From an uncultured Pirellulaceae bacterium (GTDB lineage: Bacteria > Planctomycetota > Planctomycetia > Pirellulales > Pirellulaceae): a DNA stretch of 51,900 nucleotides. Position 1 is the first letter of the stretch. Each line of letters starts with the position of its first letter. Below the pieces are notes generated by a model. It was given only the letters and a program-made list of their open reading frames with translations, did no database searches and had not been told where the DNA came from. The translations under genes and the position numbers were made by a program. Of this stretch, positions 1 to 51,900 are shown piece by piece. The stretch spans positions 1 through 51,900 of the forward strand of contig CAJQQR010000099.1 in the NCBI GenBank assembly GCA_905480545.1, in the 5' to 3' direction.

Positions 1-358
1 GATTCGATGCAACGCTGGTCCGGCTTGTATTCATCGGAATGAATTCCGTGACACCAACCTCCGTCAGCTTTTCAATCAAAAACTTCTGCCGATCACTCTT
101 GGGCAATGGAGCGGCGATCAGCAAGTCGAAATCGAGTTCGCGATTGACCTCGTGCTTGTCAAGAACGTCGACGGTGACGATCTTCTTGGTCATTCCTGCA
201 AGCGTGGCGGAAAACTCGTTTCCAGAATTGTTAAACAGCGTGACATTGTCTCCCGTTTTGGCTCGCATTACGTGGATCAAATGATGGCTCTCAGAGTCGG
301 ATAAGTCGAGCGAGATTCCGACTTCAATTTCTTTGTCAGAGTAAAATCGATTCGACAT
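1..358 (-). CDS. rsmE: 16S rRNA (uracil-1498-N3)-methyltransferase RsmE, N-terminal part, cut by window edge
   Basis: Reading the minus strand from the ATG at 358 gives an open frame to the window edge, about 119 residues. It begins MSNRFYSDKEIEV and continues through SHHLIHVMRAKTGD, a glycine/asparagine turn, then LLIAAPLPKSDRQKFLIEKLTEVGVTEF. The RFY start, the HHLxxVMR segment of the PUA-like domain and the K-x-E-LTEVGV segment opening the SPOUT domain are hallmarks of RsmE, which methylates U1498 in the 30S subunit decoding region. The SAM-binding trefoil knot lies outside the window. The gene is divergent from the membrane protein at 562. No strong Shine-Dalgarno is seen. Confidence 0.88.
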   Translation of the reverse strand, partial: MSNRFYSDKEIEVGISLDLSDSESHHLIHVMRAKTGDNVTLFNNSGNEFSATLAGMTKKIVTVDVLDKHEVNRELDFDLLIAAPLPKSDRQKFLIEKLTEVGVTEFIPMNTSRTSVASN

Positions 359-561
359 TTCGAATGGTCTTTCGGGATCAGTCTTGGAAATGACGTTAAA
401 TACCAACGATTTAACTGGGCGAAATCCAGTAAAAATACCAGACAAATAAGGTTTTTGCCACGATAATTCATCCCACACACGAATGTCTAAAACGCATTCT
501 AAATGCGCAGCCGATCTGTGAATGATCCGCAAAATCAACTAAGTTAAGGGATTCATGACTT

Positions 562-1281
562 ATGGGTCAAACAAGTCCAAGATCTAATATGAATTCAAAT
601 TCGAATAAGCAAACCGTAAGTACGGAATCGGAAACAATCGAGGTGGATCTCCGCGAGCCGTTGCTTGCGGCTGCGTTGGCGTGGCTTTGTCCCGGTGCGG
701 GACACTTGTATCAGCGTCGGTACCGTAAGGGCGCCCTGTTCATGATTTGCATTCTCGGAACTTTCTTTTTCGGATTGATTTTGGGGAATGGGCACGTCGT
801 CTATGCTTCTTGGCGTCCGAACGACTATCGTTGGCAGGCGATCCCGCAGCTAGGAATGGGATTGCCCGCGTTCCCAGCGGTAATCCAAAACTTGAAAGTT
901 CGTGACGGCGGCGACCCATACATGGTCACAGCATGGCGATTTCCACGAGGCCATCGAAAGGCGTTCCAAATCATGTCTTCGGAGGAACGCGAACGCTATG
1001 CCGAAGATATGAAGAAGAATGAATTCATGGCCAAGCCATTGATGGATGGCTTTATGGCACCGCCGGACGGTGAGCTTTCGACCAACGACGCGGATGTCTT
1101 GGCGATGTGGACTGCCGAAACGCAGCACGGCTTCGAATTAGGGACTTTATACACCGTGGTTGCTGGATTGCTAAACATTCTCGCGATTTACGACGCGTTT
1201 GCCGGTCCGGTTTTGCCATCAGAAGACGAAAAGAAAAACAAAGAGGATGAATCAGATGAGTCTTCCTCAGGCAATTCTTGA
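562..1281 (+). CDS. planctomycete membrane protein of unknown function (DUF6677-like)
   Basis: This is a 239-residue protein with an unstructured N-terminus, then a segment around LLAAALAWLCPGAGHLYQRR and a hydrophobic stretch at about 55-75. A second hydrophobic stretch lies at about 195-215, and the tail is acidic and Lys/Glu/Ser-rich. The 'PGxGHLYQ-RRY-KG' pattern is typical of small membrane proteins with a TM2-like hairpin, and the whole resembles a planctomycete-specific family I associate with DUF6677; that assignment is from memory and moderate. The start at 562 is used, but an in-frame ATG at 589 is equally possible because the first residues are low complexity. A second small membrane protein follows in the same direction. 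Confidence 0.7.
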   Translation: MGQTSPRSNMNSNSNKQTVSTESETIEVDLREPLLAAALAWLCPGAGHLYQRRYRKGALFMICILGTFFFGLILGNGHVVYASWRPNDYRWQAIPQLGMGLPAFPAVIQNLKVRDGGDPYMVTAWRFPRGHRKAFQIMSSEERERYAEDMKKNEFMAKPLMDGFMAPPDGELSTNDADVLAMWTAETQHGFELGTLYTVVAGLLNILAIYDAFAGPVLPSEDEKKNKEDESDESSSGNS

Positions 1282-1364
1282 AATGCTGTCGATTGACAAC
1301 GTAGGAAAACAGCCGCATGGCTTCAGAAGAATTTAGTTCGTAAACCGGTTTGGACGACCTCAAC

Positions 1365-1610
1365 ATGTTTGACGTTAGTATTTTTAGTTCGATCGGCAAT
1401 CTTTTCATGCCGTACCTTTTTGCGTCATTTTGGACGGGGCGTTGGTGGTATGCGTTGCCCTTGATCGTCAGCATCAGTCTGGTCTACGGTGCGACCCGGC
1501 ACGAGCATCTTGTGCCGATACTGGTCAATGCTTACAAATCTGCCGTCTGGGTCCTGACGTTTATGGCGATCATCTTTATGGTGATTTGGGTTGTCGGAAT
1601 TAGTCTTTGA
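1365..1610 (+). CDS. small membrane protein, unknown function
   Basis: An 81-residue protein from the ATG at 1365; an in-frame TTG at 1350 would add five residues. Two hydrophobic segments are visible, around FASFWTGRWWYALPLIVSISLVYGA and near the C-terminus (WVLTFMAIIFMVIWVVGISL), with a short polar RHEHLVP loop between. It lies 83 bases downstream of the preceding membrane-protein gene on the same strand and may be co-transcribed with it. I do not recognise a named family with certainty; the length, topology and position recall small planctomycete membrane proteins paired with the DUF6677-like gene. Function cannot be given. Confidence 0.6.
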   Translation: MFDVSIFSSIGNLFMPYLFASFWTGRWWYALPLIVSISLVYGATRHEHLVPILVNAYKSAVWVLTFMAIIFMVIWVVGISL

Positions 1611-1811
1611 ACTTGAAATGGCGGTGTTGTTAACTGCACATCTTGATTGCCTACAATAGAAATTGGTTGATGGCTTTTGGAGGGTGGTGTGGCTGAGGGC
1701 TCGCTTGACCCCCGGATTCTAATTGCCTACGTCTCGAATTGAAGAATAGCAAATAGTGTTGTTTCGACGATTCCTGCGAACTTTAAATTTTGGTTCTCGA
1801 AAATATTCCAA

Positions 1812-3197
1812 ATGAAAATTGTTGTCCTTGGCGCCGGAACGGTAGGAACCGAAATTTCAGATTTGCTTTGTCGAAACGGGCATAGCGTTACCGTTGTCGA
1901 CGCCGATCCCGCTCGAACTCGGAAGATCGATGAAACATTGGACGTGCGGGGCATTACCGGGTCTGCCTCTCAATCTTCGGTGCTCTTTCAAGCGAACGTA
2001 AATTCATGTGACCTTTGCCTTGCGGTGACCGGTGTCGACGAAGTCAATATGATTGGGGCGAGCATCGCAAAACGCATGGGTGCGCATCGGTGTGTGGCTC
2101 GAGTCTATTCGCCGGTCTATCACGATCTTTCTACATTCGATTATCAGCGACATTTTCAAATTGATCGATTCCTAAGCCTTGAGCAGTTGACCGCGCTGGA
2201 GTTGGCTCGAGAGATTCGAAGTCGGAATTCTGCGATTATTGAGCACTTTGCAACCGGAGACATTGAAGTTCAGGAAATTGAGGTCACCGAAGAGTTGATT
2301 TGCGGTAAACCCTTAAAGGACTTGGGGCTTCCCAGTTCGATACGAATTGGTTCAATTTCGCGGGATGGGCAAACATGGGTTGCGACGGCAAGCGATAAGA
2401 TCCAGTTGGGCGACGTCCTTGACGTCGTTGGGAAACCTGAGGATCTTGATCGGACTAAACCGATGTTCAGAGCCAAAAAGAATCAAAAGCAATTTGTAGT
2501 GATCGGTGGAGGTGGCGAGACCGGCTACCATTTGGCCAACATGCTCGAATCGAATGCGTTTTCTGTTGTTTTAATCGAAAAAGATTCGGCGCGATGTGAC
2601 TGGCTTTCAAACTCGTTACCTGGTGCGACGATTTTGCATTGTGATGCAACGGCTCGACAGATTATGGAAGAGGAGCGTATTGCGGATGCTGATTTTTTCG
2701 TTGCATGCACAGGCGACGATGAGAGTAATATCATGGCTGGTGTCGAGGCAAAAGAAATTGGCGCCAAAAAGATTCTCTCGATCGTCGGACGTCCTGATTA
2801 CGGAAACGTTGTGGGGAAGATCGGAATCGACTTTGCCGTTTCCGAACGGCAGGTAATGGCCAAGCAAATTCTCGGCTTGCTCAATGGCAAAAATGTGATT
2901 TCGAAGTATTTATTGGCCGATGGACGGATCGGAATATACGAAATTGAAGTCGAGGATGAATCGCAGGCCGTTCTAATGAACCTGAATGATTTGCCGTTGC
3001 CCTCGCCATGCTTAATCGCAGCCTTAATGCGTGATCGATACTCGCGAGTTCCGGAAGCGGGTGACAAGTTGATGCCCGGTGACATCGTTATTGCATTTAT
3101 CGACGAGTCCTATGTTGATGAAGCGTTGCCTTTATTCCAGCGTTCTAACGTCAGCACTGTAAAAATGAAGTCAAAAAAATCGGCTTCTGAAGATTGA
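1812..3197 (+). CDS. trkA: Trk-type potassium uptake regulatory subunit TrkA
   Basis: The 461-residue protein has the expected tandem layout of two RCK_N Rossmann domains, each followed by an RCK_C domain; TrkA is normally about 455-460 residues. The first dinucleotide-binding loop is GAGTVG at residues 7-12, and the second is GGGGETG at about residues 231-237. TrkA binds NAD(H)/ATP on the cytoplasmic face of Trk/Ktr potassium channels and gates K+ uptake. No trkH/ktrB membrane subunit lies next to it in this window. The start ATG at 1812 leaves only one residue before the first beta strand (KIVVLGAG), as in the family. Just after the stop, 3215-3229 can form a 6-bp hairpin. Confidence 0.93.
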   Translation: MKIVVLGAGTVGTEISDLLCRNGHSVTVVDADPARTRKIDETLDVRGITGSASQSSVLFQANVNSCDLCLAVTGVDEVNMIGASIAKRMGAHRCVARVYSPVYHDLSTFDYQRHFQIDRFLSLEQLTALELAREIRSRNSAIIEHFATGDIEVQEIEVTEELICGKPLKDLGLPSSIRIGSISRDGQTWVATASDKIQLGDVLDVVGKPEDLDRTKPMFRAKKNQKQFVVIGGGGETGYHLANMLESNAFSVVLIEKDSARCDWLSNSLPGATILHCDATARQIMEEERIADADFFVACTGDDESNIMAGVEAKEIGAKKILSIVGRPDYGNVVGKIGIDFAVSERQVMAKQILGLLNGKNVISKYLLADGRIGIYEIEVEDESQAVLMNLNDLPLPSPCLIAALMRDRYSRVPEAGDKLMPGDIVIAFIDESYVDEALPLFQRSNVSTVKMKSKKSASED

Positions 3198-3214
3198 ACC
3201 TGCACCGGTATCCA

Positions 3215-3229
3215 GAACGAGAATCGTTC
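3215..3229 (+). other. short hairpin downstream of trkA
   Basis: GAACGA and TCGTTC form a perfect 6-bp stem with a 3-base loop, 18 bases after the trkA stop codon. No T-run follows, so it is not a canonical intrinsic terminator. It may slow transcription or protect the 3' end, or be chance. Confidence 0.3.
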
Positions 3230-3392
3230 GGAAAATGCGTTTCAATGAAGGGGATTTCCCTTATCAGAGAGTCGTATCAATCCTTGTGAGTCATTGGGCA
3301 TCGGAGTTCTGGTGTTCAAGCATGTTCTTATCGGATTGATCCGCGATTATAATTTTTGGTGCTTTCGCGTTCTTTCCTTCTGAGGCTTTATC

Positions 3393-4493
3393 ATGAAACA
3401 GAATTCACGAACTACCCGTCGAAAGTTTGTTGCGGCAACGACAGCTCTTGCTGCGACAGCTGCCGTTCCATCATTCAGCCCGGCCAACGTTCATACAAGC
3501 AGTCGCACGGACAAAGAAATCGTTGTGGGCGAAGGGGACTTCCAATACAAAGTCGAGCATGCGTGGCCTGAGCTTCCCGGAAAGTATTCATGGCAAACGA
3601 CTCACAATGTTGCTGTCGATTCGGCAAACAATCTCTATGTGATTCATGAAGGAATTCAAAAATTAAAAGATCATCCATCGATATTCGTGTTTGATCCCAA
3701 GGGGAAATTTATTCGGGCGTTCGGCAGCCATTTCCAAGGTGGCGGACACGGAATCGAAGTTCGGAAAGAAGGTACCGAAGAATTTCTTTATGTTTGCGGG
3801 TATCAACAGGTCAAGTCGTTCGAAAAGATGACATTGAAAGGCGAAACCGTCTGGAAACAAATGGCGCCAATGGCGTCTGGTGTGTATGCGAAAGAAGAGG
3901 ATACGAAACCAGAAAAGAAATGGGGGCGGAACCGTTTCATGCCAACCAACTTCGCCTTTTTAGACGATGGTGAATTCCTGTTGGTGGACGGTTACGGAAG
4001 TTTCTACGTTCATCATTACGACAAAAACGGAAAATGGAAACGACATTTTGGAGGCCCAGGTAAAGGCGAAGGAAAATTTTCTACACCGCACGGTATTTGG
4101 GTCGATCACCGCAATAAAAACGAGCCCCAGATCGTCATTTGCGATCGGGCCAATCATAAAATTCAGTTCTGTGATATGGAAGGGAATTACAAATCGACGA
4201 TGACTGGATTTGGTTTGCCCGCTAACGCCGACACCTACGAGAATCTTTTAATGATTCCGGAGTTGCATGCACGTGTGACGTTGTTGGATGAAAATAACCA
4301 AGTCGTGGCAAGGCTGGGGGATGATGTCAATCGGATCACTTCCGACGCAAAAAAAAGCATTCGCAGCGATTCAAAGAAGTGGTTGGACGGAAAATTCGTA
4401 CATCCTCACGATGCATGCTTTGACAAAGAGGGCAATATCCTTGTTGCGGAATGGGTTCGAACCGGCCGCGTAAGCAAGTTAACTCGAGTTTAG
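3393..4493 (+). CDS. Tat-exported NHL-repeat (six-bladed beta-propeller) protein
   Basis: The 366-residue product opens with a twin-arginine signal, TTRRKFVAATTALAATAA, with arginines at 9-10, so export of a folded protein by the Tat system is expected. The rest consists of NHL-like blades with recurring patterns such as NVAVDSANNLYVIH, FAFLDDGEFLLVDGY, PHGIWVDHRN and PHDACFDKEGNILVAEW. This resembles the peptidyl-alpha-hydroxyglycine alpha-amidating-lyase-like and SMP-30-like propellers that are common in planctomycete periplasm. The ligand or enzyme activity cannot be told from sequence. A GAGG motif lies 8-9 bases before the ATG and supports the start. The uracil-DNA glycosylase gene follows after 30 bases. 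Confidence 0.82.
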   Translation: MKQNSRTTRRKFVAATTALAATAAVPSFSPANVHTSSRTDKEIVVGEGDFQYKVEHAWPELPGKYSWQTTHNVAVDSANNLYVIHEGIQKLKDHPSIFVFDPKGKFIRAFGSHFQGGGHGIEVRKEGTEEFLYVCGYQQVKSFEKMTLKGETVWKQMAPMASGVYAKEEDTKPEKKWGRNRFMPTNFAFLDDGEFLLVDGYGSFYVHHYDKNGKWKRHFGGPGKGEGKFSTPHGIWVDHRNKNEPQIVICDRANHKIQFCDMEGNYKSTMTGFGLPANADTYENLLMIPELHARVTLLDENNQVVARLGDDVNRITSDAKKSIRSDSKKWLDGKFVHPHDACFDKEGNILVAEWVRTGRVSKLTRV

Positions 4494-4523
4494 TGTCTAA
4501 CCCGATTTGGACAGAATGCATTC

Positions 4524-5348
4524 ATGAATAAAAAAGCTATTCTTCAGTACCTCTCATCGATCGCGGATTCGGGCATCACTGATTTGCCGAACGCCACAGA
4601 TGCAATGCAATCTAAAATCGCCCAATCATTCGAAGCGACACAGAGGTTGATTGACTCAAAAGAGGGTGATGAGCCTTTGGTAGAGACGGTTTCTGAATCT
4701 GAGATGCCGCTACCCGATTCTCAAAAAATAATGAGTGCAATGCCGCCGACGCAGAACGTTGGTTCCAAGTTTTCGATCGGTGAGAAAATGGCTGGGTTGG
4801 AAGTATTGCAGCGTGAAGTTAAGGGGTGCAATCAATGTCGAGAATTAGTGGACAATCGAATTCAAACGGTTTTTGGTGTCGGTGACCCGGATGCGAAACT
4901 GTGCTTTATGGGTGAAGCGCCGGGCGCTGATGAGGATCGACAAGGCGAACCGTTTATCGGTGCGGCGGGACAATTGCTGAATCGAATTATTGTCGCTTGT
5001 AAAATGAAACGTGAAGAGGTCTATATTTTGAATACCATCAAATGCCGACCTCCAAACAATCGTAATCCAACCGAAACGGAGTGTGGCAATTGTCGTCCGT
5101 TTTTGAATCGGCAACTGGAACTTCTGCAACCGGAGTACATTTGCTGTCTAGGTGGAATTGCCGCCAAGCATCTGTTGAGTACGGAATTAAGCGTTGGACG
5201 ATTGCGAGGGAGGCTGCACGACTATGAAGGGATTCCGGTCGTCGTGACCTATCATCCGGCCTATCTATTGCGAAATCCAGATGCGAAAAAAGACGTTTGG
5301 GCCGACATGAAATTCTTGATGAGCGAAATGGGCCACGACATCAGTTAA
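4524..5348 (+). CDS. uracil-DNA glycosylase, family 4 (iron-sulfur type)
   Basis: This 274-residue enzyme removes uracil from DNA as the first step of base excision repair. Family-4 signatures are clear: [23 protein letters not shown] at residues 130-152 (water-activating and uracil-binding loop), [13 protein letters not shown] at 170-182, and HPAYLLRNP at 244-252 (DNA-intercalating loop). The [4Fe-4S] ligands are probably C102 and C105 (CxxC) plus C174 and one of C187/C190. About 95 residues of polar N-terminal extension precede the catalytic domain, which is common in bacterial 'SPO1 DNA polymerase-like' members. The gene converges on the M50/HlyD gene, with 128 bases between stops. Confidence 0.93.
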
Positions 5349-5476
5349 GAACCGCATGAAAACATTACACCGCTGGTGAGAGGTGCATGGTGCAGATGCG
5401 GGTAACAAATGCTTTGGGCTGACAATTTGCCAATTAATCCTTGGCGCCCTCTACCGATTTGCGTTAGAAATTGAGA

Positions 5477-7720
5477 CTACAAATCGAAATTGAAGGTTCG
5501 ACAGAAGAAACGCCAGGCTCTTTGACCAATGGTTTTGGAACCCGCGTTGATTTTGGCAAAACCAGTCATTCCAATTTGGATGCGGGGATCGTCTGATTCG
5601 AACGGGGCCCGAATCGGGAACGTGGCACTTTGAGGAACGTCTTCGCCTTGGTCGTTTTTCTGAGTGACTAATGGCCCGCCGTATTGGGCCGAGACATTTG
5701 CCGGTGCTTTCTTTAATTCGATCGGCGAAATTTCCATCAGCTGTGATTCAATCCGAACCCCTGGAACCGCTTTCAATTGCAATTCGACTCGTTGGCCTTG
5801 CGCGATAAACTCCATAACTTCTTGATCAACCAGAAGCACAGCGCGGTGTTTGTCCTTTTGATACGAACGAACAATTTGGCAGATTTCTGTTTTGATCGGC
5901 AAGAAGGCACCTACATTTGATTTATCAATCGGGTAACCGAACCAATTGCCCAGCCGTTCCTCGCTTTTTTGTTTTTGGAGGTACTTTGGTGGAACGATTA
6001 CGCCATCTGTCGAAGCCGAAATCAGCAACTTTTTCTTCTTTTGCTCCAGTTGTAACAACTGTTTGTCCAAAGATCGTATCAGCTCTTGGAGGGGGCCAAT
6101 CTGGTAACCCAAATCAGAGTTTTGGCGTTCTCCTAACCTTGCAACATTCAGCCGAGCATCTGTTTGTCCCCGCTGAGTTTCTAGTTTGGCGATTTGCAAA
6201 TCAAGATCTAGGTTCTTCAATTCGATAATCGGATCGCCGGCCTTTACGGTGTCACCGGGTTTGACATGCACAATCGAAATCATTCCAGGCTCGGCAACGT
6301 CCACCGGGACAGCATCATCCGATTCGATGTAAAACGCACATGAGATTTGATAGGGGAGAGGAATGAAAAAGATTCCAGCAATGATCGCGATCAAAACCAT
6401 TGCCGTAACGAATGCTCTTGCTTTTTTCACTTTATCCAACCTACCCGGAACATAAAAAAACTTGGTCAACTGCACGATCGGCTGACCGACCAAACCCCAC
6501 AATGCCATTAGGGCCACGAACTGCCCAAATATCTTCAAACCGTAAGGCTCGAGCAAATTATAGAGAAACCAAAAGATCGCCAGCGCAATCACCCAACGAT
6601 ACGCAGCCGCTGCAATCGTATAAAGTGCAAATAGCCATTGATTTCGTTGAGGTAAAAACGGGTCTGGGGTTTCTGGCAAACCGAGACACCATTTACCCAT
6701 TTTTCGCCGCAGAATGCTCTGAGCCTTTTGCCGTAGGTTTGGAATCTCCAGCAAGTCCGAAAGGATGTAGTAGCCGTCGTAACGAAGTAGCGGATTGGCA
6801 TTAAATAAAATCGTACTTACCGAGCTGACGAACATGATATTCAAACAAATGTAATTCAGCATTCCTGGCTCTGAAAACCACCAGATAAACGTACAAATCG
6901 ACGCGAGTACGACCTCGATGTACATTCCAGCGGCACCTATAGCGGCTCGCTTCCACTTGCTGGGCAGCATCCAAGAATCGCTGACATTACAGTAAAGACA
7001 GGGCGTAAAGACCAAAAACATCACGCCCATTTCATGGCATTCCCCACCAAACCGCTTGCACGACATCCCATGACCGAATTCATGAAGGACTTTGGTGCAA
7101 CCCAAAACAAGGAACAGCCAAATCCAATTTTCGCCGGCAAAGAACTGCTGAAAGCTTGGTAACTTGGAGGAGAATACATCGAACTGAACGAGCACCAGCG
7201 TTCCGGCTGAAAGACAAACCAGCAAGCAGACGATCAATGCCGGAATGGTAAAAAACCATCCCATCCATTGATCGAGCCAGTTCAGAATTCGGTCTGGATC
7301 AAAGCCTTTAAATCGAATGGCGAGCACATTGCTCAACGCCGCCATCCGTCGTTTCTTTTTGTTCTCATGACCACGCAAGTTGAGCTGGACACCCTGACCG
7401 GGCGCATTGGAAACCAGAAGCGAATTGCTAAATAACATTCCAATGAATTGCTGCAATTCGGCAAGCGTAATTTTTTGAGGTGCAAAATCCCGTTCAAACG
7501 ACCGTTTGATTTCGTCGGCACTTTTTGTTCCGTCGAGCATGTGGAAAAGCTCGAACTCTTCGTCTTCAAACCGATAATATTTCAGGCTGAGAGGGTCTTT
7601 GACGACATTGTATTCGCGGCCTTGATACCGGTGCCGAGTGTAAATCAAATCCGCACGTTTCTTCAAACCGATGGCTCGGCTTGAACTTGACACCATGCTG
7701 CTATTCTGCGGCTCGCTCAT
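5477..7720 (-). CDS. PqqD-like / M50 zinc metalloprotease / HlyD-like membrane protein
   Basis: The 747-residue protein (ATG at 7720; a TTG at 7738 would add six residues) fuses three modules. Residues about 25-105 resemble a PqqD-like peptide-binding domain (YQGREYNVVKDPLSLKYYRF). Residues about 155-445 form a multi-pass membrane domain with the site-2-protease zinc motif HEFGH at 213-217 and a second conserved patch NANPLLRYDGYY. The C-terminal third is a periplasmic HlyD/biotinyl-lipoyl hairpin with VKPGDTVKAGDPIIEL, a coiled coil and a closing beta-barrel. This architecture is known in planctomycetes and in peptide-export or processing systems. The role is probably handling an exported peptide or protein, but no partner ABC transporter or radical-SAM enzyme is adjacent. 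A DUF481-like barrel gene lies upstream on the same strand, 255 bases away. Confidence 0.85.
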   Translation of the reverse strand: MSEPQNSSMVSSSSRAIGLKKRADLIYTRHRYQGREYNVVKDPLSLKYYRFEDEEFELFHMLDGTKSADEIKRSFERDFAPQKITLAELQQFIGMLFSNSLLVSNAPGQGVQLNLRGHENKKKRRMAALSNVLAIRFKGFDPDRILNWLDQWMGWFFTIPALIVCLLVCLSAGTLVLVQFDVFSSKLPSFQQFFAGENWIWLFLVLGCTKVLHEFGHGMSCKRFGGECHEMGVMFLVFTPCLYCNVSDSWMLPSKWKRAAIGAAGMYIEVVLASICTFIWWFSEPGMLNYICLNIMFVSSVSTILFNANPLLRYDGYYILSDLLEIPNLRQKAQSILRRKMGKWCLGLPETPDPFLPQRNQWLFALYTIAAAAYRWVIALAIFWFLYNLLEPYGLKIFGQFVALMALWGLVGQPIVQLTKFFYVPGRLDKVKKARAFVTAMVLIAIIAGIFFIPLPYQISCAFYIESDDAVPVDVAEPGMISIVHVKPGDTVKAGDPIIELKNLDLDLQIAKLETQRGQTDARLNVARLGERQNSDLGYQIGPLQELIRSLDKQLLQLEQKKKKLLISASTDGVIVPPKYLQKQKSEERLGNWFGYPIDKSNVGAFLPIKTEICQIVRSYQKDKHRAVLLVDQEVMEFIAQGQRVELQLKAVPGVRIESQLMEISPIELKKAPANVSAQYGGPLVTQKNDQGEDVPQSATFPIRAPFESDDPRIQIGMTGFAKINAGSKTIGQRAWRFFCRTFNFDL

Positions 7721-7915
7721 GCAGTCAACTCGTGGCAAAAACTGTTACGGCGGCACAATCCGCCAGCACTAATTTTTTTTTCGCTTGTAGAGCTTGGTGA
7801 GTTCGCTGGCGTCTTAATGCCTTGAACCAAAGTGGGTTTGATGTCTGTTGGGCTCCACGCTTGGGATGCCAAGTGTCGAAAGGACAGAATCCAATGCCTC
7901 GGCAAAGGCGATACC

Positions 7916-7929
7916 ACCGCCAAGGCGGT
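7916..7929 (-). other. hairpin downstream of the DUF481-like gene
   Basis: ACCGCC-AA-GGCGGT forms a perfect 6-bp inverted repeat about 47 bases beyond the stop codon of the minus-strand barrel gene. No T-run follows in either direction, so a terminator role is uncertain. The rest of 7721-7975 contains no recognisable gene. Confidence 0.3.
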
Positions 7930-7975
7930 TTCGGCGATCAAGCGACCGTGTTGCGTGAGGTTGCCTTGCACCGAT

Positions 7976-8890
7976 TTAGAACTTCCAAAGTAAAAGCAGA
8001 GAATAAAAAATGTCGTTCGCTTTTGCACCGTCTGGCGTACTGTCGTAACGATCGTTCACATTTAGTTTTAAGCTAAGATTAGTTTCTTCGTCCAGTAAGT
8101 ACTCCCACGAAAGATCGGTAATCAAACGATAATCGGTAAAGTCTTCCCAGCTGGGAAAATAATCGACCGTGAGTTCCAACTTTTGTTTCCTTGAGAGCTG
8201 CCGGCGATAATCCAGTCCAAATAATGCTTCCGGTATCCATTCGTTATTCACGCCACCGATTTCTTTGGTTGCACCCGCACCGACGCGCCCTTTCAACATT
8301 TGGATGTCACTGTCGAAAAACTTGTAACCAAAACCGCTGTTCAACGTGACTTGCAAATCAAAGGGTCTAAAGTCGTCGTAAAGGTAAGTGTTTTTCAGGA
8401 ACCATGACCATGGCGAACCGTCACCAAACTTTCTTTCCCAATCTAAATTCAGTCGAGCGTTGTTTGCGACTAATACGTCATTGCTTTTGTTGTTGATGTA
8501 TTTCAATCCGATTTTTGCGTCTGTAGAATCGGTGCTACGTTTCATGTCAAAACCACTGGTTATGTTGAACGATTGAGAGTTCCCGGAGCCTCCATTGATG
8601 CCCAGCTCCGCACTGCTCTCCCAAGAAGACCATTGGAACCAATCATTCATCGGTTCGTTTACCGCCTCCGGAAAATTTGCGGGCGGGTTAAGTATGCCTG
8701 GATCGATGGGTCCGGCTTGTCCATCCGGTCCACCAGAGAATTGTCGTGTCATTTGCTCCGGTTGAATTGTCTCGGTTGACGGTAAGGGGCCAACGTTTGG
8801 ATCGTTGAATTGGTCTTGCCCAAAGGTAGAGCAAGTGGTCATCAAGAGGATTCCGACGACGGCGAATGCACTGGATTTTAGTGGCGACAT
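7976..8890 (-). CDS. DUF481-like (YdiY family) outer-membrane beta-barrel protein
   Basis: From the ATG at 8890 the product is 304 residues with a Sec signal peptide (MSPLKSSAFAVVGILLMTTCSTFGQ). An ATG at 8929 would put 13 residues before this signal and is less likely. After a Pro/Gly/Gln-rich linker, the remaining 220 residues alternate hydrophobic and polar positions (SSAELGINGGSGNSQSFNI, DAKIGLKYINNKS, LNLDWERKFG) and end in LLLLWKF. A terminal Phe is the classical Bam-complex signal of outer-membrane barrels. The pattern matches the DUF481 / YdiY 'salt-induced outer membrane protein' family, whose function is not established. It is divergent from the GT2 gene. Confidence 0.8.
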   Translation of the reverse strand: MSPLKSSAFAVVGILLMTTCSTFGQDQFNDPNVGPLPSTETIQPEQMTRQFSGGPDGQAGPIDPGILNPPANFPEAVNEPMNDWFQWSSWESSAELGINGGSGNSQSFNITSGFDMKRSTDSTDAKIGLKYINNKSNDVLVANNARLNLDWERKFGDGSPWSWFLKNTYLYDDFRPFDLQVTLNSGFGYKFFDSDIQMLKGRVGAGATKEIGGVNNEWIPEALFGLDYRRQLSRKQKLELTVDYFPSWEDFTDYRLITDLSWEYLLDEETNLSLKLNVNDRYDSTPDGAKANDIFYSLLLLWKF

Positions 8891-9070
8891 AGGATTGGTG
8901 AAGAGAATGGTGTGAGTAGTGTTGGGCATAGAAAAGCCCGGGTAGAAAAGGGGTTTTAACGCTTAGCTCTTGTAGCAAATTTGAACTTCTCTACGCAAGC
9001 CGATTCCAGCTTTTGCGTAAAGCTAGCACTAAGAAGCAGGTGTTCTACGAATGAGATTGCTGAAAACGTG

Positions 9071-9093
9071 GTGCCGAATTAAAATTCCGGCAC
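9071..9093. other. imperfect inverted repeat in a divergent promoter region
   Basis: GTGCCGAATT-AA-AATT-c-CGGCAC forms a 10-bp stem interrupted by one bulged base. It sits between the divergent barrel gene (start 8890) and glycosyltransferase gene (start 9191), 98 bases before the latter. It could be an operator or an untranslated-leader hairpin. Nothing else was recognised in 8891-9190. Confidence 0.35.
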
Positions 9094-9190
9094 TAACAAG
9101 AGAACGGAATTGGAACGCGGTGCGCTGATTTAGCCACCTTCGTACTAACAACTTTTCTTATACTTCTAAACTTAGCAAACGGCGTGAAAC

Positions 9191-10240
9191 ATGGATGTTT
9201 CAATTGTTGTTCCCATCTACAACGAAATCGAAAATGTTGTCCTGCTGTATCAGGAAATTTCGGGGGTAATTGACAAGGATAACCGATCCTTTGAAATCAT
9301 CTTTGTGGATGATGGTTCTCGCGACGGTACGGCTGAGAAAATCAAGCTTCTCGCTGTAGAAGACACTCGTGTTCGACCGGTCTTTTTGCGACGAAATTTT
9401 GGACAGACGGCTGCGATGAAAGCTGGCATCGATTTTGCGAACGGCGATGTGATCGTAACGATGGACGGCGATTTGCAAAACGATCCATCCGATATACCCA
9501 TGATGCTCGACAAATTGGATGAGGGATATGACCTGGTCCACGGTTGGCGTCGACATCGCAAAGACAAATTTCTGACCCGAAAGCTTCCTTCTAAGATCGC
9601 AAATTGGTTGATCAGTAAAACCACTGGTTTCCCGATTCATGATCTCGGTTGCACGCTCAAGGTGGTACGTGCCGACATCGCAAAAGAGATCGAGCTTTAC
9701 GGTGAAATGCACCGATTCATACCAATTCTTGCCGATCGTCTGGGGGCCAAGTGTGTAGAAGTTGAAACCAATCATCGTGCGAGAAGATTTGGCGAAACGA
9801 AATATGGGCTAGGACGCACCACACGTGTGATACTGGATCTAATAACCGTAAAGTACATCCTCAGTTATTTTGCGAGTCCAATGAAAATCTTTGGCCGACT
9901 TGGTCTAATGGCTGCCGTCGTTAGTTTCATCGCAATTGGATGTGTCGTAGGAATGAAGGCCTTCATGGCGACTGACATGACGGGAAATCCGCTATTGATG
10001 TTGAGTGTGATTTCGATGCTGGCATCGATTCAGTTTTTCGGACTGGGACTCTTGGGTGAGGTCAATGCCCGCATTTATTTCAACGATTCGACAAGAGACG
10101 TTTATACGGTGCGGGAAACAATGAACTTCGATTCGATGCGGCGAACCGACCTGCATTCTGCAAACAGTGATGCCTTTCCGGCATTAGACTCCCGAAATGA
10201 AAGCATGACTTCGGAAGACGAAGATCAAAAAGCCGCATAG
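9191..10240 (+). CDS. family 2 glycosyltransferase, GtrB/DPM1-like, two C-terminal membrane helices
   Basis: The 349-residue enzyme begins with the GT2 fold: MDVSIVVPIYNE, then FVDDGSRDGT, the metal-binding DGD at 92-94 (TMDGDLQNDP), and RRFGETKYG at 199-207, a variant of the RxxGxSKY motif. Two membrane helices follow at about 233-257 and 267-290, then a polar tail. This layout is typical of polyprenyl-phosphate glycosyltransferases (GtrB, ArnC-like and DPM1-like), which load a sugar from a nucleotide donor onto undecaprenyl phosphate on the cytoplasmic face. The sugar cannot be told. No flippase or acceptor enzyme is adjacent, so the final glycan is unknown. Confidence 0.88.
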   Translation: MDVSIVVPIYNEIENVVLLYQEISGVIDKDNRSFEIIFVDDGSRDGTAEKIKLLAVEDTRVRPVFLRRNFGQTAAMKAGIDFANGDVIVTMDGDLQNDPSDIPMMLDKLDEGYDLVHGWRRHRKDKFLTRKLPSKIANWLISKTTGFPIHDLGCTLKVVRADIAKEIELYGEMHRFIPILADRLGAKCVEVETNHRARRFGETKYGLGRTTRVILDLITVKYILSYFASPMKIFGRLGLMAAVVSFIAIGCVVGMKAFMATDMTGNPLLMLSVISMLASIQFFGLGLLGEVNARIYFNDSTRDVYTVRETMNFDSMRRTDLHSANSDAFPALDSRNESMTSEDEDQKAA

Positions 10241-10477
10241 TTTCGCCAGAAAAACCAGCAAATGCCAAACCACTTCAGCTTTCACAGGTTGTAGAGTCAG
10301 GTGGTCTGGATAGGGTCGCGATTGAAACAAGTCGTATGTTGTGCTTCAAAATTGGCGGTTTGCTTTTACATGATTTCAGGTTGCTGTTAGCATAGTGAAG
10401 GATGCAGCGAAAATGCGGTTTTCCCCGGCCCGCTTTTGCATTCCATTCCCTTTCAAATTACTTTCACGCTACCCAAC

Positions 10478-12526
10478 ATGAAAATACTGGTTGTTTTTGC
10501 GATTGCCCTACTCGGTTTGGGGATTGGGATTGTTGTTTTTGTTTTGGCGAACGGCCCAGTTGCGCCCGATGAAGGTAAACGCAGGGAACAAAATGAAGAT
10601 GGACTTCGCCGGTTTTCAGTCAAAAATTCATCTGGGGAAAAGAAGGCTGATTTTTTCGTTCGCTCAACGAATCGATCTGGAATCTCGGAAGTCGCCGAGA
10701 CAAAGTTATCGTTAAGACAACAAGTTTCATTTGAAGGTCTTCGGTATTATCCCAACGGGAATTTGTTGTTCTGGTGGGATGAAATGCCAAGTACCGTGAA
10801 TGATGAAAGTTTTGAAACGGGGCCCGAAAGCAATATCCACCCTGATGACTATGCTGGAGCCGATTCATGCGCTGAGTGCCATCAAACGAATTTTGATCAA
10901 TGGTCAGAACACCCACATCGTTGGATGAATGCGGAAGCGAAATCTGAAACGGTGAAGGGCGATTTTTCAGATACCGCTGAGATCAATTATCTTGGCGGTC
11001 GCGCGCGTTTTAGTCAGTCAAATGAGGGATATCAGATGACGTTAACTCGCGATGATGTGACGTATGTCTATCAAATTGACCAAACTTTGGGCTCTCGTTT
11101 TTTTCAATACTATATCGGCACATTAACGGAAGGCCCATTTCCAGAAGACCATCCGTATCGGACGGACATTCATGTTCTTCCTTTTGGTTATTGGTTGAAA
11201 GAAAAGCAATGGATTCCTGTTGTGCATGTTGGACCGGAATTGCCTGATGGGTATCGGACCGATCCATTCGCAATGCCGATGACACCCGAGACGGGGAAAT
11301 CATTTTTACCGTACACTAAATATTGCAACATGTGTCACTCGACGTTTCCGTTGGCAGACAACATGTTTCGTAAGTCATTTACACTTTCAAAGCACTCGCC
11401 AGGAATATTTCATTTGGATATGGCGGGTTATCTTGCCGAGCATCATGAAGAACTCTTGCCGGCTGGTGTGGAACGTGAGACCGCGACGACCGAACAAATC
11501 CTGTCGATTCCGCCGAAAATGACGAAGTTCAATGCGGGAGATCACGGTTCAACATTTGGAATTAGCTGTGAGGCCTGCCACTTTGGTTGTGCACAACATG
11601 TCGCAGATCCAAAGTCGTTGCCGAGTTTTGCGGCAAAGAGTGAATTTCTTCGCCAGCAAAATGGGAAGAAAGAAATCGAAACGGGACGAACGCACGAGAA
11701 TTTAAACTGGGCATGCGGTCGTTGCCACACCGGAAACCGTCCCGAATATGCAGGCGGAATGTCAACTTGGAATTCCACAGAATACACGGATGCGATGAAA
11801 GGATCGTGCTATTCCCAATTGAAATGCATCGACTGCCATTCACCTCATCAAGCGACCGGAATGAAGTGGACAAAGACGCCAATGCAGGATGATGCAACAT
11901 GCACGAAATGCCACGAACAGTTTCTGGATCAGGCTGAAATTGCGAAACACACTCACCATCCGGTGGGAACGGAAGGTTCGCGGTGCATGAATTGCCACAT
12001 GCCAAAAATCAATGAAGGGCTTCAAGACGTCGTGCGAACACACACTATTTTTTCACCAACGATGCCATCGATGATCGAAAGTAATCATCCGAACGCTTGT
12101 AACCTTTGCCATACCGATCAGAACATTGATTGGACAACAAAGCACTTGAAGGAATGGTACGGTGCCAATTACAGCCAAAATCGAATCGCCGCCAGTCACC
12201 GATCGAATAAGGACGCAGTCGGATTAGGTTGGCTAAAAAGTGACAACGAAGCCGTTCGGCTCACTGCCATCGATGCGATTCGGCGAAACAAAGACCATTG
12301 GGCAATGGACTTTTTGATTGATCGTTTGGACGACTCCCATTTGCTGAACCGGCAGTTTGCTCAGCAGGCGGTCCAGGAACTGGCTGAGGTCGATCTGGAT
12401 GATTTTGGTTATCAATTTTTTATGACACCAGCCGAACGCCGCGAACCCATTGAGAAGATTCGTGCCAAACTGATAAAGGCAAACGACAAGAAAGTTTTGA
12501 TGAAATCTTCAACCGATCTAAAATAG
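10478..12526 (+). CDS. octahaem c-type cytochrome with C-terminal HEAT-like region
   Basis: The ATG at 10478 gives 682 residues starting with a membrane anchor or signal (MKILVVFAIALLGLGIGIVVFVLA); an upstream TTG at 10436 is possible but adds a segment without features. Eight haem-binding CxxCH motifs are readable in order: CAECH, CNMCH, CEACH, CGRCH, CIDCH, CTKCH, CMNCH and CNLCH. The first belongs to a 'SCAECH..FDQWSEHPH' block like the cytochrome c554-type domain. After the last haem, about 110 residues look like HEAT repeats (AVRLTAIDAIRRNKDHWAMD). It is presumably a periplasm-facing electron carrier or reductase. It stands alone, without quinol oxidase or nitrite-reductase partners, so the substrate is unknown. 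Confidence 0.87.
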   Translation: MKILVVFAIALLGLGIGIVVFVLANGPVAPDEGKRREQNEDGLRRFSVKNSSGEKKADFFVRSTNRSGISEVAETKLSLRQQVSFEGLRYYPNGNLLFWWDEMPSTVNDESFETGPESNIHPDDYAGADSCAECHQTNFDQWSEHPHRWMNAEAKSETVKGDFSDTAEINYLGGRARFSQSNEGYQMTLTRDDVTYVYQIDQTLGSRFFQYYIGTLTEGPFPEDHPYRTDIHVLPFGYWLKEKQWIPVVHVGPELPDGYRTDPFAMPMTPETGKSFLPYTKYCNMCHSTFPLADNMFRKSFTLSKHSPGIFHLDMAGYLAEHHEELLPAGVERETATTEQILSIPPKMTKFNAGDHGSTFGISCEACHFGCAQHVADPKSLPSFAAKSEFLRQQNGKKEIETGRTHENLNWACGRCHTGNRPEYAGGMSTWNSTEYTDAMKGSCYSQLKCIDCHSPHQATGMKWTKTPMQDDATCTKCHEQFLDQAEIAKHTHHPVGTEGSRCMNCHMPKINEGLQDVVRTHTIFSPTMPSMIESNHPNACNLCHTDQNIDWTTKHLKEWYGANYSQNRIAASHRSNKDAVGLGWLKSDNEAVRLTAIDAIRRNKDHWAMDFLIDRLDDSHLLNRQFAQQAVQELAEVDLDDFGYQFFMTPAERREPIEKIRAKLIKANDKKVLMKSSTDLK

Positions 12527-12950
12527 GGTTTTAGGGTAACGATTCCATAACATGGTTCAATCGAAAGAGTCCGAAGTGAATCATTACTTCGACCGTTCAA
12601 GTCGACACGAACGCCTCTGATCGATATCGTCAATTGGATTTTTCAAGTGCGTTCCTTTCGGGAATTCTATACGGATTGCTGACGTCGCTTTTCATTCGCA
12701 AATGGCATGAGCAATTTTTCAGGGAACTGGGCGTTGAAACCAGCGTAAAGATCGGTTTGAGTAAATCTCAAACGACTTGATTCAGCAATGAAAACAGCTT
12801 TCGGCCTTTCATCTTAATAAGCTGTGCTATTATCCGGTAGAAAAGATCCGCTGCACGTCGTTTGGTTTACGGCGTGACAGCGGTAAGTGGATGGTTTACG
12901 CCATTGATTTGATTTTTCTCTGCAGCGAGTTGGTTAGTTGAACGGCATGA
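12527..12950. other. 424-base gap between convergent genes, with a hairpin
   Basis: No gene is recognised here. The only clear structure is GTTTGAG-TAAAT-CTCAAAC at 12755-12773, a perfect 7-bp stem with a 5-base loop and no T-run. Because the flanking genes converge, a bidirectional 3'-end structure is plausible. Confidence 0.4.
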
Positions 12951-15317
12951 CTACTCTATCTCGCCAAGTCGTTTTTTGTATTCTTGTTTCGCGAAATCAA
13001 ATGCCTTTTTTGCTGCCTCGCGTTCATGAGGTCGGATGTTCCTAACCTTTGAATTCCAACAGACATCAATCGCATCGATACACCACTGAATCGACTTTGC
13101 GTTAGCGCGTATCGGTTTCGAATCAACCTCGACGAAAATTGGATTGGTATGGCAAGTCGGGAAAATTCGCAACGCAATCCAGCTTGATTTTTTAACTTTG
13201 TAATCAAATGCAATTTGGGTCAGATCACCAGTAGCATCGATTTCTTTCTTCTCAACTGCTACACCGTTGACAATCAACTCGACTGGGACTTTTCGACTGC
13301 CGTTGATACGTGCCCGTTCAACATGCCAGTAGGGTTTTTGCGAAAGCGGTCGATTGCGAATTGAATGATCCGCTTTTTCATTGAGCATCGCTGCAACGTC
13401 GGCTGTTACTTTCAGTTTGTCGCCTGATTTGACAGCCATGTAACTCGCTCGACCCTTGTCTCCTTTTTGGCCAACTTCAAATCCATTGACTTGAAAATCG
13501 ATGATGTGGCTCAATCCATCACCGACGTAACTGCGACCATCGCGAAGTCCTTCGACCCAGCTTTTGTAATTCAGGTCGGTGCCCTTTGGAAGCTTAACGT
13601 AAACGCGTCCCAATCCGACTCGATCACCGTAGATGCATGGGAAATCGGTCTCACCGCTGATCCGGCAGTCGTAACCGGCGTTTAACGTGTGATACCAAAT
13701 ACTCAGTTCCCAGATGATTGGCGTATCAACGGACGAAATGAAGTCGCAAACACCATGACAGACATCGACAACGTATTCGTTGGCGCCGATTCCATCAAAT
13801 TTTGGCATTGAATAGCTGGGTAGCGTTTCCTCAGGAACTTCCAATCCCCATCCGCTATGTGAAAATCCGACAATGCCACCCTGTTCTTTGCCCCATTTCA
13901 ATACAGGTAAATCCCAGCTTGGCCATTGCTCAATCCGCGACGTTTTTTGACCGTCGAATTTTGTTTTCAAGAATTCAAACTTTGTTGGAGCGGGGTAAAT
14001 GTAATCATCTTCCTTCAAGTTCAACAAGCAAAGGTGACCCGTATGTGACGAAGGAAAACCGGAGACTTCAACGTCGTATCTCATCAAATAATTTTCAAGT
14101 GAAAGTCGATGTGTTTCGCCATTGAAAAATTCTTTTTGATGATACCAGCAGGGGCCCCATGACAAGACGCAACCAACATTCAGGTCCTCTCCAAGAATGT
14201 GTCGCATCATGTCGTCGGGAGTCACGCCTTCAGTTGGCGATTCGTAGTGTGAGCATCCAGCGGCGTGAACATGATGGTCACCCGAATACCAGTTGTGATC
14301 GATGACTTTGATCCAACGTTTCAAGCGAAATGACTCAGAATGTTTGGCCGTTGCGGGGACAATCATTTCGCGACGCAGGATTTGATATTCTGGACCGCGT
14401 GTGTACATCACCTCGTAAACCCCGGCAGGCAAGACAACGACTTCTCCACTTTTACGATAAATCTGATCATGAAAAAAGAAATCGGGAGCCAGGCGTTTTG
14501 AACGAGCAGGATAAACTCGCCCACGCTTATCCCGAATCACAAATTGGCCTGTTGTTGGAAGTCCATTATCATCAACCACGTCAAAAGTGACTTTGACCCC
14601 AGGTAGGCAATTGAACAGAACTGCAACGCCATTTCTAAAACCGATGTCTTGCGTTCCCTGACCCACATTGAAAGCGAGATTGGCTTCGCGTTTTCCCGCG
14701 TCACGCGAATAGATTTGAATGATGCGATATTCCACGTTCAAGCCGGATAACGATTTTGCCAGTGGCTGGCCATCAAACATTGCAACGTCGCACCAGCGAT
14801 TGATGACTTGTGAATCGGTCACTGACTTGGCTGGCTCTGGGCTACCGGTAGACCGTTGGTAGACTGGCGCCGCGTTGGGGCTGACAACCTTGAGGGGTGC
14901 GGTGATTCCGGCTTCATTGTGAACCTTGACCAAAAACACCGCCCAGCCTTGTTGGGTCAGCTCTTTTTTTGATTTTCCGATTGCCACTTTGACGCGGCTT
15001 TCCGCATTGATGTTGATGTGTGCAAGAACGTATTGGTCAAGGACTCTTTGAAGCTCGATCGGCGATTTGTCATCGGCTGCTGAAAGGAACTTCTTTATTG
15101 CCACGCTGTCTTTGCCACTGATTGGTTGGCCCAAGAACCCCAGTGCTTCGGTGACTCGTTTGACTTGTGATTTAAAAGGCTGGGCATCCACGCCGGTAAC
15201 AAGAAAGTCGTTCTGTGCTTGGGCGGTGCTAGCATAGCACCCGATCGCAAGCATCCATAAGCACTGTCGAATCCAGTTCAAGTAGACGAGTCGTTTCGAT
15301 GCGATGATTGGTGTCAT
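12951..15317 (-). CDS. CehA/McbA-like metallohydrolase (PHP-type), secreted
   Basis: The 788-residue protein has a signal peptide ending near ASTAQAQ at about residue 35. A large N-terminal region with beta-rich segments leads to the catalytic part beginning WYSGDHHVHAAGCSHYESPTEG at about residue 340. The DHHVHA block and the later GFSHSGWG and CHGVCD segments match the metal-binding pattern of planctomycete CehA/McbA family metallohydrolases, a branch of PHP-like phosphoesterases named after carbaryl hydrolases. The true substrate is unknown, since most family members are uncharacterised. It is monocistronic in this window: the upstream neighbour is divergent and the downstream one convergent. 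Confidence 0.82.
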   Translation of the reverse strand: MTPIIASKRLVYLNWIRQCLWMLAIGCYASTAQAQNDFLVTGVDAQPFKSQVKRVTEALGFLGQPISGKDSVAIKKFLSAADDKSPIELQRVLDQYVLAHININAESRVKVAIGKSKKELTQQGWAVFLVKVHNEAGITAPLKVVSPNAAPVYQRSTGSPEPAKSVTDSQVINRWCDVAMFDGQPLAKSLSGLNVEYRIIQIYSRDAGKREANLAFNVGQGTQDIGFRNGVAVLFNCLPGVKVTFDVVDDNGLPTTGQFVIRDKRGRVYPARSKRLAPDFFFHDQIYRKSGEVVVLPAGVYEVMYTRGPEYQILRREMIVPATAKHSESFRLKRWIKVIDHNWYSGDHHVHAAGCSHYESPTEGVTPDDMMRHILGEDLNVGCVLSWGPCWYHQKEFFNGETHRLSLENYLMRYDVEVSGFPSSHTGHLCLLNLKEDDYIYPAPTKFEFLKTKFDGQKTSRIEQWPSWDLPVLKWGKEQGGIVGFSHSGWGLEVPEETLPSYSMPKFDGIGANEYVVDVCHGVCDFISSVDTPIIWELSIWYHTLNAGYDCRISGETDFPCIYGDRVGLGRVYVKLPKGTDLNYKSWVEGLRDGRSYVGDGLSHIIDFQVNGFEVGQKGDKGRASYMAVKSGDKLKVTADVAAMLNEKADHSIRNRPLSQKPYWHVERARINGSRKVPVELIVNGVAVEKKEIDATGDLTQIAFDYKVKKSSWIALRIFPTCHTNPIFVEVDSKPIRANAKSIQWCIDAIDVCWNSKVRNIRPHEREAAKKAFDFAKQEYKKRLGEIE

Positions 15318-15510
15318 AAGTGGCCTATGTTGGGAAAAGTCAGCTAAATGGTATCGGACGCCGATCCTATTATTATGTCACTGAACCGAAAGGGTTTTGG
15401 TGCGTACCACCCTTCGCAGCAGTAGATTAGAACCGATTCGTGGCAGCGGTCAGGTTTTGAACGAATTCAAGTAGTCGGTTTGTTTCCGATTTGGTAGATT
15501 CTGCCATCTA

Positions 15511-16443
15511 TTGAGTCACAAAGCAAAGGATTGTGCCCTGAAAAAGGAACTGTTGATCATTGGGATGGCGATCATGATCTCGCCCGGTTGTAGCGTGTTT
15601 CGAAACACGGCTACCGATCAGCATGTGACATTTTCCCGTGAATTAACTTTGCAAGGCTTGGAAGCAAATCATTTACAGAATGATGCTGAGGCCGAAAAGT
15701 TTTTTACTCAGGCAGTGCATTCGGATACGGAAAACATTGAAGCTCGCATGCACTTGGCGGAGTTGTATCGCCAACGTAATTCGCTAGACGCGGCGACACA
15801 GCAGTTGGAGCGATGCAATAAAATTGCGCCGGGCGATTGCATGGTAATGACGGAGTTGGGAAATTGTTACGCGGATATGAATGACAATTCTCGAGCTTTG
15901 GAGCTGGCGGATTTGGCTTTGCGACAAAATCGTGAATCGATCGAGGCATGGAAGCTTAAGGCCAAAGCCCAATGGCGTCTGGGACGCCGCGAGAAAGCAC
16001 TTGCAGACTATCAAAGAGGGCTGCAGCTGGATTCGAACGATTGTGAGATTCGTCGGAATATGGCAATTCTGTATATGGAGCTTGATAAACCTCTTCGAGC
16101 TCTGACAACGCTCGATATGATCGCAAACGAATACGACGATCAGGACATTCCAGAACAACTAATTGTGGATCAGGCATTAGCGCTTCGGAAAATGGATCGA
16201 TTGGCCGAAGCGATCGACCGGATGCGAATTGGCTTTGAGAGGGACAAATTCTCTGAATCGTATGCAACGCAGTATGCCGCAGCGTTAATGGAGGCTGGAG
16301 AATTGCGACAAGCGATCGCGGCCATTCGAATTGCCAATCAACGCTATCCGCAGAGTGTTGGTCTCAAGCAACTTTGGGCGAAAGTTCAAAATGGTAACGC
16401 GATCAGACTTGCACAGTATGAAAGCGAAACAGACGTTCGTTAG
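15511..16443 (+). CDS. TPR-repeat protein, probably exported or lipid-anchored
   Basis: The 310-residue product starts at a TTG (15511). Its N-terminus KKELLIIGMAIMISPGCSVF looks like a lipoprotein signal with a poor lipobox (SPGC), so envelope attachment is likely but not certain; the exact start is insecure. Most of the rest is TPR helices, for example ANHLQNDAEAEKFFTQAVHSD, EARMHLAELYRQRNSLDAATQQLERC, MTELGNCYADMNDNSRALELADLAL and AWKLKAKAQWRLGRREKALADYQRGLQLD. TPRs scaffold protein-protein contacts. The next gene begins 66 bases downstream on the same strand, so the two may form an operon. Confidence 0.8.
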   Translation: MSHKAKDCALKKELLIIGMAIMISPGCSVFRNTATDQHVTFSRELTLQGLEANHLQNDAEAEKFFTQAVHSDTENIEARMHLAELYRQRNSLDAATQQLERCNKIAPGDCMVMTELGNCYADMNDNSRALELADLALRQNRESIEAWKLKAKAQWRLGRREKALADYQRGLQLDSNDCEIRRNMAILYMELDKPLRALTTLDMIANEYDDQDIPEQLIVDQALALRKMDRLAEAIDRMRIGFERDKFSESYATQYAAALMEAGELRQAIAAIRIANQRYPQSVGLKQLWAKVQNGNAIRLAQYESETDVR

Positions 16444-16509
16444 GGCAACTCGTGCCAATCGATGCTACAATTCGGTAAACGCTGAATTGAATAGGGAACA
16501 AAAGCATCG

Positions 16510-17634
16510 ATGTCAAACCTCGCAATCTTAGTCAGTATTTATTTGCTTTGTTTTCCCGTTGTTTCGAATGCACAAGACAAGCCTAAAAATGCTTCAATCC
16601 GATTTGACAAGGTATCCGGTCACATCGTTATTTCGTCCGACGCGTTCAGGAATGTCAAAAACGCATCGAATTTGACTTTGATTGAAAAAAGTCGGTCGCT
16701 GGAAGTGCGATTGGTCGGTACTAAGGACGGACCGAGTGTGCTGGGAAAAAAGATACTCGACAAAACCGCGAATACAATTGAATTTAAGCCTCGGTTTTCG
16801 TTTCATCCCGGCTCAGAGTTATCGGTTCAGTTCGATGCAAAAGTGGGTGGGCGAATTGAATTGGAACGGATCTCTATACCAAAGAGAAGCTTGCCTTCTA
16901 CATCGGTAGTCCAGGTGTATCCAACCCGCTCGGTACTACCCGAAAATCTGTTGAAGCTATACGTGCATTTCTCCGCTCCAATGCAGCGTGGCCAAGTTTA
17001 TGATCATGTAAAAATCGTTGAAATCAAGAGCGGCAGGACGATTGAGCTTCCGTTTCTTGAATTGGAACAAGAGTTATGGAGCCGCGACGGAAAACGACTG
17101 ACGTTGCTTTTCGATCCAGGACGAATCAAAAGGGGATTGAAGCCACGAGAGGAAATGGGACCGATTTTCAAAGTTGGAAACGACTACAAATTTATTATTT
17201 CCAAAGATTGGGCCGACGCAAATGGAACTTCGCTGAGAGAGAGTTTTGAAAAGAAGATGACGATCGGTCCGAACGACGCGTCTACGCCGGCACTCAAGGA
17301 TTGGAAGATTGTAGTGCCGAAAAGCGAAACACTCGATCCATTAATCATTAATTTTGACCAGACATTGGATTCGTCAATAGCGAAACGCTCGATTCAGGTT
17401 TTCAAGAGCGACCAGCGCCTTGAATTTAAGAAAGTTGCATTGATCCAGAATGAACTTGGTCTCAGGCTTTTGCCGGACGCGTTTTGGAAGAATGGGAAAT
17501 ATGAAATTCGAATCGCATCCGATTTAGAAGATTTGTGTGGTAACAGGATCGGACGCTTGTTTGATGTTGACCTGAAGAACCCACAAGGAACAGATGTCGC
17601 TCCGGCACGCAAGATTGAGTTTGTCATCAAATAG
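16510..17634 (+). CDS. exported protein of unknown function with Ig-like (SbsA-type) segments
   Basis: The 374-residue protein has a clear Sec signal (MSNLAILVSIYLLCFPVVSNAQ). Two segments have the look of bacterial Ig-like 'SbsA' modules: VVQVYPTRSVLPENLLKLYVHFSAPM, and later LDPLIINFDQTLDSSIAKRSIQV followed by YEIRIASDLEDLCGNRIG. These resemble the 'functional properties of the extremum' sandwich found in surface proteins. An AGGGA motif lies 11-12 bases before the ATG. The stop codon is only five bases from the stop of the convergent RING-like gene. Function is unknown. Confidence 0.72.
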   Translation: MSNLAILVSIYLLCFPVVSNAQDKPKNASIRFDKVSGHIVISSDAFRNVKNASNLTLIEKSRSLEVRLVGTKDGPSVLGKKILDKTANTIEFKPRFSFHPGSELSVQFDAKVGGRIELERISIPKRSLPSTSVVQVYPTRSVLPENLLKLYVHFSAPMQRGQVYDHVKIVEIKSGRTIELPFLELEQELWSRDGKRLTLLFDPGRIKRGLKPREEMGPIFKVGNDYKFIISKDWADANGTSLRESFEKKMTIGPNDASTPALKDWKIVVPKSETLDPLIINFDQTLDSSIAKRSIQVFKSDQRLEFKKVALIQNELGLRLLPDAFWKNGKYEIRIASDLEDLCGNRIGRLFDVDLKNPQGTDVAPARKIEFVIK

Positions 17635-17639
17635 ATGGA

Positions 17640-18464
17640 TTATGGATCAATCGGTTTGGCGACCGATGGCGAAACGTAACGGCTTTCTCCACAAGCGTAA
17701 GTCGCACAAGATCCATTGTATTCCCAGCATTCTTTACAATGCGGGGTGCGACAACGGAAACAGGTCACCAATTCGGTCTGGATTTCCTCACCGCAAACCT
17801 GGCATTTGATTTCATCAACGATTTGACCCTTTGCATCGTCAACGAAGTCGATTCCCACTGTTCGTGTTAGCATCGACTGATCAAAAAGCTCGAGCGAATA
17901 CCTGACAAAGTCATCGAGAACTTGATTGGTTCGAATAAAAGATGGCTTTTTGATGACCAGTGAGCCACGGTTAATCATCAAGTAAATGTCATCAGATGCC
18001 AGGAACCTGCAAAGCCGCGTGATTTGCCAACGAACGCCCTCGGAAAGAAATCCCCGCGCGAGGATCTCGTCGTTGGATCGAACGATAAAGAGTTGGTCGA
18101 ATTCCGTAAAACCAGTCGTGATTTCCTGCATACCACTAAGGGGCCACAGCTTTGTGACGCGCCACCGAGGTACAATCTCTAGCCGCAAGTCGGTATGCGG
18201 CCAGGAGATCGAAATCTGCGTGAATTCTCCGCCCCCGGCAACATTCGTTTTGATTGAGCTTAAGAAACAGGGGGCTTCTCCATAACGAAATCGTGCTGAT
18301 GGCCGACCAAACCAACCGGATGGGTTGCACTGCCCGCCGTATTTCTTAGCAATCGCGATGTAAGAACGATTCCAATTATCAGATCGCAGTTGCGTTCGGG
18401 TAGCGGCGCTGATCACAAACACGACAACGGCGGCCAAACACAAAAATGTCAATAAACACTCCAC
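17640..18464 (-). CDS. membrane-anchored RING-like zinc protein, candidate E3 of the Ubl operon
   Basis: This last gene of the ubiquitin-like operon starts at a GTG (18464) preceded by GAGG at a good distance. The 274-residue product has one N-terminal membrane helix (residues 3-21), about 190 residues of unassigned alpha/beta sequence, and a C-terminal zinc module at 221-258: CQVC (221/224), CFRC (235/238), H242-C243, C246, C253 and C258. This C-x2-C...C-x2-C-x3-HC-x2-C...C-x4-C pattern is RING/treble-clef-like and resembles the prokaryotic RING family predicted by comparative genomics to accompany bacterial E1/E2 operons. An E3-like role, bringing charged E2 to substrates at the membrane, is inference. 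It lies 74 bases after the inactive-E2 gene. Confidence 0.78.
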   Translation of the reverse strand: MECLLTFLCLAAVVVFVISAATRTQLRSDNWNRSYIAIAKKYGGQCNPSGWFGRPSARFRYGEAPCFLSSIKTNVAGGGEFTQISISWPHTDLRLEIVPRWRVTKLWPLSGMQEITTGFTEFDQLFIVRSNDEILARGFLSEGVRWQITRLCRFLASDDIYLMINRGSLVIKKPSFIRTNQVLDDFVRYSLELFDQSMLTRTVGIDFVDDAKGQIVDEIKCQVCGEEIQTELVTCFRCRTPHCKECWEYNGSCATYACGESRYVSPSVAKPIDP

Positions 18465-18538
18465 TTAGTTCCTCAATCGCATACAGAGTTTTTTTTCACG
18501 GCACCGATTCAAAAAAAGCCCTTTGTTCAAGTTGATTT

Positions 18539-19342
18539 TTAGTCAATAAACATGATGTCATCATCATTTCGGGAAGGATTTGACGGTAGATCATCCGATC
18601 GATTTGTTGGGGATTTGGTTGAGGGTGGAATTGGAGATGCGGGAAATTCAATCGGAGATTCGTCAGTTGAATGTTCCTTGGCTGAATCCAGTTGAACCGG
18701 CCGTTGTTGCATTGGCAATGGTTGTGCTGGCAGAGCTGGAGACCGTTCTTCGCCTCCGATGTAAAGCACATCGCGATCTTGTTGTTTGACGATAGCGGAT
18801 CGAGATTTCTTTTCCGTGCGACGAACGTACTGAACAACATTGGATTGTCTTGCAATCGAATGGTCTCGAAGCGGGCGAGGATCAAGCGGAAGTTTGAACG
18901 CACATTTGTTTCGATACCAATCACGAGCCGTGTATTGGCTTGACCCATTAAGATCAACGTGAGCGAGTCGAATGACGTCCCATAATCGCTCGCAAATAAT
19001 TTCGATCGAAAGATTCTCTTCCCAAACCAATCCAATGTCTTCCAAGTCGACAAATCCGCTATTGGACAAATTGGGATGAAAAATTGGGGTAAGCCATTTC
19101 AAATCCGGTTCGCGGGCTGGATACAAGTAGGCCATTTGGATTTGGATTTGATGGAGCTCGACAACTTCTGGTTCCGAATCCGATCCGTTCGGGCGTCCGA
19201 TTCCTTTACCGGAAAAGGTAACAATGAACTTGTCCGGCGGATCGCCCGAAAACTCAAAATCAAAAATCGAGCTTTGTTTTTTTAGCCCGCGAAGTGTCTC
19301 AACCTCTTGCCATAACCGTTTTTCTCGATTTTCATCGCTCAT
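18539..19342 (-). CDS. E2-like (UBC fold) protein lacking the catalytic Cys; UEV-like
   Basis: The 267-residue protein has a UBC-like domain in residues about 10-165. The segment LKWLTPIFHPNLSNSGFVDLED holds the E2 hallmark HPN at 89-91. At the position where the paralogue at 22868-23647 has its active Cys (eight residues after the HPN Asn), this protein has Asp99, so thioester formation is not possible there. Flanking residues align well with the paralogue (SSIFDF/SSILDF, FSGKGI/FHGKGL, CERLWDVIR/CKMLWDMIR). A Pro/Ser-rich linker ends in DDDIMFID, nearly identical to the paralogue's tail. It is likely a UEV-type partner or regulator of the active E2. The start is 32 bases after the membrane JAB stop codon. 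Confidence 0.85.
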   Translation of the reverse strand: MSDENREKRLWQEVETLRGLKKQSSIFDFEFSGDPPDKFIVTFSGKGIGRPNGSDSEPEVVELHQIQIQMAYLYPAREPDLKWLTPIFHPNLSNSGFVDLEDIGLVWEENLSIEIICERLWDVIRLAHVDLNGSSQYTARDWYRNKCAFKLPLDPRPLRDHSIARQSNVVQYVRRTEKKSRSAIVKQQDRDVLYIGGEERSPALPAQPLPMQQRPVQLDSAKEHSTDESPIEFPASPIPPSTKSPTNRSDDLPSNPSRNDDDIMFID

Positions 19343-19374
19343 CTATTTACTACTCGGGATTGATTACCAATGAG

Positions 19375-20799
19375 TTATTCGCGTTTGTCGGTGGAATCTT
19401 TGCTTTCTTCGTCTCGGATTTCAAATGGCTCCGCCGCAGGTTCCGATTCGGCCTCGGATTCGTTGGTTGTTGGTTCAGTGTTCGTTGAAGAGGACCTTGA
19501 AATGGTCTCACGCTCTCTATCGAAAATCTCGCCTTGTTCCTCATCTCGGAACCGGCCAAACAAAAAGCCCGCAATGCCTGCACCGATCCCGGTGACAAAA
19601 ACTGCGACGACGAAAATGGTGATCACCAAACCATCCTGGAAGAAAGAAATACCACCTTCGCCCGATTCTTTTAAACTTTTGAGTTTTGCGTTAGTTGTTT
19701 TTAATGTCTTGCTCTTTATCTCCAATTCTGCTTCAGCCTTTTTGAGCTCAGAAGTAGACTTTTTGGACTTCGCCAACGCTTTGCTCAATGCGGTTTTCAT
19801 AACGTCACGATTTACATTTGCATCCTCAGCACGTTTTGCTAGTTCTAAATTATTTCCAAGTGCGATGGCCAGTTCTGCTTTTCCATCGCCGGCAGCCTTT
19901 AGTGCAAGTTGCATCACCTCCACTTTTTCAGCGTAGTTTTTGCTGTCGACCAGATCTTCGACTTTTTTGGTGATATCGGCTAATTGACTGGCATCGGGGC
20001 CACTGAATAGTAGTTTCCAGGAGATGAGCATGAGAAAGAAGAATTGCATCGTTAGCAATGCCATAATTCCCAGATTCAGGTTTGAGTTTCGCGAATCGCT
20101 GATGTTGACAATCGGAGCGGACTGCGGGCCAATCGAGCCCGCAATTCCCGAGTTTCTAAATTCAGGTGACATACCCAATTTGCCTTTCAATTGATGAGCG
20201 AAATACTCGATTTCGGATTGACGGAATCGAGAGCCAATTAAGTAAAAGCCACCCGTTCGACGAATCCGATCTTTAGCAGCAGGCTCCCAATGAAACCAGC
20301 CGCGATCACCACGACACGGATCAATCACCAACGCCAAATCGAGTGGGCGATTGAAAAAGTTGTCGCAAATAAACATGTCCATGCCAGATAAAAACACACC
20401 CCAATCCGGATGCGTATGGTACCAGCCGACCATTTGTAATTCTTTTGGGAATTCGTCCCGTTGACGAGAAATTTGCTGCCAAGTCTCGTGCGTGAACTTA
20501 AAGCTTCCCTTGGTCGCCTCGTAGTGCTCAGCGCGAAGACTATCGGTGACCAGCACAAATGCGTTGCCCTCGTCGTCTTCAAATTGTCCGCCCAGCATCA
20601 CACCGCCAAGTTCGACCGACGTATCGGTCAAGGCATGCGACTCCATATCTCGCATCACATCGATGTCGACAAAAATGGGAAGGTCAGCGTCCTCGGGGGA
20701 ATGGACGGGTACTACTGCATAATGACGATTTTGATCAGGCCGTAATTGGACATCGGGTCCCGCCTCCTCAACATCACCAAATTGCATGTCCATGTCCAC
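19375..20799 (-). CDS. membrane-anchored JAMM/JAB metalloprotease with periplasmic coiled coil
   Basis: The 474-residue protein begins with a JAB/MPN domain: E63 in VELGGVMLGG, then GWYHTHPDWGVFLSGMD, giving zinc ligands H128, H130 and D141 and the conserved S138. This is the complete JAMM motif of deubiquitinase-type isopeptidases. After the catalytic domain come a hydrophobic helix (about 244-265), a charged coiled coil (about 272-380, many Ala/Lys/Glu), a second hydrophobic helix (about 388-415) and an acidic Ser/Thr/Glu tail. With the JAB domain in the cytoplasm, the coiled coil would be periplasmic. It is a paralogue of the soluble JAB at 22211-22756. The start could also be the ATG at 20793 or 20787. 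Confidence 0.87.
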   Translation of the reverse strand: MDMDMQFGDVEEAGPDVQLRPDQNRHYAVVPVHSPEDADLPIFVDIDVMRDMESHALTDTSVELGGVMLGGQFEDDEGNAFVLVTDSLRAEHYEATKGSFKFTHETWQQISRQRDEFPKELQMVGWYHTHPDWGVFLSGMDMFICDNFFNRPLDLALVIDPCRGDRGWFHWEPAAKDRIRRTGGFYLIGSRFRQSEIEYFAHQLKGKLGMSPEFRNSGIAGSIGPQSAPIVNISDSRNSNLNLGIMALLTMQFFFLMLISWKLLFSGPDASQLADITKKVEDLVDSKNYAEKVEVMQLALKAAGDGKAELAIALGNNLELAKRAEDANVNRDVMKTALSKALAKSKKSTSELKKAEAELEIKSKTLKTTNAKLKSLKESGEGGISFFQDGLVITIFVVAVFVTGIGAGIAGFLFGRFRDEEQGEIFDRERETISRSSSTNTEPTTNESEAESEPAAEPFEIRDEESKDSTDKRE

Positions 20800-20876
20800 A
20801 ATACGTTTTTACCCTTTATAAGTTTTTAAAAAACAGCGATTTAGCTGTTCTTCTATTTTAGTCGATCGTGCGTCGA

Positions 20877-22058
20877 TTAGGGGCGATATCGTTTTTCGTA
20901 GAGCGAATCGCGATCACCATCCAGTTCCAGAAACACCTCTTTGTCGTCCGTCTGAAAGCAAACAACATCGTACGCCGGAATCCCCACTTCATCGATACGC
21001 TTCGAAAGCAGTCCGGAGTCTGAATTGATTAAATGCGTCAAATTGGGTTTGCGATCCGTTCCACAGATTTCACATTTGATTCGATTGGCATTCACGGAAT
21101 AGGTTGGAAGGTATACCGGTTCAGAAGAATTGCACTGAACGCAATCGATTGTTTGCACGAGGTCTCTATCGAGGTTTAGCGAAACGTTTTTGGATTGTAA
21201 TTTTTCTTCCGCAAAACCGAAAAGCTTTTCCAACGGGTCAGACGCGGATAAACCGGTTTTCAATGCCTCGCCATAAGTGTGGTGGCTGAGGCAGTCTGGA
21301 TTGTGCTGGTAATTGGTTTTGTAGAAATTGTTTGCGATTCCGTTGAAAACCATGGCCCCGCCGTCTTCGACTTTCATGCCGTGTATCAGTTTTAGGGCCT
21401 CCTGAGTTTGGAGTCCTGCGATGATGGACGCAATGGTAGGAGCGGTCGGGACTTTGCCCTCAAGAATGTCTTCTCTTTTTAAAAGTGGGCAGCTGTATCT
21501 TAAGCTCATTAAACGATAATCATTTTCAGTCATGGCACATTCGTAGCAGGCACCGTCTGGTGGAACGAATACTTTAGCTACGCCGTTGATCTCTTGAATC
21601 CCACCATCAACCCAGGGTGTGCCGACTTTCCACGACATGCGGTTGACCCATAATCTGGCTTCGCGATTGTCCAAACAACCAATGATTACATCCATATCGC
21701 GGATCAGGCCAAGGCCGACATCGGTCATAACGTTTCCATGCGTCGGATAGAAAGTTGTATCGCGATTCATGTCATAAAGGGCTTTCGCCGCAGCGTGAAC
21801 TTTAGGTTGGCCGTTATCCGCTTCTCGAAAAAGCACCGAACGGGTCAGGTTGGAGTCTTCGACGCAATCCAAGTCGATTCCAAAGACGTGCCCTACGCCC
21901 ATTAAAGCAAGGTTTTTCGCCACTTCATTACCGAGTGCGCCGATTCCAACAACAAGCACTTTGGCCGAATGCAGTTTCTCCTGATCCCACCAAGCGATCA
22001 ATCGCATTCGGGAATACCGGTCATCGTCGTCAATAATGAGAGCGTCGTCGGAAGGCAT
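20877..22058 (-). CDS. E1-like ubiquitin/ThiF-fold activating enzyme with extra C-terminal zinc ribbon
   Basis: The 393-residue protein has the ThiF/E1 adenylation fold: VLVVGIGALGNEVAKNLALMGVG (nucleotide loop at 38-43), DLDCVEDSNLTRSVLF with the R73 expected to contact ATP phosphates, and GCLDNREARLWVNR. C171/C174 (CYEC) match the first half of the usual zinc site. C190 in RYSCPLL is the best candidate for the catalytic Cys on the crossover loop. Beyond the E1 core, C306/C309 and C329/C332 form another CxxC-x19-CxxC zinc ribbon. It would adenylate the C-terminal Gly of the Ubl at 23932-24219 and pass it to the E2. It lies between the soluble and the membrane JAB genes. Confidence 0.9.
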   Translation of the reverse strand: MPSDDALIIDDDDRYSRMRLIAWWDQEKLHSAKVLVVGIGALGNEVAKNLALMGVGHVFGIDLDCVEDSNLTRSVLFREADNGQPKVHAAAKALYDMNRDTTFYPTHGNVMTDVGLGLIRDMDVIIGCLDNREARLWVNRMSWKVGTPWVDGGIQEINGVAKVFVPPDGACYECAMTENDYRLMSLRYSCPLLKREDILEGKVPTAPTIASIIAGLQTQEALKLIHGMKVEDGGAMVFNGIANNFYKTNYQHNPDCLSHHTYGEALKTGLSASDPLEKLFGFAEEKLQSKNVSLNLDRDLVQTIDCVQCNSSEPVYLPTYSVNANRIKCEICGTDRKPNLTHLINSDSGLLSKRIDEVGIPAYDVVCFQTDDKEVFLELDGDRDSLYEKRYRP

Positions 22059-22210
22059 ACTAAATTAGGTACTCCAGATGGGATGATTGTGCAGTTGCAA
22101 AATGACGGAAAGGTGATGACCTCGGGATTTCGCTGGCTTCCATTTTACCGGCCAACCCCTCGCGGTTTAATCCATGCATCGATCACCAGCTTTCCAACGG
22201 GGTATGGTTC

Positions 22211-22756
22211 TCAATTTGTATCGGGAACGTAAACAAATCCGCAATCATGGACGTCATCCTGTTGCCATTGAAAAAACGCAAACTCGCGTTGGTTGGGATC
22301 GACGACCATTGCGATCTGCCAGTCACAGCCGAAAAAATTCCGATGAATAAAAAGGTCATAGGCCGACAGGAATACGCCCAGCCCGGGATGAGTGTGGTGC
22401 CACCCGATGATTCGCTTGTCGCTAAATCGCGACGCGACCTCATTGTTAGCTTGTGACCAAGTATCGTGAGTAAAAGTCAGTGAAGCAGAATGCGATTTGA
22501 CGTCGACCGCCGGTAAAAAGTGCTCTACTTCGACATAGCGAAAATCTTTTCCGGAATCCTTGTCAACATAAAGATTGCCAATCAAGAATCCACCGATCTC
22601 TCGTTGCAAATCTTCGTCAGAAAAATCCAGAATTGCATCAAGGACACAGTCGCGAATGAAAATGGTTACTGCCTTTTTTTCGATGCGTCCAATCCGCTGA
22701 CATTTACCGTTGATTGACTGTTTTATCGGAGCAGGTTTTGCGATCGGCTCGATCAT
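22211..22756 (-). CDS. soluble JAMM/JAB metalloprotease of the Ubl operon
   Basis: The 181-residue protein is a compact JAB/MPN domain without membrane segments. The active site is complete: E53 in REIGGFLIG, and GWHHTHPGLGVFLSAYD supplying H121, H123, S131 and D134. JAMM proteases with this context cleave ubiquitin-like modifiers from targets or trim precursors. The Ubl here already ends in Gly, so deconjugation is the more likely job. The start ATG has a strong AAGGAG seven bases upstream, the best ribosome-binding site in the operon. Sequence around SLTFTHDTW and GVFLSxxD is shared with the membrane-anchored paralogue. Confidence 0.9.
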   Translation of the reverse strand: MIEPIAKPAPIKQSINGKCQRIGRIEKKAVTIFIRDCVLDAILDFSDEDLQREIGGFLIGNLYVDKDSGKDFRYVEVEHFLPAVDVKSHSASLTFTHDTWSQANNEVASRFSDKRIIGWHHTHPGLGVFLSAYDLFIHRNFFGCDWQIAMVVDPNQREFAFFQWQQDDVHDCGFVYVPDTN

Positions 22757-22867
22757 TTCTTAACTCCTTTATTGTTTCACCAACAATTGCTTATTTGAGC
22801 ATGCCAATGGTCTCGGATGAGTATCCGCGAAAAGCCATTCGTGCTTGTTGACAAAATATTGGACCAA

Positions 22868-23647
22868 TCATTCGATAAACATGATGTCGTTGTCGTTGTC
22901 CAATTCTCCGTTGGGTCGCTTTGGTGGATCTGTTGGGTCGAGAAAGTGAACCTCGGATTCATTAATGCGATTGTGATCAGGATTGGCAGGTGAATGTGAA
23001 CTCTGTATTGGCGAAATAGGCGGTATCGAAGATGGCCCGCCTAAATTTGAAGGGGGGCCGGGCCGCGTTGGTTGCCGCTGCAATTCGGCTCTTCGACTCT
23101 CTAGTCGCCGGGAATCTGCTCCCTCTGTCTTCGCGTCTTCCCGTACGACGTTCACAATGTTTCGAAGTGGGCGATCGTCCACAGGAAGGGTGTATAGCGT
23201 TTGGTTCTTGGTCCAGACCGCTGCCTCACGATTGTAGGGACTTTCGATATCAAAATTTCTGTATCGAATCATGTCCCACAGCATCTTGCATAATTCATCG
23301 ATCATCAAGCTTGGAACCCAATGCGTTCCGTATCCACCCAAACAAACCACACCACTGGCTGATATGTTGGGGTGAAAAATCGGTGTCTGCCATGCTAACT
23401 CCGGGATCATGCGTGGATAAGCAGAAGTTAGCGTGATTGTAACTTCGTGATAATCCCGCAACATGACGTCGGTGGAGTCCGGGACTCGAAACAGCCCTTT
23501 TCCGTGAAAGGAGATTCGATATTGCTCAGGCGGGCTTCCGCTGCCCTGGAAATCAAGAATTGAGCTTTCTTTTGAAAGTTCCTGCAAAGCTCGAAAGTCG
23601 GAGTTCAGTCGGCGCTCACGTGGCGATCGCCGTCGTTCAAATGCCAT
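22868..23647 (-). CDS. E2-like ubiquitin-conjugating enzyme with catalytic Cys
   Basis: The 259-residue protein has a UBC fold in residues about 15-165. LAWQTPIFHPNISASGVVCLGGYGTHW contains the HPN motif at 92-94 and the catalytic Cys at 102, the same spacing pattern as canonical E2s. WVPSLMIDELCKMLWDMIRYRNFD follows as in the C-terminal helices of E2s. A Pro/Ser/Gly-rich disordered tail of about 80 residues ends in DNDIMFIE. It would accept the Ubl from the E1 at 20877-22058. Its paralogue five genes later in the operon keeps HPN and the tail but has Asp instead of the Cys. A gap of 284 bases with three 17-bp tandem repeats separates it from the Ubl gene. Confidence 0.9.
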   Translation of the reverse strand: MAFERRRSPRERRLNSDFRALQELSKESSILDFQGSGSPPEQYRISFHGKGLFRVPDSTDVMLRDYHEVTITLTSAYPRMIPELAWQTPIFHPNISASGVVCLGGYGTHWVPSLMIDELCKMLWDMIRYRNFDIESPYNREAAVWTKNQTLYTLPVDDRPLRNIVNVVREDAKTEGADSRRLESRRAELQRQPTRPGPPSNLGGPSSIPPISPIQSSHSPANPDHNRINESEVHFLDPTDPPKRPNGELDNDNDIMFIE

Positions 23648-23834
23648 GAATTATTCCAATTATCACTTCGTTGAGTCGGCCCTGAATGATCAAGGCTCAA
23701 AAAATGCTTTATTCCAGTAGGTTAACGTTAAATCGCGAATCGCCGCTTCCGGCATTCACCTCATTCGTTTTGATAAAACCTTTAACGACAAAAACGTGTA
23801 ATATCAACCAATCGTAAGAAGAGCGTCGCTGGCG

Positions 23835-23885
23835 GGTCTCAACGCGTGACAGGTCTCAACGTGTGACAGGTCTCAACGTGTGACA
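23835..23885. repeat. three 17-bp tandem repeats between Ubl and E2 genes
   Basis: Three adjacent units of GGTCTCAACGyGTGACA (23835-23851, 23852-23868, 23869-23885) differ at one position only, and a partial fourth unit begins afterwards. They lie in the 284-base gap downstream of the Ubl stop and upstream of the active E2. They may be a protein-binding array or a polymorphic spacer. No gene is recognised in this gap. Confidence 0.85.
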
Positions 23886-23931
23886 GGTGCCGGAGCGAAA
23901 CGTGACTGGCAACAGATGCCCTCATGCAGGC

Positions 23932-24219
23932 TTACCCTGCAACAATTTCTGGGTAGACAATGAGATGGTCACCTTCTGAAACTCCAGAATCACCCAGGGT
24001 CTGATCTTCTCGCAGTCGTCTACCACCTTCCTTGTGATCAAGGCTGTAGCTCATTGGTTGGCCGTCTGGACCCATTACGGGAAGATTCATTTTGGTAATG
24101 ATGTTCGGTAAGATTCGCTTGACAGTAACTGAATCTGCAATCACGGCCTCGACTGATTTAGCACCCGTTTGATCAAGAAAAGTAACCCGGGTACCCTGTC
24201 TCTCATTCACCTGCGACAT
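23932..24219 (-). CDS. ubiquitin-like modifier protein, YukD/EsaB-like beta-grasp
   Basis: The 95-residue protein has the pattern of a beta-grasp fold: VTFLDQTGAKSVEAVIADSVTVKRILPNIITKMNL, a Gly/Asp turn (PDGQPMSYSLDHKEGGRRL), DQTLGDSGVSEGDHLIVYPEIVAG. The 'L-x-x-x-x-TL-x-x-x-GV-x-x-GD-x-L' ending is typical of ubiquitin and of YukD/EsaB-type proteins. The chain ends directly after a single Gly (VAG), which suits E1 adenylation without proteolytic maturation. It is the first gene of the E1/E2/JAB/RING operon. A GGAG motif lies seven bases before the ATG. YukD relatives also serve type VII secretion, but no such genes are nearby. Confidence 0.87.
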   Translation of the reverse strand: MSQVNERQGTRVTFLDQTGAKSVEAVIADSVTVKRILPNIITKMNLPVMGPDGQPMSYSLDHKEGGRRLREDQTLGDSGVSEGDHLIVYPEIVAG

Positions 24220-24832
24220 TCTGCAACTCCATGCAATAAAACAAGTTGTATTTTATTTTGACATTTTGCCCATAAAAATGTTCATTTCAAAACGCCATAT
24301 ACAAATAGAGACTTTCCGCCCGAAAGTTTCAAACGAATCCCCAATTGCAGTCATATTTTGAGATTTTACCAATGATTCGTCGACACCTCTGAAATATTAC
24401 CACGTTTCTGATCATTTTTTAACTTGTCCCGGATCTTGGGGATCAATTTCGGACATCGATTGCGATTTGGCGATGTTTCTTCTGCATGAAAATTCCTACC
24501 GTTAAAAAAACGCACTTTTTTTGACGCCGGAGGCAAATAGCGAGGGTTTGCTTCGATCTCTTTTACGAGCCTCTTGGACGCAACTCGTTTTGGCCACCTA
24601 ATTTGGCGTGCCGAGGACGTGTTGCTCAATGACCACATGTTTATTTTTTTCGACTTTCGTCGTTCGTCCTATCGGTTAGTCAGATTCTATCGCGCAGGTT
24701 GATTTCCTTTTCAGAAGAATCAACCGCTTTGTGATCAAGTTGCGCCAACCCATCGTTAAATCGAACCTAATTTTTGGTGTCGCAAGACAAGTTAATTGAC
24801 CCTTAACTCGCCAACAAGTTAGTTGAATCCCC
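24220..24832. promoter_or_regulatory. 613-base divergent intergenic region upstream of the Ubl operon
   Basis: This region separates the minus-strand Ubl operon from the plus-strand gene at 24833, so it should hold promoters for both. It is AT-rich close to the Ubl start (24238-24310). At 24311-24327 ACTTTC-CGCCC-GAAAGT is a perfect 6-bp inverted repeat with a 5-base spacer, about 92 bases before the Ubl ATG, and is a candidate operator. A 90-codon open frame at 24366-24638 (minus) has no recognisable features and is not called as a gene. Confidence 0.5.
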
Positions 24833-25669
24833 ATGGGCTTTCTCAATCAATTTTTTGCGGATGTGTTTAATCAAGACACCGCAACGCCGAAAAAAAACAG
24901 TTCCTTCGAAAAGATCAGCAACGAGGAACTCAAAGTTCATCTTAACATCGCCAAGTATGATGACTTTGAGTTGACCGATGCCATTCGTCCATCGTACGAC
25001 ATTCGGATTAAGCCCCAACAGGCCTACCGATATGATTGTTATGTCGATGAAGAGAACGGATCGAATGTGCCCGTCATCATGGCGTCTGCCACTCGCCATG
25101 AGCTTTTCGACCTATTCATCGAATTAATTCGCCCGTTGGGTGATACTGTCGATGTCGTTTTGGAAACCAGTCACAACAACAGCGACGGGCATAATGACCT
25201 GTACCGGGAGTCAATCGACATGCCCGTGCTGAAAAGCATTCTCTATGAATATGAAGATTTGCTTGTGAATGATGGCTGCACCGGAATCGCTGTATTGAAT
25301 CCCAATATTCCGCAGGAAGTCCAATTCGACGAACATAAGTTGTTGATGATTTACGGGAGTCCACTTGAGGCTTACGAGCACACACTGGAGACGAACAATG
25401 TCATCTTCAATCCAAAGGTCAAGTTCCTAACCGAAGCGGAACATGTTCATTCAACGACCGAAGATTACCAACGCCAGTTTGAAGAATTGAAAACGGCTCT
25501 TGGTATGGACGGTGATGAATATGGAAAAGAACGTCGCGACGAGCGTGATGTTGATGGCTTTGCCGGAGGAGTCGGTGAATTCGATGATGAGTTTGAGTTG
25601 CCAGAATCTGGATGTTATGAATTCGAAGATCCTTTTGACGCAGAGGATGACGGCTATTCAGCATGTTGA
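24833..25669 (+). CDS. acidic protein of unknown function
   Basis: The 278-residue protein has no signal peptide or membrane helix. Residues about 28-200 look globular with alternating strands and helices (LKVHLNIAKYDDFELTDAIRPSYDIRI, ATRHELFDLFIELIRPLGDTVDVVLETS, CTGIAVLNPNIPQEVQFDEHKLLMIYG). The last 70 residues are very rich in Asp, Glu and Gly and probably disordered. The pattern resembles cytoplasmic conserved proteins of planctomycetes, but I cannot assign a family. It is divergent from the Ubl operon, sharing its upstream region, so co-regulation is possible. Confidence 0.72.
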   Translation: MGFLNQFFADVFNQDTATPKKNSSFEKISNEELKVHLNIAKYDDFELTDAIRPSYDIRIKPQQAYRYDCYVDEENGSNVPVIMASATRHELFDLFIELIRPLGDTVDVVLETSHNNSDGHNDLYRESIDMPVLKSILYEYEDLLVNDGCTGIAVLNPNIPQEVQFDEHKLLMIYGSPLEAYEHTLETNNVIFNPKVKFLTEAEHVHSTTEDYQRQFEELKTALGMDGDEYGKERRDERDVDGFAGGVGEFDDEFELPESGCYEFEDPFDAEDDGYSAC

Positions 25670-26754
25670 ATTGCTGTTCGGATCTGGTGATATTCACATT
25701 TCGGGCAGAGGTTTTTTGAGGTGGCCGAAAAGTGAGCTTTCACTCATCAAACCAAATGAGCCGTGCCGCCTGCTTTAAAAAAATGGAAACGCAACCAACC
25801 GAACGTCAGCGTTGAGCACCAGCTTAGAAGCGGTTTTAAAACCGATGTGTTTAGCTGCGGTCTCTTTTCCGTAAGACGCATGTTTTGAGGAAGGGAGATC
25901 TGTTTACGTCACCAATAGCCCGAGTTTCAACCGAGCAGGTTGTCAGGGGAAATAGACCGGAACCCAGTTAAAAACACACCGATGACCGGTGGGGCTTCAT
26001 TTTAGATTTGTTCTCCAGTCCGAATGCCAGTCCGAATGCCAGTCCGCAAGGCGGGCGTGCAAGATCTGATTCCCGCTCCTGTGTGGAGGGTATTCTTCGG
26101 GCGCTTTGAACGGGTGCACGATGGCGAGACTTGCCAACGTGTTTTCCATCGTCAACAACCTGGTGGCGTCGATTAAAACCTTGTTGTCCATTTGATCTGG
26201 AGGTTGGTCAAAACGAGTCTCTTGGCGGAAATTCAAATTGTTTTTTTGCGATTCCGCGGCCGAAAGCGATCCCTTTAAAGGCCGCGTCTACGAACGTGGC
26301 GACGAAGGATTACCCCTCACGGGCCTGGTCGCCAACGCCCCTAAATCAGGATTGAAGAGAGATCACGCGATGCTGGAAACAAGAGGAAATGAAACGAACT
26401 ATCGCTTGGCTTCACGATTCACGGCAGTTGGTTTTTAGGGGCAGTTGCAAGGGAAAAGAGCTGTTCTCAACACACGCGATGTTACAGGAACCGAACCGAG
26501 ACCCACGCAAGATCGATTGGTCGTTGGCAGTCGGGTCCCTCCTTGTTGGGAATGTCCGTCTTGGTCTCGTAAACGAGGTATGCCGTTCAATGTTGGTCGA
26601 GTAATATGGTGACTTGTTTTTGAATGCAGTAATCTGTCATTTGACGCTGGGCACAGTGCGTTTTACTACGGCTCGGGAGCGACCTTTCCTTGATGTCGGA
26701 TGATGATAGAGGGCACTGCATTAAGAATGAAATTCTCCAATACAGTTTTTAAAT
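25670..26754. other. 1.1-kb stretch without a convincing gene, with several short repeats
   Basis: No reading frame here shows recognisable protein features; short frames on both strands overlap one another. Visible structures are a 14-bp perfect palindrome CGGTTTTAAAACCG at 25831-25844, a 12-bp unit AGTCCGAATGCC repeated 2.5 times at 26017-26046, and the inverted repeat CGCGGCC...GGCCGCG at 26255-26286 (18-base spacer). The region may hold decayed sequence or regulatory or small-RNA elements; nothing specific can be supported. Confidence 0.5.
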
Positions 26755-27723
26755 ATGACCACTGAAATCAACGAAAAGTCGGGTATTGCGGCGGTTTGCC
26801 GCCGAATTGCAAAGTCCAACTTCTTTGAATATTTCATATTAGGTGTGATCTTGGTCGCCGCGGCGCTCGTTGGAATCGAGACCTACTATATTGAACCCGC
26901 GGGGGTGGCTCCCCATGTTTCGCAGGTGGGTGATGCACAGTTTTGGCTTGACATCATGAACCAAGTTGTGCTTTGGGTTTTCGTGTTGGAGGCCTCCATC
27001 AAGATTGGCCAATATGGAACGAGGCCATGGTTGTATTTCAAGGACCCCTGGAACGTTTTTGATTTTTCGATCGTCGTCATTTGCTTTCTCCCATTAAACG
27101 CATCGTTTGCCACGGTCCTTCGTTTGGCAAGGATCATGCGAGCGTTGCGACTATTAACCGCTGTTCCGCAATTGCAACTGATCGTTAGTGCCTTGCTTCG
27201 AAGTATCCCGTCGATGGGGTATGTTGGCGTCCTGTTGCTTTTGAACCATTACGTGTTTGCTGTGATTGGCGTCTTTCTTTTTCAAGAAAACGACCCTGTC
27301 CATTACTGCGATTTACCGAGATCAATGCTAACGCTATTTCGCGTTCTTACGTTGGAAGATTGGACCGATGTCATGTACATCAACATGTACGGAAGTGACT
27401 CATACCCGGACTACGAAGGGCTTTCCACGATTGATACCGGTATCACGCGAGTTTCCACTGCGAGTCCGTTGGTTGCAGCTGCCTATTTTATTACATTCGT
27501 CGTCTTCGCAACAATGATCATGTTGAATTTGTTTATCGGTGTTATCATCAATAGCATGGATGAAGCACGTGCGGAGCGAGACGATGAGGATCGTCTCACA
27601 AAGCGTGGGGCGGGAAAAAAACATGGCCCGGAAGAAGATATCGACGTCATCAATGGTCAGTTAGATGACTTGAAAGAGAGTTTGTCTCAGCTGAAAATTC
27701 GCATCAAATCTGGCTCTACCTAG
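26755..27723 (+). CDS. six-helix voltage-gated-type cation channel
   Basis: The 322-residue protein matches the single-domain voltage-gated ion channel fold (NaChBac/Nav-like). Helices S1-S3 include FFEYFILGVILVAAALVG and KDPWNVFDFSIVVICF. The voltage sensor S4 carries four arginines three residues apart (R123, R126, R129, R132). The pore loop has TLEDWTD at 199-205 in place of the TLESWSM-type sodium filter. About 45 residues, rather long for a bacterial channel, separate it from S6 (AAAYFITFVVFATMIMLNLFIGVIINSM), and a short coiled-coil tail follows (INGQLDDLKESLSQLKIRI), typical of tetramer assembly. The extra Asp residues in the filter suggest divalent-cation conduction; this is inference. 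Confidence 0.9.
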   Translation: MTTEINEKSGIAAVCRRIAKSNFFEYFILGVILVAAALVGIETYYIEPAGVAPHVSQVGDAQFWLDIMNQVVLWVFVLEASIKIGQYGTRPWLYFKDPWNVFDFSIVVICFLPLNASFATVLRLARIMRALRLLTAVPQLQLIVSALLRSIPSMGYVGVLLLLNHYVFAVIGVFLFQENDPVHYCDLPRSMLTLFRVLTLEDWTDVMYINMYGSDSYPDYEGLSTIDTGITRVSTASPLVAAAYFITFVVFATMIMLNLFIGVIINSMDEARAERDDEDRLTKRGAGKKHGPEEDIDVINGQLDDLKESLSQLKIRIKSGST

Positions 27724-27944
27724 CAAAATGGGCGGTTGAAAGTCTGTTTTGCCCGACTGCTTTCCAATAGCCGCAACTAATTGTAAAAGTTGCAATTTGG
27801 GTCTTGGTCGATTGTCTACATGGCCATGCACAATCTAATGAACAGATTCATCGGTTGACCTTTACACGCGATTCGAACAACCGAACGGAACTACGAAATA
27901 CGCACCGCTTTCAGTTTAGAAAAACCTAACGGAATAAACAAAAA

Positions 27945-29834
27945 ATGGGGAAAGCCACAGAGATACATCAAATTCACAGCAAGATCCCCGGCAAGCATTT
28001 TTTCCGTGCGTTAAAAGGCACGGAAGAAATGGGTTGCAATTTTCTTTACGAGGTTACGTTTTACAGCGAGGAGCCGGACCTCGATCCAAAAAAAGTTTTG
28101 GGGGAAGAGTTTTGCGTTGAGGTGACTCGTGAATCGAGCAGTCGTTTTTTTCATGGCATCATTTGTGATTTTTTAAACGTTGGCACGTTCGGGGGCTATC
28201 AGGTTTATCGAATCGAAATGCGTCCAGAGTCTTGGTTGTTGACGCAGCAATTTGACTGTCGAATTTTTCAAAACAAGACCATCGTTGCCATTATTGAAGA
28301 AGTTCTGAAAAACAAAACTAACCTCGTCAATGTTAAGAAGAAGCTTACGGGCAATTATCAGGCACACGAGTATTGCACGCAGTATCGGGAATCCAGTTTT
28401 GACTTTGCGTGCCGTTTGATGGAACAGGAAGGCATTACTTTTTACTTCGAGCATGAAAAATCCAAGCATACATTGGTATTGGCCGATGCAAACTCACAGG
28501 TCCCCCCCATCAAGGGAACTTCTACGGTCAACTACCGTCCGCCCGGCCAAGCGATGCTTGGCGAAGAGCATATTTCTCGATGGCAACAAACACATCGATT
28601 ACGATCCGGACAGGTCGCCCTATCCGATTATGATTTCGAAAATTCGAAAGGTGATTTGCTGGTAAAGTCGATTGACAAAGGCGAGCACAAACACAATGCC
28701 TTCGAACGTTATGACTATCCAGGGAAATATTCAGCGAGAAATGCTGGCGAAGCTTATTCGAAAGTCATTCTAAATGAGTTGCGGACTCAGCATCAGTTAA
28801 CGACGGTTGTCGGAAATGCGATTGGGTTGAGCGCGGGTTATTCGTTCACCTTGGCCGATCATCCAGTTAAGAAGCTTAATACGGGTTACCTGATCTCGCA
28901 TGCCAAGATTAATGTCGAATCCGGTGAATTGGAGCAATTTGGTCAGGCGCAAAACGTATTTGAAGTTGAACTGACGGTTGTCGATCAAAAGGTCAAATTT
29001 AATGCTCCGCGAAGAACGGAAAAACCGTTCGTTCATGGCCCACAGACCGGTTTCGTTGTGGGGAAAAAGGATGGCGATATCAATACCGACAAATATGGTC
29101 GCGTAAAGGTTCAGTTGCATTGGGACCGTCTTGGAAAAAAAGATGACCAAAGCTCTTGTTGGATTCGCGTATCGCAAGGGTGGGCGGGACCCGGATGGGG
29201 GATGATACATACGCCACGAGTCGGTAACGAAGTCGTCGTTAACTTTTTAGAAGGCGATCCCGATCGGCCCATTGTGACCGGATCTTTGTACAACGATGCG
29301 AACGCAGCACCCTACGAATTGCCGAAACACAAAACCCGCAGTGGAATCGTGACTCGTTCAGATCAAGGCAAAAACACGCAGTTCAATGAACTTCGGTTTG
29401 AAGACAAAAAAGATTCCGAACAAGTTTTCTTTCAGGCCGAGAAAGATTTCGAACGCCTTGTCAAGAACAATGACAAGTTGACCGTCGGAGCCAAAGGTGC
29501 GGACAAGGGTGATCAAACGATTGAAATTCTTAATGACCGCTCGCTGACGGTCAAAGAAGGAAACATGACAACGGATGTCAAGAAAGGTGATATGAAAACC
29601 ACGGTCACTGGCGATTGTCTAATCGAGTCAAAGAAACAAATCACATTGAAAGTGGGGGGAAGCAAAATTGTGATTAAGTCTTCCGGAATCGTAATCGATT
29701 CACCCGATGTTAAGATTAACGGCACGACGATCACCATCTCAGCGAAAACGAAGTTGGGCGCGAAGGGGGCGATTGTCAATGTTTCTGGTAGCTCGATGAC
29801 GGAAATCAAAGGCGCCATGGTAAAAATCAACTGA
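27945..29834 (+). CDS. vgrG: VgrG-type spike protein (type VI secretion or related contractile system)
   Basis: The 629-residue protein has the VgrG order of domains: an N-terminal gp27-like half (GKHFFRALKGTEEMG, YCTQYRESSFDFACRLMEQEGITFYFEH), a gp5 OB-fold at about 370-450 (TDKYGRVKVQLHWDR, WIRVSQGWAGPGWGMIHTPRVGNEVVVNFLEGDPDRPIV), and a C-terminal beta-helix with short repeats (TVKEGNMTTDVKKGDMKTTVTGD). The end GAMVKIN recalls the PAAR-contacting tip. No toxin domain is fused to the C-terminus. No tss baseplate, sheath or Hcp gene lies in the window, so this is an orphan or scattered vgrG. The FHA gene follows 14 bases later. Confidence 0.92.
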   Translation: MGKATEIHQIHSKIPGKHFFRALKGTEEMGCNFLYEVTFYSEEPDLDPKKVLGEEFCVEVTRESSSRFFHGIICDFLNVGTFGGYQVYRIEMRPESWLLTQQFDCRIFQNKTIVAIIEEVLKNKTNLVNVKKKLTGNYQAHEYCTQYRESSFDFACRLMEQEGITFYFEHEKSKHTLVLADANSQVPPIKGTSTVNYRPPGQAMLGEEHISRWQQTHRLRSGQVALSDYDFENSKGDLLVKSIDKGEHKHNAFERYDYPGKYSARNAGEAYSKVILNELRTQHQLTTVVGNAIGLSAGYSFTLADHPVKKLNTGYLISHAKINVESGELEQFGQAQNVFEVELTVVDQKVKFNAPRRTEKPFVHGPQTGFVVGKKDGDINTDKYGRVKVQLHWDRLGKKDDQSSCWIRVSQGWAGPGWGMIHTPRVGNEVVVNFLEGDPDRPIVTGSLYNDANAAPYELPKHKTRSGIVTRSDQGKNTQFNELRFEDKKDSEQVFFQAEKDFERLVKNNDKLTVGAKGADKGDQTIEILNDRSLTVKEGNMTTDVKKGDMKTTVTGDCLIESKKQITLKVGGSKIVIKSSGIVIDSPDVKINGTTITISAKTKLGAKGAIVNVSGSSMTEIKGAMVKIN

Positions 29835-29848
29835 ATCGGAATTGGACG

Positions 29849-30730
29849 ATGCAAATTTTTCTTCATGTCGAAAAGGGACCGCATATTGGTCGCCGGCTTG
29901 CGATCCGTTCTGGACAGATCGCGAGTTTCGGAAAAACCGAGCGATCCGATCATTGTTTGGAACAAGATGTTGAGTTGGCGGATCAGCATTTTCGAATTCA
30001 GGTAAAAGACACATGCACCATCGAGGCGATCGAAATTGACGCGGAATTTCTCGTAAACGGCGAAACGCCGGAAGATTCAAGCCTTGTCAATGGAGATATC
30101 ATATCTGCTGGAATGTCCGTTTTCCGAGTTGAAGTCGAAGGTGAAATGATTAGCGAGCATTTACCGGAACCGAGTCCTTCCGAATCGAATTCCAACCCGG
30201 TTGTTGAATTTGTTGACTTACCGCAGCTTTGCACCGACCTGGATTTGGGCGAGGAAGCATTGGCAGAAGCTTCGAAACACAATTCGACTGATGGTTTTTT
30301 AAAAGGTTTGATCGCGGCAAAGTTGTTTAACGACGCTATTCGACTCCATGTTCACCTCATGTTGCCGGCGGACGCAATTCAATGGGCGGTTGCGTCGATA
30401 CAAGCTCTTTTAAATAACAATTTGACGCCATTGGATTCGGACGCAATCCAAAAGGCTGCAGATTGGGCGAGCGATCCAAGTGAAGCAAGCCGACGATTAT
30501 GTGGAAGAATTGCTGAAGAGCGGGAATATGAGGGAGTTGGAGGAACACTCGCGCTTGCAGCGTTTCTTAGTGGTGGCAATATCGCACCGGAAGATCTTGA
30601 AGGCGAAGTGCAACCTGAGCCGTTCTCGTTTGGACAAGCCACCGCAGGTGCCGTTATGCTAGCTACCGTAGACATCCATTCGGACGATGCAGACGAACTG
30701 ATTGGATCGATTTTGAAGCCCAGCGATTGA
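29849..30730 (+). CDS. FHA-domain protein, VgrG-linked
   Basis: The 293-residue protein starts with an FHA-like beta sandwich in residues 1-95 (IGRRLAIRSGQIASFGKTERSDHCL, LADQHFRIQV, FLVNGETP, LVNGDIISAGMSVFRVEV). The usual SRxH core reads ADQHF, so phosphothreonine binding may be weak or altered. After a Ser/Pro/Glu linker, residues 115-293 form an alpha-helical domain of unknown role, possibly the DUF6931 type. It starts 14 bases after the VgrG stop with a GGA motif before the ATG, so translation is probably coupled. FHA proteins regulate type VI secretion through Ser/Thr phosphorylation in other bacteria. Confidence 0.82.
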   Translation: MQIFLHVEKGPHIGRRLAIRSGQIASFGKTERSDHCLEQDVELADQHFRIQVKDTCTIEAIEIDAEFLVNGETPEDSSLVNGDIISAGMSVFRVEVEGEMISEHLPEPSPSESNSNPVVEFVDLPQLCTDLDLGEEALAEASKHNSTDGFLKGLIAAKLFNDAIRLHVHLMLPADAIQWAVASIQALLNNNLTPLDSDAIQKAADWASDPSEASRRLCGRIAEEREYEGVGGTLALAAFLSGGNIAPEDLEGEVQPEPFSFGQATAGAVMLATVDIHSDDADELIGSILKPSD

Positions 30731-30863
30731 TGGTATTCTACAACGCACTGCTTTCATGTCATTGGCAGCATGATTCGCGTTGATCGATGCATCTCGATCA
30801 ACTACCATCCTCGAATTGATCGCTTCGTTGATCGGTCGCGGGCTGATTCAAGAGGATTTTGGA

Positions 30864-33800
30864 ATGCCACAAAAATCAAATCGTCCGGCCGTTCTCCGCG
30901 GCACATGGCGTCCGGAAGAAACCGAAAAATCGAAACCCGCGTGGAAAAAGCGTCTGGCGTTGATATTTGTTTTTCTGCTGCTTGCAGCGGGCATCTGGCT
31001 GTTCTTTTATCTTCTGATTCAACCGATACGTCATCCAAATACCTTTCTGCTTTTGGCGAAAAGCGACAATTCGGAAACTTGGTCCGTTGCCCCAATTCAT
31101 TTTGTCGAAGAAGATCTTCAACAATTTCGTTCCGTCGAACCGTCGCTTGCGAGGCAGTCTCAACGAACTTTCGCGGAACCGATCGCACTGGTTGCAAATG
31201 ATGAGCTATCTCGAATACGGGAAAGGCTTACCGAACTCGATATTCGATCGAATGACGTGCTTGTGCTTTTTGTTTCTTCGCATGGATTGGTTATTGATCA
31301 GTCCCCATCGCTAATCAGTCAAGGTTTCGACCCGGACGTTCCCGGTACCGGAACATTCAGCGTTAAATCACTTCTCAGAATTATTTCGCAATCGCCGGCG
31401 AAGACCAAACTGTTGATTTTGGACTCAGGTCAACAACCGATCGATTCTCGGCTAGGCATTATCGCAAAGCAGTTTCCGCGTCTGTTGCAGGAGGCAGTCG
31501 ACTCACTCGAACAAAACAATGTATGGGTTCTTTCATCCAATGACACCGGACAACGTGCATTGGTCTCCGAAATTGATAGGCGTTCGGTTTTTGCTTATTT
31601 CGTCCAACAGGGATTGATAGGTCACGCAGATTCAAATCAAAATAAAATCATCACCGTAAAAGAACTGTTCGAATACGTTCGTGATCGCGTCAGCCAATAT
31701 ACATCGCTGTACACTGACGGACCAATGCAGACCCCCATTCTGCTTGCCAGTCCGCGTTCCTTGGACAATTCCACTTTGCTTTCCGTGCCCCAAACGAATG
31801 CGGATATTGCGGCCGGTAACCTGCCCTCAGATACGGCTGAAACCAGTTCTGCCGATTTGGAACAGAATCCGGTCGAGCAGGATTTGAATCAGCAAACTGC
31901 CAAAGCCAATTCGGCGACTGCAGCAAATGAATCAAAAACTGCAGGGGATGAAATTGAATCGTCTTCTGCACCAAATGATTCATCGCAGCCGGATTCCAGC
32001 ATGATGCGCACGACGCAATTCATGAATGACGTCTCAGGCGACGGGACGGATTTGGGAAGAAGCTTGATTTGGAATCCAAGACTGTCAGCGCCGCTTTTGA
32101 AAGATCTCAAGTCCAGTTGGGATGGTACTTATTCAAACCACGCTGATCTCGTTGAGGCAACTTGGAATGAGTATTTCTCGATGATGGAAGCACTTGATTA
32201 TCCAAATCGTCCAATCGACTTTGCGCCAATTGCTTGGCGCCAAGTTGGTAAGGCTATTGTGAAATATGACTATCAAATCCGCCGAGGTGTTGATCGTGAA
32301 AAATCAGCGGATCGCTTGCGGGAGATCACTCTCGCATTGCAGTCGATTAAGAATAACACGCCAATCCCAGAGAACGCCCGTTTCGATTCTGTGGAAGCCA
32401 TAGAGCAAGCGGTTCAAAAACCAATGGTTCGCAGTTCTTCGGTTTCGGCATTCTCTCATTGGAACGCACTCGAGAGCCAGGGCTTCGCAATAGCCGATCC
32501 GGAACTTCGAAAATCAATTTCGCAATTCGAAGCCGCCTTGAACTCGCCGGATGTGAACTTGATGCGAAAATGGATCTCGGATTCCGTCTCGATTGGACAG
32601 TGGTATGAACCATGGTTGACTGAAAGGCTTCTTGAAAATCGCGAGCTCGATTGGCAGCAGGTAAAAGATGCCATCGCTTTGACGCTTGTTTCGGGGGTTG
32701 CGTCCAATCCTGTCGTGGTGGAAACGACGTATCTAAAAAGGCGTTTTCGCGAAGCTGATCAACTTCGTAGAAAAGCTATTCGATTCATGCTGGATAAAAC
32801 GTCTCCCGAATGGCAGGTGCTTGCCAAGCGACTGCTTGCCGAGTCGCGACGCCGATACGAATCGGCAACCCATGAAACGAGGATGCTGACGCAGGCCATT
32901 GGCTTGCGAAACGAAATGTTGTTCAGATTGCCGTACTATCTGAGGCTTCCTTATGCAAATAATGACCGGTTAGAAAACGATTTTTACACCGAGTTGAATA
33001 AATTGTTGGACGCAATTTCCAAACTGGATAGCTTGCTAAGGAAGGCAGACAAATTGAGTGGTTTGTCGGCAATCATAATGGTTAGTGAAAACGTCCACGC
33101 AATTCATGACGACTTTCTGAGCTTGTTGCTTCCCCAATTGCCAAATGCATTGCAAGGTCAATTTGTGGAAACTAAATCTTCGATTGATCTTCAATCGGCG
33201 CTTCTGCAACCGATTTTTGCGCCGGCTTTCCGTTCGTATGCCCTTTCCATTCTAAAAAAGGAGTCAGCGAAAAATCCGCTTGCGTCCATGGGACAGACAG
33301 CAATGCGGCAGGTTGAGGAGTCGGCCAAAAGCAATGGAAATGAGTTGTTTGGTTATCAGCGGCAAATTCAGGTTGAGTTAAAGCTGGCGAAACTAGCTGA
33401 AATCCATGGTGTGGAAAATGGAGCATATTCGAAACTAACCGGGGTTGCAGAGGCAAGCGTGCCAGCCGACTTGATGACGGTCACAAATGATCTTCAGCGA
33501 ATTAAAATCGAAGAGGCGGAACAAGCGATTGCTGATTTCTATTATGGACTGCCTAACCGAATTGAAGCGGCGTTTGAAAGTCTTTCTGATGCTCCCACAA
33601 TTGAATCGCATCAGGCCATTCTCAAGTCCATGCGCCTGTTGCAGGTTTCGGGTATCGCGGTGGACACGACTCGTTTGTTGGCTGTTAAAGCATCGATCAT
33701 TACGTCAAATCGAGTCAATTTGGCGACTTGCTTCGAAGTCTTGAACGCGCAATATGATCTGCTGCGATCTGAGCTGAGTTTTGAGACGTTAGAATCGAAA

Positions 33801-36116
33801 TCGAAATTTCGAAAGGGCTTGGAGTTTCAGCGTCTGGCGATCAATGAACTTTCCGGCCAACCGAAAATACAAAGATCGACCACTGGGAACATAGAAATTC
33901 TTGGTGCAAAAAGCGTTAGTTTGACTAGTCGACCTCAAGTTCAAGTCGATATTAAAGTCCGGTTTTCGGGGAGTGAGCCGACGCCCGTTTGGTTGTTTTT
34001 TGATTATGATCCGGTTTCGATCAACGCAAGAGCCAACACGCGTAACACAGCGACAGATCAACACCGTGTGACGTTTAATACCGGGGAATTGGAAAGCGAA
34101 TTGAATCTTGTGGATAACAAGGCTTTGCTAAGCGCTATCGCCGATCAGCAAATTGCCCCCTCATTCATCGCCAAGCCAGGAGAAGAAGAGGAATTGCGCT
34201 TTCAAATATCAACCTTGGAGCGTGCAGCTGATTCGAAGTTAATCATCAAAGCTATAACGGGGACCGAATATGTACGGCATGAGACAGTGGTTCGCTTGCC
34301 AGCCAAATCGGATTGGACGCTGTTTTTCGATTCGCCCTATTCGACAACCCAGCAAAGCGATTCCGTCATTGCGTTGAGCCCCCTTCCCAATCAAACCATT
34401 GACTACGGAATTTTCCTTCGCAACAGAAGCGGTCGCAGTCGTAATATCCGAATCGACATTCTGGCTCCGGAACGAGCTGTCACGACGAATCCACCAAGCG
34501 GTGAATTGAAACAAAACCAATTGGCTGAATATTTAGAACGGGTTGGACGTGTCCGATCGGTTTTTCAAAATCCAAAATTCGATGTCGATTCAAGCGATTC
34601 GAATCAGCGGATACAAATGCAAACGACGGAATTGAGCGACACCGGCGGAGATGGAAATACTAAAAAAGATGATGCCCCACCTGCCGCCGATGAGAAAATC
34701 AAACTGATGGTTCGGAATGGGTTTTTTGTCGTAGTAACTGACAATGAATCATTGGAGTCGAGAGTCTGGTTGGTTCGATTTCGACCCCAAATGCCACGAC
34801 GTTTTTTGAGTGCTATTGCTGGATACGATAAAGTGACTGAACGAATCGAGCTACAATTCACGGCAAATGACGGGCATCAGATTCCCAATGGTGGACATCA
34901 AATAAAATGCTCGTTTGCAAATTCAGATTATCGAGCAACCGAATCACAATTAAATGGATTGATTACGGAAAAGAATCGAAGCGTGCGGTTGTTTGCCTAT
35001 GTGCCCAGATCAATTGATCGTGTCGAAAAAGTCTATATTGAAATCGATGATTACCCGAGGGCGTTCGTTTTTCGGATCCCGTGTTGGGATGATAATGCCC
35101 GGATTTTGGAGTCAAAAAACGAGATGCGATTCCAATTCGAAAGCCCGAGCAAAGGGAAGAGTTACCTTGCTCCGGTAGACAGTATCCCCATTGGATTTCA
35201 AGTCGATGCACCGGTTGGCGCGTTTGAAGACAATAACGATTTTTTGGAAATTGGTATCGACGCCGATCGCGATCGAGAGCTTAACAAAGAATCAGCCGTT
35301 CGGATTTTTTCAGATCGTCAGGCGGATATTTGGTTGGTTGATGTCGGGAAAACGAATGGGTTGACGATTGAAAACAAGGTTAGCGACTTTACATTTAATC
35401 TGCCCGGCAACGGGTATCGCAACGCGAAAGTTAATCTGCTTGGCAAAATAAAGGTTGGTTCAAGCATGGCCTGGAGCAATCCGGTCGAAATCATTCTCGA
35501 TGGTGCTCCACCGACAATCGAACGTGTTCTTCAGACCCCCAATCGAAATGTTTCGCCTGAGGAAGAATTTCAAGTCCGCATCATGGCCGAAGATGGTGGG
35601 TTGAGTGGCGTCGCATCGGTGAAGATCGGGTTTGCCGATCCTTTGGAGTTTAAATTCAATGAGAAATCACCGCCGATTGCTGCTGAAAAGCAACTGGATG
35701 AAAGCTGGTTGGCGATACTTCCCTTGGCCGATTCACCATTAGGTGTTCGAACTATATTGATCGCAGCAACCGATCAGGTGGGCAACGTAAGCAAATTCAA
35801 AAAAATCAAAATTAACATCGTTTCCAAGGCGGAACGTGAGGCAGCCATGACGAAACGGCTATATTCAATTAATGGGCTGGTTGTTTACTACGGCCAGCCC
35901 AGCGTAGACGTTGATGTCGTGGTCCTTGCCAACGATGAAATCATAAAGAAAGCAAAAACACTTGCCGATGGTTCTTTCGAAATCAAGGAGCTTCCAGCCG
36001 GCAAGTATAAACTCAAGGCCAAATCGGTGATCCGAAACAAACCACGAATCGATTCTCGGGAACTGATTTTGGGAGAAGAAAGATCCGATGCTCTCATCCG
36101 ACTTGATCTAAAGTAA
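30864..36116 (+). CDS. large membrane protein with degenerate caspase-like domain (His kept, Cys lost)
   Basis: The ATG at 30864 has an AGAGGA motif just upstream and is preferred to a TTG at 30780; the product is then 1750 residues. A membrane helix lies at about 31-54. A caspase-like (C14/CHAT-type) domain follows: DVLVLFVSSHGLVID with H140, and TKLLILDSGQQP, where S188 replaces the nucleophilic Cys. The typical tail RRSVFAYFVQQGLIGHAD plus SNQNKIITVKELFEYV is present. About 1400 residues of helical and then beta-rich sequence come next, and the C-terminus is a carboxypeptidase-regulatory-like beta sandwich (SINGLVVYYGQPSVDVDVVVLA, GSFEIKELPAGKYKLKA). Most of the mass should be periplasmic. 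Protease activity is unlikely; a scaffold or binding role is inferred. Confidence 0.78.
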   Translation: MPQKSNRPAVLRGTWRPEETEKSKPAWKKRLALIFVFLLLAAGIWLFFYLLIQPIRHPNTFLLLAKSDNSETWSVAPIHFVEEDLQQFRSVEPSLARQSQRTFAEPIALVANDELSRIRERLTELDIRSNDVLVLFVSSHGLVIDQSPSLISQGFDPDVPGTGTFSVKSLLRIISQSPAKTKLLILDSGQQPIDSRLGIIAKQFPRLLQEAVDSLEQNNVWVLSSNDTGQRALVSEIDRRSVFAYFVQQGLIGHADSNQNKIITVKELFEYVRDRVSQYTSLYTDGPMQTPILLASPRSLDNSTLLSVPQTNADIAAGNLPSDTAETSSADLEQNPVEQDLNQQTAKANSATAANESKTAGDEIESSSAPNDSSQPDSSMMRTTQFMNDVSGDGTDLGRSLIWNPRLSAPLLKDLKSSWDGTYSNHADLVEATWNEYFSMMEALDYPNRPIDFAPIAWRQVGKAIVKYDYQIRRGVDREKSADRLREITLALQSIKNNTPIPENARFDSVEAIEQAVQKPMVRSSSVSAFSHWNALESQGFAIADPELRKSISQFEAALNSPDVNLMRKWISDSVSIGQWYEPWLTERLLENRELDWQQVKDAIALTLVSGVASNPVVVETTYLKRRFREADQLRRKAIRFMLDKTSPEWQVLAKRLLAESRRRYESATHETRMLTQAIGLRNEMLFRLPYYLRLPYANNDRLENDFYTELNKLLDAISKLDSLLRKADKLSGLSAIIMVSENVHAIHDDFLSLLLPQLPNALQGQFVETKSSIDLQSALLQPIFAPAFRSYALSILKKESAKNPLASMGQTAMRQVEESAKSNGNELFGYQRQIQVELKLAKLAEIHGVENGAYSKLTGVAEASVPADLMTVTNDLQRIKIEEAEQAIADFYYGLPNRIEAAFESLSDAPTIESHQAILKSMRLLQVSGIAVDTTRLLAVKASIITSNRVNLATCFEVLNAQYDLLRSELSFETLESKSKFRKGLEFQRLAINELSGQPKIQRSTTGNIEILGAKSVSLTSRPQVQVDIKVRFSGSEPTPVWLFFDYDPVSINARANTRNTATDQHRVTFNTGELESELNLVDNKALLSAIADQQIAPSFIAKPGEEEELRFQISTLERAADSKLIIKAITGTEYVRHETVVRLPAKSDWTLFFDSPYSTTQQSDSVIALSPLPNQTIDYGIFLRNRSGRSRNIRIDILAPERAVTTNPPSGELKQNQLAEYLERVGRVRSVFQNPKFDVDSSDSNQRIQMQTTELSDTGGDGNTKKDDAPPAADEKIKLMVRNGFFVVVTDNESLESRVWLVRFRPQMPRRFLSAIAGYDKVTERIELQFTANDGHQIPNGGHQIKCSFANSDYRATESQLNGLITEKNRSVRLFAYVPRSIDRVEKVYIEIDDYPRAFVFRIPCWDDNARILESKNEMRFQFESPSKGKSYLAPVDSIPIGFQVDAPVGAFEDNNDFLEIGIDADRDRELNKESAVRIFSDRQADIWLVDVGKTNGLTIENKVSDFTFNLPGNGYRNAKVNLLGKIKVGSSMAWSNPVEIILDGAPPTIERVLQTPNRNVSPEEEFQVRIMAEDGGLSGVASVKIGFADPLEFKFNEKSPPIAAEKQLDESWLAILPLADSPLGVRTILIAATDQVGNVSKFKKIKINIVSKAEREAAMTKRLYSINGLVVYYGQPSVDVDVVVLANDEIIKKAKTLADGSFEIKELPAGKYKLKAKSVIRNKPRIDSRELILGEERSDALIRLDLK

Positions 36117-36664
36117 GCTTTTATCGCCCGCTGGTTAGAGCCGCGGCGGTGAGTGGAAGGACGATTTGGTTGCGGAACCAACGTTGACATCCTCGAGTCG
36201 GTCTTCGTGATTTGATCGCTCTCTGGTCAATCGAAAGTCCAGCGATCTGCAGCAAACCTTTTTTCCCGTTTGCCAACGTGTCACGAAACGTTTCGAAATG
36301 CCGCGATGATGCTCGGAATCCATAACTCGGAGGCCTGTTTCGCTGCGATCTGCACTTCGTAGAGGTTGTTTTCAAAATTCGGACATCGGTAATCGCTGGT
36401 CTACTTCGGAATATTGAAATGACAATCCGCGTTTTAATGACCGAGGTACTGGATGATGATCGGGGGATTGCATCCAATCACCCTGTTAAGGATTTTCAGC
36501 TAGATTCAGATCGGATGAGAGTCCTGTTTGGAAGCGATATACATCATTTTGGAATTGCTGAAGTTTGCTAGCAACTAAATTCGCTGATTGATTTTATTGT
36601 TTCAAGTTCTCTATTCCGAACATTCGATATAAAAGGAAGTATCCGTACTTTTTACGAATGAGAT
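36117..36664. other. 548-base gap without a recognisable gene
   Basis: Open frames on the minus strand (36121-36477 and a 62-codon frame inside it) have no domain, signal peptide or compositional support. One stretch hints at decayed coding sequence but cannot be identified. The segment probably carries the promoter of the downstream lipoprotein gene. Confidence 0.4.
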
Positions 36665-38665
36665 ATGGTTCGTTTTTTTTTGGTGGTCGTCTTTGCTTCC
36701 GCACTCGCGTTTTGCGTTGGCTGCGCGAGTATGCCTGCGCCAACGCCACCTGCAGCTGCCGCACCAGCACTCCCGACCAGCACAACTGCTGGAGATACAA
36801 GTATTGTGGCGATTGCCGTTCCGTCGGCAGAAAAATGCTGCAAGAAGCAAACACTTCCGGAATTCCTAGGCCTCGATAAATTGGGTGCCGGAATTGGCGG
36901 CCTTTTCCAGGGATTCTTCAGCCGAGTCACATCAGTCTTAGGACTGGAGGGTAAATTCCCGGGATTGCAACCCAAGCCGCCGATCGCAAATATCACTGAC
37001 CCGGCAAATTTAAGTGAAACGGCAAGCCCATCGGTCCAAGCTGCCGCTAAAGTCAAGGCAGAGCAGGATCAGGCTTCTCAAAAGATTCAAGCGTTGCGAT
37101 ATCTTGCAACCATTGGATGCGGGGGGTGCTATCCAGAAGTTGAAGATGCGTTGCTGGCAGGACTGGACGACTGCACCGAAGTGGTTCGATACGAAGCGGT
37201 CAAAGCCATGCGTGGCAAAAAACGCAAATGTTGCACGTATTGCTCCCAGGATGGATGTTGCAGCGGAAAAGTCCAAAAGAAGCTAAACGAAATCGCCAAT
37301 AAAATGAAGCCAAGCGGTGGATTTGTTGAACCCTCTGAACGCGTGCGAAGGCTTGCACGTCTTGCGTTAAGTGCTTGCTCTCCAGTCAATGAACCTGACG
37401 CTCAAGTTCCTTCCGAAGGACCTTCACTTGAGCCGATCCCAAATGCCGATGTGCAACCGGCCGTCGAGGAAATCTCTATATTAGATCAGCAGGGTGGAGT
37501 CAGTTTGGTAAACTATGAAGCCGAACGAATGAACGATACGAATTTATGCCTTGCCGAAGTGAATGGTGAGAAGATCTATGCACAAGATTTACCGAATGGG
37601 AAAGTTAACCAGCAGACTTTGAAGAACGCGATCCGTCAAAGGCTACTCCGACTTGAATTTGTTCGGCAGAATACGCACATCTCGGGTTGGGCTCCATCGC
37701 ATCAATCTCATTTTGATCAATGGCTGAATCAGCAAATTTCGCCAGCAACCATTTGGGAACCGGAACTCCAAAGCTATTACCAGCGAAACCAAGCGGAGTT
37801 CGTTACTCCTCCGATTGTTCGCTGGGAATTGGCGAGAGTCGACGTGGCCGACGCAAAAGACGAGAATTACGTTCGCCAGCAGCTTCAATCGTTGCGTGAC
37901 GGATTAAATGCCGGAACTCGTCCGGTAAAGGCTCCGGTTATTCGCGGCGTTGTGACTGAGGCATACTCCTGGACGCAACCAAGCCAGGTCCAAGACACAA
38001 AACTCAAACGAGCCTTGTACGAAACTCCGGTCGGAAAAACGAGCTTCATTTTTAAGGTTGAGAATAAGTTGTCGATGGTTCGCATTTTGGAAAAGCGGCT
38101 TGGTCGATTGTTGACATTTAACGAGGCGAAAGATCGAATCACTAAGAAGCTCATGGAAAAAAAGAAGGAAAACGCGTTGAATCATTTGATAAGAAACTCG
38201 TTGTCTCGATCTTTAGTATGGACAGTCTTTGATCAAGGTTCAGACTTTGAGATGGATCTCGTGATAAATTCTGGACCGCAGCAAGATGCAACCCATCGCA
38301 ACGATTCGTCTGTTCTAAACAATGCGAGTCAAGCAACGTGGGAAGCAGATCAATCGACCCTTTTGCGAAAAGCGAATTCTCGATTCGATCGAGCCGCAAA
38401 ACAGCAACCGAATGTGATTTCATTGGATAATGAAACGGTAATCCCGTCGCACTTGCAAAACCAGGGTAACATCTATTCCACGAATGCGTCTCACATCGAA
38501 CGAACGGTTAACAGGATTCAGGCGAACCCGGATAAGATGAATCCAGTCAGTGATTCGCTAACACATCCCAATTCAGATCAATTCAACTCGGTCAACGCTG
38601 ACCGGCAACCACCTATCGAACAGGTGGAGCCCGTTTTTGAATGGATTCAAGCAGATTTCAATTGA
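36665..38665 (+). CDS. lipoprotein with Cys-rich HEAT-like region and parvulin/SurA-like region
   Basis: The 666-residue product has a signal with a lipobox-like end (ALAFCVGC-AS), so lipidation at Cys20 is likely. Residues about 130-240 contain HEAT-like helices (KIQALRYLATIGCGGCYPEVEDALLAGL, VVRYEAVKAMRGKKRKCC) with unusual Cys clusters (CGGC, CCTYC, CC). Residues about 290-510 resemble SurA/PpiD-type proteins: VNGEKIYAQDL, a helix-rich chaperone segment, then a parvulin-like stretch (FVTPPIVRWELARVDVAD, TPVGKTSFIFKVENKLSMVRILEKRLGRLLTFNEAKDRI). The C-terminal 150 residues are Asn/Gln/Ser-rich and disordered. It may fold or protect periplasmic parts of the two giant neighbours. Confidence 0.72.
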   Translation: MVRFFLVVVFASALAFCVGCASMPAPTPPAAAAPALPTSTTAGDTSIVAIAVPSAEKCCKKQTLPEFLGLDKLGAGIGGLFQGFFSRVTSVLGLEGKFPGLQPKPPIANITDPANLSETASPSVQAAAKVKAEQDQASQKIQALRYLATIGCGGCYPEVEDALLAGLDDCTEVVRYEAVKAMRGKKRKCCTYCSQDGCCSGKVQKKLNEIANKMKPSGGFVEPSERVRRLARLALSACSPVNEPDAQVPSEGPSLEPIPNADVQPAVEEISILDQQGGVSLVNYEAERMNDTNLCLAEVNGEKIYAQDLPNGKVNQQTLKNAIRQRLLRLEFVRQNTHISGWAPSHQSHFDQWLNQQISPATIWEPELQSYYQRNQAEFVTPPIVRWELARVDVADAKDENYVRQQLQSLRDGLNAGTRPVKAPVIRGVVTEAYSWTQPSQVQDTKLKRALYETPVGKTSFIFKVENKLSMVRILEKRLGRLLTFNEAKDRITKKLMEKKKENALNHLIRNSLSRSLVWTVFDQGSDFEMDLVINSGPQQDATHRNDSSVLNNASQATWEADQSTLLRKANSRFDRAAKQQPNVISLDNETVIPSHLQNQGNIYSTNASHIERTVNRIQANPDKMNPVSDSLTHPNSDQFNSVNADRQPPIEQVEPVFEWIQADFN

Positions 38666-38816
38666 AGTTGGGTTCAGGCATCAAAGAAATTAAGTGTATC
38701 GTCTTAATTTGGGTTCAATTCACAATGGGTTAGACGGGCGAAGAAACGAGGCTGAATCGGAAATCTTCGATTGAGAGCTTTACGAGCGGCCGACTTTTGC
38801 GTTAAACAAAAATACT

Positions 38817-41800
38817 ATGGAAACCGAAACACCAAATTCCGGCTGGCAGGGGCGCACGCGAAGCGATGTGGAGTCGCAGCATCGTTGGGCGAGCGATTGG
38901 AATGAATTGCAAAAACGCGAGTTTACGGCCCATCCCAATCGAGTCCGAAGTCGCGTTCTTTTGTTTCTTCTTTTCGTCGTTGGGCTCTCGTGCGTTTTCA
39001 TTTACGCTGTTTCGTTTTATCCAAAACGCACTCCGATCGCCACAATTATTTTGACCGGCTATGACGCACCTTTACCGCCGAATGCGGGGGCGTTCGATGA
39101 TCTTGAAACCATTCGATCACTCCATGACAAGAACTTGAGAGTCGAAGATATTTCAAGTAGTTGGCAAAACAAGCAAGCGGGACTGAATCGGCTTGATCAG
39201 TTCTTTCAATCCTTGTTGAAGAAGAATAAGAAGGATGACGCGATTATCGTTTACATCAACGGTTATGGCGCGGTGAATGATAATGGAGAACCATGTCTTT
39301 TGCTTCCAGGCTACGAACCGCGGCAAACAGAACATTGGCTCCGGATGGAGGTTCTCCTCGAGCGTATTCGCGCGACGATAAAGGGTAGAGTTCCCGTTGC
39401 TCTGGTGGTTGACTGCGTCAAATCACGTCGAAATTGGCGGATGGGAATTTTGGTCAATCAATGGCAAGAGCGTTTGAGGGACTTGGTTGATGGTCTGGCG
39501 TTGGATAACTTGATCGTGCTTTCCTCTGCCGGTCCGAATCAGATCAATGAGTATTCCAGTACCTTAAAATCGACAGTGTTCGGACACTTCTTGCGATTGG
39601 GATTAGCCGGTCATGCTGACCGCGTTTTTGACACGGACATGAATCTTGGGGGCAACAACGATGGAACGGTATCTGCGGCAGAATTAGAAGTTTATCTTCG
39701 ATTAAAAGTTGGTGAGTGGACACGCATCAATCGTGCTGATGTTCAGATCCCCGAGTTACTCAATTTCGACAACAAACACTTTCCGCTTGTCTCCAGTTTG
39801 AATCGTCGGGCGGTCAAGCGGCTCGAGTCCTTACCGGATGCGCAAAATTCGTCTGCCGTTTCGCTTGCTTCAGTTACGAATCTTTGGAAGACCTTGGACG
39901 GTTTTCGAACCACCGAACGAATACGTGAGCAGCCAGCATTGGTACACAAGATAGAACACTCGCTGATTCGACTGGAACAACTCTTGGCCGCAGGGAACGG
40001 TTTCGAAGGCAAAGCGATTGAATTGGAGAATACCATTCTGACAGAATTGAATCGTCAGTCAAAAAAAGAATCCACACCGTCGTCCGCCTACCTGTCAAAA
40101 GAAATGGAAAATGACAATCTACGGTTTGGGTCGATGTATGCGAACCGATATTTCGGGAGAATAACAGCTGATGATGTCGTAAGAATGACAGAGACGTTTT
40201 CAAACGTTTCGAACAGCCAGCAAAGTGAAAATTATTTGATTGGCGAACGACTAGGAAAACCACAGCCGCTTGAGTCCTTCCTTGGGCGATGGTTGAATGA
40301 GTTGAATCAGACAGGAGTTTGGAGTAACACCGAGCTCTCTGCCCGTTTTGCCAAACTTCATATCGCCTCGGAAAATGCAAGTTGGCCGAAGGACATTCGG
40401 GCGTTGCGATGGGCAACAAAGGATTTGAAAAACGCGGATCGAGCACGGCGTTTGGCCTTTGATTCCCTTTTTGTTGGCGACAAGAATGCCTTTGAAGATT
40501 CGTTTCAAGTTGCGAGTCAGATCTATTCCGCTCAAATCAAAGACGGTAGTTCACCGCTTCGTGCCGTTGCACAATGTTTGCAACTACGCGACCAAGCTGT
40601 TGCAGAATATGTGGCTCTGGCTGAGTGGCACACTCGTTGGGAATCGCCGTTTTCTGACGGGAAAAAGGACGAACGGCAAGCAAGTCTCAGCCGAAAAAAA
40701 AACCGTCTTAACAACCTTTCTGTTCTTTTGGATGATTTTTCAATTGAACTGAGCCAAACGAACGAATCCATTAATGCATCGGATTTGCTAGATTCCTACC
40801 GACAGATCCGAAAGGAATTTGATTCTATTCGAAATGAATTCTTAAGCTCTTGTGAGGGACTGGTGACCGTCTCGTCTCTTGATGGTTCGCTGGTTTTTCG
40901 AATCAAAGCCGCCTTGCGATCCCCCATCATTCCGTGGGAAACTCGGGAAAAATTAGTCAATAAGTTGGCCGAAACCAAACTCAAAATTGCGGCAGAGCAA
41001 TCGGAAAAGAGGCCCGCCTCCGACGCATCGTCTCAGCAAACTGATCGTATTGCCAATGCGGTCGATCAATTGATTGGGGAAAGTGAGCTTCAAAACGATC
41101 CGAGTAATCAACCATTTCTTGCCTTTCTCAAAATCAAGACGGGCGACTCATGGGATGAAATTGGTAACGCTACACGCAAATTGATCAACAATGCGGCCGA
41201 CCGAAAATTTCTTTTTAGCTGGGAAACTGAAGAAGCGGTCGAAATCGACGCAATGGAGATGAGCGGTTATCGATCGGCACTGGCAAGCATGGCGAATTTG
41301 GGGCGAAAGCTCTGTAGCGTTGTCGCTGTCGAATCGGATTACAACCCGATTCATGACTATCTGAAATTCGAGTTGCAGCAGTCTTTGTTGTGGCACGCCA
41401 ATCGTGCACTTGGCGACTTCTTTGGTGCAATGCCAGATTCTAATTTGGCAGAAATGCGTCCAATGCCGGTTTTCTCAGAAGTCGCAACTCCTCTTCTTGA
41501 TGAAGCTAAAGAAATTTCTCCCGTCAATTCGTTTTCCGCGAATCAGCTGGCGCAGTTACGTTCACGGTTGGCTGAAAGCGTTACAGAGTGTAGCGAAATG
41601 ATTAACGTCGCCGTGCGGTCGGAACCAAGCCTAGATGACCAAAACAGTACCAAGCTGTACATCGATTTGAAATCTAAACGAGGTTCACTTCCAAACGTTG
41701 ACAATCGTCGAGATGGAGTGATTTCCGTTCGTCTTCAGTCTCGAAGTTCGTCGGGCGGGGGCCCGGGGTTTGCCATCGATTATCCAACGCCGACTGGTGG

Positions 41801-43748
41801 ATTCTCAAAGGTTTGGAGTGTCAACGATCAGATGGGAACTCAACTCACGTCATTTTATCGTGGGCACAAGTTTCAAACGCCAGTCTTCTTGCGGAAAATC
41901 GGTGGCCATCGTGTCGAGATTTCCCCGCAAAAGAAACCCAATGCAACCGTAACCCTGGTTGGCAGTCGCAAAGGGCGGTCGTCAATTGTCTTTATTTTGG
42001 ATTGCTCGCAAAGTATGGCGAAAGAAATCCAGGCGGAATTGATTGGCGATAAACAAGTAGCACGACTTTCATTAGCTAAGAACAGTTTGGTGACGATGCT
42101 AAATGAATTGGCACAGCGCAAAGACGCTCGAGTTGGCGTACGATTATTCGGTCACAGAACCGGTTGGTCGACCTCCAATCCGTCCATGCGAATTCGACAA
42201 AAAACTTACGAAGGAACGATACCGGAACTTCTAATACCGGAAAATGACGTCGAACAGCTGTTACCGCTTGGTCGATTCACTGGAGTCGAATCCAACGAAG
42301 TGACCAACCGTTTGGGTTCGGTGATCCCCTGGGGGCAATCACCGTTAAACCTCGCAATTAAGCAGGCGCTGAACGACTTCGAACGGGAAGATGCCGACAC
42401 GCAAAAAAGCATCGTTGTCATCACCGACGGGCTTAACTACCAATTTTCACCAAGCTCTGAATCGCTGAACATTCCAAAAATCACGAGTCTTAAGGATGTG
42501 TCCAACGAGCTGGAAAAAACGAAGGTTCCAATCTTTATTTTGGGTTTCGGGATTTCGGCGGATGAAAAGAAAGAGGCTGAGCAGGAGTTCTTCTCCATCG
42601 CAGAAAAATCAGGCGGCGGTTACTTCGCGATCGAAAGTGGCCAAGAGTTATTGGAGACATTGCGAGCTCAGTTGCAATTGGGTAGGTACCAAATCTTAAA
42701 CGCCTCACAAGATCCAGTGGAATTCAATGGCGAAGAATTTGTCAAGCTAAACGATGAAACTAAACTTTCCGTTGCCGGTGATTTCAAAGTTGTTTTCGAC
42801 ACGATTGAACTGGATGTCGTGACCGAGGGACAAGAGGCATTGAAATTCCGGTTACTCGAACAGGAATCGAAGATTGCCGCGATTCCCTATGACGTGCTGG
42901 ATCCAGTCGCTTCTTTTCTGCAGCATGATGATGAATCAGGCAAAATTACATTGCGAGCACATCGCCCGAGTAATTTTGAAAGTGGTTTTGTTTTTCCGGT
43001 CTCAATTCAGTTCGAGGATCGGGCATTCACGCCTCGCCCTCGTGACATTTGGGTTGAAATTCGGCCAAGATCAACCTCAAACGAAACGACCCAGGCCGGC
43101 GAGGCGAATGGTGCAAACGACGGTCTGAAGTTACTTGCTGCGGGGCAGAATAATGAGACGCGTGAATTTCCGTTCGTGTTTTTTGATCGCGACTTTGCCG
43201 ATGGAACCCCAGTTCCGTTAAAGCGTTGTTATGTTGCCAATTGGCCGTCCAGCAGCAACACGGCCGAGATATCGGTCTTTTGCAAGTTTGCTGAAACAAA
43301 ACCGTTGACGTCGATTCCGCTTAAGCAATGGGCCGATACGAAGCAGACTGATTGGCAGAACGTGGATGGATTTCAGGGTGTTCGGTACAAGGTGGCTATC
43401 GAAGAAAGTGGTGATGGAACTGCGATCATTCGGGTTTTTGAAGAACATCAAGCAGCATCGGCGGGATTGTACTCGCTTCGAGTCGATATTGGAGCTGCAA
43501 ATTCAAATGGTCCGATACGAATTACCCGGCAATTCGATTCCGAGAATATGATGGCGGTAAACACCTTCCAATTTAAACAGGTGGATTATGCCGATTTGAT
43601 TTCGGGCAAAGTGCCGGCGACGATCGATTTTACGAGCAAAGATTCACTCCGCGCTGGAGCTTGGAAAATGACGGAATCCTCACTTGATGTTCGCCTGTTT
43701 GAAGAGCTTGGCTTGTTGCCTGTTGAGGCTGCAACGGGGCAGCGATGA
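38817..43748 (+). CDS. giant membrane protein with degenerate caspase-like and vWA domains (Cys kept, His lost)
   Basis: The 1643-residue protein has one membrane helix at about 46-66. A caspase-like domain follows: DAIIVYINGYGAVND, where Tyr150 stands at the catalytic-His position, and VPVALVVDCVKSR, with C200 at the nucleophile position. The usual trailing block is present: STVFGHFLRLGLAGHAD and an EF-hand-like NLGGNNDGTVSAAELEVYL. A long helical region leads to a von Willebrand A domain beginning SSIVFILDCSQSM with a full MIDAS DxSxS (D1062, S1064, S1066); the segment IVVITDGLNYQF follows. A C-terminal beta-rich part comes last. It is a distant paralogue of the 30864-36116 product. The stop lies 28 bases from the convergent kinase gene. 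Confidence 0.8.
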   Translation: METETPNSGWQGRTRSDVESQHRWASDWNELQKREFTAHPNRVRSRVLLFLLFVVGLSCVFIYAVSFYPKRTPIATIILTGYDAPLPPNAGAFDDLETIRSLHDKNLRVEDISSSWQNKQAGLNRLDQFFQSLLKKNKKDDAIIVYINGYGAVNDNGEPCLLLPGYEPRQTEHWLRMEVLLERIRATIKGRVPVALVVDCVKSRRNWRMGILVNQWQERLRDLVDGLALDNLIVLSSAGPNQINEYSSTLKSTVFGHFLRLGLAGHADRVFDTDMNLGGNNDGTVSAAELEVYLRLKVGEWTRINRADVQIPELLNFDNKHFPLVSSLNRRAVKRLESLPDAQNSSAVSLASVTNLWKTLDGFRTTERIREQPALVHKIEHSLIRLEQLLAAGNGFEGKAIELENTILTELNRQSKKESTPSSAYLSKEMENDNLRFGSMYANRYFGRITADDVVRMTETFSNVSNSQQSENYLIGERLGKPQPLESFLGRWLNELNQTGVWSNTELSARFAKLHIASENASWPKDIRALRWATKDLKNADRARRLAFDSLFVGDKNAFEDSFQVASQIYSAQIKDGSSPLRAVAQCLQLRDQAVAEYVALAEWHTRWESPFSDGKKDERQASLSRKKNRLNNLSVLLDDFSIELSQTNESINASDLLDSYRQIRKEFDSIRNEFLSSCEGLVTVSSLDGSLVFRIKAALRSPIIPWETREKLVNKLAETKLKIAAEQSEKRPASDASSQQTDRIANAVDQLIGESELQNDPSNQPFLAFLKIKTGDSWDEIGNATRKLINNAADRKFLFSWETEEAVEIDAMEMSGYRSALASMANLGRKLCSVVAVESDYNPIHDYLKFELQQSLLWHANRALGDFFGAMPDSNLAEMRPMPVFSEVATPLLDEAKEISPVNSFSANQLAQLRSRLAESVTECSEMINVAVRSEPSLDDQNSTKLYIDLKSKRGSLPNVDNRRDGVISVRLQSRSSSGGGPGFAIDYPTPTGGFSKVWSVNDQMGTQLTSFYRGHKFQTPVFLRKIGGHRVEISPQKKPNATVTLVGSRKGRSSIVFILDCSQSMAKEIQAELIGDKQVARLSLAKNSLVTMLNELAQRKDARVGVRLFGHRTGWSTSNPSMRIRQKTYEGTIPELLIPENDVEQLLPLGRFTGVESNEVTNRLGSVIPWGQSPLNLAIKQALNDFEREDADTQKSIVVITDGLNYQFSPSSESLNIPKITSLKDVSNELEKTKVPIFILGFGISADEKKEAEQEFFSIAEKSGGGYFAIESGQELLETLRAQLQLGRYQILNASQDPVEFNGEEFVKLNDETKLSVAGDFKVVFDTIELDVVTEGQEALKFRLLEQESKIAAIPYDVLDPVASFLQHDDESGKITLRAHRPSNFESGFVFPVSIQFEDRAFTPRPRDIWVEIRPRSTSNETTQAGEANGANDGLKLLAAGQNNETREFPFVFFDRDFADGTPVPLKRCYVANWPSSSNTAEISVFCKFAETKPLTSIPLKQWADTKQTDWQNVDGFQGVRYKVAIEESGDGTAIIRVFEEHQAASAGLYSLRVDIGAANSNGPIRITRQFDSENMMAVNTFQFKQVDYADLISGKVPATIDFTSKDSLRAGAWKMTESSLDVRLFEELGLLPVEAATGQR

Positions 43749-43776
43749 TCGGTTGCGGTACTGCCCGGCGAATTTC

Positions 43777-46700
43777 CTATTCTTGCTGCATACGGATCAA
43801 AAGGGAATTTGATTTCATCACGAGTGATTCTGGTTTTGAAAGGAACTGATACGTAGCCCTCGCTTGTTGCGGTGAATTCATCCTCGCCGACGACTTGCAT
43901 AGAATCGATCGCAAGACCGATTCTATTGTTTCAATTCGGGCTTCGTTCGTGAAATGAAAACTGAGACTTTGAGGTTTGCTTGTTATTTCACCGACGTTCG
44001 TCCATTGCGTATTCGCCATGGAGTCACCGTGGTTTTTTTGCTGAATCGAGCCATCGATAACCTGAAAATGCCGATCTTTCTGCTCCGAGTTATCTGATAG
44101 CTCGAGTGAAACGAAAGTCACTGGCGGTCCATCTTTCTCCGGACTCTCCACACCAACACGGATTTCGAACTCATTCGAGTTTTCCGTTGTCGGACAAACG
44201 AACAATATCGATGGATCAAGCGAGACCGTTACGTTCGGTTTTATTACGAGTGAGCCTCGAGTTAACCGCAACGCGGATTCAATATCGCTGCCGCGAAAAA
44301 TTGTGGTCAGACCATTCACGCAGCAGGTGGCAACGTTGCGTCCATCATCGACAAAAAATGCTCCCGCAAGTGGATCAGAATTCTCCGTTAAAGCAAAAAC
44401 CTCGGTCAGCTGACTGATCGAATCCGGTGATAAGGGCTCATTCTCGGTCGGTATTTCTCTTGATTGAATGGTTGGTGTTAGATCCCAAACGGAAGCATTT
44501 CCGTCCTGACTGGCGGACAACAAACGAATTCGGTCCGCGGAAAATCTGACGGAGGTTACCGGGGCAGCATGTCCCGTTGATTCTCCTACCTTTTTCCATG
44601 TTACAGCATCCCAAACGTGCCCGAGGTTATCCGCAGTACCGGTTGCAAGCAGGCGACCATCATCCGAAATAGCAACGCTAAGCACACGATCCGAATGTTC
44701 GAGCGTTTTTAGTTTCGTCTTGCTCGCCAGATTCCAGACGGAAACCACACCATCGTCGCATCCTAGGAATATCAACTCCTTGTCGGCACTGACGCAAATA
44801 GAATTGACCTTGCTGCCATTTTCAAGCAGCGGTTGGTTGTCAGTCATTTGGGGCTTTGAAATATCGACAAGAAAAACAAAACCTGATTCATCCGCAATCA
44901 AAATCAATTCGTCGCTCAAAAATTGAACTGCAGAAATCTTGTCGCAATTTTTATTTTGAAACTGGTAAATTGATTTTGCCGACTCGATGTCCCAAACCTT
45001 AACTGTTTTTTCAACACCACCGGTCGCCACCAATTTTGAGTTTGGCGAAATTGACGCACAAGTAATCCTCCCATGCGAGCGAAATTCTCGATTCAGTGTT
45101 CCACTTTTCAGATCCCACTGACGAACACCTTTTCCGCCGACCAATAACAGCTGATTGCCATCAATCGGAAGTAGCATGTTTGCTACGCGAGATAAATCGG
45201 GACCCTGGAAATGGGGTTGGGGTTTGGGGGACAATTTTCTGTCCCAAAGATAGAGAAGTGAGTTTGGTTTACTCGCCACCGAAGCATTCAATCGGCCGTT
45301 CAACGTTTTATTTTGACGAATGCCTGAGGCTGCAATCAAAATTTGATTCGGATCCTCAGGCTGAAAGCAAAGAGAATGAATTTTTGTATATGCCATTTTT
45401 GCATATGATCGCTTTCCATTCAAAAGATTGATCACTTCGATACCGTTGGCGATCGGTTCGTTATCGCTGTTTCGATATTGCGTCGTAATCGCAATGTGCT
45501 CACGTGACCGATCGAGCAGCATCGAGGTCAAAGGGTTTGTGCTGCGTTTCGTTAACGCATTACGGATCAATGAACGGTTTTCAGATAATTTGACACGAAG
45601 TTGTTTTTCCGGATCTATCGCCGGTGTTTTTCCAACGTTGAAACTCCACGTCGCTGCAACACCTTCTCGCCCAGCAGTGACAAACGTCAAATCATCCGAT
45701 TGACTTACTTTTCCGCTGGTAAAGTTAACGCTCACTACTGCAGTAAAGTGTCCACGCCAATTCGCCACCAATCGTTGGTTTTCAATTTCCCATAAGAAAC
45801 AATTGCCATAGGAATCTCCTGCGATCACGTACGAACCGTCGTCCGACAATGCGAATGTTGTGATGTCGACCGATTGGTCATTGCCACTCATAACCTGTGT
45901 TTCAGGTGTGAGCCGTTGAATCAACTTTCCCGTTTGGACATCAAAAATACGAATCGCATCTTCACCTGATTCACCGGTCGCAATTCTTCGGCCGTCACGC
46001 GAAAGGCTCATTAGGCTGCGCAGTCCGGTGTTGTTGATTGTTTTCGTTTCAATACCAGTTCGGTAATCCCATACCCGCACCGTGTTGTCACCTGCTGCAG
46101 TAAACATGGTGCCACCATCTGGTGTGACGACTGCAGTTGTCGAAAGGAAGCGGTGTCCATCTTGGAGCAACGCTAGTTCCTTGCCAGTCTTGGTGTCCCA
46201 GACTTTTGCTTTGCCGTCTTCGGTTGTGGTGACCAATCGATCCCCCTTGGGCGAGACCTCGCAAGCCACGGTTTGGCTCTCAGATTGGATTACTATTTTA
46301 TTGCGTTTGGAATTCAAATTCCAAAAACGAATTTCGCGGTCATAGCCACCCGAAAATAAAGCTTGGTTGTTGCTGGAAAACGAAGCACCACGAATCCAAC
46401 TACCATGACCACGCAAGACGTTTTGTTCGTAATTGGAGGGGGTGGGTTTTTGCTGACCAATTTTCCAAAGCTTGATTAAGTTATCGTCACCCCCACTGAC
46501 CAGCGTTTTTCCATCATGGGAAAGTCCGAGGATTCGAATTGCATTTTCGTGGGTGCCCAGCACTTGAGAATCTGAGTCTTTTCTTCGTAAACCGAACGCC
46601 TCAACGGTTGTTCGGTTTTGGGATTTGTCCAGACTTGATAATCCATCCACACGCTGTTTTGTTGCCTCAACCAGGCTCGATTCCTGCTCATTGTTGCCCG

Positions 46701-49647
46701 CTTCCGAAAAGCTGCTGCGTTTGATGGTCCATCTGAGGACTCTCTTATCACTACCTGCGGAAACAAGGCTTTCCGCGTCGGGAAGGAACCGAACGCAGTA
46801 GACGGGGCCTTCATGCTCAGCGAAACGTCGATTCGGAGTACTTGCCGCGACCGACCAGAGTCTTACGGTTCCGTCTTCGCTTGCCGAAGCAAATTCGAGC
46901 CCGTTGGGAGCGAAATCGCAATCCCAAATCGGTCCAAGGTGTCCGTTAAAAATCCGTATGAGATTCAGGTCGCTCAATTGCCACAATTTCATCGTATTGT
47001 CATCCGCCGCCGTTAAAAGCCTATTGGACATTGGCGTAAAGGCGACCGAATTGATTTTGGTCCCATGTTGCGGCAGAGTCATCAGCGGATCGTCCATGCG
47101 ATCGACGATGCGATCGACGATGCGATCGACGTTCCAGATTTTTGCGATTCCCTGATTATTAATTTGCCCTGCCACCACTAGCAGACGTCCGTCAGGTGAA
47201 AAAGCAACTTCGCTTATTTTACAGGTTCGCTCATTATCAAACTCGATGGTACCGATTCGTCGGTCTAGCTTGGTACTGATGAGATCAACGCGTCCTGTCG
47301 AACGCCCAACGGCCAAAATTTCTTCTAAGTTTGCAGTTCTGCGACGAATCGCCAAAGATTCAATCAGCTTGTCATTCAATTGCTGTTGACTTGCTACCTC
47401 ATCACTTTCGCCGTTGCATATCTGATCAATACGCCCCCATTCCCAGTGGAGTAAACCACCGCTGTTTTTTTGGATGTCTTCCGCAATATCCCTGGCGGCC
47501 GAGATTGCATTCATACTGATTTTTTCATTAGCCGCCCCAATCTCTGAAATGTAAGTCTTTTCTGCTAAACGACGTAGGTTTTCATCAACTTGGCCTCTCG
47601 CCTTTTCTGCCTTCTCTCTTGCCTTTACGGCTTCTCTCTCCGATTTTTCTGCTTTGTCCGTCGCATTTTCTGCTTTTTTCTTCGCAGACTCTTCCGCGTC
47701 AAGAGCGTCGTTTTTCTTGCGAAGAGCGTCGTCTTTCTTGCGAAGAGCGTCCTCTTTCCCGGCAAGAGCGTCCTCTTTCTCGGCACGAGTTTTCTGCTCT
47801 TTTGCAAGTAGTTCGTCGACCTTTTTTCTGCCTTGGACTTGCTGGTTGTAGGCCAAGTAGCCGCCACCAAAGATCAACAACACTAACGCAACCGCGACAT
47901 TTCGGAGCGTGGTAACCAACGATTGGCGTCGATCACGGATCGCAATTCCTGCGCGAATCGCATCGGCAACATCCGCGAATTCTTCTTCCTCTGAATCGAT
48001 TAAAGAAAGCCCGAGATCGAAGTCGCTTTTCTCCAGAGCACATTGCGCGTATGCCAGATTGGTTTTTCGAAGGCCTTCTTTTGCTGCTTCGTTATCGTCC
48101 CATAGCTCCAACGCCTCGGCGTAAGCGTAACTTGCACGTGAGAAATCTTGATAGTCCCTTGTTTCGGTTGCGGCACTAAACGCATCCTCCGCCCGATCGG
48201 ATAATGTAATACTCTCGAGATGGCTTTGGTATTCACGAATCGCGGCTTGGAAATCGGGCACCGAAGCGTACCGATTGGCGGGCTCCGTTTCTAACGCTTT
48301 CATCGCAATCGACATCGGCGCTTCGGTAGCGTCCGTTGGATTGATTTGGTTTTTCGCTGCTGCCAACACACAGTCCATCGTCGACTTGCCTGAATGCGGT
48401 GGCTTTTTGCAAATGATTTCAAAGAGTATCGCACCAATCAGGTAAACATCACTTCGAATTCCAATTTTTCCGATCGGACCGGTTGCCATTTCTGGAGCCA
48501 TGTATGCGGGGGTCCCCGAAACACTTGGTTGGCTTTTTAATAATTCAGACTTTGAGAATCCAGCGATTGGAAGCGCGATTCCCCAGTCGACAACAAGCAC
48601 TTCACCAAATTCGCCAAGCATGACGTTTTCCGGTTTCAAGTCACGATGTACAACACCACGTGAATGTGCGAAGGCGACGGCATCACAAACCTTCATCAGA
48701 ATATCGAGGTTTTCAGGTAGCGATTTTCTCCAAATCGATTCCGACCACGGCTGACCGTCGATTTTTTTCATTGAATAAAACAGGTCGTCTGTTTGATTCT
48801 TGCCCAGTTCATGAATCGGAACAATGTTAGGGTGGTCCAAATCGCCAGTGACGACAGCTTCGAATAGAAATTTTTCCTTTTGTTCGTCTGAAATATTGGC
48901 CTGTTGATGAAGCATTTTGACGGCGACTTGACGGTCAATCGACGATTGTTGAGCTGCATAAACGACGCCGACGGCACCCTGCCCGATCTGTTCAATCAGC
49001 TCATAATCTGCTGAGAGAGCACTTTGGCTTTTGCCATTCATCTTTCGTTCATTGATGACGATTTGAATCGACGGGGAATCCGATTCGAAATCGGTTTGGA
49101 GGGTTGATAACGTCCCAGTTGTGTCGGACGTCGCTGTCCGCCACATTCGATTTAGCTTCTTCACCGCTCCGCTGTTGAGCATTCGGCCGTTTCGAATCGA
49201 AGCATTTTCTCGATCAGAACCCGATTCTTCTAGGCTGCTACCGTTCGATCCAGGTCTCACTTTTTCGGCGTGTTTTTCCTGACGTTTTGCGTATTGATGG
49301 TCGAGTGAATCAGCAGAATTACCTAATGCAGGATTGGGCGGGTTTTTGTCTGATGGTACACCTTTGTTATCCGATTTGACGTTCGGAGAGTTCGATGGTA
49401 GATCAGAACCAATTGGTTTGGGTGCATTTGAGTTGAGTGACGTGGGAGGATGTTCAGAACGGGAGACTCCACTCGCCCCAGCGACGGGAAAGGGGCCTAG
49501 CGAAACCGTTACCATCGGAGAAAAGCTGGCAGCGTCAAACTCTTCGGATTCGTCCCCTGCCCAGGAAACGATGCCGCTACAATTCGGACATCGCCCGTCA
49601 ACAAGGGCTTCCGAGTCATAGTTCACTTTGCAAAACGGGCAATTCAT
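43777..49647 (-). CDS. receptor-like Ser/Thr protein kinase with zinc ribbon and many WD40 repeats
   Basis: The 1956-residue protein begins with a zinc ribbon (CPFC at 3-6, CPNC at 20-23) and a disordered linker. The kinase domain has the G-loop GQGAVG (222-227), K244, HRDLKPEN (334-341), DWG at 354-356 in place of DFG, and APE at 384-386. A single membrane helix lies near 580-600, then a Lys/Glu/Ala coiled coil with four 7-residue repeats (21-bp DNA repeats at 47701-47784). The rest has roughly 17 WD40 blades (for example SASEDGTVRLW, TAAGDNTVRVWD, SASQDGNASVWD), enough for two propellers, plus a C-terminal beta-rich tail. This Hanks-type architecture is typical of planctomycetes. It lies 53 bases downstream of the giant surface protein gene. 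Confidence 0.92.
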   Translation of the reverse strand: MNCPFCKVNYDSEALVDGRCPNCSGIVSWAGDESEEFDAASFSPMVTVSLGPFPVAGASGVSRSEHPPTSLNSNAPKPIGSDLPSNSPNVKSDNKGVPSDKNPPNPALGNSADSLDHQYAKRQEKHAEKVRPGSNGSSLEESGSDRENASIRNGRMLNSGAVKKLNRMWRTATSDTTGTLSTLQTDFESDSPSIQIVINERKMNGKSQSALSADYELIEQIGQGAVGVVYAAQQSSIDRQVAVKMLHQQANISDEQKEKFLFEAVVTGDLDHPNIVPIHELGKNQTDDLFYSMKKIDGQPWSESIWRKSLPENLDILMKVCDAVAFAHSRGVVHRDLKPENVMLGEFGEVLVVDWGIALPIAGFSKSELLKSQPSVSGTPAYMAPEMATGPIGKIGIRSDVYLIGAILFEIICKKPPHSGKSTMDCVLAAAKNQINPTDATEAPMSIAMKALETEPANRYASVPDFQAAIREYQSHLESITLSDRAEDAFSAATETRDYQDFSRASYAYAEALELWDDNEAAKEGLRKTNLAYAQCALEKSDFDLGLSLIDSEEEEFADVADAIRAGIAIRDRRQSLVTTLRNVAVALVLLIFGGGYLAYNQQVQGRKKVDELLAKEQKTRAEKEDALAGKEDALRKKDDALRKKNDALDAEESAKKKAENATDKAEKSEREAVKAREKAEKARGQVDENLRRLAEKTYISEIGAANEKISMNAISAARDIAEDIQKNSGGLLHWEWGRIDQICNGESDEVASQQQLNDKLIESLAIRRRTANLEEILAVGRSTGRVDLISTKLDRRIGTIEFDNERTCKISEVAFSPDGRLLVVAGQINNQGIAKIWNVDRIVDRIVDRMDDPLMTLPQHGTKINSVAFTPMSNRLLTAADDNTMKLWQLSDLNLIRIFNGHLGPIWDCDFAPNGLEFASASEDGTVRLWSVAASTPNRRFAEHEGPVYCVRFLPDAESLVSAGSDKRVLRWTIKRSSFSEAGNNEQESSLVEATKQRVDGLSSLDKSQNRTTVEAFGLRRKDSDSQVLGTHENAIRILGLSHDGKTLVSGGDDNLIKLWKIGQQKPTPSNYEQNVLRGHGSWIRGASFSSNNQALFSGGYDREIRFWNLNSKRNKIVIQSESQTVACEVSPKGDRLVTTTEDGKAKVWDTKTGKELALLQDGHRFLSTTAVVTPDGGTMFTAAGDNTVRVWDYRTGIETKTINNTGLRSLMSLSRDGRRIATGESGEDAIRIFDVQTGKLIQRLTPETQVMSGNDQSVDITTFALSDDGSYVIAGDSYGNCFLWEIENQRLVANWRGHFTAVVSVNFTSGKVSQSDDLTFVTAGREGVAATWSFNVGKTPAIDPEKQLRVKLSENRSLIRNALTKRSTNPLTSMLLDRSREHIAITTQYRNSDNEPIANGIEVINLLNGKRSYAKMAYTKIHSLCFQPEDPNQILIAASGIRQNKTLNGRLNASVASKPNSLLYLWDRKLSPKPQPHFQGPDLSRVANMLLPIDGNQLLLVGGKGVRQWDLKSGTLNREFRSHGRITCASISPNSKLVATGGVEKTVKVWDIESAKSIYQFQNKNCDKISAVQFLSDELILIADESGFVFLVDISKPQMTDNQPLLENGSKVNSICVSADKELIFLGCDDGVVSVWNLASKTKLKTLEHSDRVLSVAISDDGRLLATGTADNLGHVWDAVTWKKVGESTGHAAPVTSVRFSADRIRLLSASQDGNASVWDLTPTIQSREIPTENEPLSPDSISQLTEVFALTENSDPLAGAFFVDDGRNVATCCVNGLTTIFRGSDIESALRLTRGSLVIKPNVTVSLDPSILFVCPTTENSNEFEIRVGVESPEKDGPPVTFVSLELSDNSEQKDRHFQVIDGSIQQKNHGDSMANTQWTNVGEITSKPQSLSFHFTNEARIETIESVLRSILCKSSARMNSPQQARATYQFLSKPESLVMKSNSLLIRMQQE
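47096..47131 (-). repeat. three perfect 12-bp tandem repeats inside the kinase gene
   Basis: ATGCGATCGACG occurs three times without a mismatch and encodes a VDRI-type tetrapeptide repeated in a WD40 blade (residues near 840-850). The length is a multiple of three, so the frame is kept when units are gained or lost. Confidence 0.9.
47701..47784 (-). repeat. four 21-bp tandem repeats inside the kinase gene
   Basis: Units start at 47701, 47722, 47743 and 47764 and differ at only a few bases. Each encodes one heptad of a charged coiled coil (pattern K-x-D-A-L-x-x), just outside the kinase's membrane helix. Slippage here would change the length of the stalk by whole heptads. Confidence 0.9.
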
Positions 49648-49700
49648 TCTACGCTCGACTGAATTTACTGAAACTAATTGAGGGGACAGACAAAAAGGGA

Positions 49701-51900
49701 TTATCCAGCGCGGAGGTCAATCGGGATTTTACCTATCAGCAAAAACTCATCCTCTACTGCAATTTCAATATGGTCCTGCTCCGCCTGGTGCTCGGCGGGA
49801 AAGCTGTTATCCAAATTAATCCTGACTGAATCGTCAGGATTGAGCAAAGGTTGGTCAAGATCCATCTCGATATCAAGTTTTTCGAATGGCAGCGTTTCGT
49901 CATTTGATTCGACCTCTACGGCCTGATGATTTCGAATGTTAACGTCTAAAACACTTTGTTCAGAACCATCTTCCAGGATCAAATAAATTCGATAGCGATC
50001 ATCCGGTAAGCTTGCAAATAGCGCCGGAAGCTTCTCCTGATCTAATACATCGCTGGAAAGGTTGCTGATTTCAATTTCTTTTTCCTCACCTAATTCATCT
50101 GTCACAACCAGACGTAAAACGTAACTGCGTTCTTGTTCGATTTCAGATTCAGAATGGCTATTAATAGCGAATTGAACTTTGGCAAAATCGTTCATGGTTT
50201 CAGCATTTATTTCGAACGGAAGTTCCTCCGCTTGCGTGACCGAAACGAGATCAGGCATTTCAGGTGATGTTATTGGGATAGCCGTCATCAAACCATCGGC
50301 GGGAGCCTTGAGTTCGAGTTTCACTTCGCGGGTAGTTAACGTCTCTCCGCCGGCCACAAAAACAATTTGGTTGTCTCTGTCGGAATGAAACGTAACGAGA
50401 ATCTCTTTATTGCCAAACGATGTTTCACCCGTAGAAAAACCAAAATTCATAGGGAGTTCTATTTTTCCGGCAACCGTTGGGCTGGGGAGAGTTGAAGTGT
50501 CGAAAAGTATTTTGTCATTTCCTGAATCAGTTATGGAGATGGCAAAATTGCGATCCAAATTCATTTGGAGCACTTCGACTGAAAGTGCTGCTTGACCAAA
50601 CACATTAATGTCGGATGATTCACCTGGTGGTATTATGCTGTCGAAAATGATTCCACGTTGAAAGTTTGTGATTACAACTTCATCGGTTGAGCTTAACGAG
50701 CGGATGACCTTCGCGCCGTCTTTTATTTCAACCGTATTACCAGCGATCCCGGTAATCTTTGACGCAGCGTCGGTGATTCTTAGCTCAGACCACTTACCAA
50801 GTATCAAATTTTTACCTGCATTGATATTAATATTTGATCCAGCGGAAAACGCACTGTTAGTGTCGAGGTTAAAGTCGTTTCCCGCGAAGAGGTTGGCTTC
50901 TCCTTCAAACGTAATGTTGGCGACGTTCATAAAACGAAGGTCTCCAGTTTCGGCTCGAATACTATGACTCGACGTTTGAAACGATTTGACTAATTCCAGA
51001 TTTTGAAATTCGATGTCTCCAATAGACGCGTGTAAATTTGCTTTAAAATCGACAATGTCATTTGCGTCCGTGCCCCCAGTAAATTGGAGGGTTGAAACGT
51101 TGCTGATGTTGCCATCAATAAGCAGAGTATTAGCATCGGTAACATTAGTATCGAATGACACGGTCAATGAACCGTCGGTCGTTGTGCCATCAAGTGAAAC
51201 ACTTCTGAGGTTCACATTGTCACCGGCTTGGATTTCCAAACTGGCAGCAATGGCGTTTCCACCTACGTCACTGACATCGGTCAACAGAACATCCTGTTGG
51301 GCAATCATTGTGATCGACTGGGAACCTCCCGTTAGCTCAATCGTGCCCACTGAATCGAGCAAGAGACTGCCTGCTTTTGCGTTTAACGAACGAGCAACTG
51401 AAGCGTCGATGGTGACGAACTCGACATCTTTCAGCTCGATGTTGCCGCTGGATGTGCTCAAGTCATTGTTGATTACGATGTTGTCACTGTTTGCTTCTCC
51501 TCCACCAGAGACTGACAAGCCAGAAACTAACAGGGCCGACAGATCGTTGAACGTTGCGTCTAAATCGAATGTAATTGATTCATTACTATCACTGTCAAAT
51601 TGAATCGCCAATGCCGCACTAGCTGTAACGGTAACAGGCGCCAACAGAACATTTGAAGTTGCGTTGATGGTAACAAGTGAATCGCCGCCATCAATTTCAA
51701 TTCCATCAACGATTTGATGAATGGAAACGTTTCCATCCATCGCAGTCAAGGTGCGACTAACTGAGGCGTCGATCAAGACGTTGTGGACTTCTTGAATCAC
51801 GATACTACCGGCTGAAATATCCGCGTTGATATCGACAATGTCATTTGTGTCCGAACCCCCAGTAAATTGGAGGGTTGAAACGTTGCTGATGTTGCCATCA
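49701..51900 (-). CDS. C-terminal part of a giant repetitive surface protein, N-terminus outside window
   Basis: The frame is open from the stop at 49701 to the window edge, at least 733 residues; the GTG at 51800 is internal, since the frame continues upstream. The N-terminal half has repeated beta-helix/filamentous-haemagglutinin-like modules, for instance VTIDASVARSLNAKAGS and VLIDASVSRTLTAMDGN, and a block SNVSTLQFTGG that occurs twice, 261 residues apart. The C-terminal 250 residues are non-repetitive and acidic, rich in Glu, Asp and Leu. Such proteins are usually secreted, many kilobases long and cell-surface exposed. It lies 53 bases upstream of the kinase gene and is probably co-transcribed with it. 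Confidence 0.8.
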   Translation of the reverse strand, partial: DGNISNVSTLQFTGGSDTNDIVDINADISAGSIVIQEVHNVLIDASVSRTLTAMDGNVSIHQIVDGIEIDGGDSLVTINATSNVLLAPVTVTASAALAIQFDSDSNESITFDLDATFNDLSALLVSGLSVSGGGEANSDNIVINNDLSTSSGNIELKDVEFVTIDASVARSLNAKAGSLLLDSVGTIELTGGSQSITMIAQQDVLLTDVSDVGGNAIAASLEIQAGDNVNLRSVSLDGTTTDGSLTVSFDTNVTDANTLLIDGNISNVSTLQFTGGTDANDIVDFKANLHASIGDIEFQNLELVKSFQTSSHSIRAETGDLRFMNVANITFEGEANLFAGNDFNLDTNSAFSAGSNININAGKNLILGKWSELRITDAASKITGIAGNTVEIKDGAKVIRSLSSTDEVVITNFQRGIIFDSIIPPGESSDINVFGQAALSVEVLQMNLDRNFAISITDSGNDKILFDTSTLPSPTVAGKIELPMNFGFSTGETSFGNKEILVTFHSDRDNQIVFVAGGETLTTREVKLELKAPADGLMTAIPITSPEMPDLVSVTQAEELPFEINAETMNDFAKVQFAINSHSESEIEQERSYVLRLVVTDELGEEKEIEISNLSSDVLDQEKLPALFASLPDDRYRIYLILEDGSEQSVLDVNIRNHQAVEVESNDETLPFEKLDIEMDLDQPLLNPDDSVRINLDNSFPAEHQAEQDHIEIAVEDEFLLIGKIPIDLRAG
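51049..51117 (-). repeat. 69-bp near-identical repeat shared with 51832-51900
   Basis: The two copies differ at three positions over 69 bases and are 783 bases (261 codons) apart. The second copy runs to the window edge, so the repeat may be longer. It shows recent internal duplication or gene conversion within the giant surface-protein gene. Confidence 0.85.

What the first reader, a model, noticed from the sequence alone, without database searches (positions are those of the whole stretch)
17640..24219. Complete seven-gene ubiquitin-like conjugation operon in a planctomycete
Seen: a Ubl, an E2 with HPN and Cys, a soluble JAMM, an E1, a membrane JAMM, a Cys-less E2 and a membrane RING-like protein, all on one strand with gaps of 32-284 bases. 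Known: Bil-type antiviral operons and CBASS Cap2/Cap3 carry fewer parts, and comparative genomics predicted RING-containing bacterial E1/E2 operons. Inferred: this is a full modifier cycle (activate, conjugate, ligate, remove) whose ligation and one removal step are tied to the membrane. The doubled E2 and JAB with one degenerate or tethered member each could be a distinct subtype.
Basis: partly seen in the sequence, partly recalled or inferred. Interest (0 to 1): 0.93.

Follow-up and report, generated by a model that had tools for sequence, protein, structure and literature searches.

The report
Planctomycete membrane-linked ubiquitin-like tagging cassette
A planctomycete bacterium carries seven adjacent genes for a ubiquitin-like protein and for enzymes predicted to attach it to other proteins and take it off again, likely at the inner membrane, and dozens of related bacteria carry the same cassette in a five-gene or a seven-gene form.

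Summary
In detail: seven same-strand genes (17640-24219) encode a YukD-type Ubl, an HPN/Cys E2, a soluble JAMM, an E1, a two-TM JAMM, a Cys-less E2 (UEV) and a one-TM RING protein. An E1-guided scan gave 63 further loci, 56 of them named planctomycete. Planctomycete Ubl/E1/E2/JAB/RING operons were already reported (Burroughs 2011, seen here only through later papers), so this is a new variant of a known kind. New here: (1) a five-gene core and a seven-gene form; soluble JAMM and UEV occur together in 18 of 43 bounded cassettes, JAMM alone in 1, UEV alone in 0, though this needs only about three changes on the E1 tree; (2) both E2-fold proteins end in an acidic-hydrophobic, SIM-like motif (55 of 57 E2, 17 of 19 UEV, 4 of 501 flanking ORFs); (3) the Ubl has an invariant Ala-Gly end followed by 0-17 residues or a fused E2; (4) the RING protein's middle domain has the fold of TtfA, the MmpL3 partner; (5) in much of its family the cassette lies at one chromosomal site that is empty or RING-only in some relatives. 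Most likely a reversible, membrane-sited tagging pathway rather than Bil/CBASS defence. Conjugation is untested, and the intact RING-only relic argues that the RING protein may not be a dedicated E3.

The parts
23932..24219 (-). Ubiquitin-like protein (95 aa, YukD family, single beta-grasp domain) ending exactly at ...YPEIVAG
   Evidence: PF08817 3.5e-16. Gly95, Lys21, Lys43 and Lys63 in 55 of 55 aligned rows. C-terminal tails after the AG: none in 29 of 56 rows, 1-17 aa in 24, a fused E2 in 2, not placed in 1.
22868..23647 (-). Active-type E2 (259 aa): HPN 92-94, Cys102, long tail ending DNDIMFIE
   Evidence: UQ_con 4.7e-13; best solved relative an E2 A (UBE2A) chain, 3.3e-8; tail motif in the last 14 aa in 55 of 57 E2s, 1.5 expected by shuffling.
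22211..22756 (-). Soluble JAMM protease (181 aa), GWHHTHPGLGVFLSAYD
   Evidence: PF01398 5.7e-9; metal motif; on the quick tree soluble and membrane JAMMs fall on two sides of one branch, support 99.
20877..22058 (-). E1-like activating enzyme (393 aa): ThiF domain, Cys190, likely zinc site Cys171/Cys174/Cys256/His259, Zn ribbon 306/309/329/332, C-terminal domain
   Evidence: ThiF 2.3e-51; Cys190, Cys171 and Cys174 in 60 of 60, the other listed positions in 59 of 60 rows. Catalytic and zinc roles are inferred.
19375..20799 (-). Membrane JAMM (474 aa): JAB domain, TM 241-259, about 130-aa charged loop, TM 391-409, acidic tail
   Evidence: PF01398 9.8e-10; exactly two hydrophobic segments after the JAB domain in 44 of 54 rows, loop 116-169 aa.
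18539..19342 (-). Cys-less E2 variant, UEV-like (267 aa), tail with two acidic-hydrophobic motifs (DVLYIG and C-terminal DDDIMFID)
   Evidence: UQ_con 1.6e-7; HPN kept and no Cys at the active position in 19 of 19 rows; motif twice or more in 18 of 19 tails.
17640..18464 (-). RING-like membrane protein (274 aa): TM 3-21, TtfA-like domain 28-204, zinc finger about 218-270
17691..17804 (-). Zinc-ligand positions of the RING-like finger: C221 C224 C235 C238 H242 (or C243) C246 C253 C258, with W247
   Evidence: Invariant in 43 of 43 aligned rows, but those rows were picked by a pattern that fixes the first five; without that choice 60 of 64 hits keep a full finger pattern, the other four being cut or broken ORFs.
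24833..25669 (+). Divergent neighbour (278 aa, no Pfam family): core gene that marks the chromosomal site, not part of the cassette
   Evidence: Found in 60 of 60 genomes, own included; in the fetched stretch of 24 of 64 loci.

Best explanation
The seven genes encode a single-domain ubiquitin-like protein, an E1-like enzyme, two E2-fold proteins, two JAMM proteases and a RING-like membrane protein, which together likely form one reversible protein-tagging pathway whose final attachment step is predicted to take place at the inner membrane. Steps, all inferred from sequence: a JAMM trims the Ubl to its C-terminal Gly95 where a tail is present; the E1 adenylates Gly95 and takes it on Cys190; the HPN/Cys102 E2 receives it; the RING protein, anchored by one TM helix and carrying a TtfA-like domain that would dock to a membrane transporter or other membrane protein, brings the charged E2 to a membrane client; the two-TM JAMM removes the tag at the membrane. 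In the seven-gene form the Cys-less E2 would pair with the E2, as Mms2/UEV does with Ubc13, to build or read Ubl-Ubl linkages on one of the three invariant lysines, and the soluble JAMM would take those linkages apart; this would explain why the two come and go together. The shared acidic-hydrophobic tail motif of both E2-fold proteins would hold them to one common partner, most simply the Ubl itself in the way a SUMO-interacting motif does. The likely purpose is upkeep of inner-membrane or envelope proteins as a chromosomal cell function, not phage defence. Shown here: the parts, residues, recurrence, tails and sites; the fold is a prediction. Not shown: any reaction, any substrate, any pairing.
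Confidence: 0.5

Rival explanations
1. The conjugation cycle is real but the RING-like protein is not its E3: it is a membrane zinc protein with a TtfA-like domain that acts on envelope transport and is a client or neighbour of the Ubl pathway, which conjugates without a dedicated ligase.
For: In genus g18 the site keeps only the RING protein, with all zinc ligands, between the transglutaminase-like lipoprotein and the NUDIX gene (L065, L072), in genomes without this E1. In a phylum draw Prok-RING_1 was found in 63 of 393 genomes and the E1 in 29 of 392; the two draws overlap but were not shown to be identical. Finger fold match is weak.
Against: The RING gene lies in or beside 36 of 43 bounded cassettes, often as two or three copies, and 60 of 64 hits keep the full finger pattern.
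Confidence: 0.25
2. It is an antiphage system of the Bil, Bub or CBASS Cap2/Cap3 kind, with the Ubl attached to phage or effector proteins.
For: Same enzyme classes; weak PADLOC matches of the E1 to E1-E2 models (7.6e-18) and BilD (1.6e-7); patchy distribution, 29 of 392 phylum genomes, own included.
Against: No nucleotidyltransferase or known effector among the window genes scanned; PADLOC gives no model for Ubl, UEV or RING at 0.01; in part of the family the cassette lies at a core-gene site with empty and RING-only versions, and 21 of 37 genomes of that family, own included, carry the E1; single-domain Ubl and HPN E2 differ from BilA and BilB.
Confidence: 0.12
3. The YukD-like protein is an assembly factor of a type VII-like secretion machine and the other genes serve that machine rather than protein tagging.
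For: Best family is YukD, with a weak match to EccD far below its cut-off and chains of ESX complexes among Foldseek rows.
Against: No ESX gene among the gene models scanned around the cassette (the large ORFs at 43777-51899 were not scanned); B. subtilis YukD is reported not to be conjugated (Iyer 2006, passage), whereas this Ubl has an invariant terminal Gly and processed-looking tails and its own E1 and E2.
Confidence: 0.04
4. The E1 and Ubl carry out sulphur transfer for a cofactor, as ThiF/ThiS and MoeB/MoaD do.
For: ThiF and MoeB are the nearest NCBIfam models of the E1, all far below cut-off.
Against: An HPN/Cys E2 nearest to UBE2A among solved proteins, a UEV and two JAMMs have no place in it; the genome has a separate weaker match of the E1 query at C76.
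Confidence: 0.03

Closest known systems
Bacterial Ubl/E1/E2/JAB/RING operons of Burroughs, Iyer and Aravind 2011 (Mol BioSyst 7:2261); Pfam Prok-RING_1
   Same: Planctomycetes are among the stated carriers (PMC4197634 passage). By recall, that paper proposed conjugation of YukD-like Ubls and membrane Prok-RING_1 proteins beside Ub, E1, E2 and JAB.
   Different: The paper itself is not held, so whether it drew the seven-gene form, the UEV or the tail motifs could not be checked.
FtsH-ternary MoxR/vWA systems (PMC7159879, eLife 2020)
   Same: Complete bacterial Ubl conjugation with JAB, E1 and RING, Ubl and E2 in one protein (passages); two loci here also fuse Ubl and E2.
   Different: Ubl is a lone domain; no MoxR match on the window's contig (17 elsewhere in the genome); no FtsH or caspase-like partner among the window genes scanned.
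Caldiarchaeum subterraneum Ub/E1/E2/RING/Rpn11 operon (PMC5654768, PMC4197634, passages)
   Same: Same five functions in one cluster; its ubiquitin is among the top folds for this Ubl.
   Different: Bacterial YukD-type Ubl, membrane anchors on the RING protein and one JAMM, a second JAMM and a UEV; no proteasome link looked for.
BilABCD and CBASS Cap2/Cap3
   Same: E1, E2 and JAB classes.
   Different: BilA has two Ubl domains and BilB a CEHH motif (PMC11354881 passages); here one Ubl domain and HPN/Cys. No cyclase or effector among the window genes scanned.
Ubc13-Mms2 type E2/UEV pairs (recalled)
   Same: An active E2 encoded beside a Cys-less E2-fold partner.
   Different: Pairing not tested; E2 and UEV fall on two sides of a branch with support only 49.
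TtfA (mycobacterial MmpL3 cofactor, 6t84)
   Different: 11% identity; by recall TtfA has no zinc finger.

Membership tests
RING-containing bacterial Ubl-conjugation operons (Prok-RING_1 type) | Ubl, E1, E2, JAB and Prok-RING_1 genes in one operon | tested here: met
   recurs. Co-transcription itself not tested.
RING-containing bacterial Ubl-conjugation operons (Prok-RING_1 type) | E2 with eukaryote-like HPN/Cys active site and E1 with a C-terminal extension (feature recalled) | tested here: met
   That the E1 C-terminus is a UFD was not tested.
RING-containing bacterial Ubl-conjugation operons (Prok-RING_1 type) | Covalent Ubl adducts made with the RING as ligase | not testable with these tools
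   Needs biochemistry.
BilABCD | BilA with two tandem Ubl domains | tested here: not met
   One 95-aa domain; BilA description from a passage of PMC11354881.
BilABCD | BilB-type E2 with CEHH motif | tested here: not met
   HPN at 92-94 and Cys102, aligned with UBE2A.
CBASS type II Cap2/Cap3 | Fused E1-E2 protein beside a CD-NTase (recalled) | tested here: not met
   Separate E1 and E2; no CD-NTase among the window genes scanned.
FtsH-ternary MoxR/vWA system | MoxR, vWA and double-FtsH genes in the operon, EAD1 on the Ubl | tested here: not met
   No MoxR match on contig C99; Ubl is a lone domain. A vWA protein lies about 14 kb away at 38817-43748, not in the operon. FtsH was not searched for separately.
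Type VII secretion YukD | YukD gene beside ESX ATPase and WXG100 genes | tested here: inconclusive
   None among the gene models scanned; the ORFs at 43777-51899 were not scanned; one YukD in the genome.
UEV (Mms2-like E2 variant) | UBC-family protein without the active Cys | tested here: met
   UQ_con match; no Cys in 19 of 19 rows. Its fold was not predicted.
UEV (Mms2-like E2 variant) | Heterodimer with an active E2 and linkage-specific chain synthesis | not testable with these tools
   No complex prediction was possible with the jobs available.
RING/U-box E3 fold | Cross-brace of eight zinc ligands and RING fold | tested here: inconclusive

The most novel reading that the evidence does not exclude
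A bacterial counterpart of membrane-protein ubiquitination: a RING ligase built on a TtfA-like membrane cofactor domain tags inner-membrane transporters or their clients with a YukD-type Ubl; an E2/UEV pair held to the Ubl by SIM-like tails makes Ubl chains that a dedicated soluble JAMM edits; and a two-TM JAMM with an extracytoplasmic loop couples untagging to the state of the envelope. In Isosphaeraceae an M48 membrane protease in the same gene string would be the disposal arm.
Probability: 0.25. Interest if true: 0.88.

Novelty: new variant of a known kind. Interest (0 to 1): 0.62.

Why it matters
Bacterial Ubl conjugation known from experiment is, as far as I recall, mostly studied as phage defence. 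A chromosomal, membrane-sited pathway with E1, E2, UEV, RING-like protein and two JAMMs would show that elaborate ubiquitin-like tagging also serves ordinary bacterial cell biology, and would offer a small system in which to ask how chain building, tag-binding motifs and membrane ligases arise. Several parts give direct tests: Gly95, Cys102, the tail motif, the UEV/soluble-JAMM pair, and the natural five-gene, seven-gene, RING-only and empty sites.

Tried and rejected
Mobile defence island: not favoured. The divergent neighbour occurs in 60 of 60 genomes, own included; NUDIX, cobalamin adenosyltransferase and GlnD genes (named by my reading of their sequences, not scanned) lie beyond the cassette in loci of both forms; of six fetched sites without the system, three are empty (L066, L068, L069), two are RING-only (L065, L072) and one was not resolved (L067). 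Of the 21 own-family genomes with the E1, 11 have it within 15 kb of that neighbour on one contig by comparing; in the other 10 the two lie on different contigs, so some cassettes may sit elsewhere. Isosphaeraceae-type loci have other neighbours. Gain or loss cannot be told from this alone.

SIM-like docking by structure: AlphaFold2 of the natural Ubl-E2 fusion L015 gave confident Ubl and UBC domains but an undocked tail; the gappy alignment makes this inconclusive. A scan of 60 genomes, own included, for genes ending in the exact motif gave 28 matches, 17 of them at cassettes by comparison; of the other 11, two end in TGG and are not stops; the backwards control gave 3. The nine outside carriers were not identified. 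The motif is not in JABm or RING ends, and modestly above expectation in E1 ends (5 of 71 in the last 14 residues against 1.4).

A first motif count lost 28 of 55 E2 and 9 of 21 UEV to a parsing rule; one search replaces it and drops four rows whose HPN was not recognised (one E2, three UEV), the far loci L062, L063 and L073-L075, and duplicates. Its 501 controls are longest-ORF proxies for flanking genes. JAMM/UEV count: 72 cassettes tabulated, 43 bounded and counted, 7 bounded but skipped for a missing E2 or membrane-JAMM label, 22 unbounded. Two of the skipped, L074 and L075, and the unbounded L073 were labelled UEV by my pattern, but one search shows an active-site Cys, so they are E2s and no counter-examples. 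UEV as a recent duplicate of E2: not decided, support 49. The 43 rows of the RING alignment were picked partly by the finger pattern, hence the unselected recount.

Full report
What is there. The finding is real. On the minus strand, 24219 down to 17640, lie a Ubl, an HPN/Cys E2, a soluble JAMM, an E1, a two-TM JAMM, a Cys-less E2 and a one-TM RING-like protein, with gaps of 284, 111, 152, 77, 32 and 74 bases. Pfam supports each. Among solved proteins the E2 is closest to UBE2A (3.3e-8) and the E1 to UBA7 and MoeB. The Ubl belongs to the YukD family, the only match in this genome, but it ends in a Gly that is invariant in its relatives (55 of 55).

Recurrence. An E1-guided scan of bacterial and archaeal genomes returned 63 loci: 56 named planctomycete, two named only as bacterium, and five named Abditibacteriales, Deltaproteobacteria, Blastocatellia or Thiomargarita. 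The scan finds close relatives, so the true spread may be wider. Within the own family 21 of 37 genomes, own included, carry the E1 (E below 1e-95), in other families of the order 1 of 23, and in a draw across the phylum 29 of 392, own included, at 1e-45 (13 of 216 among the better assemblies). A divergent second type exists: E1s of L057, L070 and L073-L075 branch together, and the Ubls of L057 and L073-L075 end QPEITAG, some with a tail.

Two forms. Gene strings fall into a five-gene core, Ubl-E2-E1-JABm-RING, with RING first in Isosphaeraceae-type loci, and a seven-gene form that adds the soluble JAMM between E2 and E1 and the UEV after JABm, with one to three RING copies. In 43 bounded cassettes both extras occur in 18, the JAMM alone in 1 (L013), the UEV alone in 0, neither in 24. 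The two genes are not adjacent, so joint presence is not one insertion. But on the E1 tree this needs only about three changes per gene and gives one starred independent pair, so shared ancestry explains much of it. L016, branching outside the planctomycete clades and cut at its 5' end (not counted), has both.

Ends and tails. Of 56 Ubl rows, 29 end at the Ala-Gly, 24 go on for 1-17 residues, 2 run on into an E2, 1 was not placed. That is what a modifier trimmed by a protease would look like; it does not show trimming. Both E2-fold proteins have long, otherwise poorly conserved tails that end in an acidic-hydrophobic motif such as DIMFIE or DVLYIGDE: within the last 14 residues in 55 of 57 E2s (1.5 expected on shuffling) and 17 of 19 UEVs (0.2 expected), against 4 of 501 flanking ORFs (6.0 expected); 39 E2 and 18 UEV tails hold two or more. 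Many rows are close relatives, so these are not independent counts. The likeness to SUMO-interacting motifs is my reading, from recall of their form. AlphaFold2 did not dock the tail.

The site. The divergent gene at 24833-25669 is a core gene, found in 60 of 60 genomes, own included, and lies in the fetched stretch of 24 of 64 loci. In many of these the order is that gene, a transglutaminase-like lipoprotein (scanned in L018), the cassette, then genes that I read as NUDIX, cobalamin adenosyltransferase, PII and GlnD; the own window has no lipoprotein gene between. Among six fetched sites without the system, three are empty (L066, L068, L069), two of one genus keep only the RING gene with intact zinc ligands (L065, L072), and one is unresolved (L067). 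A shared site with whole-cassette presence or absence fits a cell function lost at times better than a wandering defence island. The RING-only relic is the strongest single result against treating the RING protein as a dedicated ligase.

What is known. A 2014 review states that planctomycetes carry operons related to the archaeal Ub/E1/E2/RING/JAMM operon, citing Burroughs 2011 (passage); a 2020 paper describes complete Ubl conjugation with RING in FtsH-ternary systems (passage). The Bil and CBASS features tested are not met; PADLOC gives nothing at 0.01 for this Ubl, UEV or RING protein, and NCBIfam nothing for UEV or RING and only a sub-cut-off EccD match for the Ubl. Hence: a new variant of a known kind.

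Mechanism. I hold most likely a reversible Ubl-tagging cycle with its last steps at the inner membrane (0.5). Activation, transfer, ligation, chain building, tail docking and the envelope role are all inferred. The best rival is the same cycle with a RING protein that is not the E3 (0.25).

Noticed in passing
window 24833-25669: A 278-aa protein with no Pfam family that is present in 60 of 60 genomes searched, own included: an unnamed core gene of this order.
   Followed up: partly
window 27945-30730: A VgrG-like spike protein (Phage_GPD 4e-88) followed by a DUF6931 protein with a weak FHA-like match, then a 1778-aa ORF: a possible contractile-injection cluster next door.
   Followed up: partly
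window 26755-27723: An ion channel (Ion_trans 1.9e-48) with a weaker polycystin match.
   Followed up: no
window 38817-43748: A 1643-aa protein with a von Willebrand A domain, preceded by a PPIC-type isomerase protein at 36665-38665.
   Followed up: no
window 10436-12526: A multihaem cytochrome-like protein of 696 aa.
   Followed up: no
L015 8968-9909, L022 8967-9908: Natural in-frame Ubl-E2 fusions of 313 aa in two MAGs, where release of the Ubl would need cleavage after Ala-Gly.
   Followed up: partly
L075 4924-6231: In the divergent second cassette type, a Prok-RING_1 finger (1.4e-5, below its cut-off) fused to a trypsin-like protease domain.
   Followed up: no
L024 12716-17163 and similar loci: M48 membrane peptidase directly after JABm, then an MMPL transporter; the same gene clusters occur in seven and six loci.
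   Followed up: partly
L032 1684-2283 and 13 similar loci: A gene that reads as a GNAT acetyltransferase (my reading, not scanned) close upstream of the Ubl on the same strand.
   Followed up: no
L070 and L071 (both G019): One genome with two cassettes: a seven-gene-type one with no cassette gene recognised after E1, and a divergent E1-JABm pair elsewhere.
   Followed up: no
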